Source: Agelas oroides (taxonomy: Eukaryota > Porifera > Demospongiae > Agelasida > Agelasidae). Taken from it: DNA of 64,000 nt. This document shows, piece by piece, positions 1 to 64,000 of this stretch. The stretch spans positions 10,049,840 to 10,113,839 of the forward strand of contig OX422190.1 of the NCBI GenBank assembly GCA_949130485.1, read 5' to 3'. The first letter of the stretch is position 1. Each line of letters starts with the position of its first letter. Below the pieces are notes generated by a model, which saw nothing but the letters and a program-made list of their open reading frames with translations, did no database searches and was not told the DNA's origin. A program made the position numbers and the translations under genes.

Positions 1-46
1 CAGACCCTTCCCTCTCTTGCGGAAGTGGGTCTGGCTTGCGAGACTA
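1..46. mobile_element. End of a foldback/MITE-like element
   Basis: The sequence ends in GGGTCTGGCTTGCGAGACTA. This closely matches the terminus of the complete 195-bp element at 33686-33880 (ends GGGTCTGGCTTGTGAGACTA). Only this end is in the window. Confidence 0.5.
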
Positions 47-1339
47 GCCTCGTCCCCAGGCTCTCTCCTCAAAAATGGGGGGAGGAGAGAGCCTGGTAAC
101 ATCCGCGGGAAAAGCTGTGGACTTCCGGCGCGTCATCATTCATGTGATCAGAGCAGGACGCTCCCACTTTAGTAGTAATTGTCATGTGATTTAATAAACT
201 ACCTTGCAATATCGGTACTGTATCTGGTAGCAGCGCAAGCTATTTACAATTTCGCTCTTCGTCCTTGAGCCATCCGCAGCTCTGTTGAGTTCCGTAATGC
301 ACTTTTTACATGTAAACTCGGAGCTGCGAAGTATAGTGAGCGAGCCAGTCCCGCAAACTAGTCTCGGAACCAGACCCTCGAAAAATCGAAAAGGAGGGTC
401 TGGTAAATCGGCTGGGGTGGAAGTGTACACTGCGCCTGGTATGCAGGCGCACTTCCGATTGGCCTTTGATTAACATTCTGATGTGCATTAATTAGAAATG
501 CTAACCGCACGGGAGCCATCTTCGCGTTTTGCTTTGTTTTAGAAAGCTGTGAACACTTATGCGCCTATCAATGTTACGCCCCACTACCCCCTGTACGGGC
601 TATAGTGGGGCAAGGTGGGGATTTGACTAATTTAAATATCAATTGCCCCAGTATACGGGACATACCCTATAATCAAATCCCCTTGCAGAAGGTGGGGGAT
701 TACTGGGGATTTGACACACACAGTGTAACTGTGCAGTATACGGAGACCATTGCCGTGTTCAAGATGTCTTCAGCGGTAATCAAATGCCCGACTATAGGGG
801 CAGCCTCCTTCGGTCAAAGCCCCTATATTGCCCGCCATCTGCCCGTACGGGGGGTAGTGGGGCATAATATTGATAGGTGCATTAGCGGGAAAGATTAGAA
901 CGTTTGTGCGAGTGTCTGGTTCATCAGAAGGTTCTACTGGCCACAGAAGGTCCCGCAATTAATAACATTCCGCAGTGTACACTTCCACCCCGCCCAGTTT
1001 ACCAGACCCTCCTTTTCGATTTTTCGAGGGTCTGGATCCGAGACTACCTGCAAACCAACTACAGTGAACTTCGATCTTAGACTCTCTGGACTTGCGTCCC
1101 TTCCGCACATCCAAAAACTGTTTTTCACTAACTTTTGAGGTGTAGTCGGCGCTTATAAGTTCATTTCGAGTTGACAATTTTTTGCTGAGTGGACAAAATG
1201 TCACGTGTACACGTGGTTTCGTTCTGCAATCTGATTGGTGCCGCCAGAGCAAGGCGCCGGAAGTCAACAACTTTTCCCGCGGATGTTACCAGGCTCTGTC
1301 CTCCCCCTGTTTTGAGGAGAGAACCTGGGGACGAGGCTA
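45..1339. mobile_element. 1.3-kb nested foldback element with about 90-bp terminal inverted repeats
   Basis: The left end starts TAGCCTCGTCCCCAGG and the right end is its reverse complement. The arms match for about 90 bp (roughly 45-135 against 1250-1339), including the shared block around GTAACATCCGCGGGAAAAG. Inside are further inverted pairs: about 355-445 against 965-1050 (around CCAGACCCTCGAAAAATCG) and about 565-605 against 835-880 (around CCCGTACGG). The whole unit is therefore an imperfect palindrome, apparently of elements nested at matching places. No long open frame is present. I could not find a target-site duplication. Confidence 0.75.
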
Positions 1340-1785
1340 ATGTACTATGGCCTCACTAACAAAGTCGTTTAGCATGACACACTGAGTTATCTGACTATTT
1401 GTAGGTGGCCGTACTTTTTAGAGAAAAGCACCCTTTGCAATAGCTTCATTCAAAAAATGGGGAGGGCTTATTGTAGTGTTGCACCGATATGGCACTGAGC
1501 GCATTATCGACCTGATACTGATAACCGATCCGATAATCGGTGCATCACTAGCTTATTGTTGAGGGTGGGCCTATTTTGCAAAATCTACTCCAACAGCCTG
1601 TGAACAGCAAACTATTCTGGAAACAAAAGTAGAAAACTCTGGTTGTCTATTGCTCATGAGGCCTGATATTGGCTGAAATGTGTCCTATGCAGGGGGTGAC
1701 TTTGCATAAATATCTAGGCCTGCTTTTTTAGGGTGATGTAGTTCATTGATTGTTCATGCATTGTCATATATTGTTGTATACTCAG
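1340..1785. other. Non-coding stretch upstream of NLR gene A, with a small inverted repeat
   Basis: No exon is recognised here. At 1481-1543 a short unit begins GCACCGAT and ends ATCGGTGC, probably a tiny MITE relic. The first coding exon that a phase-1 DEATH exon needs is not visible, so exon 1 of gene A (a 2A leader in gene B) is lost, highly diverged or left of the window. The stretch ends at the splice acceptor used by the next exon. Confidence 0.5.
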
Positions 1786-2076
1786 CTGAGGATGATACTT
1801 ATGATGTATACCGTGAGGTGGTTGGTCTATCTGGGAGATGGTCAAGTGTGTGCCTGGCTTTGAGACTGCGTCCTTCTGAGCGGAGCAAAATTGCAGTTGC
1901 TCACCCTGGGAACCCTGATGAATGTCTTCAAGACGTTGTTGTCAAGTGGCTTCAGAAGGGTTACAACTACCAGATACATGGTTCTCCTTGCTGGAGGATG
2001 CTGGTAGAGGCAGTGGATGATCCAGCTGGAGGAAATGATTGTGCTTTAGCAGAGGCCATAGCAAAGAAACATGCAG
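1786..2076 (+). CDS. NLR gene A, DEATH-domain exon
   Basis: This 291-bp, phase 1 to phase 1 exon encodes 97 residues that read as a DEATH-superfamily domain, a protein-protein signalling module. Visible features are the early GRWSSVCLAL helix, a KWLQKGY motif, CWRMLVEAV and a closing LAEAIAKKH. Splice sites are CTCAG at the left and CAG|GTATGC at the right. The matching exon of gene B is 294 bp in the same phase but clearly diverged in sequence. Sponge NLRs are known to carry N-terminal DEATH or CARD domains. Exon choice rests on phase agreement with gene B and with the next exon. The alternative is a pseudogene exon if no first exon exists. Confidence 0.8.
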
Positions 2077-2269
2077 GTATGCAATGTAAAACATCCATTC
2101 CAAACAAGGATGGATTCTCAGTAAGCAAGGAGTGTAATTTTTGTCAGTCTTTCAACAAGGTAGGTTAGCTAGTCGTCATCAGGGCAAACAAAAATGTCTA
2201 GTGAAATGTTAAGTTGTTAACTGTTGGAAGTTTCTTGCATGTCATTCTGCTTTGTTTTGCACTCTGTAG

Positions 2270-4252
2270 CGGTAAAAGAAGTACTACTTCCTGAAAAACA
2301 TTCATACAAACAATTCCAAGCACAAGCGTGTGAGTCACAACCCCCAATTAAGCATCTGGGATCTGTAGAAGAAACAACTCTAGAAGCATTCAGTGATGAG
2401 GAATGGGACCCACCAACTGAATTTGCCGATATGCTCACAGAAGTAACTGAACTGCTCAATAAGTCAGCTGATGTGGGGAATCTAAAGTGCTTTTTGGGAC
2501 TCCTCTGCCACCCCCGTACCAATCAGCGATATTTTGACATCAAGCTTTATGACCACTGCAGAACTCCTCGAGAGATCATTATGGCACTTGTTCCTGAGTA
2601 TGTTAATTACATGCACATTCACCTCCTGAGGCGAATTGTGAGGAAGTTTGGAAATGAAAAATCAAAAACTCTCCTAAAGGAATATGAGGATACCATTCCT
2701 CATAAGAAGCCTCTGAAGCGAATGCGTGACCCACTTTCAGATGAAGAGGTAGAAACATGCATTGGAACTAAGGTGATCAAAGTTGTGTATGATGGGGATG
2801 CTAATGTTGACACCACCACTATGGAGGATGTTGAAAAGGTCCAACAAAGCATTGAGAGGAGAACAGAAATTGACCGAATAGTGATTGTGTATGTCAAACA
2901 GTCACCAGGTAGTGTCACATTCAGCTTTCTAATCCCAGAAACTATGGTTAGTGTTTTCATTAATCTGGATGAAGACAGCCAAAGAGAGTTAGCTGATCAG
3001 GGCATTCTTAGGATTCTGGTAAATGATATAGTTATTGACATGCAATCCAAGGCATCAACCATGACTGATACATCACAAGCGGAGACCAAGACCAACACTT
3101 CCACATATACTTCTGGAATGAAACGCATCCCCTTAACTCACGACTCCCCAAAAGCAACACACTGCAACTCAGAATTCCAGCAGCTCATTTCTAAAGTAGA
3201 GACATCAGTTGCAGAGTCTGTAGAAGCTAGTAAGCTGAAAGAATTTCTACAAGGTTTTAGCCACATTCTATACCCAGAAGCTCTGTATATTGATTCCAGA
3301 TTCTTGAAAGATGCAGAGTCTGTCCCCCAAATCTTCACCGCTTTGCAACCCCTTGTACTAAACTTTGTGAACTGGGGTGTTCTTCGGAAGGTTGTTGATG
3401 CTTTTGACATTACAGTAGAGTCAGCACTCCAGTCATACACAAGTAGGTTTCTCCCTCACACTAAACTCTCCACTCTCCCAGACCCTCTGTCTGAAGAAGA
3501 GATTTCAGGATTCAAAGGATTTCAGAAGCTGCGAGTGACTCGTGGTGGTAGTAGTAGAATTGAATGGACACTGGGTGATGTACAGGCAGTGAGAGAAGCA
3601 GTGGAGAAGGCCACGGGAATTGATCAGGATTTTATTATTTATGCCTACTGGGAAGGAGGATTCACCACACACCAGTTCACTTTCCTCATTCCAGAGTCTA
3701 TCAGTGGAATATTTGGAGAACTCTGTGAGGAAGACCTGGCAATCTTAGCTGGGAAAGATGTCCAAAGGTTAGAGGTTGACTATGACACAGTTGCAGACAA
3801 CATTCAGGAGCTGTTCAAGGAACTTCCACTGGCTGAAACACCTGCCATTAGAGAAGGCAATAGGACAAGGACCAAGGACTTTGGACTTCAACACTTTATT
3901 CCTGAAGATGAAATGGAACAAATGAGTAAAGAAGAGTTCACTCGTTTGAATACTCTCATCACAAGCACTCCTGCAGGCAAGCTTCAAGAAACTTGTTCAA
4001 ATGATTTCCTGAAAGTATTTGCAAAAAAGATGGGAAGCTGGAAAGACTTGGCTCCATATCTTGGGATCAATCAGTGGGATCTGGAAGATCTAGCAGAAAT
4101 GTATCCAAGAGATGAAGAAGAGCAGAAGTATGTGGCTCTGATAACTTGGAAGAGTATTGATGTGAACTCTGCCACTTACGAGAGGCTTGTGGAGTGCTTG
4201 TTGACACATGGACATGTTGGTGATGCTAAAGAACTACTGCTACATTTTCAAG
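2270..4252 (+). CDS. NLR gene A, large exon: two copies of an unnamed module plus a second DEATH domain
   Basis: The exon is 1,983 bp, open throughout, and phase 1 at both ends (acceptor CTGTAG|CGG, donor CAAG|GTCAGT). It starts with an acidic linker containing EEWDPPTEF. Two related modules of about 210 residues follow (about nt 2400-3045 and 3160-3815). Each has a helical first half, then DPLSxEE, then a half containing TTxxDVxxV, GID, an FLIPE motif and a (R)LxVxxxxxD end. I do not recognise the module family. The last 90 residues (about nt 3985-4252) are a clear DEATH domain: GSWKDLAPYLGINQWDLEDL, then TWKSIDVNSATYERLVECL. Gene B has the same order. The likely role is signalling and regulatory region of an intracellular immune receptor (inference). 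Confidence 0.85.
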
Positions 4253-4318
4253 GTCAGTACAGACACTTGTGTGACCATTTGTATTTCAATTAGTAATGTG
4301 TGTTTCTTCTTATCTCAG

Positions 4319-5843
4319 GTACCAAAGTCCAACAAGCCCAGAATTTTTTGCAACAAAAATTTCTGAAAGAATTGTTTCCCAAAAGAAAACTGTGGTTTGG
4401 TGCTCCCAAACTACCAAAATTTGATCGAAGGTTTGGAATTATTCAAAATGCCCCTCTCTTGTCTGACCTAGACTATACTTCATGCTATGAAATGATGGAC
4501 CAGTTTCCCTCAGAGATCCAGGAGCTATCTATGAAGTCCATGTTGAACAAGATAACACTAAGAGAAAGTCGTGTTTTCATGTTCAAAGGGCCCCCAGGGT
4601 GCGGTAAATCAGAACTGATTTCTAGAGTATGCAGTTACTGGGCGAAACATTATGCACTGAGACAGTTTTCCCTGGTGCTGTATGTTAACATCTGGGATCT
4701 TCACCAAGGGTGCACTTTGCAGGACTTGATTGACAAACAGTTCAAAGGAAGCACTGTTTCCAGTGAAAAGATTTGTCGTTGGATTGAAGAAGAGAAAGGA
4801 AATAAAATTTTATTTATACTTGATGGATTTTGCCGTAAGTACCTCTATCGATCACCTCTGCGAAATAGAGGCATGTTTTCTGACATTCTATGTGGCCACA
4901 GCAGTTTCTCCAAAACCACAGTAGTCATTTCCACCACATGTTCAGACTTTGTTAAACCCTATTGTGAGAACTTCACCCAGTTTGATATCCTTGGACTGTC
5001 CGATCAACAAATTGGAAAGCAAGTCATTCAACACTTTGACAGTGAGAAAGCATCCAACTTCTTGACCTATCTTGCTGAAAACCCAGAAATAAATGGACTT
5101 GTCTCATCACCTACTTACCTAATTGGAACTATATATGTTTTCACTTACATTTCATATTGCAACCTTCCAGTTACCTGGACCCAACTGTACACATCACTGA
5201 TAGTGTTGGTCAATGAATGGCACGAGGAAGAGCTCAGCAGAGGTATAGATACCAATTCGCTGCAGTCTCAGTTCAAGGATGCTTTACTAGAAGGTGGAAG
5301 GAAGGTTCTTAATTCAGGAGACTTGTCAATGATTACAACAATTGGTAAATCACTCATCTATGATGTTGAAGACTGTGACCACGAACTACCAGATCATAAC
5401 TCTGCTGTGCCATATCTAGAGTACTTTTTGTTTGGCTTGGAAACTGGTCTCAATCTTGAACTAACGCAAAGTGATAAAGATGAATTTGCTTATTTCTGGT
5501 GTTTCCTTGCTGGACTGATTGGTGAAAATGATAGCAAGAATCTGTTAAAACAGTACTACAAAAGGAATGCTTTAAAACTAACAAATTGTTTAACTGAAAC
5601 TGATTATGTGACAGCTGAACAGCAAACAGATCTATCTACCCTAACAGCGGAAGTTGGCAGGACAGTTGTTACCACACATGACATCCACAGTCTTCTTCAC
5701 TGTCTTCCATACATGAAAGATCCCCATACAGTGGTGTTAGACAAATGCTTGCTGGGAACTCAGGCTATGAGGGAATTTTCAAGATTCCTTGCTGCAGACT
5801 CTTGGAGTAATATTCACACATACAGTGGCATTAGGCATCTCCA
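4319..5843 (+). CDS. NLR gene A, NACHT ATPase exon
   Basis: This exon encodes the nucleotide-binding switch of an NLR. The Walker A motif is GPPGCGKSEL (4588-4617) and the Walker B strand is ILFILDGF (about 4807-4830). A sensor-1-like strand TTVVISTTCSDF follows, then a helical segment with LGLSDQQIGK. Walker B is followed by CRKYL rather than the usual acidic pair (DGxDE in many NACHT proteins), so hydrolysis may be atypical. The acceptor is CTCAG|GT after a 66-bp intron. The donor CCA|GTAAGT gives phase 2, the phase of all LRR exons downstream. The exon is nearly identical to its gene B counterpart, with minor differences in the last 130 residues. The protein is expected to be cytosolic. 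Confidence 0.88.
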
Positions 5844-5983
5844 GTAAGTTCTCAGTGAGCTCCCACCTCCATGGTGTCTGCTCCTGTTGAGTTTAGTAGG
5901 TTTAATTCTTGCTATTGTGGTAACTCTGTTATGGTCACCCTGGTACTGTAAATAATTTACACAGTCCAATGCTCAATCCTCAG

Positions 5984-8900
5984 TTTGACTGGAGTATTAG
6001 ATGAAGCAGTCAGTATGATAGCAGTGGCCTTGAAGACTAACCATTCACTACAGACACTGAAGTGAGTTGATGTCAGTTGGTATTTACGTGCTTTATATGG
6101 TGTATTGCACAGTTTTATGGAGTGTGTTCATGTTGTCTATTTGCAGGCACTCATTAGGGTAGGTGTAAGTAGATTAATTCAAGAGTTTTCAAATAGCCTT
6201 TTCCATTTGTATAAAGACATGTAGGTACCAAGACAGGAGTTTCTAAAAATGAATGATAATCTGCCTATGATACTCATGATGATGCTGCATGAATGGCTAA
6301 TGTAGATCTAACTCAAGTTTATTCATGTGAGTCTTATACTTAACTGCGACCTCAGAGCCAGTGGTCTGACTGCCACTGGAGCCATAGCTCTGGCCAGAGC
6401 ACTGGAACGTAACAAGTCACTGAAAGAACTGAAGTGAGTTGTGTACTGAGCTTGAAAACACTGAAGTAACTAGTGTCTATCCCATACAAAGCAATATAGG
6501 CGCAGATAGATTTTCTTCATTCCGATTGTAGTCACTGTGGTCTGTTGCTATGGCAACAACAATGCCAATTAGACTAGCTACCATGCTGAGAGGCATTGAT
6601 AATAAGGTTTTAGTTTAGTCATATCATTTCCAATTGAAGCCCATACAAGTACTACTGTATTGAGGAACTCTCATTGCCAGAGCAAACAGAACGTGTATCT
6701 GTGTTCATGTCTGCCACTGCAGCTTCAGGGACAATAATCTGACTGCCACTGGAGCCTTAGCTCTGGCCAGAGCACTGGAACGTAACAAGTCACTGGAAGA
6801 ATTGAAGTGAGTAGTAAATTGAGTGTCTTGATATCCCATTCACTACTTGTACCTACTCTGGAGTACATGTACTCTCTTCCACAGTCTTGAAAGGAATAGA
6901 ATTGGAGTTTCTGGAGCCACTGCCCTGGCTGATGCTCTGAGAGTGAACCAGAGCTTGAAAACACTGAAGTAACTAGTGACTATCCCATACAAACCAATAT
7001 AGGCGCAGATAGATTTTCTTCATTCAGATTGTAGTCACTGTGGTGAACATGTTCTGTTGCTATGGCAACAACATCAATTAGACTAGCCACCATGCTGAGA
7101 GGCATTGGTAATAAGGTTTTAGTTTAGTTGTATCATTTCCAATTGAAGCCCATACAAGTACTACTGTATTGAGGAACTCTCATTGCCAGAGCAAACAGAA
7201 CGTGTATCTGATCGAAATGTGTTCATGTCTGCCACTGCAGCTTCAGGGACAATAATCTGACTGACACTGGAGCCATAGCTCTGGCCAGAGCACTGGAACG
7301 TAACAAGTCACTGGAAGATTTGAAGTGAGTAGTAAATTGAGTGTCTTGATATCCCATTCACTACTTGTACCTACTCTGGAGTACATGTACTCTCTTCCAC
7401 AGTCTTGAAAGGAATAGAATTGGAGTTTCTGGAGCCACTGCCCTGGCTGATGCTCTGAGAGTGAACCAGAGCTTGAAAACACTGAAGTAACTAGTGACTA
7501 TCCCATACAAACCAATATAGGCGCAGATAGATTTTCTTCATTCAGATTGTAGTCACTGTGGTGAACATGTTCTGTTGCTATGGCAACAACATCAATTAGA
7601 CTAGCCACCATGCTGAGAGGCATTGGTAATAAGGTTTTAGTTTAGTTGTATCATTTCCAATTGAAGCCCATACAAGTACTACTGTATTGAGGAACTCTCA
7701 TCGCCAGAGCAAACAGAACATGTATCTGATCGAAATGTGTTCATGTCTGCCACTGCAGCTTCAGGGACAATAATCTGACTGACACTGGAGCCATAGCTCT
7801 GGCCAGAGCACTGGAACGTAACAAGTCACTGGAAGATTTGAAGTGAGTAGTAAATTGAGTGTCTTGATATCCCATTCACTACTTGCACCTACTCTGGAGT
7901 ACATATACTCTCTTCCACAGTCTTGGATGGAATGAAATTGGAGATTCTGGAGTCGCTGCCCTGGCTGATGCTCTGAGAGTGAACCAGAGCTTGAAAACAC
8001 TGAAGTAACTAGTGACTATCCCATACAAAGCAATGTAGGCGCAGATAGATTTTCTTCATTCCGATTGTAGTCACTGTGCTCTGTTGCTATGGCAACAACT
8101 GCCAATTAGACTAGCCACCATGCTGAGAGGCATTGGTAATTAGTTTAGTCATATCATTTCCAATTGAAGCCCATACAAGTACTACTGTATTGAGGAACTC
8201 TCATTGCCAGAGCAAACAGAACGTGTATCTGATCGAAATGTGTTCATGTCTGCCACTACAGCTTCAGGGACAATAATCTGACTGACACTGGAGCCATAGC
8301 TCTGGCCAGAGCACTGGAACAGAACAAGTCACTGGAAGAATTGAAGTGAGTAGTAAACACAGTTATTGTTTTCTTCCGAACATATGCTCACATGGAAACA
8401 CTAGCCTCATTCGCAGGCCACCACCCAGGTATTTGTTGCTTGCAGTATGAAACTTTGGGTTGTCTCACATTACCACTGAAGATGCAAAGTTTCACTACTG
8501 TAGGAAGTGCCAACGGACACTGGTGTCTCCTGTGGTACATGACCAGCAATGTTACTGCTCTTCCAGATAACAAAGTAATTTATAATTAGTCGACTCCACC
8601 TTGAACCAGGGGGTGTATACTTGAGACTGATTTAATATTTGAGTAGACTCAAACTAGCGTAGAAATTAGAGGGAGAGCATATTGACAAGTATTTGTGGTA
8701 TTTTGTACCATTTGCCACTACCTATATAGTTGCATGGATGGTTGTGTGCATCCGGCCCTCCCTCGTGATGATAGTGACTCTAAACTTCTCATTTGTGACA
8801 AAAAACTGAATATGCATATCAAAATGTATTGTGTTTGATCACCAGTAATCCATAATCTGTTTCTTGGTTGTTAATTGATTCTTCCTTGTTCACATATATA

Positions 8901-9032
8901 TATAGTCATGGAACCACATACCTCTCTTTTTTGTTCTCTGACATTCTACAGCCTCAGGAACAATAAGATCTCAGCTGATGGTGTGTTGGTACTGGCTGGA
9001 GCTTTGATAGTGAACAAGAACCTTAAACTAGA
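5984..9032 (+). CDS. NLR gene A, LRR exons 1-10
   Basis: Ten single-LRR exons lie at 5984-6061, 6356-6433, 6723-6806, 6885-6968, 7241-7324, 7403-7486, 7759-7842, 7921-8004, 8262-8345 and 8952-9032. Each is 78-84 bp and phase 2 on both sides, so each adds 26-28 residues. Two kinds alternate: type 1 ends GAIALARALExNKSLEEL and type 2 ends GATALADALRVNQSLKTL. The junction codon AA|C or AA|T gives the conserved LRR asparagine. These are ribonuclease-inhibitor/NLRC3-type repeats, the likely sensing part. In exon 2 the ancestral acceptor AG has become GA and splicing probably uses CTCAG 5 bases later. Exon pairs 3-4, 5-6 and 7-8 are 518-bp tandem duplicates. Donors of type-2 exons here are the weaker GTAACT. 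Confidence 0.82.
6544..6557. promoter_or_regulatory. X-box-like palindrome repeated through the LRR introns
   Basis: GTTGCTATGGCAAC is close to the RFX-factor X-box consensus (two half sites around AT). Exact copies occur at 6544, 7056, 7574, 8083, 16106, 18723, 42667 and 47710. Degenerate copies are near 21142, 46145 and 61322. The copies share flanking sequence, so they came with the duplicated unit. Function as an intronic enhancer is only a possibility. Confidence 0.3.
8346..8951. other. Intron between LRR exons 9 and 10
   Basis: There is no coding exon. The sequence from about 8586 onward is repeated at 21,309, which marks the left edge of the older segmental duplication. A short AT-rich run lies near 8897. 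Confidence 0.5.
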
Positions 9033-9463
9033 GTGAGTCTGGCTACTTATGTACTACAGGCAGATACCATCACCTTTTTTTTTTTTTCCAGGCCTGTGCA
9101 CTGGAAATGTTAGAGAGAGCTTCCTATATGGCATGGATGGTTGCATGCGCCCTGACTCAATCGTTCCGCCAGTGACAAGTATACGGGAATTATTGAAAAA
9201 GACAGGAAGTTAAACGAAGGCGCATTCCAATGTTCAATTAGCAGTACCTTGTCTTCCAGTGAGTTTCCAAAGTCTCTTGCCAACAAACGAGAAGCTGCAT
9301 GCGCCTACCTTGCCAGCGGTTTTTTAGACCATTCACTCTACTATCGATATCTCAAGCTTCAGACTCTTACCGCTTCGTGTAGGGAAGCCTTTGTTTACGG
9401 ACGGTTCAATTGTACCTGGGTGCGCTACAGCGCGTATCTCAGACCCTGTCTCGTGTACACGCT

Positions 9464-10092
9464 TACAGGAGCGCCTACCAGCGAAGAACAAGCCTCCCAG
9501 ACGTTCCACCAAGACGACACGATAGCAAGCCAGAATCCCGTACGTTAACCGTTCGCCCATCCCCCTAGTTATTATAAGTTAATATGATAACTCACCCATT
9601 GAGCCCCACCCCCAATTTGTTTAGTAATTTGAATATTTATAGCACTGTGAATGCCCATATAGCACTATGTGCCAACCAAAAGCTGGGCTCCTCAAACAAA
9701 CCTTAGGCGGGGAGTGGTCCCGCCCTTTCTGTAGTAGGCCACGTACGGGTCGGGAGTTCAAAGGGACCGAAACCCATGGTCATGTGAGGACCGGAAAGGG
9801 TACTCCCCTGAAGACCAGTATTCATTTTGAGCATATCTCCCAAAAACAGTAACTAACCGCCCCATCCATTTGAGCCATAAATGCCCCTCCCATTTAAGTC
9901 ATAAATGCCCCACCCATTTAAGCCATAAATACCCCACTCATTTAAGCCATAAAATGCCCCATCCATTTAAGCCATAAATGCCCCATCCCCATCTCCCTTT
10001 ATGTTTTAACTTCACACTTTATGTATGTGTGAAATTTTGAACATCGATGTGCCAGCGGTGTTGGTGCTCCCCCACTTGACACACAACTTCTG
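9464..10092 (+). repeat. 600-bp direct repeat, left copy
   Basis: It begins TACAGGAGCGCCTACCAGC and ends ACACAACTTCTG. A highly similar copy in the same orientation is at 11729-12329. Both include several 26-27-bp units of the form CATTTAAGCCATAAATGCCCC, differing in number between copies. The spacing resembles LTRs, but the ends are not TG..CA and nothing between them codes for retroviral proteins. Confidence 0.6.
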
Positions 10093-10295
10093 AACATGCA
10101 GGTACAGATAAAGTCTGTCGGCCTTGCCAAATGGGGAACCCGCAGCATCCTTCAATGGATCCACCCGAAGACGCACGTGTTCTAACAACCATAATACCTC
10201 AGGCATGCCTTAGACCTAAACAGCATAACAGTGGGCACCAGGCTAGACTTCTCACTGTGCATGAAGGAATATCTCTCCAATAATAATTCCTTGTC

Positions 10296-10995
10296 CCAGC
10301 CCCATTCCCATTTTCCAAAGTCAACCATAGGATACCCCCTTGGTGAAGAGATAATTGAGCCGGAGGCTGAGGTGGTGGATAGTGAGAGTATCCGCTCAGG
10401 CAATGTGCTTGTACAGTCAACCCACCCAGGCCCGCAACCCCGTCCGCAGGGGATCTCCACCTAGCTACCACAGTGTATTTAATTGCGAGAGGAAGGACAG
10501 CTGTAGTCAAAAAGACCCCGTCTTTATCCATCTCCACATAGATACATGTGTATAAAGTATAAAGCCCTTATCCTAACACAGCCTGACAGCCCCTGACCCA
10601 GCCCGTAGAGAAACCTACAGCATGCACACAGAGAGGTTTTAGTATCTGAGCTTACTGTTGTGACTAGGTCACAAGCAAGCCTTCCACAGCTTAGTCGAAT
10701 ACATCTTTACAACCCCCAGCCCCATTCCCATTTTCCAAAGTTAACCATAGGATACCCCCTTGGTGAAGAGATAATTGAGCCGGAGGCTGAGGTGGTGGAT
10801 AGTGAGAGTATCAGCTCAGGCAATGTGCTTGTACAGTCAACCCACCCAGGCCCGCAACCCCGTCCGCAGGGGATCTCCACTTAGCTACCACAGTGTATTT
10901 AATTGCGAGAGGAAGGACAGCTGTAGTCGTCTTTATCCATCTCCACATAGATATACATGTATAAAGTATAAAGCCCTTATCCTAACACACTCACA
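10296..10995 (+). repeat. Tandem 420-bp repeat pair
   Basis: A block of about 270 bp beginning CAGCCCCATTCCCATTTTCC at about 10297 recurs at about 10717. Both contain GGTGAAGAGATAATTGAGCC. The pair differs by scattered substitutions and a small deletion. It is open in some frames, but these are not supported as genes. Confidence 0.6.
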
Positions 10996-11029
10996 CACCT
11001 AATTTAAAATGCGAATGAGCTTCACACCC

Positions 11030-11475
11030 ATAACGTAACAGCAGTAACTCAAGTGTGAATGAACTTCACACTCGTAACGTAACTGTGAGTGTCACAGTAG
11101 TAACTCAAGTGTGAATGAGCTTCACACTCGTAACATAACGGTGAGTGAGCCTCACAGTAGTAACTCAAGGTGAATGAGCTTCACACCCATAGCGTAACTG
11201 TGAGTGAGCCTCACAGTAGTAACTCAAGTGTGAGTGAGCCTCACAGTAGTAACTCAAGTGTGAATGAGCTTCACACCCGTAGCGTAACTGTGAGTGAGCC
11301 TCACAGTAGTAACTCAAGTGTGAGTGAGCCTCACAGTAGTAACTCAAGTGTGAATGAGCTTCACACCCGTAGCGTAACTGTGAGTGAGCCTCACAGTAGT
11401 AACTCAAGTGTGAGTGAGCCTTACACTCATAATTTCTAATGTGAATGAGCTTCACACTGTGAGTGAGCCTCGCAG
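11030..11475. repeat. 30-bp minisatellite of hairpin-forming units
   Basis: Units alternate between GTGAATGAGCTTCAC (kind 1) and GTGAGTGAGCCTCAC (kind 2), each followed by about 15 bases. A 90-bp higher-order period (one kind 1, two kind 2) is visible between 11,240 and 11,420. Each unit contains a 5-base loop TGAGC between pairing arms. Open frames on both strands here are by-products of the repeat. Confidence 0.8.
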
Positions 11476-11728
11476 ATAACACAGAGCAGCCCCAACCCAG
11501 CCCTAGCCCTAGCTCAGCCTTATGGAACCGACTACACCCCTAGGCGTACCGTTACTATAGTAAAGCACACGCCATAACTAGCGTAACAATGCCGTTACTA
11601 GGATAGATACGCCGTTACTAAGAGAAGCACGCTCCCATTTAAAGCCCGCCGACCGAGTATCACACACAAACAACTAATAATACTCACCGTGAGATAGTCG
11701 CTGCAGTACAGACCCGAATAATCTTCGG

Positions 11729-12329
11729 TACAGGAGCGCCTACCAGCAAAGAACAAGCCTCCCAGACGTTCCACCAAGACGACACGATAGCAAGCCAGAA
11801 TCCTGTACGTTAACCGTTCGCCCATCCCCCTAGTTATTATAAGTTAATATGATAACTCACCCATTGAGCCCCACCCCCAATTTGTTTAGTAATTTGAATA
11901 TTTATAGCACTGTGAATGCCCATATAGCACTATGTGCCAACCAAAAGCTGGGCTCCTCAAACAAACCTTAGGCGGGGAGTGGTCCCGCCCTTTCTGTAGT
12001 AGGCCACGGGTCGGGAGTTCAAAGGGACCGAAACCCGTGGTCATGCGAGGACCGGAAAGGGTACTCCCCTGAAGACCAGTATTCATTTTGAGCATATCTC
12101 CCAAAAACAGTAACTAACCGCCCCATCCATTTGAGCCATAAATGCCCCACCCATTTAAGTCATAAATGCCCCACCCATTTAAGCCATAAAATGCCCCATC
12201 CATTTAAGCCATAAATGCCCCATCCCCATCTCCCTTTATGTTTTCACTTCACACTTTATGTATGTGTGAAATTTTGAACATCGATGTGCCAGCGGTGTTG
12301 GTGCTCCCCCACTCGACACACAACTTCTG
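11729..12329 (+). repeat. 600-bp direct repeat, right copy
   Basis: This is the same-orientation partner of 9464-10092, with a few substitutions and fewer of the CATTTAAGCCATAAATGCCCC units. Confidence 0.6.
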
Positions 12330-13049
12330 CATATTTTGTAGCCTGATTCCTGTGCTTTCGAATGGTACCTGTTTCATGCAGCTCAGGGGGGGGTGAAACG
12401 AAATGTGCCAAGCTAAAACGCACCCCTCTCGCATGAGGTACAATTGAACCGTCCGTAAAACAACGGCTTCCCTACACGAAGCGGTAAGAGTCTGAAGCTT
12501 GATACGTTGGATATCAATAGTAGAGTGAATGACCGCTGGCAAGGTAGGCGCATGCAGCTTCTCGTTTGTTGGCAAGAGACTTTGGAAGGTCACTGGAAGA
12601 CAAGGTACCGCTAATTGAACAATGGAATTTTTGTACGTACATACTTTCCGTTGTTTTTTTTTCAATAATTATATTGTCACTGGCGGAACGACTGGACTCA
12701 TGATCATGGTTCTGATAGCAGCTCCCCATTTGTGAGCAACAACTGAATATGTATGTCAAAGTATACGTGTTTGACCACAAAGAAGCATTATTTGCTGAAC
12801 CCCTTAACACGATGTACATCAACATAGTACAATACATACATATAAAATGGTAACGTACACTCCTCCTTTCTGCCTCTATGTGCCTCCTTCAAGCCCTTCA
12901 CCTTGGTGGTTCCTGTGTGCACACTCTCAACACAAAGATAGTACGAGACAGCCTAGTCATGGGTCCTTTGTTTTTGGTTCTTCCTCATATATTGTCATTG
13001 AGATTTTTGAACTATGTGCCTGACATGATTGTTTTCTAACATTCTGCAG

Positions 13050-13593
13050 CCTCAGTAATAATGGAGTCTCAGACGAACGTGTGTGTGTACTGGTCGAAGC
13101 TTTACAAGTGAACCAAAGCCATCAGAAGCTTAAGCTAAAGTAAGTTCAGCCATTAATGTCCTATACTTTTTAAGGGGTATACACTGAGCCTGTAGGGTTA
13201 TTTCCATGCCTGTGCTAAAATATTAGGGAGGGACTGGGGCACTTGCAAACATTGCCCTATACATTTAGGGAGGGCCTGGGGCACTTGCAAACATTGCCCT
13301 ATACATTTGGCACTATGGATGTCCCTGATTCACGATCATGACTCGATAAGAACTCACCATTTGCAACCGACTGTGTATCAAGTTATATTGTGTTTGACCA
13401 CAAGAAATCATTTTCCTTGGTTTTTTTAATCTTCCTTGTTTACTGTTGTATAATTATGTCCACAAATGTTTTTTGAAGCACTTTCTTATTTTTGTCTGAC
13501 CTCCTGCAGCCTCAGTGGGAACAAGATTACAGACATAGGTGCTTGTGCACTTGCCACAGCTTTACGAGTGAACAAAAGCCTTCAGGAGCTAAG
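13050..13593 (+). CDS. NLR gene A, LRR exons 11-12
   Basis: The exons are 13050-13139 (90 bp, with SNNGVSDERVCVLVEALQ) and 13510-13593 (84 bp, with SGNKITDIGACALATALR). Both keep phase 2 and good splice sites (CTGCAG|C acceptors, GTAAGT or GTGAGT donors). They differ from the two common LRR types and recur as a pair at 22598/23025 and 28369/28796. Confidence 0.75.
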
Positions 13594-14152
13594 GTGAGTT
13601 CATCCATTCATATTCTACTTCTTGGTTCTTAGGAGGTGTTCGGTCAGTGGACCAAAGTGGCCAACCACATTTTGCCAAATGCTCCAGTGAATTTCAGGTT
13701 TGTGTGTTCGCTGCCAACTAACATTCCAAAATGTGCCTGAAGTAGCACTCTGAAAGTTCGCATTTTGCTAGTGTTGGACCAAAGTGGCCAATCACATTTT
13801 GCCATGAGCACCAACTGAATTCTAGGTTTGCATGCGCACTGCCAACTAATGTTCCAAAATTTGTTATAGAAGCCATACTCAGAGATTTCAGATTTTACAT
13901 TTTGTTAGCACTGGACCAAAGTGGCCAATCACAATTCGTCCTATGCGCAACTGCTTTGGGTCAACTAACATTTCCTCTTCTGTTCCCAAACCAACCTGTG
14001 GATGAGACAAACGCCATGGCTCATCCCCAATCTGCACCTTGCCCAGGTGCCAAGATGAGTGCTCCACTTTGACCTTGACCTTGGGGAATGATGGACAGAC
14101 GGCTCATGATAGCCTGCATGCCGTGTTTAACTTCACTCTACAATCCACACTA

Positions 14153-14310
14153 GTAGGATTAGACATTTTGGGATTAGACATTTTAGGCTTAGACTTGTCT
14201 AATCCCAAAATGTCTAATCCCAAAATGTCTAATCCCAAAATGTCTAATCCCAAAATGTCTAATCCCAAAATGTGTAATCCCAAAATGTCTAATGCCAAAA
14301 TGTCTAACAG
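14153..14310. repeat. 15-bp minisatellite with an inverted partner
   Basis: Units of GGATTAGACATTTTG are followed by many inverted units CAAAATGTCTAATCC, so the array can fold back on itself. Shorter versions are at about 23571-23660 and 29341-29430. Unit number differs: the first copy has six or seven inverted units, the others about three or four. Confidence 0.8.
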
Positions 14311-14964
14311 AGTGATAATTAGCACTGTACCAGGGAATCTACTTGGATATCTAACCAGAACCAACTCTTGACAGTGTGGTAAGAGATGCAGTATAATGTA
14401 AACTTAGCTGCATTCCCAGGCACCTGCAGTGTTTGTCGCTTGCAGTCTAAATTTCATAATGCATGTGACAAAGCCTGATAACAAGGCTATGTTATACATC
14501 AGTATTATCATCACAAATGAGGAGAAGCTATCATCTGGCAGGGATGCATAAACACAAGATGGCAAAGTATTGGAGGTGTGCAAAGATGATTTGCTCAGCT
14601 AGAGCCTCACTGGGGGAAGTGAAGTCCTAAAGTCCAATGGTTACAATCATCCTGAGGGAGTCACCCCTATTCCTAGTATGTACAGACTTAGTACATAGAG
14701 TCCCCTCTGTATCATTCCCAAAGAAACGGACTACCCACTTCCCCCCCTGAGCCGAGAAGCCAAGATGAAATACATAAGAGCACTTTAAGATGATTGACTT
14801 GAGCTTGTATTGATGTCGTTCCAAGTAGATTCTCCTGGTACAGTTCTAATTAGCACTATGTTTCCTCACGAATCTTTTTCAGGGGAAATTTTGGAGGACT
14901 GGTAGAAAAGGGTAGGAATGCTTTGTGGCCTTTTCTGGTATGCTCCCAACGAATAGTGTGAAGG

Positions 14965-15955
14965 TCAAGGATTCAGAGGCATGGTCTGCATACTCAATTT
15001 TGGCTTGTCCTTTGGAAGGTATTCCTTGACCACCGCATGATACCAACCACAAGGTTCATCAGAGGATGCCTCATTCCATTCAACATAGATGGCTATATCA
15101 ACAGGGGGGAGGCCACTTGAGTCTGGAATAGGGAGCTTCAGGCTGAATCCACAGCTTGGGAGGGTGTTAAATAGCTCAATGAGTGGATTAAAAGCAAGCA
15201 AAAAGGTCAGGGGTGATAGGGTATTGCCCTGGAAGACCCCACGTTGGATTTTGAAGCAGGGGATATGTCACTTTTTGGTCTTAACAATGCCTGTCAGCTG
15301 TGCATAACTGTTTGTGAAGTATGTAACAAACTGAACAGGAAGCTGAATATGGTAAAGGATGTCACAAATTAAACAGTGAGATACTGAGCCAAAAGCATTA
15401 CACAGGTCGAGGAAGGACATGGCAAGAGGAAGACCATGTTGGATGGCATCATCAAGAATGGAACAAATGGAGATGATGTGTTCCACAGTGCCATTTGTGC
15501 CCGATATGAAGCCCTTCTGAAGAGTTGGATTGATAGTATTGTTTTGCAGGACAAATCTTTCAAGTCTCTTGGCCAGTATTTTGTGGAACAGCTTTGAGAC
15601 AGTAGAAGTAAGGGCAATGGGACGAAATTTACTGCGTTGAGAAAGGTTGTCCTCTTTGGGAATCAAGATGATTTCTGCCTGGAACCAGGAAGAAGGACCA
15701 TTTTGTGAGGACAGCAACATTTTAGTGAATGTTGTAGCAAGAAAATGGTGGGTGCAGGGGAGGTTTTTCAGGTGAAAGTACGTGATACCATCTGCCCCAG
15801 AGGAGGACGTTGATGAGCGTTTCTGGAGTGTACGCTTTATTAAGCCAGGGGTAATAGGTGACAAATCAAATTCAATTTCAATGTCTGGGATTGGCATTAC
15901 GGACTGTTGTTGAGCAAGCCGCTTTCTTTGCTTTGCTCTTACACAAGTGAGTTGT
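14965..15955 (-). mobile_element. LINE reverse-transcriptase fragment, copy 1 (broken)
   Basis: The minus strand encodes part of a non-LTR reverse transcriptase: SGADGITYFHLKNLP, a palm region with FRPIALTSTVSKLFHKILA, QKGFISG, and motif A as SFLDLCNAFGSVSH with the catalytic Asp present. A TGA replaces a Trp codon near 15268. A QRGVFQG motif B region follows, then GWYHAVVKEYLP, where a frameshift breaks the frame. The 5' half and motif C (YADD-like) are absent. The 5' edge abuts an LRR exon donor-like AAG|TGAGTT, and the same junction is seen in copies 2 and 3, so the block was duplicated after insertion. Confidence 0.8.
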
Positions 15956-16255
15956 GTACTGAGTGTCTTGGTCACATGAAAATGAAGTCCATATTGATTC
16001 CTCCTGTGTCGAGGAGTCCTCATTACATAGCACATTTCTACTAGTTATACAGAGTCTGTTACAGTAGCAACAGAAACATAGACCTTCTGGTTAAACCCAC
16101 CCTCTGTTGCTATGGCAACAAGAATGTTAATTGATCAGTTTTGAGTTTGTAATGCATCATTTCTATTTGAAGCCCATATTGGTATCGTTGGTTCCTTTGG
16201 TAGTTTTAGCAACAGAAACTTACTAACTCAGGTGTGTTCACGTATCCCACTGTAG

Positions 16256-19200
16256 CCTCAGAAGCAATGGTCTGACTGCCACTGGAGCCATAGCTCTGGC
16301 CAGAGCACTGGAACATAACAAATCACTGGAAGAACTGAAGTGAGTTGTGTACTGAGTGTCTTGGTAACTGGAAATGTGAAGGTTTAACATTGCATACCTA
16401 CATGCATGGAAACTGTGGGCTTTGGTTGGTTACTTCCGCGCATACTTCCTCCTACTCCACTGGCTGTTAGTGATGACATAAGCTACGTTAAGTCAGACTC
16501 ATTGTCCCATTTTATTTTCTCTACTTGCACTAATTCTGGTGTACTCTCTTTCATAGTCTTTGGGGGAATGAAATTGGAGAGTCTGGAGCCACTGCCCTGG
16601 CTGATGCTCTGAGAGTGAACCAGAGCTTGAAAACACTGAAGTAAGTAACTATCCTGGCACCATACACAAAGTGTATGCATATGTTACAGTTGGCCTGTGT
16701 GACATTGGTTGGAATTTTGGTCCCTGTGAGATCTCCTTAGACTAGGGATAATGTAGCCTCGTACCCAGGCTCCTCCCCATGCAGAAAAGCGGGGTGAGAG
16801 CCTGGACGATCTGATCACATGCCCCATGATGCACTATGTGTTAGCCTCATACCCAGGCTCCTCCCCATGCATAAAGTTTTTCTGCATAGGGAGGAGCCTG
16901 GGTACAAGGCTAGGATAATATGCTAGTCACTTTTCTCACAATACACATGTAAATCATGAAAGTCTATTAATTGAAGCCATACCAGTACCACTGAACAGTG
17001 AGTTGTCCGGACAATAGTGCATGTTTGATGGTACGTGGCAAAATAAAGGAAAGTAAAATGATTGGTAGTCACTAAAGGGGCTGCTCGCTTGAACCGCCAG
17101 TGTTCTGACCACTAAACTGTACAACCACTAGACAACCACTAAACCTCACAATTCCCGATATATATTGAACAGGTGGTACTGATCATGAATGCTTCAGTAT
17201 CACACCTGAAACCTAAGTGTCACCAGACCCTCTCCTTGATAGCTAGGTATGGTTCTTGAATGTGGCAGCAAAGCACCTACCACTTTATAGAGAGTGAGGT
17301 CCACTTCAAGATGTGATCAGAGGGCGTGGCACCTAGTTATAGACAGCAAAACTGATTGTTGAACATTTGTATTCTGCATTTTATTCAACCACTGGTTCTC
17401 ACATGCTCAACTTAGTTGCGTGATAACCAGTGTGATATACTGTGACTTCATGTCAGATCCACGCTGCGTGTTTCATTCCTTTCTTTACATTAATTCCTTT
17501 TCCACAGTCTTGAACAGAATGAAATTGGAGACTCATTGTCCCTTTTTATTTTCTCTACTTGCACTAATTCTGGTGTACTCTCTTCCACAGTCTTGGGGGG
17601 AATAAAATTGGAGATTCTGGAGCCACTGCCCTGGCTGATGCTCTGAGAGTGAACCAGAGCTTGAAAACACTAGAGTAAGTAGCTATCCTGGCACCATACT
17701 GACCTAAAGAGCAAAGTACCATAAAATCAGGATAATAAGCACCCATAGAAAATAAGCACCCTATGAATATAGGCACCCATTTTGATTACAACACGTTTAT
17801 AAGCACCCATACCAAAATAGGCACCCCACAAGAAAGAAAAGGCACCTTTACTGTGCAAATGGAAGTGATTATGCTGATTCCGCTTTTTTGAATCTAGCAG
17901 CTATATTTCACCAGTGTCTATCTCCGATTCTAAGCAAGCTATTGACACGGGATACAAGCCAAAATTTAGGCAAGGCCTCTTTGTAAGCATATCCAGGAAT
18001 TAGCAAAAACCTCTCGTGGATTCACTGGTTCCAAGTGCTTTACGTTGGTAGGCGGGGGTTGGCAACGATTGATCGATTGCTGACTGCATCTCTGGTTTTA
18101 GAAAAGCTACAAACATTAATTAGCAAAAAAAGAAACTCGAGGCCTAAAATATATCAGAGCTAATTCGTTGGTTCCCACACAACTGCACGCTACCAGAAAT
18201 TAAATGTACCCCATGAAAATAAGCATCCCTCGAAAATAAACATTCATTCTGGCTGCTAATTTCAAAAATAGGCACCGATGCTTAATTTTACAGTATATGG
18301 ACAAGCTATGGTTAGCCTGACATAGATGATTGCAATTGGACTAAGAAGACTGGTGACTACAGTCACTTTCCTCACAGTACAGTCACTTGTAATTGAAGCC
18401 ATACTATGGTGGTATGGTGTTGTCGGTACAGTAGTATGAGACATGTGGGAGTTCTTTATTCCTATGCCATGTGTAGTGAATAGCCCATGCATGTTTTGTT
18501 ACTGTTGAAACAACAAGGCTATTGGACTAGCCACCATACTGAGATGATTTGTGGGAGAATCTGACGTATACAAGGTTTTAGTTACATGGTTACATGATCC
18601 ATATTGACTCCTGTGTCGAGGAGTCCTCATTGCATAGCACATTTCTACTAGTTATACTAGCACCACCAGAGTCTGTTACAGTAGCAACAGAAACATAGAC
18701 CTTCTGGTTAAACCCATGGTCTGTTGCTATGGCAACAAGAATGTGAATTGATCAATTTGAGTTTGTAATGCATAATTTCTATTTGAAGCCCATATTGGTA
18801 TCGTTGGCTCCTCTGGTGGTTTTAGCAACAGAAACTTAATGTAGAACTAACTCAGGTGTGTTCACGTATCCCACTGTAGCCTCAGAGGCAATGGTATGAC
18901 TGACACTGGAGCCACAGCTCTGGCCAGAGCACAGCAACAGAACAAGTCACTGGAAGAACTGAAGTGAGTTATGTACTGAGTGTCTTGGTAACTGGAAATG
19001 TGAAGGTTGAACATTGCATACCTACATGCATGGAAACTGTGGGCTTTGGTTGGTTACTTCCGTGCATACTTCCTCCTACTCCACTGGCTGTTAGTGATGA
19101 CATAAGCTACGTTAAGTCAGACTCATTGTCCCATTAATTGATTTTCACTACTTGTACTAATTCTGGTGTACTCTCTTTCATAGTCTTTGGGGGAATGGAA

Positions 19201-21756
19201 TTGGAGATTCTGGAGCCACTGCCCTGGCTAATGCTCTGAGAGTGAACCAGAGCTTGAAAACACTGAAGTAAGTAACTATCCTGGCACCATACACAAAGTG
19301 TATGCATATGTTACAGTTGGCCTGTGTGACTTTTGGTACCTGTGTGACAGTGTGATCTCCTTAGACTAGGGATAATGTGCTAGTCACTTTTCTCACAATA
19401 TACATGTAAATCATGAAAGTCTATTAATTGAAGCCATACCAGTACCACTGAACAGTGATTCGTCCAGACAATAGTGCATGTTTGATGGTATGTGGCAAAA
19501 TAAAGGAAAGTAAAATGATTGGTAGTCACTAAAGCCGGGGCTGCTCGCTTGAACTGCCAGTGTTCTGACCACTAAACTGTACAACCACTAGACAACCACT
19601 AGACCTCACCATTCACGATATATATTGAACAGGTGGTACTGGTCATGAATGCTTCAGTATCACACCTGAAACCTAAGTGTCACCAGACCCTCTCCTTGAT
19701 AGCTAAGTATGGGTCTGGAATGTGGCAGCAAAGCACCTACCACTTTATAGAGAGTGAGGTCCACTTCAAGATGTGATCAGAGGGCGTGGCACCTAGTTAT
19801 AGACAGCAAAACTGATTGTTGAACATTTGCATTCTGCATTTTATTCAACCACTGGTTCTCGCATGCTCAACTTAGTTGCGTGATAACCAGTGTGATATAC
19901 TGTGACTTCATGTCAGATCCACGCTGCGTGTTTCATTCCTTTCTTTACATTAATTCCAGAATACTCTTTTCCACAGTCTTGAACAGAATGAAATTGGAGA
20001 CTCATTGTCCCATTTTATTTTCTCTACTTGCACTAATTCTGGTGTACTCTCTTCCACAGTCTTGGATACAATGAAATTGGAGAGTCTGGAGCCACTGCCC
20101 TGGCTGATGCTCTGAGAGTGAACCAGAGCTTGAAAACACTGAAGTAAGTAATTATCCTGGCACCATACTGACCTACAAGTTAAGTACCATAAAATCAGGA
20201 TAATAAGCACCCATAGAAAATAAGCACCCTATGAATATAGGCACCATTTTGATTACACCAACCACACCACGTTTATAAGCACACATACCAATATAGGCAC
20301 CCCACATGAAAGAAAAGGCACCTTTACTGTGCAAATGGAAGTGATTATGCTGATTCCGCTTTTTTGAACTTAGAGGCTAATTTTCACCAGTGTCTATCTC
20401 TGATTGTAAGCAAGCTATTGACACGGGATAAAAGCCAAAATTTAGGCAAGGCATTTTGATAAAACATATCCAGGAATTAGCAAAAACCTTTTACAGATTC
20501 GCTGGTTCCAAGCACTTTGTGTTGGTGGGCGGGATTGGCAATGATCGATCGATTGCTGACTGTATCTCTGGTTGTAGAAAAGCTATGGACAGAAATTAGC
20601 AGAAAAAGAAACTCTAGGCCTAACAACTAATTTGTTGGTTCTCACAGAACTGCATGCTACCAGAAAATTAAATGAGTTTATGAGCACCCCATGAAAATAA
20701 GCACCCCTCCAAAATAAGCACCCATTCTGGCTGCGGGTGCTTAATATCCTGATTTTACGGTATATGGACAAGCTATGGTTAGCCTGACATAGATGATCTC
20801 AATTGGACTAAGAAGACTGGTGACTACGGTCACTTTCCTCACAGTACAGACACTTGTAATTGAAGCCATACTATGCTTGCATTAATGGTGTTGGTGGTAT
20901 GGTGTTGTCTGTATGAGAGTAAGTAACTATCCTGGCCCCATACTGACCTACAAACAAAGTGTTATGAGCATGATATGGTTGTCCTGGGTGACAGAGGTCC
21001 CTGTGTGGTCTCCTTGTACTGTGACGACTTGTGCTAGTAACTACTGTCACTTTCCTCACAGTACTTCTAGTTGAAGCCATACCAGCATCAATGAGTTGTC
21101 ACTACACTAGCAATAGAAATATGGATTTGTACACACCTTATGTTGCTATGACAACAGCAATGTCAATTAGCTAATCACCATACTGAGGCACTTTGTATGT
21201 GATGTACAAAGTTTTTAGTCATATGAAATGTGTTGAAGCCCATACAAGTATCCTTTGACCCTTCTGGAGTTATCATTGCCATAGCAACAGAAAAGTAATT
21301 GTGAATGTAATTAGTCGACTCCACCTTGAACCAGGGGGTGTAATACTTGAGACTGATTTAATATTTGAGTAGACTCAAACTAGCGTAGAAATTAGAGGGA
21401 GAGCATATTGACAAGTATTTGTGGTATTTTGTACCATTTGCCACTACCTATATAGTTGCATGGATGGTTGTGTGCATCCGGCCCTCCCTCGTGATGATAG
21501 TGACTCTAAACTTCTCATTTGGGACAAAAAACTGAATGTGCATATCAAAATGTATTGTGTTTGATCACCAGTAATCCATAATCTGTTTCTTGGTTGTTAA
21601 TTGATTCTTCCTTGTTCACATATATATAGTCATGGAACCACATACCTCTCTTTTTTGTTCTCTGACATTCTACAGCCTCAGGAACAATAAGATCTCAGCT
21701 GATGGTGTGTTGGTACTGGCTGGAGCTTTGATAGTGAACCAGAACCTTAAACTAGA
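16256..21756 (+). CDS. NLR gene A, LRR exons 13-19
   Basis: Intact-looking exons lie at 16256-16339, 16557-16640, 17591-17674, 18880-18963, 19184-19267, 20060-20143 and 21676-21756. All are phase 2 and 81-84 bp. Type 1 and type 2 still alternate in part. Exon 18880 has Gln-Gln in place of Leu-Glu (ARAQQQNKSLEEL). Half-exon relics starting at 17508 and 19977 have an acceptor and the first 24 or so bases (LEQNEIG) but run straight into intron sequence with no donor. Introns hold MITEs listed below. The exon at 21676 belongs to the duplicated block that also contains 8952. Confidence 0.75.
16754..16912. mobile_element. Composite TAGCCTCG...CGAGGCTA MITE, seven copies in the array
   Basis: It begins TAGCCTCGTACCCAGGC. 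The second half is a 70-bp hairpin ending near the reverse complement. Related copies sit at the same intron position at 27227-27385, 28189-28306 (cut by a duplication junction), 32998-33156, 36681-36839, 37700-37858 and 44209-44367. The flanks share GGATAATG, which is single at the empty site at 19371. That gives an 8-9-bp target-site duplication. Confidence 0.8.
17508..17537 (+). pseudogene. Half-LRR exon relic, founding type
   Basis: The relic reads CTT GAA CAG AAT GAA ATT GGA and then switches to intron sequence at GAGACTCATTG. Equivalent relics start at 19977, 27909, 36401, 37420, 41363, 43929, 44949 and, in gene B, 62614. The shared breakpoint shows one unequal exchange before amplification. 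Offsets to the next exon are not multiples of three, so inclusion would break the frame. Confidence 0.75.
17717..18295. mobile_element. TA-flanked MITE rich in AATAAGCACC, repeated in the array
   Basis: The ends are inverted (TACCATAAAATCAGGATAAT against ATTTTACAGTA in this copy; TATCCTGATTTTACGGTA in better preserved ones). TA at each border suggests Tc1/mariner-style insertion. Other copies are at 20185-20762, 41574-42182, 45158-45706, 46730-47301 (degraded), 62823-63405 and from 63689 past the window end. There is no coding capacity. Confidence 0.75.
20882..21675. other. Intronic stretch without exons
   Basis: It holds a decayed array intron with a degenerate X-box-like site (21142). From about 21309 it is a copy of the sequence that precedes the exon at 8952. 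No exon or open element is seen. Confidence 0.45.
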
Positions 21757-21879
21757 GTGAGTCTGGCTACTTATGTACTACAGGCAGATACCATCACTTT
21801 TTTTTTTCCAGGCCTGTGCACTGGAAATGTTAGAGAGAGCTTCCTATACGGCATGGATGGTTGCATGCGCCCTGACTCA

Positions 21880-22239
21880 GTTGTTCTGCCAGTGACAAGT
21901 ATGCGGGAATTATTGAAAAAGACAGGAAGTTAAACGAAGGCACATTCCAATGTTCAATTAGCGGTACCTTGTCTTCCAGTGAGTTTCCAAAGTCTCTTGC
22001 CAACAAATGAGAAGCTGCATGCGCCTAACCCTAACCCTAACCCTATCATGGTTCTGATAGCAGCTCCCGCTGGCAAGGTAGGCACATGTAGCTTCTCGTT
22101 TGTTGGCAAGAGACTTTGGAAGGTCACCGGAAGACAAGGTACCGCTAATTGAACAATGGAATTTTTGTACGTATACACTTTCGTTTTTTTTTTTTTTTTT
22201 CAATAATTATCCGTATATTGTCACTGGCAGAACGACTGG
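21880..22239. mobile_element. Short derivative of the long-TIR element, with telomere-like repeats
   Basis: It has the same inverted termini as 9160-12694, but the interior is reduced to a few dozen bases that include (CCTAAC)n-like CCTAACCCTAACCCTAACCC at about 22024. It occupies the equivalent position in the duplicated block. A long T-run is present near 22185. Confidence 0.7.
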
Positions 22240-22597
22240 ACTCATGATCATGGTTCTGATAGCAGCTCCCCATTTGTGAGCAACAACTGAATATGTATGT
22301 CAAAGTATACGTGTTTGACCACAAAGAAGCATTATTTGCTGAACCCCTTAACACGATGTACATCAACATAGTACAATACATACATATAAAATGGTAACGT
22401 ACACTCCTCCTTTCTGCCTCTATGTGCCTCCTTCAAGCCCTTCTTTCACCTTGGTGGTTCCTGTGTGCACACTCTCAACACAAAGATAGTACGAGACAAC
22501 CTAGTCATGGGTCCTTTGTTTTTGGTTCTTCCTCATATATTGTCATTGAGATTTTTGAACTATGTGCCTGACATGATTGTTTTCTAACATTCTGCAG

Positions 22598-25500
22598 CCT
22601 CAGTAATAACGGAGTCTCAGACGAACGTGTGTGTGTACTGGTCGAAGCTTTACAAGTGAACCAAAGCCATCAGAAGCTTAAGCTAAAGTAAGTTCAGCCA
22701 TTCATGTCCTAGACTTTTTAAGGGGTATACACTGAACCTGTAGGGTTATTTCCATGCCTGTGTTAAAATATTAGGGAGGGCCTGGGGCACTTGCAAACAT
22801 TGCCCTATACATTTGGCACTATACACTTGCATGGATGTCCCTGACTCATGATCATGACTCGATAAGAACTCACCATTTGCAACCGACTGTGTATAAGTTA
22901 TATTGTGTTTGACCACAAGAAATCATTTTCCTTGGTTTTTTTAATCTTCCTTGTTTACTGTTGTATAATTATGTCCACAAACTTTTTTTGAAGCACTTTC
23001 TTATTTTTGTCTGACCTCCTGTAGCCTCAGTGGGAACAAGATTACAGACATAGGTGCTTGTGCACTTGCCACAGCTTTACAAGTGAACAAAAGCCTTCAG
23101 GAGCTAAGGTGAGTTCATCCATTCATATTCTACTTCTTGGTTCTTAGGAGGTGTTCGGTCAGTAGACCAAAGTGGGTCAGTGGACCAAAGTGGCCAATCA
23201 CATTTTGCCATGAGCACCAACTGAATTTTAGGTTTGCATGTGCACTGCCAACTAATGTTCCCAAAATTTGTTATAGAAGCCATACTCAGAGATTTCAGAT
23301 TTTACATTTTTGTTAGCACTGGACCAAAGTGGCCAATCACAATTCGTCCTATGCGCAACTGCTTTGGGTCAACTAACATTTCCTCTTCTGTTCCCAAACC
23401 AACCTGTGGATGAGACAAACGCCATGGCTCATCCCCAATCTGCACCTTGCCCAGGTGCCAAGATGAGTGCTCCACTTTGACCTTGACCTTGGGGAATGAT
23501 GGACAGACGGCTCATGATAGCCTGCATGCCGTGTTTAACTTCACTCTACAATCCACACTAGTAGGATTAGACATTTTGGGATTAGACATTTTGGGCTTAG
23601 ACACCCAAAATGTCTAATCCCAAAATGTCTAATCCAAAAATGTCTAATGCCAAAATGTCTAACAGAGTGATAATTAGCACTGTACCAGGGAATCTACTTG
23701 GATATCTAACCAGAACCAACTCTTGACAGTGTGGTAAGAGATGCAGTATAATGTAAACTTAGCTGCATTCCCAGGCACCTGCAGTGTTTGTCGCTTGCAG
23801 TCTAAATTTCATAATGCATGTGACAAAGCCTGATAACAAGGCTATGTTATTATCAGTATTATCATCACAAATGAGGAGAAGCTATCATCTGGCAGGGATG
23901 CATAACCACAAGATGGCAAAGTATTGGAGGTGTGCAAAGATGATTTGCTCAGCTAGGGGAAGTGAAGTTAGGGAAGTGAAGTCCTAAAGTCCAATGGTTA
24001 CAATCATCCTGAGGGAGTCACCCCATATTCCTAGTATGTACAGACTTAGTACATAGAGTCCCCTCTGTATCATTCCCAAAGAAACAGACTACCCACTTCC
24101 CCCCTGAGCCGAGAAGCCAAGAGGAAATACATAAGAGCACTTTAAGATGATTGACTCGAGCTTGTATTGATGTCATTCTAAGTAGATTCTCCTGGTACAG
24201 TTCTAATTAGCACTATGTTTCCTCACGAATCTTTTTCAGGGGAAATTTTGGAGGACTGGTAGAAAAGGGTAGGAATGCTTTGTGGCCTTTCCCAACGAAT
24301 AGTGTGAAGGTCAAGGATTTCATAGGCATGGTCTGCATACTCAATTTTGGCTTGTCCATTTGGAAGGTATTCCTTGACAACCGCATGATACCAACCACAA
24401 GGTTCATCAGAGGATGCCTCATTCCATTCAACATAGATGGCTATATCAACAGGGGGGAGGCCACTTGAGTCTGGAATAGTGAGCTTCAGGCTGAATCCAC
24501 AGCTTGGGAGGCTGTTAAATAGCTCAAAAAACAAGCAAAAAGATCAGGTATCGCCCTGGAAGACCCCACGTTGGATTTTGAAGCAGGGGGTATGCCACTT
24601 TTTGGTCTTAACAATGCCTGTCAGGTGTGCATAACTGTTTGTGAAGTATGTAACAAACTAGCCTCGTACCCAGGCCACGTGGGAGGAGAGAAAAGTGGCC
24701 TGGTATCCACTGTTTGCGCATGTGCGAAAAACCCCATGATTTCATGGGGTATCGTATACCATCGTTTATGAACCGTTAATCTTTACCGTATAGCTCCGAA
24801 GCACGTCCGTCTCGAGCTTATCCCGCGAACATGGCAGGTAAAAGCGAAGACTTTGATAAAGCGCTCATGTTCGCTCTTTGTTGTATTGGAAAGGGAGATT
24901 TCACATTGAAAGCAGAGCAGCTGGATGCGATCAAATATATCTACGATGGAAAAGACGTATTCCTGTGGCTACCCACGGGATTTGGTAAGTCCATCTGCTA
25001 CGAGACTCTGCCGTTTGTTTTGAACTACAAGCACAGTGACGGTGGAACCGGCGGTAGTTGTAGCGTAGTCCTTGTCGTGTCACCCTTTGTGTCTCTGATA
25101 ATGGAAGCCATCGTCGCGTAAACACAGCTGCCACACTGCAAGCCGTATATCTAGTTTGGTTATTTCTCCGCATAACCATGGATAATATAGTACACGTAGG
25201 TGGATAGGAAACGAAGTAGTATACGGAGCACTTCTGGTTGCCAATCCTGGAAACGGTTTTTCCCTGTTAGCTGATCTCAAAACCTGAACCCCACCAGGTT
25301 TTCTTACTATGCTACAGCTGAAGTACAATAATGGGTCAACTGGGATAGCGACTATAAAAAGCAGCAGCCTGTCTGTCTGAGACGTGGACGCTGGAAAACA
25401 ACACCAGGTACGGGTCTACGGGCTGAAAATTTCCATTTTGGAAACTTCAGACACCTATTGAACGACATAGCTAATGTTGAGCTAGTTCTTATATAGCTAT

Positions 25501-28075
25501 CCCAGTAGACCAACTACTGTACTCTATGATTCCTGCAGCTTTTCATCGTAGTGCTTTCTGTTGCTGAAATCTGCTAACAGGGGATTTGCCCCTAAATGAG
25601 GCAAAATTCGGGCAATTTGATAACTATAGACGGTACTGCTAGCACTGAGCCAGCGCTCACATATCTATCCCAGTGCACCAGCTACTATAGTTTAGGAATC
25701 CTGCAGCTTTTCGCCGTAGCTTCTTCTGTTGTCGAGATTGCCTAACACAAAGTTTGCCGTCACACGCGGCTCATTTGGCCGTAACAATGGCCAAATCGGA
25801 CAATTCAGACGTTTACTGAACGACACTGCTAACACTGAGCCGGCTCTTACATAGCTATCCCAGTGCACCTGCTATTATACTTTATGAAGCCTGCAGCTTT
25901 TCGCTGTAGCTTCTTCTGTTGCCGAGGTTAGCTAACACAAACTTCGCACAGAAAGGGCATTACCAGGATGGAAAAATAGTTTTCCGCGGACTGTTCCGTA
26001 TACTACCTGCGTTTCCTATCCACCTACGTGTACTATATTATCCATGGCATAACAACCACGTGTAACTTGTCCATAATCGGACTCGTTCGCGGAAGATTTC
26101 CGGAATCGTTTGCGCATGCGCAAACAGTGGATACCAGGCCACTTTTCCCTCCTCCCACGTGGCCTGGGTACGAGGCTAGTAACAAACTGAACAGGAAACT
26201 GAATATGGTGAAGGATGTAACAAATTAAACAGTGAGATACTGAGCCAAAAGCATTACTCAGGTTGAGGAAGGACATGGCAAGAGGAAGACCATGTTGGAC
26301 GGCATCATCAAGAATGGAACAAATGGAGAAGATGTGTTCCACAGTGCCATTTGTGCCCGATATGAAGCCCTTCTGAAGAGTTGGATTGATAGTATTGTTT
26401 TGCAGGACAAATCTTTCAAGTCTCTTGGCCAGTATTTTGTGGAACAGCTTGGAGACAGTAGAAGTAAGGGCAATGGGACGAAATTTACTGGGTTGAGAAA
26501 GGTCGTCCTCTTTGGGAATCAAGATGATTTCTGCCTGGAACCAGGAAGAAGGGCCATTTTGTGAGGACAGCAACATTTTAGTGAATGTTGTAGCAAGAAA
26601 AGGGTGGGTGCAGGGGAGGTTTTTCAGGTGAAAGTACGTGATACCATCTGCTCCAGAGAAGGACATTGATGAGCGTTTCTGGAGTGTACACTTTATTAAG
26701 CCAGGGGTAATAGGTGACAAATCAAATTCAATTTCAATGTCTGGGATTGGCATCACGGACTGTTGTTGAGCAAGACAATCGGCCGCTTTCTTTGCTTTGT
26801 GCTCTTACCACAAGTGAGTTCTGTACTGAGTGTCTTGGTAACTGGAAATGTGAAGGTTTAACATTGCATACCTACATGCATGGAAACTGTGGGCTTTGGT
26901 TGGTTACTTCCGTGCATACTTCCTCCTACTCCACTGGGTCTTAGTGATGACATAAGCTACGTTAAGTCAGACTCATTGTCCCATTTTATTTTCTCTATTT
27001 GCACTAATTCTGGTGTACTCTCTTTCATAGTCTTTGGGGGAATAGAATTGGAAAGTCTGGAGCCACTGCCCTGGCTGATGCTCTGAGAGTGAACCAGAGC
27101 TTGACAACACTGAAGTAAGTAACTTACTGACACCATACACAAAGTGTATGCATATGTTACAGTTGGCCTGTGTGACATTGGTCGGAATTTTGGTCCCTGT
27201 GAGATCTCCTTAGACTAGGGATAATGTAGCCTCGTACCCAGGCTCCTCCCCATGCAGAAAAGCGGGGAGAGAGCCTGGACGATCTGATCACATGCCCCAT
27301 AATGCACTATGTGTTAGCCTCATACCCAGGCTCCTCCCCATGCATAAAGTTTTTCTGCATAGGGAGGAGCCTGGGTACGAGGCTAGGATAATGTGCTAGT
27401 CACTTTTCTCACAATACACATGTAAATCATGAAAGTCTATTAATTGAAGCCATACCAGTACCACTGAACAGTGAGTCGTCTGGACAATAGTGCATGTTTG
27501 ATGATACGTGGCAAAATAAAGGTGAAATGATTGTAGTCACTAAAGCCGGGGCTGCTCGCTTGAACTGCCAGTGTTCTGACCACTAAACTGTACAACCACT
27601 AGACCTCACAATATATATTGTCACACCTGAAACTTTAGGTATGGGTCTTGAATGTGGCAGCAAAGAACCTACCACTTTATAGAGAGTGAGGTCCACTTCA
27701 AGATGTGATCAGAGGGCGTGGCACCTAGCTATAGACAGCAAAACTGATTGTTAAACATTTGCATTCTGCATTTTATTAATCCACTGGTTCTCACATGCTC
27801 AACTTAGTTGCGTGATAACCAGTGTGATATACTGTGACTTCATGTCAGATCCACGCGGTGTGTTTCATTCCTTTCTTTACATTAATTCCAGAATACTCTT
27901 TTCCACAGTCTTGAACAGAATGAATTTGGAGACTCATTGTCCCATTTTATTTTCTCTACTTGCACTAATTCTGGAGTACTCTCTTTCATAGTCTTTGGGG
28001 GAATGAAATTGGAGAGTCTGGAGCCACTGCACTGGCTGATGCTCTGAGAGTGAACCAGAGCTTGAAAACACTGAA
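22598..28075 (+). CDS. NLR gene A, LRR exons 20-23
   Basis: The exons are 22598-22687 (90 bp), 23025-23108, 27031-27114 and 27992-28075, all phase 2 with no stop. A relic starts at 27909. A type-1 exon expected just before 26810 is gone: the LINE joins directly to its donor, CACAAGTGAGTT. Confidence 0.72.
24659..26178. mobile_element. 1,520-bp non-autonomous DNA element with 9-bp target duplication, copy 1
   Basis: The inverted ends begin TAGCCTCGTACCCAGGCC and match for about 65 bp. GTAACAAAC is duplicated at 24650-24658 and 26179-26187. The uninterrupted LINE copy at 15,325 supplies the empty site. The interior has a RecQ-like fragment, about three diverged repeats of 170-190 bp (around CCTGCAGCTTTTCGCCGTAG) at 25,440-25,940, and an inverted pair near 25,190 and 26,020. 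Confidence 0.88.
24831..25121 (+). pseudogene. RecQ-type helicase fragment inside the DNA element
   Basis: This 96-residue frame from ATG has LKAEQLDAIKYIYDGKDVF, then LPTGFGKSICYETLPFV (Walker A of SF2 RecQ helicases) and VVSPFVSLI (motif Ia). It stops before the DEAH box and all later motifs, so it cannot be an active helicase. The ATG lies after a GC-richer segment starting GAACCGTTAATC. It may be the first exon of a helicase gene carried by a longer autonomous relative. Some eukaryotic DNA transposons (for example Academ) encode SF2 helicases, but I cannot assign a superfamily. Confidence 0.75.
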
Positions 28076-28368
28076 GTAAGTAACTATCCTGGCACCATAC
28101 ACAAAGTGTATGCATATGTTACAGTTGGCCTGTGTGACATTGGTCGGAATTTTGGTCCCTGTGAGATCTCCTTAGACTAGGGATAATGTAGCCTCGTACC
28201 CAGGCTCCTCCCCATGCAGAAAAGCGGGGTGAGAGCCTGGACGATCTGATCACATGCCCCATGATGCACTATGTGTTAACCTCGTACCCAGGCTCCTCCC
28301 CATGCATATATTGTCATTGAGATTTTTGAACTATGTGCCTGACATGATTGTTTTCTAACATTCTGCAG

Positions 28369-31300
28369 CCTCAGTAATAACGGAGTCTCAGACGAACGTG
28401 TGTGTGTACTGGTCGAAGCTTTACAAGTGAACCAAAGCCATCAGAAGCTTAAGCTAAAGTAAGTTCAGCCATTCATGTCCTAGACTTTTTAAGGGGTATA
28501 CACTGAACCTGTAGGGTTATTTCCATGCCTGTGTTAAAATATTAGGGAGGGCCTGGGGCACTTGCAAACATTGCCCTATACATTTGGCACTATACACTTG
28601 CATGGATGTCCCTGACTCATGATCATGACTCGATAAGAACTCACCATTTGCAACCGACTGTGTATAAGTTATATTGTGTTTGACCACAAGAAATCATTTT
28701 CCTTGGTTTTTTTAATCTTCCTTGTTTACTGTTGTATAATTATGTCCACAAACTTTTTTTGAAGCACTTTCTTATTTTTGTCTGACCTCCTGTAGCCTCA
28801 GTGGGAACAAGATTACAGACATAGGTGCTTGTGCACTTGCCACAGCTTTACAAGTGAACAAAAGCCTTCAGGAGCTAAGGTGAGTTCATCCATTCATATT
28901 CTACTTCTTGGTTCTTAGGAGGTGTTCGGTCAGTAGACCAAAGTGGGTCAGTGGACCAAAGTGGCCAATCACATTTTGCCATGAGCACCAACTGAATTTT
29001 AGGTTTGCATGTGCACTGCCAACTAATGTTCCCAAAATTTGTTATAGAAGCCATACTCAGAGATTTCAGATTTTACATTTTTGTTAGCACTGGACCAAAG
29101 TGGCCAATCACAATTCGTCCTATGCGCAACTGCTTTGGGTCAACTAACATTTCCTCTTCTGTTCCCAAACCAACCTGTGGATGAGACAAACGCCATGGCT
29201 CATCCCCAATCTGCACCTTGCCCAGGTGCCAAGATGAGTGCTCCACTTTGACCTTGACCTTGGGGAATGATGGACAGACGGCTCATGATAGCCTGCATGC
29301 CGTGTTTAACTTCACTCTACAATCCACACTAGTAGGATTAGACATTTTGGGATTAGACATTTTGGGCTTAGACACCCAAAATGTCTAATCCCAAAATGTC
29401 TAATCCAAAAATGTCTAATGCCAAAATGTCTAACAGAGTGATAATTAGCACTGTACCAGGGAATCTACTTGGATATCTAACCAGAACCAACTCTTGACAG
29501 TGTGGTAAGAGATGCAGTATAATGTAAACTTAGCTGCATTCCCAGGCACCTGCAGTGTTTGTCGCTTGCAGTCTAAATTTCATAATGCATGTGACAAAGC
29601 CTGATAACAAGGCTATGTTATTATCAGTATTATCATCACAAATGAGGAGAAGCTATCATCTGGCAGGGATGCATAACCACAAGATGGCAAAGTATTGGAG
29701 GTGTGCAAAGATGATTTGCTCAGCTAGGGGAAGTGAAGTTAGGGAAGTGAAGTCCTAAAGTCCAATGGTTACAATCATCCTGAGGGAGTCACCCCATATT
29801 CCTAGTATGTACAGACTTAGTACATAGAGTCCCCTCTGTATCATTCCCAAAGAAACAGACTACCCACTTCCCCCCTGAGCCGAGAAGCCAAGAGGAAATA
29901 CATAAGAGCACTTTAAGATGATTGACTCGAGCTTGTATTGATGTCATTCTAAGTAGATTCTCCTGGTACAGTTCTAATTAGCACTATGTTTCCTCACGAA
30001 TCTTTTTCAGGGGAAATTTTGGAGGACTGGTAGAAAAGGGTAGGAATGCTTTGTGGCCTTTCCCAACGAATAGTGTGAAGGTCAAGGATTTCATAGGCAT
30101 GGTCTGCATACTCAATTTTGGCTTGTCCATTTGGAAGGTATTCCTTGACCACCGCATGATACCAACCACAAGGTTCATCAGAGGATGCCTCATTCCATTC
30201 AACATAGATGGCTATATCAACAGGGGGGAGGCCACTTGAGTCTGGAATAGTGAGCTTCAGGCTGAATCCACAGCTTGGGAGGCTGTTAAATAGCTCAAAA
30301 AACAAGCAAAAAGATCAGGTATCGCCCTGGAAGACCCCACGTTGGATTTTGAAGCAGGGGGTATGCCACTTTTTGGTCTTAACAATGCCTGTCAGGTGTG
30401 CATAACTGTTTGTGAAGTATGTAACAAACTAGCCTCGTACCCAGGCCACGTGGGAGGAGAGAAAAGTGGCCTGGTATCCACTGTTTGCGCATGTGCGAAA
30501 AACCCCATGATTTCATGGGGTATCGTATACCATCGTTTATGAACCGTTAATCTTTACCGTATAGCTCCGAAGCACGTCCGTCTCGAGCTTATCCCGCGAA
30601 CATGGCAGGTAAAAGCGAAGACTTTGATAAAGCGCTCATGTTCGCTCTTTGTTGTATTGGAAAGGGAGATTTCACATTGAAAGCAGAGCAGCTGGATGCG
30701 ATCAAATATATCTACGATGGAAAAGACGTATTCCTGTGGCTACCCACGGGATTTGGTAAGTCCATCTGCTACGAGACTCTGCCGTTTGTTTTGAACTACA
30801 AGCACAGTGACGGTGGAACCGGCGGTAGTTGTAGCGTAGTCCTTGTCGTGTCACCCTTTGTGTCTCTGATAATGGAAGCCATCGTCGCGTAAACACAGCT
30901 GCCACACTGCAAGCCGTATATCTAGTTTGGTTATTTCTCCGCATAACCATGGATAATATAGTACACGTAGGTGGATAGGAAACGAAGTAGTATACGGAGC
31001 ACTTCTGGTTGCCAATCCTGGAAACGGTTTTTCCCTGTTAGCTGATCTCAAAACCTGAACCCCACCAGGTTTTCTTACTATGCTACAGCTGAAGTACAAT
31101 AATGGGTCAACTGGGATAGCGACTATAAAAAGCAGCAGCCTGTCTGTCTGAGACGTGGACGCTGGAAAACAACACCAGGTACGGGTCTACGGGCTGAAAA
31201 TTTCCATTTTGGAAACTTCAGACACCTATTGAACGACATAGCTAATGTTGAGCTAGTTCTTATATAGCTATCCCAGTAGACCAACTACTGTACTCTATGA

Positions 31301-32885
31301 TTCCTGCAGCTTTTCATCGTAGTGCTTTCTGTTGCTGAAATCTGCTAACAGGGGATTTGCCCCTAAATGAGGCAAAATTCGGGCAATTTGATAACTATAG
31401 ACGGTACTGCTAGCACTGAGCCAGCGCTCACATATCTATCCCAGTGCACCAGCTACTATAGTTTAGGAATCCTGCAGCTTTTCGCCGTAGCTTCTTCTGT
31501 TGTCGAGATTGCCTAACACAAAGTTTGCCGTCACACGCGGCTCATTTGGCCGTAACAATGGCCAAATCGGACAATTCAGACGTTTACTGAACGACACTGC
31601 TAACACTGAGCCGGCTCTTACATAGCTATCCCAGTGCACCTGCTATTATACTTTATGAAGCCTGCAGCTTTTCGCTGTAGCTTCTTCTGTTGCCGAGGTT
31701 AGCTAACACAAACTTCGCACAGAAAGGGCATTACCAGGATGGAAAAATAGTTTTCCGCGGACTGTTCCGTATACTACCTGCGTTTCCTATCCACCTACGT
31801 GTACTATATTATCCATGGCATAACAACCACGTGTAACTTGTCCATAATCGGACTCGTTCGCGGAAGATTTCCGGAATCGTTTGCGCATGCGCAAACAGTG
31901 GATACCAGGCCACTTTTCCCTCCTCCCACGTGGCCTGGGTACGAGGCTAGTAACAAACTGAACAGGAAACTGAATATGGTGAAGGATGTAACAAATTAAA
32001 CAGTGAGATACTGAGCCAAAAGCATTACTCAGGTTGAGGAAGGACATGGCAAGAGGAAGACCATGTTGGACGGCATCATCAAGAATGGAACAAATGGAGA
32101 AGATGTGTTCCACAGTGCCATTTGTGCCCGATATGAAGCCCTTCTGAAGAGTTGGATTGATAGTATTGTTTTGCAGGACAAATCTTTCAAGTCTCTTGGC
32201 CAGTATTTTGTGGAACAGCTTGGAGACAGTAGAAGTAAGGGCAATGGGACGAAATTTACTGGGTTGAGAAAGGTCGTCCTCTTTGGGAATCAAGATGATT
32301 TCTGCCTGGAACCAGGAAGAAGGGCCATTTTGTGAGGACAGCAACATTTTAGTGAATGTTGTAGCAAGAAAAGGGTGGGTGCAGGGGAGGTTTTTCAGGT
32401 GAAAGTACGTGATACCATCTGCTCCAGAGAAGGACATTGATGAGCGTTTCTGGAGTGTACACTTTATTAAGCCAGGGGTAATAGGTGACAAATCAAATTC
32501 AATTTCAATGTCTGGGATTGGCATCACGGACTGTTGTTGAGCAAGACAATCGGCCGCTTTCTTTGCTTTGTGCTCTTACCACAAGTGAGTTCTGTACTGA
32601 GTGTCTTGGTAACTGGAAATGTGAAGGTTTAACATTGCATACCTACATGCATGGAAACTGTGGGCTTTGGTTGGTTACTTCCGTGCATACTTCCTCCTAC
32701 TCCACTGGGTCTTAGTGATGACATAAGCTACGTTAAGTCAGACTCATTGTCCCATTTTATTTTCTCTATTTGCACTAATTCTGGTGTACTCTCTTTCATA
32801 GTCTTTGGGGGAATAGAATTGGAAAATCTGGAGCCACTGCCCTGGCTGATGCTCTGAGAGTGAACCAGAGCTTGACAACACTGAA
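28369..32885 (+). CDS. NLR gene A, LRR exons 24-26
   Basis: The exons are 28369-28458, 28796-28879 and 32802-32885, phase 2 and stop-free, duplicates of 22598, 23025 and 27031. In the last, GAAAGT became GAAAAT (Ser to Asn). Confidence 0.72.
30430..31949. mobile_element. 1,520-bp DNA element, copy 2
   Basis: It is identical in structure to 24659-26178, with GTAACAAAC at 30421-30429 and 31950-31958. Confidence 0.88.
30602..30892 (+). pseudogene. RecQ-type helicase fragment, second copy
   Basis: The predicted 96 residues are the same as those of 24831-25121. It is a passive passenger of the segmental duplication. Confidence 0.75.
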
Positions 32886-33685
32886 GTAAGTAACTTACTG
32901 ACACCATACACAAAGTGTATGCATATGTTACAGTTGGCCTGTGTGACATTGGTCGGAATTTTGGTCCCTGTGAGATCTCCTTAGACTAGGGATAATGTAG
33001 CCTCGTACCCAGGCTCCTCCCCATGCAGAAAAGCGGGGAGAGAGCCTGGACGATCTGATCACATGCCCCATAATGCACTATGTGTTAGCCTCGTACCCAG
33101 GCTCCTCCCCATGCATAAAGTTTTTCTGCATAGGGAGGAGCCTGGGTACGAGGCTAGGATAATGTGCTAGTCACTTTTCTCACAATACACATGTAAATCA
33201 TGAAAGTCTATTAATTGAAGCCATACCAGTACCACTGAACAGTGAGTCGTCTGGACAATAGTGCATGTTTGATGATACGTGGCAAAATAAAGGTGAAATG
33301 ATTGTAGTCACTAAAGCCGGGGCTGCTCGCTTGAACTGCCAGTGTTCTGACCACTAAACTGTACAACCACTAGACCTCACAATATAAAGTCACAAAAAAG
33401 TTTTCTGAATGAAAACAAGTGCATGTAGGGATGGAACCCTCAAAAACCAACCAAACTAGATGGGAATGACACCACAACAATTTCACACCATCCCTACATC
33501 TTGTGCCATTTTGCCAACTATACTTTGTGTTTGTTAGTTGTGTTCATAGGAGGGTTGTTGAAGGCAGTGGGATGGGTAGTGCTGGGTGTGGAGTGCATGT
33601 TGATGTGCATGGGGGGTGAGTTATGTTGTGGGTGGCTGTGATGTAGTTGCTATGCTGAGGATGGCAGGTATGGTCTGTCTTGAAT

Positions 33686-33880
33686 TAGTCTTGCAAGCCA
33701 GACCCTTTCTGCGCAGCACCAATCGCGTTCAGTATGCGGCACACAGAGGGAAGAAGTTTGATGTTTGGATTTACAATTTCACTTCAAAGCATTTATGACG
33801 ATTCTTAGTGCCTTCCTCTGCGTGCCAATACTGAAAGCGATCTGCACTGTGGAACAGAAAGGGTCTGGCTTGTGAGACTA
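33686..33880. mobile_element. 195-bp MITE with perfect 9-bp target duplication
   Basis: The ends are TAGTCTTGCAAGCCAGACCC and the inverted GGGTCTGGCTTGTGAGACTA. GTCTTGAAT is repeated at 33677-33685 and 33881-33889. It sits inside the foldback unit of the larger element. Confidence 0.88.
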
Positions 33881-34979
33881 GTCTTGAATGCAGAAACTGT
33901 CAAGTGCATGAGCTGGGTCTGTTGGAGTAAGTGATGTTGTGAAATTTTATTGCTGCTGAACATGGCAGATATGGATTGTCTTTATGTAAAAGGCTGTGGA
34001 GTGAGCAGCGCTAACTACAGCTAGTATTCATTTAGTGGGTGTGAATAGACTAGAGAGTTTACTGGTGTGCATAGTTGGCAAAATGGCACAAGATGTAGGG
34101 ATGGTGTGAAATTGTTGTGGTGTCATTCCCATCTAGTTTGGTTGGTTTTTGAGGGTTCCATCCCTACATGCACTTGTTTTCATTCAGAAAACTTTTTTGT
34201 GACTTGTTCCTGCTCTTTTTTTTTTGTATTGCTTTTTAGGAATGGTAAGAGAGAAGTGACATGGGAGGGTAGGCCGAGGGGAAGATGCATGGTGTGTACA
34301 GTATGATAGTAGAAAGAGCTAAGAATTGTCTTAAATTCAAACGATTTGAAGTGAAATCGTCAATCCAAACATCAAACTTCGGGGGGTTTAGAAGTACAGT
34401 CCAAGCAAAGCCTCATACAAACCAAGTGAAAAGCAGATGAGTTTAATAAGGCTTTGCATGCAAGCTTATAAATCCTGTGCTCATTTCACGTGGACTACTA
34501 ATGGGTTCACCGAAAAACTCTCCATAGACTGTCACCAGAGTATTGAGTCGTAAGACCCCATTACAGAACTGTTTGATGGTGAGTAGCTATAGTCTAAATC
34601 GGTTTGAAACGAACGCATAGGGGTCTGTGGAGCTGAACAACCGCCAGTTCTGTGGCCACCTCTATAGTGCAGAAGTTTGGAATGAAGCCATGCACTGTTG
34701 ACTCGGTGCTACTAGAGTTTGAGTATACCAAGCTACCAATAGGCTGCCACTTGCTTCGTTGGAGGAATATGAAGACTCAGGCACAACACAAAAGGAGGAT
34801 GTTAAGAAGACACCAGCCAAAGTGCTACCATCAACTCGCAGTAAACATTGTATGTGTACTATATGCATGTAAATGACTATAACAAGCAAATTTGAAATGT
34901 GAAAGTTGACAATAAAACTTGAAATTGAATATCAGTGGCTAGTGTTCTAAGTCATATGAAGTACTTGATGGTTAAAACA

Positions 34980-35519
34980 CTAGCTGGCATAGTACCGTCT
35001 ATACCACTTGAGCTTGGCTTTTGCAGCCTTCAAATTAGTCATACGAGCTGCTGCCCTTTTTTTGTCAGGGTTCCTCCAATAACTACTATGGGAGGATACG
35101 CAGGAAGCTGCCCTTCCTTTCTCAGGGTCCTCCCAATAGCGGGTATGGGAGGATACGCGGGAAGCTGCCCTTCCTTTCTCAGGGTCCTCCCAATAACGGG
35201 TATGGGAGGATGCCCTGGAAGATGCCCTTTTGGTCTCAGGGTCCTCCCAATAACGGGTATGGGAGGACGCCCTTTTCGTCTCAGGGTCCTTCCAATAACA
35301 GGCATGGGAGGACGCCCTTTTCGTCTCAGGGTCCTTCCAATAACAGGCATGGGAGGACGCCCGGGAAGATGCCCTATGTTTCTCCGGGTCCTTCCAGTAA
35401 TTATTACGGGACGCTTGCCTTTTTTTCCCCTTAGTTTCGCAGGTAGTTCTGCTTGTCCTGCGCTCGTTTCTTTCGGACATTACGCATATTGCGTTCGATG
35501 TAAAGTGCAGCACAACCAC
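34980..35519 (-). CDS. YW-DPE repeat protein of a mobile element, copy 1
   Basis: The predicted product is 179 residues, basic, and mostly about 15-residue repeats of the form YWKDPETKRASSHAC or YWEDPEKGRAASRVSSHTR, ending KLKWYRRYYAS. It is unrecognised. Basic repeats of this style occur beside transposon proteins in sponges and cnidarians (family memory, not verified). A second frame at the 5' end starts with an ATG giving MRNVRKKRAQDKQNY, which resembles the repeat better. In this copy that frame meets a TAA before the A-run that could rejoin the frames. Confidence 0.55.
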   Translation of the reverse strand: MVVLHFTSNAICVMSERNERRTSRTTCETKGKKRQASRNNYWKDPEKHRASSRASSHACYWKDPETKRASSHACYWKDPETKRASSHTRYWEDPETKRASSRASSHTRYWEDPEKGRAASRVSSHTRYWEDPEKGRAASCVSSHSSYWRNPDKKRAAARMTNLKAAKAKLKWYRRYYAS

Positions 35520-36483
35520 GTCAACTGATCCACGAAATCAGATTTGCAAACTGCAACGCTCAATCACAATTCTCACCTTCTCGATCTACGAAGTACTGAA
35601 CCACGTGCTCAGTTGAACCCTGGTGACGTAATTATGAGTCATATTTAATTCGAGCAAAATGGCGTGTAGCAGCTAGCGTAAGTGTGTGATTACCTGAAAA
35701 TCGCCGACAAGTTTGAGTTCTTTATTTTAGACCGATAAGTGGCAGGTGCAATACCTAGTGATTTATCCTGTTGTTTTGCATTTGAATCGTTGTAAAAGCT
35801 CCAGCCGTTATCGTGCTATCGCGGTGAGAGGAAGAAGTCAGAAGATAGACGATTTGTCCGTTTTGGCGACTTGCCGGTCTGGTGCTTAGCGATACTTTCC
35901 AGCAAACTTAACAGTCTTTTTGCTCATGAAAACACTCGATAATGCCTGATATGGCTCATACAGGCCTTTGACTAATCTAACGAAGACATTTCGAGCGTGT
36001 TATTTGTGCACTTTTAATGTGGCGGCCATTTTTTTTCGGGGTCATCCCTACATATGGCGTACTACCGTACGCCATGATACCGTACGCCATGATACCGTAC
36101 GCCATGATATTGTCACACCTGAAACTTTAGGTATGGGTCTTGAATGTGGCAGCAAAGAACCTATCACTTTATAGAGAGTGAGGTCCACTTCAAGATGTGA
36201 TCAGAGGGCGTGGCACCTAGCTATAGACAGCAAAACTGATTGTTAAACATTTGCATTCTGCATTTTATTAATCCACTGGTTCTCACATGCTCAACTTAGT
36301 TGCGTGATAACCAGTGTGATATACTGTGACTTCATGTCAGATCCACGCGGTGTGTTTCATTCCTTTCTTTACATTAATTCCAGAATACTCTTTTCCACAG
36401 TCTTGAACAGAATGAATTTGGAGACTCATTGTCCCATTTTATTTTCTCTACTTGCACTAATTCTGGAGTACTCTCTTTCATAG

Positions 36484-37586
36484 TCTTTGGGGGAATGAAA
36501 TTGGAGAGTCTGGAGCCACTGCACTGGCTGATGCTCTGAGAGTGAACCAGAGCTTGAAAACACTGAAGTAAGTAACTATCCTGGCACCATACACAAAGTG
36601 TATGCATATGTTACAGTTGGCCTGTGTGACATTGGTCGGAATTTTGGTCCCTGTGAGATCTCCTTAGACCAGGGATAATGTAGCCTCGTACCCAGGCTCC
36701 TCCCCATGCAGAAAAGCGGGGTGAGAGCCTGGACGATCTGATCACATGCCCCATGATGCACTATGTGTTAACCTCGTACCCAGGCTCCTCCCCATGCATA
36801 AAGTTTTTCTGCATAGGGAGGAGCCTGGGTACGAGGCTAGGATAATGTGCTAGTCACTTTTCTCACAATACACATGTAAATCATGAAAGTCTATTAATTG
36901 AAGCCATACCAGTACCACTGAACAGTGAGTCGTCCAGACAATAGTGCATGTTTGATGGTACGTGGCAAAATAAAGGAAAGTAAAATGATTGGTAGTCACT
37001 AAAGCCGGGGCTGCTTGCTTGAACTGCCAGTGTTCTGACCACTAAACCTCACAATTCCCGATATATATTGAACAGGTGGTACTGATCATGAATGCTTCAG
37101 TATCACACCTGAAACCTAAGTGTCACCAGACCCTCTCCTTGATAGCTAGGTATGGGTCTTGAATGTGGCAGCAAAGCACCTACCACTTTATAGAGAGTGA
37201 AGTCCACTTCAAGATGTGATCAGAGGGCGTGGCACCTAGTTATAGACAGCAAAACTGATTGTTGAACATTTGTATTCTGCAGTTTATTCAACCACTGGTT
37301 CTCACATGCTCAACTTAGTTGCGTGATAACCAGTGTGATATACTGTGACTTCATGTCAGATCCACGCTGCGTGTTTCATTCCTTTCTTTACATTAATTCC
37401 AGAATACTCTTTTCCACAGTCTTGAACAGAATGAAATTGGAGACTCATTGTCCCTTTTTATTTTCTCTACTTGCACTAATTCTGGTGTACTCTCTTCCAC
37501 AGTCTTGGGGTGAATGAAATTGGAGATTCTGGAGCCACTGCCCTGGCTAATGCTCTGAGAGTGAACCAGAGCTTGACAACACTGCA
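36484..37586 (+). CDS. NLR gene A, LRR exons 27-28
   Basis: Exons 36484-36567 and 37503-37586 are both type 2 and phase 2, with relics at 36401 and 37420 in front. The second ends CTG CA|GTAAGT, so the junction residue becomes His instead of Asn. The segment between the two inverted repeat-protein elements holds just these two units. Confidence 0.72.
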
Positions 37587-38090
37587 GTAAGTAACTATCC
37601 TGGCACCATACACAAAGTGTATGCATATGTTACAGTTGGCCTGTGTGACATTGGTCGGAATTTTGGTCCGTGTGAGATCTCCTTAGACTAGGGATAATGT
37701 AGCCTCGTACCCAGGCTCCTCCCCATGCAGAAAAGCGGGGTGAGAGCCTGGACGATCTGATCACATGCCCCATAATGCACTATGTGTTAGCCTCGTACCC
37801 AGGCTCCTCCCCATGCATAAAGTTTTTCTGCATAGGGAGGAGCCTGGGTACGAGGCTAGGATAATGTGCTAGTCACTTTTTTCACAATACACATGTAAAT
37901 CATGAAAGTCTATTAATTGAAGCCATACCAGTACCACTGAACAGTGAGTCATCCAGACAATAGTGCATGTTTGATGGTACGTGGCAAAATAACGGAAAGT
38001 AAAATGATTGGTAGTCACTAAAGCCGGGGCTGCTCACTTGAACTGCCAGTGTTCTGACCACTAAACTGTACAACCACTAGACCTCACAAT

Positions 38091-41064
38091 CATGGCGTAC
38101 GGTAGTACGCCATATGTAGGGATGACCCCGAAAAAAAATGGCCGCCACATTAAAAGTGCACAAATAACACGCTCGAAATGTCTTCGTTAGATTAGTCAAA
38201 GGCCTGTATGAGCCATATCAGGCATTATCGAGTGTTTTCATGAGCAAAAAGACTGTTAAGTTTGCTGGAAAGTATCGCTAAGCACCAGACCGGCAAGTCG
38301 CCAAAACGGACAAATCGTCTATCTTCTGACTTTCTTCTTCTTCCTCTCACCGCGATAGCACGATAACGGCTGGAGCTTTTACAACGATTCAAACACAAAG
38401 CAACAGGATAAATCACTAGGTATTGCACCTGCCACTTATCGGTCTAAAGGAAAGAACTCAAACTTGTCGGCGATTCTCAGGTAATCTCACACTTACGCTA
38501 GCTGCTACACGCCATTTTGCTCGAATGAAATATTACTCATAATTACGTCACCAGGGTTCAACTGAGCACGTGGTTCAGTACTTCGTAGAGAAGGTGAGAT
38601 TGAGCGTTGCAGTTTGCAAATCTGATTTCGTGGATCAGTTGACATGGTTGTGCTGCACTTTACATCGAACGCAATATGCGTAATGTCCGCAAGAAACGAG
38701 CGCAGGACAAGCAGAACTACCTGCGGAACAAAGGGGAAAAAAAGGCAAGCGTCCCGTAATAATTACTGGAAGGACCCGGAGAAACACAGGGCATCTTCCC
38801 GGGCGTCCTCCCATGCCTGTTATTGGAAGGACCCTGAGACGAAAAGGGCGTCCTCCCATGCCTGTTATTGGAAGGACCCTGAGACGAAAAGGGTGTCCTC
38901 CCATGCCTGTTATTGGAAGGACCCTGAGACGAAAAGGGCGTCCTCCCATACCCGTTATTGGGAGGACCCTGAGACCAAAAGGGCATCTTCCAGGGCATCC
39001 TCCCATACCCGTTATTGGGAGGACCCTGAGAAAGGAAGGGCAGCTTCCCGCGTATCCTCCCATACCCGCTATTGGGAGGACCCTGAGAAAGGAAGGGCAG
39101 CTTCCCGCGTATCCTCCCATAGTAGTTATTGGAGGAACCCTGACAAAAAAAGGGCAGCAGCTCGTATGACTAATTTGAAGGCTGCAAAAGCCAAGCTCAA
39201 GTGGTATAGACGGTACTATGCCAGCTAGTGTTTTAACCATCAAGTACTTCATATGACTTAGAACACTAGCCACTGACATTCAATTTCAAGTTTTATTGTC
39301 AACTTTCACATTTCAAATTTGCTTGTTATAGTCATTTACATGCATATAGTACACATACAATGTTTACTGCGAGTGATGGTAGCACTTTGGCTGGTGTCTT
39401 CTTAACATCCTCCTTTTGTGTTGTGCCTGAGTCTTCATATTCCTCCAACGAAGCAAGTGGCAGCCTATTGGTAGCTTGGTATACTCAAACTCTAGTAGCA
39501 CCGAGTCAACAGTGCATGGCTTTATTCCAAACTTCTGCACTAGAGGTGGCCACAGAACTGGCGGTTGTTCAGCTCCACAGACCCCTATGCGTTTGTTTCA
39601 AACCCATTTAGACTATAGCTACTCACCATCAAACAGTTCTGTAATGGGGTCTTACGACTCAATACTCTGGTGACAGTCTATGGAGAGTTTTTTGGTGAAC
39701 CCATTAGTAGTCCACGTGAAATAAGCACAGGATTTATAAGCTTGCATGCAAAGCCTTATTAAACTCATCTGCTTTTCACTTGGTTTTTATGAGGCTTTGC
39801 TTGGACTGTACTTCTAAACCCCCTGAAGTTTGATGTTTGGATTGACGATTTCACTTCAAAGCATTTAAATTTATGACAATTCTTAGCTCTTTCTATATAT
39901 ACTATCATACTGTACACACCATGCATCTTCCCCTCGGCCTACCTTCCCATGTCACTTCTCTCTTACCATTCCTAAACCAAAAAAAAAACAAAGCAAACAA
40001 GTCACAAAAAAGTTTTCTCAATGAAAACAAGCACATGTAGGGATGGAACCCTCAAAAACCAACCAAACAAGATAGGAACAACACCACAATACTTTTACAC
40101 CATCCCTACATCTTGTGCCATTTTGCCAACCACGTACACCACAAAACCCTTCAAATTTAAGTTTTTAGGGTTTGTGCTTTTAGTTTAGTTATAGTTAGTT
40201 TTTATTTAGAAAATACTTTTGGTTTAGTTTAGTTCTAGTTTCCCGGTTTTACAAAATTTTTAGTTAGTTATAGTTTCAAGCACTGAAACTCTAAAACCCC
40301 TTACTAAAAGGATTTAGTTACACTTATTGTTGAAAACAGGCTGTATTCTGTTTACAGTTACGGTTTCTTCTTGTACGTCCTTCGACGTTTTAGTTACAGC
40401 TCCCAAGTTAGCAAGAAATTTAAGTTGCACTTTTGGTTAACTAAATTTTAAAAAGACCATACTAAAATATATTTAGTTAAAGTTATAAAACTAAAACAAC
40501 ACTGCACACCAGCTACACCCACAAACCAACAAACAACCTTTCTCCCTACAACTAGCTACCTACCCCACAAACCCTTCAAACACACCACCATGTTGTTAAC
40601 TACCGACCGACCCAGTACTGCTCACACCACAGCCTTCACTTACAAGACAACCCTTACCTGCCATGCCAAGCAGCTACAAAAGCCCACAACATACGCAACC
40701 CACTCCAACATGCCACACAGACTCAGCACTGATCTTGCACCCCACAGCTTGTACATATTAAACTAGCTAACCATGCCTGCCACACTCAACCGTAACAAAG
40801 TTACAGCCACCCACAACACAACGCACTCTCCATACACAACAACATGCACTACACACCCAGTACTGCTCGTTCCACAGGCTTCCATGCCCAAGACAACCCT
40901 TCTGTGCACACAAGTAACAAACACAATGCATAGTCGGCAAAATGGCACAAGATGTAGGGATGGTGTAAAAGTATTGTGGTGTTGTTCCTATCTTGTTTGG
41001 TTGGTTTTTGAGGGTTCCATCCCTACATGTGCTTGTTTTCATTGAGAAAACTTTTTTGTGACTT
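38091..41064. mobile_element. 3.0-kb composite element, copy 2, inverted relative to copy 1
   Basis: 38091-39990 is the reverse complement of about 34206-36107 with few changes. The foldback unit follows at about 39998-41064, again with AAGTCACAAAAAAGTTTTCT ends, but its interior (40140-40930) differs from copy 1. It includes AT-rich tracts such as AGTTTAGTTATAGTTAG at 40,180-40,490. It is inserted in the same kind of array intron. Confidence 0.7.
38644..39228 (+). CDS. YW-DPE repeat protein of a mobile element, copy 2
   Basis: The product is 194 residues, with one more 15-residue repeat than copy 1 (YWKDPETKRVSSHAC is the extra unit). The alternative upstream frame MRNVRKKRAQDKQNYLRNKG is open here to the A-run at about 38734. 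The true protein may start there if the run shifts frame. Its strong repeat periodicity and preserved frame in both copies suggest recent function. No domain is recognised. Confidence 0.55.
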   Translation: MVVLHFTSNAICVMSARNERRTSRTTCGTKGKKRQASRNNYWKDPEKHRASSRASSHACYWKDPETKRASSHACYWKDPETKRVSSHACYWKDPETKRASSHTRYWEDPETKRASSRASSHTRYWEDPEKGRAASRVSSHTRYWEDPEKGRAASRVSSHSSYWRNPDKKRAAARMTNLKAAKAKLKWYRRYYAS

Positions 41065-41447
41065 GTATATATTGTCACACCTGAAACTTTAGGTATGGGT
41101 CTTGAATGTGGCAGCAAAGCACCTACCACTTTATAGAGAGTGAGGTCCACTTCAAGATGTGATCAGAGGGCGTGGCACCTAGTTATAGACAGCAAAACTG
41201 ATTGTTGAACATTTGTATTCTGCATTTTATTAAACCACTGGTTCTCACATGCTCAACTTAGTTGCGTGATAACCAGTGTGATATACTGTGACTTCATGTC
41301 AGATCCACGCTGCGTGTTTCATTCCTTTCTTTACATTAATTCCAGAATACTCTTTTCCACAGTCTTGAACAGAATGAAATTGGAGACTCATTGTCCCTTT
41401 TTATTTTCACTACTTGCACTAATTCTGGAGTACTCTCTTCCATATAG

Positions 41448-44400
41448 TCTTTGGGAGAATAGAATTGGAGAGTCTGGAGGCACTGCCCTGGCTGATGCTC
41501 TGAGAGTGAACCGGAGCTTGGCAACACTAGAGTAAGTAACTATCCTGGCACCATACTGACCTAAAGAGTAAAGTACCCCGTAAAATCAGGATAATAAGCA
41601 CCCATAGAAAATAAGCACCATATGAATATAGGCACCCATTTTGATTACAACAACCACATCACGTTTATAAGCACCCATACCAAAATAGGCACCCCACATG
41701 AAAGAAAAGGCACCTTTACTGTGCAAATGGAAGTGATTATGGTGATTCCGCTTTTTTGAATCTACCAGCTATGTTTCACCAGTGTCTATCTCTGATTGTA
41801 AGCAAGCTATTGACACGGGATACAAGCCAAAATTTAGGCAAGGCCTCTTTGTAAGCATATCCAGGAATTAGCAAAAACCTCTCATGGATTCTCTGGTTCC
41901 AAGTGCTTTACGTTGGTAGGCGGGGGTTGGCAACGATTGATCGATTGCTGACTGCATCTCTGGTTTCAGAAAAGCTACAAACATTAATTAGCAAAAAAAG
42001 AAACTCAAGGCCTAAAATATATCAGAGCTAATTCGTTGGTTCCCAGACAACTGCATGCTACCAGAAAATTAAATGTGTTTATAAGCACCCCATGAAAATA
42101 AGCACCCCTCCAAAATAAGCACTCATTCTGGCTGCTAATTTCGAAGATAGGCACCAGTGCTTAATATCCTGATTTTACGGTATATGGACAGGCTATGGTT
42201 AGCCTGACATAGATGATCTCAATTGGACTAAGAAGACTGGTGACTGCAGTCACTTTCCTCATAGTACAGACACTTGTAATTGAAGCCGTACTATGGTGGT
42301 ATGGTGTTGTCAGTACAGCACTATGAGACATGTGGGAGTTCTTTATTCCTATGCCATGTGTAGTGATTAGCCCATGCATGTTTTGTTACTGTTGAAACAA
42401 CAAGGCTATTGGACTAGCCACCATACTGAGATGATTTGTGGGAGAATCTGATGTATACAAGGATTTAGTTACATGGTCACATGAAAATGAAGTCCATCAT
42501 TGACTCTAGCCTCGTACCCAGGCCGCTTTTGATGAGCGGCCTGGGTACGAGGCTACATTGACTCCTCCCGTGTTGAGGAGTTCTCATTGCCATAGCTATA
42601 CTGGCACCACCAGAATCTGTTACAGTAGCAACAGAAACATAGACCTTCTGGTTAAACCCATGGTCTGTTGCTATGGCAACAAGAATGTTAATTGATCACT
42701 TTGAGTTTGTAATACATAATTTCCATTTGAAGCCCATATCGTATAGTTGGCTCCCTGGTGGTTTTAGCAACAGAAACTGGAATTTGTTTAATGTGGAACT
42801 AACTCAGGTGTGTTCACATATCCCACTGCAGCCTCAGTTACAATGGTCTGACTGACACTGGAGCCATAGCTCTGGCCAGAGCACTGGAACAGAACAAGTC
42901 ACTGGAAGAACTGAAGTGAGTTGTGTACTGAGTGTCTTGGTAACTGGAAATGTGAAGGTTTAACATTGCATACCTACATGCATGGAAACTGTGGGCTTTG
43001 GTTGGTTACTTCCGTGCATACTTCCTCCTACTCCACTGGCTCTTAGTGATGACGTAAGCCTATGTTAAGCCTGACTGACTGTCCCATTAATTGATTTTCA
43101 CTACTTGCACTAATTCTGGAGTACTCTCTTCCACAGTCTTGAAGGGAATGGAATTGGAGAGTCTGGAGCCGCTGTCCTGGCTAATGCTCTGAGAGTGAAC
43201 CAGAGCTTGACAACACTGAAGTAAGTAACTATCCTGGCACCATACTAAAAACCAAAGTGTATGCATATGTTACAGTTGGCCTGTGTGACATTGGTTGGAC
43301 TTTTGGTCCCTGTGTGTAGGGTTGATGGTGCTATAGTCACTTTTCTCACAATACACATGTAAATCATGAAGGTCTATTAATTGAAGCCATACCAGTACCA
43401 CTGAACAGTGAGTCGTCTGGACAATAGTGCATGTTTGATGGTATGTGGCAAAATAAAGAAAAGTAAAATGATTGGTAGTCACTAAAGCCGGGGCTGCTCA
43501 CTTGAACTGCCAGTGTTCTGACCACTAAACTGTACAACCACTAGACAACCACTAAACCTCACCATTCCCGATATATATTGAACAGGTGGTACTGGTCATG
43601 AATGCTTCAGTATCACACCTGAAACCTAAGTGTCACCAGACCCTCTCCTTGATAGCTAGGTATGGGCCTGGAATGTGGCAGCAAAGCACCTACCACTTTA
43701 TAGAGAGTGAAGTCCACTTCAAAATGTGATCAGAGGGCGTGGCACCTAGTATAGACAGCAAAACTGATTGTTAAACATTTGCATTCTGCATTTTATTAAT
43801 CCACTGGTTCTCACATGCTCAACTTAGTTGCGTGATAACCAGTGTGATATACTGTGACTTCATGTCAGATCCACGCGGTGTGTTTCATTCCTTTCTTTAC
43901 ATTAATTCCAGAATACTCTTTTCCACAGTCTTGAACAGAATGAATTTGGAGACTCATTGTCCCATTTTATTTTCTCTATTTGCACTAATTCTGGAGTACT
44001 CTCTTTCATAGTATTTGGGGGAATGAAATTGGAGAGTCTGGAGCCACTGCACTGGCTGATGCTCTGAGAGTGAACCAGAGCTTGAAAACACTGAAGTAAG
44101 TAACTATCCTGGCACCATACACAAAGTGTATGCATATGTTACAGTTGGCCTGTGTGACATTGGTCGGAATTTTGGTCCCTGTGAGATCTCCTTAGACTAG
44201 GGATAATGTAGCCTCGTACCCAGGCTCCTCCCCATGCAGAAAAGCGGGGTGAGAGCCTGGACGATCTGATCACATGCCCCATGATGCACTATGTGTTAAC
44301 CTCGTACCCAGGCTCCTCCCCATGCATAAAGTTTTTCTGCATAGGGAGGAGCCTGGGTACGAGGCTAGGATAATGTGCTAGTCACTTTTCTCACAATACA

Positions 44401-47400
44401 CATGTAAATCATGAAAGTCTATTAATTGAAGCCATACCAGTACCACTGAACAGTGAGTCGTCCAGACAATAGTGCATGTTTGATGGTACGTGGCAAAATA
44501 AAGGAAAGTAAAATGATTGGTAGTCACTAAAGCCGGGGCTGCTTGCTTGAACTGCCAGTGTTCTGACCACTAAACTGTACAACCACTAGACAACCACTAA
44601 ACCTCACGATATATATTGAACAGGTGGTACTGATCGTGAATGCTTCAGTATCACACCTGAAACCTAAGTGTCACCAGACCCTCTCCTTGATAGCTAGGTA
44701 TGGGCCTGGAATGTGGCAGCAAAGCACCTACCACTTTTTAGAGAGTGAAGTCCACTTCAAGATGTGATCAGAGGGCGTGGCACCTAGCAAAACTGATTGT
44801 TGAACATTCAGTTTATTCATCCACTGGTTCTCACATGCTCAACTTAGTTGCGTGATAACCAGTGTGATATACTGTGACTTCATGTCAGATCCACGCGGTG
44901 TGTTTCATTCCTTTCTTTACATTAATTCCAGAATACTCTTTTCCACAGTCTTGAACAGAATGAAATTGGAGACTCATTGTCCCATTTTATTTTCTCTACT
45001 TGCACTAATTCTGGAGTACTCTCTTCCACAGTCTTGGAGGGAATGAAATTGGAGATTCTGGAGCCACTGTCCTGGCTGATGCTCTGAGAGTGAACCAGAG
45101 CTTGAAAACACTGCAGTAAGTAACTATCCTGGCACCATACTGACCTAAAGGGTAAAGTACCGTAAAATCAGGACAATAAGCACCCATCGAAAATAAACAC
45201 ACATACCAACATAGGCACCCCACATGAAAGAAAAGGCACCTTTACTGTGCGAACAGAAGTGAATATGCTGATTCCGCTTTTTTGAACTTAGAGGCTAATT
45301 TTCACCAGTGTCTATCTCTGATTCTAAGCAAGCTATTGACACGGGATACAAGCCAAAATTCAGGCAAGGCCTCTTTGTAAACATATCCAGGAATTAGCAA
45401 AACCTCTCATGGATTCGCTGGTTCCAAGTGCTTTACGTTGGTAGGTGGGGGTTGGCAACGATTGATCGATTGCTGACTGCATCTCTGGTTTTAGTAAAGC
45501 TACAAACATTAATTAGCAAAAAAAAGAAACTCAAGGCCTAAAATATATCAGAGCTGATTCGTTGGTTCCCACACAACTGCATGCTACCAGAAAATTAAAT
45601 GCGTTTATAAGCACCCCATGAAAATAAGCATCCCTCCAAAATAAGCACCCATTCTGGCTGCTAATATAAAATAGGCACCGGTGCTTAATATCCTGATTTT
45701 ACAGTATATGGACAGGATATGGTTAAACTGAACTAGATGATCTCAATTGGACTAAGAAGACTGGTGACTACAGTCACTTTCCTCACAGTACAGACACTTG
45801 TAATTGAAGCCATACTGTGGTGGTATGGTGTTGTCAGTACAGTAGTATGAGACATGTGGGAGTTCTTTATTCCTATGCCATGTGTAGTGATTAGCCCATG
45901 CATGTTTGTTACTGTCGAAACAACAAGGCTATTGGACTAGCCACCATACTGAGATGATTTGTGGGAGGATCTGACGTATACAAGGTTTTAGTTACATGGT
46001 TACATGAAAATGAAGTCCATATTGACTCCTCCTGTGTCGAGGAGTCCTCATTGCCATAGCATATTTCTACTAGTTATACTAGCACCACCAGAGTCTGTTA
46101 CAGTAGCAACAGAAACATAGACCTTCTGGTTAAAGCCATGGTCTATTGCTATGGCAACAAGAATGTTGATTGATCAGTTTTGAGTTTGTAATGCATAATT
46201 TCTATTTGAAGCCCATATTGGTATCTTTGGCTCCTCTGGTGGTTTTAGCAACAGAAACTTAATGTGGAACTAACTCAGGTGTGTTCACATATCCCACTGC
46301 AGCCTCAGTTACAATGGTGTGACTGCCACTGGAGCCATAGCTCTGGCCAGAGCACTGGAACAGAACAAGTCACTGGAAGAACTGAAGTGAGTTGTGTACT
46401 GAGTGTCTTGGTAACTGGAAATGTGAAGGTTTAACATTGCTTACCTACATGCATGGAAATTGTGGGCTTTGGTTGGTTACTTCCGTGCATACTCCCTCCT
46501 ACTCCACTGGCTCTTAGTGATGACATAAGCTACGTTAAGTCAGACTCATTGTCCCTTTTTATTTTCTCTACTTGCACTAATTCTGGTGTACTGTCTTTCA
46601 TAGTCTTGAAAGGAATAGAATTGGAGAGTCTGGAGGCACTGCCCTGGCTGATGCTCTGAGAGTGAACCAGAGCTTGACAACACTAGAGTAAGTAACTATC
46701 CTCGCCCCATACTGACCTAAGGAGTAAAGTACCGTAAAAGCAAAGTGTTATGAGCAAAATCAGGATAATAAGCACCCATAGAAAATAAGCACCCTATGAA
46801 TATAGGCACCCATTTTGATTACACCAGCCACATCACGTTTATAAGCACACATACTAAAATAGGCACCCACATGAAAGAAAAGGCACCTTTACTGTGCGAA
46901 CAGAAGTGAATATGCTGATTCCGCTTTTTTTGAATCTAGCAGCTATATTTCACCAGTGTCTATCTCTGATTGTAAGCAAGCTATTGACACGGGATAAAAG
47001 CCAAAATTTAGGCAAGGCATCTTGATAAAACATATCCAGAAATTAGCAAACACCTCTTACAGATTCGCTGGTTCCAAGCACTTTGTGTTGGTGGGCGGGA
47101 TTGGCAATGATCGATCGATTGCAGAAATTAGCAGAAAAAGAAACTCTAGGCCTAACAACTAATTTGTTGGTTCTCACAGAACTGCATGCTACCAGAAAAT
47201 TAAATGAGTTTATGAGCACCCCATGAAAATAAGCACCCTTCCAAAATAAGCACCCTTTCTGGCTGCTAATTTTGAAAATATAAAATAGGTACCGGTGCTT
47301 AAACTGAACTAGATGATCTCAATTGGACTAAGAAGACTGGTGACTACAGTCACTTTCCTCACAGTACAGACACTTGTAATTGAAGCCATACTATGTTGTC

Positions 47401-49167
47401 AGTACAGCAGTATGAGACGTGTGGGAGTTCTTTATTCCTATGCCATGTGTAGTGATTAGCCCATGCATGTTTTGTTACTGTCGAAACAACAAGGCTATTG
47501 GACTAGCCACCATACTGAGATGATTTGTGGGAGAATCTGACGTATACAAGGTTTTAGTTACATGGTTACATGAAAATGAAGTCCATATTGACTCCTCCTG
47601 TGTCGAGGAGTCCTCATTGCATAGCATATTTCTACTAGTTATACTAGCACCACCAGAGTCTGTTACAGTAGCAACAGAAACATAGACCTTCTGGTTAAAC
47701 CCATGGTCTGTTGCTATGGCAACAAGAATGTTAATTGATCAGTTTTGAGTTTATTTCTATTTGAAGCCCATATTGGTATTGTTGGCTCCTCTGGTGGTTT
47801 TAGCAGCAGAAACTGGAGTTTGTTTAAGGTTGCAGGTACATGTTGATGAATAAAATTAGTATGTCACAAACTTGCCTGTTATAACGCTACCAGATTTTTA
47901 CAACAATCCAGTTGCTACAGAGGGCATTTGGCTATAGTTCGGCATAACACTAACTTTGCTACGGTACACAATGACGGTTGAGTGACAGTAGGCAACTGCT
48001 CGGTGGAGTACGAGTACAAACCTGTAAGTCAGCTTACTATGACAGTAGGAGAAGCTAAGTGCTATTTATGGCTTAACCCTTTAACAACCGATGACGCCAT
48101 ATGGCGTCGTCAGATTTTGGCCGCATGTTATCAGTTGGCGCAATCCGTTTTGAAGATAGGTTCTGCACTAGCAGAAAGGGTGGGACAGGGGGAGGTGGGT
48201 GGGTGCACCGCTCTGGCCGACAGTGCATGGCGGCGGTTGCAGTTGCCTGTAGAAAAGCCTTGGTCAATGCCATGTGGGCCATTTGTCTGCTTTCTTGCAC
48301 AAACGGGTGTAGAAAACGCTCCTTTCACCTCGTAGGGACTCCATTCTGGCATTTTAGGCAGCTTTTAGTCCAGAGGAGCGTTCTCTGGTTGGAGGGCCCT
48401 GACTATTGAACGCTCGCTAATGAGTGGGTGTGTCCAAGGTCATGAACCTACAGAGAGCATGTCAATAAAGCTTTGAGTCAAGTTTCCAGTGCTAGCTCCA
48501 AGCAGGAGTGCAAATACGGACCATGGAAGGTATCCATAGCCTAATAAACACTTCAAGTAAATAGCCTACGGTTGTTAAAGAGTTAAACAGAGCTAGAGCA
48601 ACTCACTGCAGGGCCACAGAAGCGTTTTTGCTCATATCTATATCTCAGAATAGAACAAAGCGGCAGTGGCTGAAAGGCTACTAAATACTCGAAAAACAGG
48701 TGCCCAGTAACTTCACAAACAAACTATGGTGAACTGGAAAACAAATTTACTCTTCGTGTGGCCCTGCAGCAATGTCATACAAATAGATAAAACGCTGGTA
48801 TACAGCATTCCGAGCGCAACTACGCTAGTAAACTGACATAGAAGTTTGTTCATGTACTCCACCGAGCAGCCGCCTACTGTCACTTGAGTGTGTACTGTAG
48901 CAAAGTTAGGGTTATGCCAAACTATAGCCGAATGCCCTCTGTAGCGACTGGTTGTTGTAAAACTCCCATAGCTTTTTTTGTAGGAAATGTTATACAGGCA
49001 AGTTTATGAGATACTAATTTCATTCATGAAGATGTACCTGTAGCCTGGAACTAACTCAGGTGTGTTCACGTATCCCACTGCAGCCTCAGTTACAATGGTC
49101 TGACTGACACTGTAGCCATAGCTCTGGCCAGAGCACTGGAACAGAACAAGTCACTGGAAGAATTGAA
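41448..49167 (+). CDS. NLR gene A, LRR exons 29-36 (end of array)
   Basis: Exons are 41448-41531, 42832-42915, 43137-43220, 44012-44095, 45032-45115, 46303-46386, 46604-46687 and 49084-49167. All are 84 bp and phase 2. Relics precede 41448, 44012 and 45032. The last exon has Val in place of the conserved Gly (TDTVAIALARAL). No terminal exon with a stop, and no convincing poly(A) site, is seen between 49167 and the next gene. Either the 3' end is unrecognised or the array is not all one transcript. Confidence 0.7.
42507..42555. mobile_element. 49-bp perfect foldback element with 9-bp target duplication
   Basis: Two 20-base arms starting TAGCCTCGTACCCAGGCCGC flank only 9 bases. CATTGACTC is duplicated at 42498-42506 and 42556-42564. 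Paralogous introns (for example 46018) have the single uninterrupted site. Confidence 0.92.
47829..49045. mobile_element. 1.2-kb element with about 200-bp terminal inverted repeats
   Basis: The left arm from GGTTGCAGGTACATG pairs with the right arm ending CATGTACCTGTAGCC type sequence. Matching continues through the block around GTCACAAACTTGCCTG and CTACCGAGCAG-like sequence. It contains the 16-bp palindrome GACGCCATATGGCGTC (48093-48108). Open frames inside are unsupported. It separates the last LRR exon from the rest of the array. Confidence 0.7.
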
Positions 49168-49748
49168 GTGAGTTGCTATCAGAAAATGCCAGGGTTGAAC
49201 AGTGCATACCTAAATCTGCATTTATATTATACACCCAAGTTCCCAGGACCATACTGAGTAAATTGAGGTTAAAGCATATTGATCTGCAAATTAAATTTTC
49301 CTGTCAAGAATAGATGTTTTTCCTCTCCTTCAAAATCAGACCTGTTACATGATTCTGCACTTACAGGAATGTTTGTAAGTGTTAACAGCTGATCATTAGA
49401 TAGGGGTCTTCTGGAACATGCATGATGGCAAGTGTCACCAGACGATTTCCCTGCTATTTAAGCACGAACATGGCGGGAAAGTAGCTACCGTAGTGAAGAC
49501 CATTTACAAATGTGATCAGAGGGTATAGTACTTAATTAATACATAAACAGCAGAACTGATTGAATATTTATATTCTGGATCTTAGACTTGGAGGTCCGCA
49601 GGAGATCTCACAGAGGACAAGAGAATTACTTAGAAACAATGCAAGAATTACTATGTGATAATGCTCATGGCATGTAGTAAGTACTATATAACATCCATAC
49701 ACAGTCACAAGTATTGGTTTATTGTACATGTCTGGTCTTGTAAACACA
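49168..49748. other. Gap between the LRR array and the minus-strand membrane-protein gene
   Basis: No further LRR exon is visible. On the minus strand a poly(A) signal AATAAA (plus TTTATT at 49718-49723) lies 25 bp past the stop codon of the neighbouring gene. The two genes converge here. Confidence 0.55.
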
Positions 49749-50058
49749 TCAGTCATTCTCTCTAAAAAGACATCTTCTCATGTTTCTTGTGCAGCCTGCA
49801 GGTATCATGATAAAGTAGAAGCTGATGCTCATCCAATAAAAATTGACAAGAAACTCAAGCAGGAAAGACAATCTTGGTTGGCTTAGAATACACAGAGCTT
49901 CTCCTATCTCCCCGGGAGGAAGGGGAATCAAATTAACAAAGTGCATGTATGACTCACTTCTGAGGGGTCCTGGTGGGGGGTCAAATCGTGACCTCTTTCT
50001 TGGTATCATGACCAAAGAGAGGATGGAGGCAAAGTAGACAAAACTAGTCAGCATCTGC

Positions 50059-50142
<84 letters not shown>

Positions 50143-51788
50143 GTGTGTGTGTAGTGTATACAGGGATAGAGAAGACTTCATAAGAATTCAACATCTCAAC
50201 ACTTCAATTTGTTGCTTCACCCCAAAATGCTAGTTTCTACTAGAAACATGGCTACCTGCAGTGAGACAGTGAGTAACTTCCCCCCCCCCCCCCCAAGTTA
50301 CTAGCAAGACGGCTACCTGCGTAAGTAATTCCCCCCCCCCCCCCCCCCCCCCCCCCACCCAGTTACTAGCAAGACGGCTACCTGCAGTGAGACAGTGAGT
50401 CCAGCGTACCACTCTACAGGTTCAATGAGGGAGGTTCCACACAGTGTGGCTGTGGATGTTGAGAAGTAGAGCATTCGGAGGAAGAGAAGAACTGGTCGGA
50501 GTGTTGAAGAGGGATTGGGCTCCACAAACTGCCACGCACCAGGCTGTGTAGTGTGTGTGCACGTGATGTACATGAGTTTACGCTTTACGCTACCGACAAC
50601 TAACGAGTACTATTATACACTCACCTGGAACCTGTATTCCAGAGTGTACAGACCAGCAAACAGTAGTACAGTGGAGAGATAGGACTGTGCGAGGAGGGAG
50701 CCTGAGGCTGTCTTGTGCATCACCTGTTTAGCCAGTTTGACTGGGAGGGGTGAGGAGTTTGGGGGTGAAGGGAACTTAGAAGGGGAGGAGTCTGATGAGC
50801 ACCTTGTACACACAACACTACACAATACATAACACTGAAATGATCATATAAATAAATAAGTCAATTTGGCAAGCAAAACTGGGTCAGGTCTTTTGACGAC
50901 TTGTAATGATATCATCAGCATTCACTGTGAGCATGCAAAATTCTAATCAGCTTCTACCAATATGCTGAAGTGATCTGGCTGGTCATATTTCTGGTTATAC
51001 TTTATATCATGGTACAATGTGAGGTGACATCTTCAGGTCAAAGGTCATGTGGTACAGCTTCCTGTGTGGTCGCATGACTCACATGTGACAAAGAAGACCA
51101 GTATGATGTGTGCCGCCTGAAACACTGTCATCACTATGTTGCTCTGTAGGGGAGGGTGGGAGGGGGAGGGGAGATATGTGAGTAGGGGAGGATGGGAGGG
51201 GGAGGGGAGATATGTGAGTAGGGGAGGATGGGAGGGGGAGGGGAGATATGTGAGTATGGAAGGGTGGGAGGGAGAGGGGAGATATGTGAGTATAGGAGAG
51301 GGTGGGAGGGGGAGGGGAGATATGTGAGTATAGGAGAGGGTGGGATGGGGTAGACCACCTGTGCACTGTAGTTCAGTGTCACACAAAACGTAAGGAGCTC
51401 CCCTAATGGGGATATGCCCCCCCCCCCCCCCCCCCCCCCCAGACCAATTAAGGCTGGGACCCCTGTGCGCTACTTCAGGGATCTCTGGGCCTAGCGCTAG
51501 ACAAACTCCTGAAGCCAGGCCAAGCACTCGCAGGAGCACTGACTATGCCCCTCCACTGTGGTGTGGGCACCCGAAGTCCCACCTGTACCCCAGTGGAATT
51601 AGGCACAGCCAGTGGTCTTGTCCTTCCCCAGCCTAAGCCAGGTTCCCAATTTACTATTTTACTTGGGCCTGGGTTGGGTGCCAAGTGGAGAAAGAAAGAT
51701 GTTTGTTTTTTTCTCCTGTGGTAACTGGTGGGACTTGAACCTGTGATTTTTCGATTGACAGTCAAGTGCTTTAACCACTTGGCCACAC

Positions 51789-51872
<84 letters not shown>

Positions 51873-52568
51873 ACTCACTCACTGAAAGGTCAACTTCAGC
51901 TTTAGTTTCATTTTTTGTGTCAACAGTTAAATATATGACCTCCAGGAAACCAACATTGAGGGCCTGGAGGGAGTGAGTGAGGGAGGGAGGGAATAAGGGA
52001 GGGAGGGAGGGAGGGAGGGAGGGAGGGAAGAAGGAATCCCAAAAGAACATTGGTTGTAGTACTAAGCAAATTCCATGATGCACAACTAAATTACCCACCT
52101 GCCAAATGAACGTGATGACTATCAGACTTGTGATCCAGCGAGGAATCAGAGGCTTTGCCCTGTGGAATGGAGAGAGGTGGTGGGGGGGGGGGGGGGTGAA
52201 GAGTAACTGGACAAGCCATGTTTGTGTACCAATGTAGTGTTACACAACACACACACAACACACACACACTCCCTCACTCACTTTCTCCTGCCACTGTTCC
52301 CCCCACCATCTTGCTGCTCAACATGTGCCCTCACAATCGAGGAGGCTCGCTCAAGAGTCACCAACAGGTCACGAATATCCACAGTATTGGACGCCCCAGT
52401 CAGTATATCTGTCCCTTGTGAGTAGACGGATGTCTCATTGTACGAGACGTCTGGTATGTCACTGTTGAGGATGGAGTTGGTGGACCTGAGGTTTATGGTT
52501 CCTTCTGGAATAGTTGAGTAGCTGCGGCCGGTTGGTTTGCCTAGCAATGTAGTATGCTCTGTAGCCAT
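49749..52568 (-). CDS. Seven-exon multi-pass membrane protein with a K+-channel-like pore segment
   Basis: Exons on the minus strand: 52568-52282 (ATG, MATEHTTLLGKPTGRSYS), 52159-52099, 51143-51083, 50740-50625, 50543-50382, 50054-49958 and 49903-49749 (stop TGA). All splice phases agree (2,0,1,0,0,1) and the total is 939 bp, 312 residues. The first 95 residues are polar and probably cytosolic. Hydrophobic segments follow: WITSLIVITFIWQ running into IVMTVFQAAHIILVFFV, then YLSTVLLFAGLYTL, then LRPVLLFLRMLYFSTSTATL, CGTSLIEPVEWYAGLTVSL, MLTSFVYFASILSLVM, and a last one with FLVNFYWMSISFYFIM. The YFSTSTATLCGTSLIEP stretch resembles a pore helix and filter but has no GYG. A splice acceptor directly before the ATG suggests a 5'-UTR intron. 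Family not identified. Confidence 0.7.
50059..50152. repeat. (GT)n microsatellite
   Basis: It is about 94 bp with three GC interruptions, immediately before an acceptor of the minus-strand gene (intron 5). Confidence 0.95.
50240..50402. repeat. Tandem copies of an exon end separated by poly-C
   Basis: The block around ACGGCTACCTGC occurs three times (about 50250, 50310, 50376), with C-runs at 50280-50294 and about 50331-50356. The rightmost is the donor end of exon 5 of the minus-strand gene. The others are donor-like copies in the intron. Confidence 0.75.
51147..51345. repeat. Minisatellite, unit about 32-36 bp
   Basis: Units are of the type GGAGGGGGAGGGGAGATATG with GTGAGTA linkers, five to six copies, next to exon 3 of the minus-strand gene. 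Polypurine on the plus strand. Open frames here are artefacts. Confidence 0.9.
51440..51787 (-). mobile_element. tRNA-derived SINE-like element (tRNA-Asp-like head)
   Basis: On the minus strand 51787-51717 reads as a tRNA-like head. Box A is TGGCCAAGTGG and box B is GGTTCAAGTCC. The loop CTGTCAA would put GTC (Asp) at the anticodon. The anticodon stem has a mismatch, so it is not a working tRNA gene. A body of about 280 bp follows to about 51440. A (CA)n tract adjoins the head. It lies in intron 2 of the membrane-protein gene. Confidence 0.7.
51785..51880. repeat. (CA)n microsatellite
   Basis: It is nearly pure CA over about 85 bp and adjoins the SINE head. Confidence 0.95.
51968..52030. repeat. 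(GGGA)n simple repeat
   Basis: Runs of GAGGGAGG units, polypurine on the plus strand. Confidence 0.9.
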
Positions 52569-52621
52569 GCTGTAATGTAGTTGTGAGAGGAAAGACAGGT
52601 GCTGTGTGTGTTGTGCACATT

Positions 52622-52623
<2 letters not shown>

Positions 52624-52663
<40 letters not shown>
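52624..52663. repeat. (GT)n microsatellite upstream of the membrane-protein gene
   Basis: An uninterrupted GT run, about 55 bp upstream of the ATG on the minus strand. Confidence 0.95.
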
Positions 52664-52666
<3 letters not shown>

Positions 52667-53393
52667 GCGTGACAGCATGGTGTGACAGCATGGTGACTAG
52701 AGTACAATGCCACAGTGCTTCTTCTAGGTGTGAATTAACAGTTTACAACAAGCAAATGAGACATGACTTAGTTGCTAATACTCTCACCAAGGATACCGTA
52801 TAGCAGGAAACTTTCATGGAAGAAAAATTTCATGAATTGGTGGAAAATAAGATTTTTTGCGGAGAAATCTTTCGTGGATTGCTCGCTTGTGCCGCTAAAA
52901 GACACCAGGCCCCCAAATTTCATGATGAAAACTTTCGCAAGTAGCCACAAAACCTCGAAATTTGCGAACGTTTTCTCCCTCGAAAGTATCCCGCTATACA
53001 GTACATGATTAATTGAGTATCTTTGATCTCACTCTGGCTGAAATTAAAGATGAAGTCTGGCAATAAATAGTCTGGCTATTGTGTCTGTGGCCCGGTGAAT
53101 GAAGGTACTGTGTGTGTTAATGAGGGTGCTGTGCCAATAAGGGGGTGTGGCTGGTCTACATGTCCCTTGCACATCCACGCAGGGTAATGAAGCCATGCTG
53201 ATATCTGAAGCGCCATTAAACACCTAGCTACAGTTAGAGGTAAGCTACGGGTAGGTGCAACGGGAGTGCTACTAAAGCACAACTTCACAGATAAGTTACA
53301 AACATCCAGTGTTAAGGTTTATGGACTCATGTAGACTGCCAAACACTCGGCACTTTTTTGCTACAGAATAATTTAACACTCACTGAAACTCAC
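52664..53393. other. Non-coding stretch with a small inverted repeat
   Basis: From about 52795 to 53003 there is an imperfect inverted pair: CCGTATAGCAGGAAACTTTC against GAAAGTATCCCGCTATACAG. This is a MITE-like unit with TA-rich borders. No coding exon is supported. The upstream exon(s) of the membrane-protein gene could lie here. Confidence 0.5.
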
Positions 53394-53949
53394 CTCATGT
53401 AACTCCTGAACGGTAGATGCTGAGCCAGCTAGACTACTCTTTGCAAATTCATCATCCACGTGAGCCTGTGAGACGACAATTCATGTATATAAAACATATT
53501 AGCAAACACATTTTATAGTTATTATACCAGCACAATCAGTTGGTTGCTAGCTGTAATCTACACGTACTAGCTTCTTCTTGTGTGTGAGCTAGGAATCACA
53601 AAGCTGATCCAGGTCTGATCCCCAAGTGAAAATTGGCAAGGAAAGGCAAATGTATGCTTACCTGTTGAATCTGGTCTAATGAATGAAGACAAGAAAGAAG
53701 AGGAGATGATGGACCCTGAAGAGGAGACGATGCACCTTGAAGAGGAGACGATGGACCTTGAAGAGGAGATGATGCACCTTGAAGAGGAGACGATGCACCT
53801 TGAAGAAGAGACGATGCACCTTGAAGAGGAGATGATGCACCTTGAAGAGGAGACGATGCACCCTGAAGAGGAGACGATGCACACTGAAGAGGAAACGATG
53901 CACCTTGAAGAGGAGATGATGCACCTTGAAGAGGAGACAGCGACTGATG
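53394..53949 (-). CDS. Two possible minus-strand exons with PLQGASS heptad repeats
   Basis: Exon 53949-53662 (288 bp) and exon 53465-53394 (72 bp) are both in phase 0, stop-free, with good splice sites (CAACAG|GTAAGC, TCACAG|GCT, GAG|GTGAGT). Together they read as about ten PLQGASS-like repeats, then LHSLDQIQQ, then AHVDDEFAKSSLAGSAS and TVQELHE. I do not recognise the protein. It overlaps the plus-strand acidic reading of the same minisatellite, and only one is likely real. The following exon was not found. The phase does not fit the ATG exon of the membrane-protein gene. Confidence 0.35.
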
Positions 53950-55063
53950 CTGACAAACCGGAGACTTCAGTCAGCTTGGAGGAAGCCTCGAGGTCTTCCC
54001 AAAATTGTGAGCCACCATTGCAGAACAAGTCACTGTCAAGAGAAGCCACATCCGAACAGCAAGCTTTAATTGTATATCAAAAAAAATGACAAAGAAAGTC
54101 AAAGCTCTGAAAAACCATCTCCAAAACACAAGGTAATGTTTTCACCAGACACAAAAAGCTCTTCTCTAACTGCAAAGCAAAGGAACAAATCAATTGGCAG
54201 CTTCGGTACCTTCTGCTCTACAAACTTAGCCACAAGTTTCAGTGCCAAACGCTCCACTTTGAATCCCAAGCACCATGATTCTGAGTTATCAAACTTGGAG
54301 AGGAAGACCAGATGTACGGAGAAACTCTTTTCCTCATACCACCAGGGTCGAGGTGCAGCGGAATCATCTCTCTGGCACAAAGACTCGAATCACACCTGTC
54401 CACCAGCGACTCACAGGCAGAGGCGTACGTGAGCTATCACAAATGTTTGAAACTCCTTCTGGTTCGACCGAACCAACTAGCTCTACCCTGAGCAGTGGTC
54501 CTAAGAGTGCATCCTCAAGAATACCTCTCTCTGCATGTGGTAAACACGCAGGAAGCCAAAAACTCAGAGCACAGACTAATTCAAGATTAGGAACAGAGGC
54601 TACTGATAGTCCAATCCCTCAGCGTTTTAACTCAACATCCACCACCAGCAGTGACACAGAGAAGAGAAGAACTCCAACACACTCCAGATCACTCAGTTAA
54701 CCTGCAGAGTCAGTGTCAAAGTCAAATGCACAAAGTGGCACAGAATCTACTCAGAGAAAGCTGCGCACCAAGAGTGAAACTTTGTACGCTACAAAACAAG
54801 GTATCTTAAAACAAAGACCAAATGGTACAGTAAACACACGGAGCAGCAGTGACATTGGTAGCAGAACACGAGTGGGTCCAGAGTGTGTGAACTCAAACTC
54901 AAACAACAACTGCCATCAGAGACACGGCCTCTCCTTGCCCTGCAGAGGGAAGCAACATAGTGGAATTCCAGTTGTGAGGTTCAGTGAGGGACAAAACTCA
55001 AGGCAGACAAGAAGGCACCTACCTCATGGAAAAGGACAAACTTTGAATGCAGGGGAAAAATGA
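53679..55063 (+). pseudogene. Acidic-repeat plus Ser/Lys-rich reading frames, broken
   Basis: Frame 1 (53679-54089) has heptads EEETMHL and then a Ser-rich tail. The reading continues in another frame after the run of eight A at about 54081 (54070-54432), moves to a third frame near 54300 (to 54700), and passes a TAA at 54698 to end at 55063. The composite is rich in Ser, Thr, Lys and Arg, as in disordered nuclear or cytoskeletal proteins. KHKVMFSPD and PVVRFSEG resemble PP1-docking RVxF motifs. It may be a pseudogene, a gene with unseen introns, or a sequence with assembly errors. Confidence 0.4.
53690..53935. repeat. 21-bp minisatellite open in both orientations
   Basis: Eleven or so units of the form GAAGAGGAGACGATGCACCTT. 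The unit length is a multiple of three, so several frames stay open on both strands. Confidence 0.9.
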
Positions 55064-55169
55064 AAATTGATTTCCATTAAAAATTGTATCACATATAACT
55101 CACTGTTGTAGCACTGATCATCTGTCATACTCGCTTTTTGCTTCACTGGTACTCTCTCAAAATTCATTA

Positions 55170-55217
55170 CCTGGTGGGTGGGGCTTTGCCTGGTGGGTGG
55201 GGCTACGCTTGACGTAA
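55170..55217 (+). promoter_or_regulatory. Likely promoter elements of NLR gene B
   Basis: Two direct copies of CCTGGTGGGTGGGGCT (55170-55185 and 55189-55204) resemble KLF/Sp GT boxes. TGACGTAA follows at 55210-55217, a CRE/ATF-like site. They lie about 105-150 bp before the first in-frame ATG. No TATA box is evident. Confidence 0.4.
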
Positions 55218-55320
55218 TGAACAGCTAGTTCGGTTCCCAGACCAAACTAGTTTGTGGTGCGAGGGAGACAGGGAAAAAAAGCAAGTGATTTGTGATCACA
55301 CCGCCCTAATTGTTTCAAAG

Positions 55321-55678
55321 ATGCCTCCCAATGGTCCTGATGAGTGGCGTGCTAGAATAGGTCACTGGGAGAACAGAAAGCTACGGTGGTACCAGGCGCG
55401 CTGTGGGTCTCGCCCGCGCGTCCCGCTACATCTACATCTGGAGCGGGTGGTCTCGGAGGCGCCTCTGTTGTGCGTCCTGCTGCTGCTCTGGCTGGTGGGA
55501 AAGGTGGGAACAGGCGTGTGCGAGGCAGGAAATGGTGTGCTCTCCTGTCTGGGCAAGCTGGTCCGGTGTGGTCGACGTGAAAGGGTGTGGCCCACACCCT
55601 CTTTATCGCTGCTTCTAGGACTGTCCTTATTGCTAGTGGTAGCAGGTGACGTGGAGACCAATCCAGGACCAATCAGCG
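55321..55678 (+). CDS. NLR gene B exon 1: hydrophobic leader ending in a 2A ribosome-skipping peptide
   Basis: The first in-frame ATG (55321, A at -3) opens 119 codons. After a basic, Trp/Arg-rich start (MPPNGPDEWRARIGHW) comes a hydrophobic stretch LLCVLLLLWLVGKV, a Gly/Cys-rich linker, a second hydrophobic stretch LSLLLGLSLLLVVA, and then GDVETNPGP. The donor AGCG|GTGAGG leaves phase 1, which fits the DEATH exon at 56055 and gives NPGP-IS-A. In known 2A peptides the ribosome fails to make the last Gly-Pro bond and continues. In sea urchin NLRs a Leu-rich 2A leader also works as a signal sequence when skipping fails, giving secreted and cytosolic forms. The same is inferred here. The exon is GC-richer than its surroundings. 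Confidence 0.85.
55645..55671 (+). promoter_or_regulatory. 2A motif GDVETNPGP
   Basis: The codons GGT GAC GTG GAG ACC AAT CCA GGA CCA match the canonical D(V/I)ExNPGP. The expected skip is between Gly at 55666-55668 and Pro at 55669-55671, leaving a 116-residue leader peptide. Confidence 0.92.
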
Positions 55679-56054
55679 GTGAGGGAAAGTACTATAATAT
55701 TTAAGCACGATGTCAAAGATGACCCTTCTTTTCTCTCAGACGAGCGTCTTGCTCAAGTTGACAATTCTGAACTAAGTAAGTTTACTTGTGATGTCTATCC
55801 TGATAGTGCAAGTAATTTATGTCACATTGTGTAACGTACTACATTACAGCAGAGTATAGGCATGTTCTCATTCCTAGCACCTCCTCCCATGCCTGATAAG
55901 AGGGTATCTACAAACTATTTATTTCCCAAAACATCATTGTGACATTAAGTTGTGACCTGCCTCTCCCCTCCTCATAACATCATCATAACCGTCATTTTCA
56001 ACTGTACAAGCTCACTACAATGTCACACAGTCTACCCCCTGATTACCCTTCCAG
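55679..56054 (+). other. Intron 1 of NLR gene B
   Basis: The donor is GTGAGG and the acceptor CCCTTCCAG follows a pyrimidine-rich tract. No repeat or second frame is recognised. Confidence 0.7.
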
Positions 56055-56348
56055 CTTATAATGACTTATATGATGTCTGTGGAGAAGTGTACACTTTAGC
56101 TTCCAAGTGGTCGGACATTAGCTTTGCTCTCAAATTACCACTGTTCCAAGTGGAAAATATTCGCAAAGGAGCTCAAGGTGATGATTGTAATCATTGTCTC
56201 CGAATGGTGCTGTGCAAGTGGCTCCAGAAGTCCTATGAGTATAGCAAATATGGTCCTCCCACTTGGAGGATGCTGGTCAAAGCTGTAGGTGATCCATTTG
56301 GAGGAAACAATTGTGCTTTGGCAGAGACCATAGCAAGCAAGCATCCAG
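56055..56348 (+). CDS. NLR gene B, first DEATH-domain exon
   Basis: This 294-bp exon, phase 1 on both sides, contains SKWSDISFALKLPLFQVENI, CKWLQKSYEYSKYGPPTWRM, and a closing CALAETIASKHPG. It is homologous to 1786-2076 of gene A, but far less similar than the downstream exons are to theirs. After 2A skipping it would be the N-terminus of the cytosolic receptor, starting with Pro. Confidence 0.83.
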
Positions 56349-56823
56349 GTATGTATGTACATAAGGATAGATTCTCAGTTGGTGGTAATGGAGTGCAAAC
56401 TGATGTTTCAACAAGATGCACTAGTTACTAGACAGATAATTGATCATTGTGGGGTGAACCTGAGCAAAGTGCAGTGCTGACCCCACAGATTGTGGACAAA
56501 ATAGTACATTACCAGACATACATGCAGCCACAGATAAAGCTGTGACATGTATGACACACGACCGCAAGGCTAAGACAAAAATCTCTGCTGTTTGTGAATA
56601 CACAGTCTTTCTAGCTTATTTGTCTCATTCATTGTGCTTTCTTGATGGTTTATTGGTCAGTCAGTTGAATCATGTTTTTCCTATTGCCACACTATAGTGT
56701 GGGGCTCACTCAGGCTTGCCCCAAATATCAGGGCAAATAAGAATGTTTTGTTGAAACATCAGCAAGCTGTGAACTGTTGCATTCAAGGAAGTTGTCATTC
56801 ATTTCTGCTTTGTTGCACTTCAG
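56349..56823 (+). other. Intron 2 of NLR gene B
   Basis: No exon or transposon is recognised. The corresponding intron of gene A is only 193 bp, and the 3' ends of the two are alike (ending TGCACTTCAG here, TGCACTCTGTAG in A). Confidence 0.65.
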
Positions 56824-58878
56824 TGGTAAAAGAAGTATTACTTCCTGAGAAGATTTCCAGCAAGCAGCACCAAACACAACTGTCTGAGTTACAACCCTCG
56901 AAACATATGAGATCTGTGCAAGAAACAGCAGTGAAAAATCAAGAACCTGAGGAATTCCTCCCTACTCCTATAGATACACAACCTGTCAGTGATGATGAAT
57001 GGGACCCACCTACTGAATTTGCTTCCATTTTCACAAAAATAGCTAAACAGCTCAATAAGTCAGCTGATGTAGAGGATCTAAAATGCTTCTTGGAAGTCTT
57101 TGGCCATCCCCACACTGGTCAGAGACATATCAGCATCAAACTCTATGCACACTGTGAAACTCCTCGGGAGATCATTAAGGCGCTTGTTCCACGGTACATC
57201 AACTTCATGCACACCCCCATCCTAAGAGGAATTGTGAAGACGTTTGGAGATGAGCAATCAAAAAGTCTCTTGAAGCAGTACGAAGTTAACTTCCCCCGTA
57301 ACAAACCTCTCAAAAGGATGCGTGACCCACTTGCATTTGAAGAGACACAAGATTGCCCTGGAAGCGAGAGGATGAAAGTTACTTGTAACCGGGATTCTAA
57401 TGTTGACACCACCACTATAGCAGATGTTGAAAGGGTGCGAGAAGCCATTAATAGGAACACAGGAATCGATGAGGGTATGATTGTCTATGCCAACCAGACT
57501 CCAGGTAGTGTCGTATTCACATTTCTGATACCAGAAACTGTGGTCAGTGTACTCAGTGATCTGGGTGAAGACAGACAAAGGGACCTAGCTGACCATGGCA
57601 TTATCAGGATTGAAGTGAATGGTCTAGTCATTGACCTGCAATCTTTGCAGGAAGAGACCAAGGCTGATGCATTGCAGCCAGAGATCACAACTGATAAATT
57701 GGAGGAAGAGACCAAGACTGATATATCCACATACACTTCTTCTGGAATGAAACGAGTTCCCTTAACTCATGACTCTCTGAAAGCAACTCAGTGTAACTCA
57801 AAATTTCAGCAGCTCCTTTCTGAAGTAGGGACATCACTTGCAGAGGTTGTAGAAGCAAGCAAGCTGAAGGACTTTCTGCAAAGTTTCAGCCATATTTTAT
57901 ACCCAGAAACTCAGTATATTGATCCCACTCTCCTAAAAGACACAAAGTCCATACCCCAAATGTTCACAGCTTTGCAACCCCAGATTTTGAACTTCCTAAA
58001 TTGGGGTGTTCTATGGAAGGCTATTGATGGTTTTGACATTAAATTGATGCCTGCTTTCCAATCTTACACGAATAGGTTTCCCCCTCACACTAAACTCTCC
58101 ACTCTCCCAGACCCTCTATCTGAAGAAGAGATTTCAGAGTTCAAAGGATTTCAGAAGCTGCGAGTAACTCGTGGTGGTGGTAGTGGAACTGACTGGACCC
58201 TTGGTGATGTACAAGTAGTAAAAGAAGCAGTAGAAAAGGCCACAGGAATTGATCAAAACTTCATCATTTATGGCTACTGGGAGAGAGGATTCACCATGCA
58301 CCAGTTTACTTTCCTCATTCCAGAGTCTATCAGTGGGATATTTTGGGAACTCAGTGAGGAAGACCTGGCAATCTTAGCTGGAAGAGATGTCCAAAGGTTA
58401 GAGGTTGACTATGACACAGTTGCAGACAACATCCAGGAACTGTACCAGGCATGTCCACAGACAGTAGCAACTGTTGCAGAAGACAATAGGATGAGGACCA
58501 AGAGCTTTGGACTCGAGCACTTTATTCCTGAAGATGAAATGGAACAAATGAGTAAAGAAGAGTTAATTTACTTGAATGACCTCATCACAAGCACTCCTGC
58601 AGGCAAGCTTCAAGAAACTTGTTCAAATGATTTCCTAAAAGTATTTGCAAAAAAGATGGGAAGTTGGAAAGACTTGGCTCCGTATCTTGGAATCAATCAG
58701 TGGGATCTGGAGGATCTAGCAGAAATGTACCCACAAGATGAAGAGGAGCAAAAGTATGTGGCCCTGCTCAATTGGAAGAGTATTGATGTGAACTCTGCTA
58801 CTTACGAGAGACTTGTGGAGTGCTTGTTGACACATGGACATGTTGATGATACTAAAGAACTACTGCTACATTTTCAAG
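56824..58878 (+). CDS. NLR gene B, large exon: duplicated module plus second DEATH domain
   Basis: This 2,055-bp open exon has the same plan as 2270-4252: acidic linker (DDEWDPPTEFASIF), module 1 (about nt 57000-57640), a linker with a repeated EEETKxD segment, module 2 (about 57790-58445), then a DEATH domain from about 58610. It is 24 codons longer than gene A, mainly in the two linkers. FLIPE occurs in both modules. Similarity to gene A rises toward the 3' end and is almost complete over the DEATH domain. Confidence 0.85.
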
Positions 58879-58944
58879 GTCAGTACACACATTTGTGTGA
58901 CCATCTCTATTTCAATTAGTAATGTGTGTTTCTTCTTATCTCAG

Positions 58945-60493
58945 GTACTGAAGTCCAACAAGCCCATAAGTTTTTGCAACAGAAATTTCTGAAAGAATTG
59001 TTTCCCAAAAGAAAACTGTGGTTTGGTGCTCCCAAACTACCAAAATTTGATCGAAGGTTTGGAATTATTCAAAATGCCCCTCTCTTGTCTGAACTAGACT
59101 ATACTTCATGCTATGAAATGATGGACCGGTTTCCCTCAGAGATCCAGGAACTGTCTATGAAGTCCATGTTGAACAAGATAACACTAAGAGAAAGTCGTGT
59201 TTTCATGTTCAAAGGGCCCCCAGGATGTGGTAAATCAGAACTGATTTCTAGAGTATGCAGTTACTGGGCGAAACATTATGCACTGAGACAGTTTTCCCTG
59301 GTGCTGTATGTTAACATCTGGGATTTTCATCAAGGTTGTTCTTTGCGGGACTTGATTTACAAACAGTTCAAAGGCAGCACTGTTTCCAGTGAAAAGATTT
59401 GTCGTTGGATTGAAGAAGAGAAAGGAAATGGAATTTTATTTATACTTGATGGATTTTGCCGTAAGTACCTCTATCGATCACCTCTGCGAAATAGAGGCAT
59501 GTTTTCTGACATTCTATGTGGGCGCAGTAGTTTCTCCAAATCCACAGTAGTCATTTCCACCACATGTTCAGACTTTGTTAAACCCTATTGTGAGAACTTC
59601 ACACAGCTTGAGATTCTTGGACTCTCCGATCAACAAATTGGAAAGAAAGTCACTCAACACTTTGACAGTGAGAAAGCATCCAACTTCTTGACCTATCTTG
59701 CTGAAAACCCAGAAATAAATGGACTTGTCTCATCACCTACTTACCTAATTGGAACTATATATGTTTTCACTTACATTTCATATGGCAACCTTCCAGTTAC
59801 CTGGACCCAACTGTACACATCACTGGTAGTGTTGGTCAATGAATGGCACGAGGAAGAACTCAGCAGAGGTATAGATACCAATTCGCTGCAGTCTCAGTTC
59901 AAGGATGCTTTACTAGAAGGTGGAAGGAAAGTTCTTAATTCAGGAGACTTGTCATTGATTACAACAATTGGTAAATCACTCATCTATGATGTTGAAGACT
60001 GTGACCATAAACTACCAGATCAGAACTCTGCTGTGCCATATCTGGATCACTTTCTGTTTGCCTTGGAAACTGTCAATCTTGATTACAAGAAACTAACACT
60101 AAGTGATAAAGATGAATTTGCTTATTTCTGGTGTTTCCTTGCTGGACTGATTGCTGAAAATGATAGCAAGAATCTGTTAAAACTGTACTACAAAAGGAAC
60201 ACTTTAAAACTAACAAATTGTTTAACTGAAACTGATTATGTGACAGCTGAACAGCAAGCAGATCTATCTACCATAACAGCGGAAGTTGGCAAGACGGTTG
60301 TTACCACACATGACATCCACAGTCTTCTTCACTGTCTTCCATACATGAAAGATCGCCATACAGTGGTGTTAGACAAATGCTTGCTGGGAACTCAGGCTAT
60401 GAGGGAATTTTCAAGATTCCTTGCTGCAGACTCTTGGAGTAGTATTCACACATACAGTGTTGTTATGCACTACAGTGGCATTAGGCATCTCCA
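58945..60493 (+). CDS. NLR gene B, NACHT ATPase exon
   Basis: The Walker A motif GPPGCGKSEL is near 59214 and Walker B ILFILDGF near 59433, with the same non-acidic CRKY after it. The exon is 24 bp longer than in gene A (extra residues near NLDYKKL and VVMHY before the end). Donor CCA|GTAAGT, phase 2. The 66-bp intron before it differs from that of gene A at only a few bases. Confidence 0.88.
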
Positions 60494-60624
60494 GTAAGTT
60501 CTCAGTGAGCTCCCACCTCCATGGTGTCTGCTCCTGTTGAGTTTAATTCTTGCTATTGTGGTAACTCTGTTATGGTCACCCTGGTACTGTAAATAATTTA
60601 CACAGTCCAATGCTCAATCCTCAG

Positions 60625-63600
60625 TTTGACTGGAGTATTAGATGAAGCAGTCAGTATGATAGCGGTGGCCTTGAAGACTAACTGTTCACTACAGACACTG
60701 AAGTGAGTTGATGTCAGTTGGTATTTACGTGCTTTATATGGTGTATTGCACAGTTTTATGGAGTGTGTTCTATTTGCAGGCACTCATTAGGGTAGGTGTA
60801 AGTAGATTATTATTTCAAGAGTTTTCAAATAGCCTTTTCCATTTGTATAAAGACATGTAGGTACCAAGACAGGAGTTTCTAAGGTAAAATGAATGATAAT
60901 CTGCCTATGATACTCATGATGATGCTGCATGAATGGCTAATGTAGATCTAACTCAAGTTTATTCATATGAGTCTTATACTTAACTGCGACCTCAGAGCCA
61001 GTGGTCTGACTGCCACTGGAGCCATAGCTCTGGCTAGAGCACTGCAACATAACAAGTCACTGGAAGAACTGAAGTGAGTAGTAAATTGAGTGTCTTACTA
61101 TCTCGTTCACTACTTGCACCTACTCTGGAGTACATGTACTCTCTTCCACAGTCTTGAAGGGAATAGAATTGAAGATTCTGGAGTCGCTGCCCTGGCTGAT
61201 GCTCTGAGAGTGAACCAGAGCTTGAAAACACTGAAGTAACTAGTGACTATCCCATACAAAGCAATATAGGCGCAGATAGATTTCTTCATTCCGAATGTAG
61301 TCACTGTGGTGAACATGTTCTCTTGCTATGGTAACAACAATGCCAACTAGACTAGCCACCATGCTGAGAGGCATTGGTAATAAGGTTTTAGTTTAGTCGT
61401 ATCATTTCCAACTGAAGCCCATACAAGTACTACTGTATTGAGGAACTCTCATTGCCAGAGCAAACAGAACGTGTATCTGATCGAAATGTGTTCATGTCTG
61501 CCACTACAGCTTCATGGACAATGATCTGACTGACACTGGAGCCATAGCTCTGGCTAGAGCACTGCAACATAACAAGTCACTGGAAGAAGTGAAGTGAGTT
61601 GTGTACTGAGTGTCTTGGTAACTGGAAATGTGAAGGTTTAACATTGCATACCTACATGCATGGAAATTGTGGGCTTTGGTTGGTTACTTCCGTGCATACT
61701 TCCTCCTACTCCACTAGCTGTTAGTGATGACATAAGCTACGTTAAGTCAGACTCGTCCCATTTTATTTTTGCTACTTGCACTAATTCTGGTGTACTCTCA
61801 TTCATAGTCTTTGGGGGAATGGAATTGGAGAGTCTGGAGCCACTGTCCTGGCTAATGCTCTGAGAGTGAACCAGAGCTTGAAAACACTGAAGTAAGTAAC
61901 TATCCTGGCACCATACAGTAGGCTTAAAAAGCAAAGTGTATGCATATGTTACAGTTGGCCTGTGTGACATTGGTCGGACTTTTGGTACCTGTGAGACAGT
62001 GTGATCTCCTTAGACTAGGGATAATGTGCTAGTCACTTTTCTCACAATACACATGTAAATCATGAAAGTCTATTAATTGAAGCCATACCAGTACCACTGA
62101 ACAGTGAGTGGTCCGGACAGTAGTGCATGTTTGATGGTACGTGGCAAAATAAAGGAAAGTAAAATGATTGGTAGTCACTAAAGCCGGGGCTGCTCACTTG
62201 AACTGCCAGTGTTCTGACCACTAAACTGTACAACCACTAGGCAACCACTAGACCTCACCATTCACGATATGTATTGAACAGGTGGTACTGGTCATGAATG
62301 CTTCAGTATCACACCTGACCAGACCCTCTCCTTGATAGCTAGATATGGGCCTGGAATGTGGCAGCAAAGCACCTACCACTTTATAGAGAGTGAAGTCCAC
62401 TTCGAGATGTGATCAGAGGGCGTGGCACCTAGTTATAGACAGCAAAACTGATTGTTGAACATTTGTATTCTGCATTTTATTCAACCACTGGTTCTCACAT
62501 GCTCAACTTAGTTGCGTGATAACCAGTGTGATATACTGTGACTTCATGTCAGATCCACACTGCGTGTTTCATTCCTTCTCTTTACATTAATTCCAGAATA
62601 CTCTTTTACACAGTCTTAAACAGAATGAAATTGGAGACTCACTGTCCCTTTTTATTTTCTCTACTTGCACTAATTCTGGTGCACTCTCTTCCACAGTCTT
62701 GAAGTGAATAGAATTGGAGAGTCTGGAGCCACTGTCCTGGCTGATGCTCTGAGAGTGAACCAGAGCTTGACAACACTGAAGTAAGTAACTATCCTGGTAC
62801 CATACTGACCTAAAGAGCAAAGTACCCTAAAATCAGGATAATAAGCACCCATAGAAAATAAGCACCCTATGAATATAGGCACCCATTTTGATTACACCAG
62901 CCACATCACGTTTATAAGCACCCATACCAAAATAAGCACCCCCCACATGAAAGAAAAGGCACCTTTACTGTGCAAACAGAAGTGAATATGCTGATTCTGC
63001 TTTTTTTTTTAGTCTCGCAGCTATATTTCGCCAATGTGTATCTCCAATTGTAAGCAAGCTATCGACACGGGATACAAGCCAAAATTTAGGTACGGCCTCT
63101 TTGTAAACATATCCAGGAATTAGCAAAACCTCTCATGGATTCGCTGGTTCCAAGTGCTTTACGTTGATAGGCGGGGGTTGACAACGATCGATCGAATGCT
63201 GACTGCATCTCTGGTTTTAGAAAAGCTACAATCATTGGACAGAAATTAGCAGAAAAAGAAACTCAAGGCCTAAAATATATCAGAGCTAATTTGTTGGTTC
63301 TCACAGAACTGCACGCTACCAGAAAATTAAATGCATTTATTAGCACCCCATGAAAATAAGCATTCATTCTGGCTGCTAATTTCAAAAATAGGCACCGGTG
63401 CTTATGTTTATGGACAAGATAGTTAATATTGGTTAGACTGAACTAGATGATCTCAATTGGACTAAGAAGACTGGTGACTACAGTCACTTTCCTCACAGTA
63501 CAGACACTTGTAATTGAAGCCATACTATGCTTGCACTAATTCTGGAGTACTCTCTTCTACAGTCTTGGAGAGAATAGAATTGGAGATTCTGGAGGCACTG

Positions 63601-63646
63601 CCCTGGCTGATGCTCTGAGAGTGAACCAGAGTTTGAAAACACTGAA
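60625..63646 (+). CDS. NLR gene B, LRR exons 1-7 (array continues beyond the window)
   Basis: Exons are 60625-60702, 60996-61073, 61152-61235, 61510-61593, 61808-61891, 62697-62780 and 63563-63646, all phase 2. The first two match gene A exons 1-2, including the AG-to-GA change before the second. A relic starts at 62614. Exon 61510 ends LEEV instead of LEEL. There is no stop exon in the window. Confidence 0.8.
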
Positions 63647-64000
63647 GTAAGTAACTATCCTGGCACCATAGTGACCTTAAGAGCAAAGTGCCCTAAAATC
63701 AGGATAATAAGCACCCATAGAAAATAAGCACCCTATGAATATAGGCACCCATTTTGATTACAACAACCACATCTAAGCACACATACCAAAATAGGCACCC
63801 CACATGAAAGAAAAGTGTGCAAATGAAGTGATTATGCTGATTCTGCTGATTCCACTTTTTTGAACTTAGAGGCCAATTTTCACCAGTGTCTATCTCTGAT
63901 TGTAAGCAAGCTATTGAAAGCCAAGATTTAGGCATGGCATCTTGATAAAACATATCCAGGAATTAGGATTCGCTGGTTCCAAGCACTTTGTGTTGGTGGG

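Follow-up and report, generated by a model that had tools for sequence, protein, structure and literature searches.

Among described systems, the closest to the gene analysed here are the SpNLR2A genes of the sea urchin (Roulston et al. 2016, PMC4981915), which account for about 35% (85/241) of the NLRs of S. purpuratus. According to that report, the urchin leader is an N-terminal 2A of 26 amino acids that also serves as the signal sequence; since the two coincide, skipping should detach the signal before it takes effect. In reporters, the wild-type sequence gave about 80% skipping in vitro, and about 15% of the product was found in the medium. The locus described here, in a 64,000-nt window (the whole stretch of DNA analysed) from the sponge Agelas oroides, resembles the urchin genes in combining an N-terminal 2A on a DEATH-NACHT gene with putative LRRs, many genomic copies and a hydrophobic leader. 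An earlier note on this DNA had cited the urchin genes as precedent for the same design; the precedent is real but the design differs, the leader here comprising 116 residues with a separate hydrophobic segment rather than a 2A that doubles as the signal. More generally, and unlike those of the urchin, the leaders of families A-C in this genome span about 115-150 codons with a separate first hydrophobic segment, meet an exon border right after NPGP, have a conserved N-terminal part in one family (family A), and comprise several families, at least one of their carriers being a non-NLR (DEATH-ankyrin) gene.

The 2A itself is like the StopGo/2A elements with an L-rich upstream motif (PMC12846837), in which G-D-[VI]-E-x-NPGP follows a Leu-rich hexapeptide ending in Gly; the elements of that study belong to viral polyproteins, whereas the sponge 2A lies in cellular immune genes. 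The introduction of the same paper describes natural StopGo use as 'largely confined to viral decoding', and the four upstream motifs assayed there in vitro, including the L-rich motif 6, reached StopGo efficiencies from about 92.7% to almost 100%. A hydrophobic segment on a sponge NLR also recalls the transmembrane segments annotated on NLRs of the sponge Dysidea avara and, by citation, of Amphimedon (PMC12909245); the main text of that paper contains neither NPGP nor 'ribosom' and mentions no 2A, and some of its transmembrane annotations could be leader-2A exons. A literature search, with most subscription papers outside its reach, returned no report of 2A in sponge NLRs or immune genes.

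The leader exon and the receptor gene behind it

Exon 1 (Table 1) opens with ATG and comprises 119 codons and one further base, giving phase 1, its C-terminal end reading SLLLVVAGDVETNPGPIS; the donor border, G|GTGAGG, lies 7 nt past the NPGP codons, and the frame would reach a stop at 55704 if left unspliced. The Leu-rich hydrophobic stretches followed by GDVETNPGP that the earlier note had reported were confirmed, two leader stretches exceeding a KD19 of 1.6 in a Kyte-Doolittle scan (residues 40-69 and 89-113). DVETNPGP conforms to the StopGo/2A core definition of PMC12846837, (D/G/C/N)(V/I)ExNPGP, and the D-V-E-x-NPGP DNA pattern occurs once in the window and in 0/100 dinucleotide shuffles. 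In a comparison by eye, LLVVAG before the Asp, with Gly last, is like the L-rich class. As both the core and the run of leucines that ends in Gly next to the Asp resemble those of the assayed class, skipping is likely to be efficient.

Classical signal peptides have a short N-terminal region before the hydrophobic core. With about 45 residues ahead of its first hydrophobic segment, the leader falls outside the classical type; at 116 residues it is also, as had been remarked, longer than a normal signal peptide. The AF2 model of the leader has helices at residues 6-28, 37-77 and 93-112 with a mean pLDDT of 66.8 (low confidence), the blocks of residues 1-30 reaching 78-88. The N-terminal helix showed no clear amphipathicity, its moment being equalled by 4899/10000 shuffles, and an amphipathic helix at this position was rejected. 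No clear Pfam family was found in 55 leader sequences, DUF5989 being weak in 21 of them (best E 0.0012; 11.1 bits on the window leader against a cut-off of 27), and the PDB yielded no leader relative by sequence (best E 0.41) or by fold. Given these results and the low AF2 confidence, any fold or function of residues 1-45 is putative. A viral source of leader A was likewise rejected, none of eight pattern stretches in viral contigs being confirmed as a relative.

Table 1. Features of the window. Positions count from the first letter of the window; dN/dS values are those of family A.
Feature	Position (strand)	Description	Evidence
Sister gene (gene A)	1794..5847 (+)	DEATH-like exon 1794-2072; Death/NACHT open frames 2221-5847	
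Exon 1	55321..55678 (+)	116-residue leader, Pro117 and Ile-Ser; phase-1 donor	Open frame; splicing predicted from sequence
Leader residues 1-45	55321..55455 (+)	Conserved N-terminal segment (MPPNGPDEWRARIGHWENRK...)	dN/dS 0.12; AF2
First hydrophobic segment, residues 46-62	55456..55506 (+)		KD19 maximum 2.19 within 40-69; dN/dS 0.41
Cys/Arg-rich variable linker, residues 63-94	55507..55602 (+)		dN/dS 0.57; pLDDT <50 at 77-90
Second hydrophobic segment into 2A core, residues 95-117	55603..55671 (+)		KD19 1.92 within 89-113; dN/dS 0.12
2A/StopGo core DVETNPGP	55648..55671 (+)	Predicted skip between Gly116 and Pro117	
Micro-exon	55740..55775 (+)	36 nt (DERLAQVDNSEL including the preceding base), phase 1-1	Counterparts in 26/30 family-A loci
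DEATH-like domain exon	56055..56348 (+)		Profile-profile match; Pfam alone negative
Exon 4	56824..58878 (+)	2055 nt; stretch without Pfam assignment and Death domain	Pfam (Death)
Exon 5	58945..60493 (+)	NACHT	Pfam
LRR-like exon	61152..61235 (+)	84 nt	Pattern scan
Further LRR-like exons	60972-61055, 61510-61593, 63563-63646	84 nt each	Pattern scan

Joining 55678|55740, 55775|56055, 56348|56824 and 58878|58945, at splice sites predicted from the sequence, yields a 1430-codon frame without a stop. Pfam recognises NACHT at residues 999-1155 (46.8 bits; curated cut-off 26.7) and, as the second DEATH of the gene, a Death domain at residues 842-902 (33.5 bits; cut-off 22.6). Pfam made no Death call on the first DEATH-like exon, and a profile of this exon with two paralogues matched the Pfam-Death exons of two other 2A-leader genes (L064 and L067) with an hhalign probability of 94.8 over 99 columns. 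DEATH thus lies ahead of NACHT as in an NLR, the first DEATH being recognised by profile-profile comparison only; the C-terminal LRRs are represented by 84-nt LRR-like exons from a pattern scan alone, and the gene may extend past the window. The claim that the leader is in splice phase with a DEATH-NACHT-LRR receptor therefore stands, with this qualification for the LRRs. The junction originally proposed, 55678|56055, is indeed in phase but skips the micro-exon, of which 36-nt counterparts with AG/GT borders and the same phase were found in 26/30 family-A loci; the scan found none in the other four (L014, L026, L028 and L030), and none was seen by eye in two genes with leaders B or C (L064 and L067). 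The length of the micro-exon is a multiple of three, so that splice forms with and without it would both be in phase.

The sister gene in the same window is also preceded by a family-A leader, 5.9 kb before its DEATH-like exon and outside the window (G000:C8:10045382-10045762). Shortly after its NACHT, positions 6700-8035 hold three 300-nt copies at 518-nt spacing that are 95-99% alike; the LRR exons of this gene might sit in this repeat region. Further repeats in the window include reverse-transcriptase fragments on the minus strand (26016-26804, 31787-32575 and 15268-16044), the first two of which have identical 262-codon frames 5771 bases apart, and an inverted repeat (34834-35362 / 38846-39374) with 529-nt arms that are 99% complementary and 3483 nt apart, the frames there containing short YWKDPETKRASSH-type repeats.

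Leader families and their genes across the genome

Scanning of the genome (G000; 259 Mb in 141 contigs) revealed 285 exact 2A core sites, compared with 0 for the reversed pattern and about 0.5 expected at equal base use. A siliceous sponge as the source agrees with matches to silicatein, a marker of such sponges: of three short pieces examined, two have the silicatein-type motif CGASYAFS or CGASYVFS and one has CGSCYAFS, and the best match over the full length is an ordinary cathepsin with CGSCWAFS. The earlier note had proposed a search of sponge NLR first exons for NPGP, and the leader-2A layout was found to recur in three families: 37 loci of family A (from 105 rows of matches; 34 near full length and three partial, with a stop in one partial copy), 67 of family B (from 90 rows; best 150 of 189 candidates scored) and 61 of family C (from 80 rows; best 150 of 198 candidates scored), weak and fragment rows being excluded. 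The first 100 of the 285 sites, a non-random set that follows the order of the contigs and covers C1 and part of C2, with fragments counted and some merged by hand, fell into leader B (53 sites), leader C (25), leader A (2), 2A-PHD elements (16) and other sequences (4).

The three families have in common a length of about 115-150 codons, two hydrophobic stretches, a terminal 2A and a phase-1 GT a few bases past NPGP. Leader B starts MGIDLATWRARIGLNYYHMCRP... and leader C contains ...YRKQRQYIYRHCQLGHVTPSYALIVGV..., and the hexapeptide ahead of the core is LLVVAG in A, LLVIAG in B and LLLMSG in C, all three looking by eye like the L-rich class with Gly next to the Asp. As located by a short GT pattern downstream of the core, the phase-1 GT was present in 29/30 family-A loci (exception L029, with an indel), in 29/30 of loci L031-L060 (exception L031) and in 6/6 of sites L068-L073, five of which had been chosen for a nearby NACHT. 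At the exceptional L031 (site G000:C1:4605), the 2A of a leader-C exon leads directly into DEATH-like sequence without a change of frame, and NPGP is not immediately followed by a donor.

The core is well kept in both families for which protein sets were compiled. Among 121 leader-A proteins (the query and 120 of 143 matches), DVETNPGP is exact in 109 and a D/N-V/I-E-x-NPGP core is present in 113; the exceptions are one DMEINPGP and seven without NPGP (one NPGL, the others truncated or diverged earlier). For leader B, the core is kept in 119/120 listed homologues (best 120 of 480), the remaining one having NPGT. Leaders A and C align over 18 columns, at the 2A end only, A and B over 28 columns, and B and C over 73 columns. 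A WRA[RK]IG motif near the N-terminus is common to leader A (111/121) and leader B (111/120), and on this ground the two are probably related; L072 carries QWRAKIGLW.

Association with receptor genes was examined with the first DEATH exon of this gene as query, all of the best 150 of 387 candidates that were scored being used (90 of the 150 rows gave the same counts). For 33/37 family-A leaders, one of these DEATH matches is found on the same strand in the 20 kb downstream, as compared with 0/37 upstream and 0/37 on the opposite strand. Conversely, a family-A leader is present in the 25 kb ahead of 36 of the best 37 DEATH matches (34 different leaders, two of which each precede two matches), as against 0/113 at ranks 38-150. 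With the same query, leader B had a match downstream in 16/67 and upstream in 7/67 loci, none of the 16 being on contig C1, the site of most leader-B copies. In the 30 kb downstream of the leader, a listed NACHT is present for 31/37 family-A, 23/61 family-C and 2/67 family-B leaders (4, 6 and 2 upstream, respectively), the NACHT list being incomplete (best 105 of 314 candidates, plus 63/150 rows of a search scoring the best 150 of 241). Among those listed, 22 NACHT matches are at least 66% identical to that of this gene, and all have a leader within 30 kb upstream: 14 of family A and eight of family C, the latter all on contig C9. The occurrence of close NACHT relatives behind either leader suggests that the leader family changes while the 2A layout stays. 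Across these distances, membership of one gene was judged from position.

The order of exons was read at individual loci. Behind one family-A leader (L065) lie a DEATH-like exon that Pfam does not recognise, a further exon carrying a Pfam Death domain, and NACHT; a second (L066), read by eye, has the same order over the part read. A leader-C locus (L064) has Death, NACHT (partly below the cut-off and in a split frame) and LRR, and a leader-B locus (L067; G000:C1:4497200-4505200) has a Death exon followed by a 1127-codon ankyrin-repeat frame. In a further leader-B locus (L063; G000:C1:4600200-4610100), no recognised receptor was seen by eye in the 9.9 kb read; behind the leader copy lie long tandem repeats (unit with TRYQSTPLYLYIHNIKLVCNSGTLCAGLEREIVVYT), some frames of which are open. 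The idea that all leaders sit on NLRs was rejected, as only 2/67 leader-B loci are near a listed NACHT and L067 is a DEATH-ankyrin gene; the leader goes with predicted DEATH-domain genes, beyond NLRs alone.

Constraint along the leader and a possible transposon origin

To describe selection on the leaders, dN/dS was computed along each family from pooled, non-independent pairs. In family A (29 copies, L029 being left out on account of a frameshift), it was 0.12 over residues 1-45, 0.41 over the first hydrophobic segment, 0.57 over the linker and 0.12 over the second segment with the 2A; dS ranged from 0.30 to 0.51, indicating that these copies are more than recent duplicates. Family B (7 copies) gave 0.09 over columns 1-20, 0.80 over 21-40, 0.20 over 41-60 and 0.21 at the 2A end, and family C gave 0.48 over the first 20 columns and 0.23 at the 2A end (10 of 13 copies, the start pattern having failed in three). 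Low N-terminal dN/dS is thus a clear feature of family A, seen in part in B and not at all in C.

This constraint bears on a possible transposon origin. Non-LTR retrotransposons with a 2A and a hydrophobic stretch before it have reportedly been described by Odon et al. in 2013, and elements of this type are present in the same genome: at L074 (G000:C2:6189000-6189700) and L075 (G000:C1:10533300-10534100), 2A is followed, with no intron, by a PHD-like Cys/His segment. One 2A-PHD piece has at least 82 genome matches (best 150 of 358 candidates scored); eight are 98-100% alike, so that some of these elements look young. The hydrophobic stretch before the 2A in these elements, together with their number in this genome (including the 16 of the first 100 listed sites), would fit an exon derived from such an element and passively retained. 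However, the leader exons stop at a donor where those elements run on: the window exon has no intronless frame into PHD, endonuclease or reverse transcriptase, the leader is under purifying selection, and 36/37 matches of one DEATH clade co-occur with it (best 150 of 387). We therefore regard a passive remnant, which the constraint on the leader disfavours, as very improbable; an ancient origin of the leader from a 2A-PHD-type element may nevertheless lie behind it.

Exon 1 is instead probably a genuine first exon that selection maintains in a sponge NLR gene, one of a large class of swappable leader-2A exons. The sequence evidence for this consists of an open frame with a 2A core, its constraint, a matching splice phase, linkage to DEATH and NACHT exons, and two leader families found before close NACHT relatives.

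Predicted products of the gene

We consider it fairly probable that such a swappable first exon yields a separate membrane micro-protein and a cytosolic receptor from one message. The ribosome would translate the leader, mostly skip the Gly116-Pro117 bond at GDVETNPG|P and release the leader; the receptor would then be made with an N-terminal proline and the DEATH domain near its new N-terminus. The distance from the first hydrophobic stretch to the skip site is about 47-54 residues in A, 59 in B and 94 in C, and the exit tunnel holds 30-40 residues (PMC2978324). The first hydrophobic segment should thus leave the tunnel before the skip, SRP could carry the ribosome to the ER at that point, and ER recognition and skipping would be compatible. 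The released leader would become a small membrane peptide, its conserved N-terminal part having a function of its own, and the receptor would be mainly cytosolic, produced at the ER surface one-for-one with the leader peptide; a small amount of unskipped fusion product is possible. The greater constraint on residues 1-45 than on the hydrophobic segment in family A speaks for a leader micro-protein that persists rather than a disposable signal, and this pattern supports the guess in the earlier note that the leader is a membrane peptide with its own role. Counting against a two-protein gene are the uneven N-terminal constraint in families B and C, the positional nature of the receptor link and the weak linkage of leader B (NACHT 2/67; DEATH 16/67 versus 7/67).

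Dual targeting of the urchin type, in which the leader acts as a signal, the skipped NLR is cytosolic and the unskipped NLR is secretory, membrane-bound or secreted, has the urchin reporters (PMC4981915) and the transmembrane segments of NLRs in Dysidea avara and Amphimedon (PMC12909245) as precedents. Moreover, PMC2978324 describes that an N-terminal signal engaging the translocon can suppress the 2A reaction in some contexts; a regulated fusion is therefore possible, and such suppression would favour the fusion product. The pattern of constraint in family A is nevertheless the opposite of what a plain signal needs. A stretch of 45 residues ahead of the hydrophobic segment is also long for a signal peptide, and the near-universal core of the listed leader-B homologues favours efficient skipping; we consider dual targeting rather unlikely. 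More improbable still is a functionless leader product, with the 2A serving as a stress-tunable brake or the leader merely placing the mRNA at the ER. Roulston et al. consider that stress may influence which outcome occurs, and release with no restart is among the outcomes they list, but a device of this kind leaves unexplained both the codon-level constraint on residues 1-45 in family A and the W-R-A-R/K-I-G motif common to leaders A and B.

Beyond the two-protein gene itself, there is slightly less than an even chance, in our estimation, that sponges have a plug-in system in which interchangeable phase-1, two-segment leader-2A exons are placed on NLR and DEATH-ankyrin genes and each receptor is born 1:1 with a membrane micro-protein, possibly at the ER surface, the micro-protein being a selected partner.

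Taken together, our analysis adds a sponge to the urchin as an animal whose own immune genes make natural use of 2A; a single genome holds well over 100 leader loci, which fall into at least three families and go with two classes of receptor. Should the leader persist as a product, large sets of immune genes in animals would be two-protein genes, and gene models of 'membrane-bound' sponge NLRs would need re-reading. Furthermore, the many natural leader variants make it testable how and why 2A is used outside viruses.
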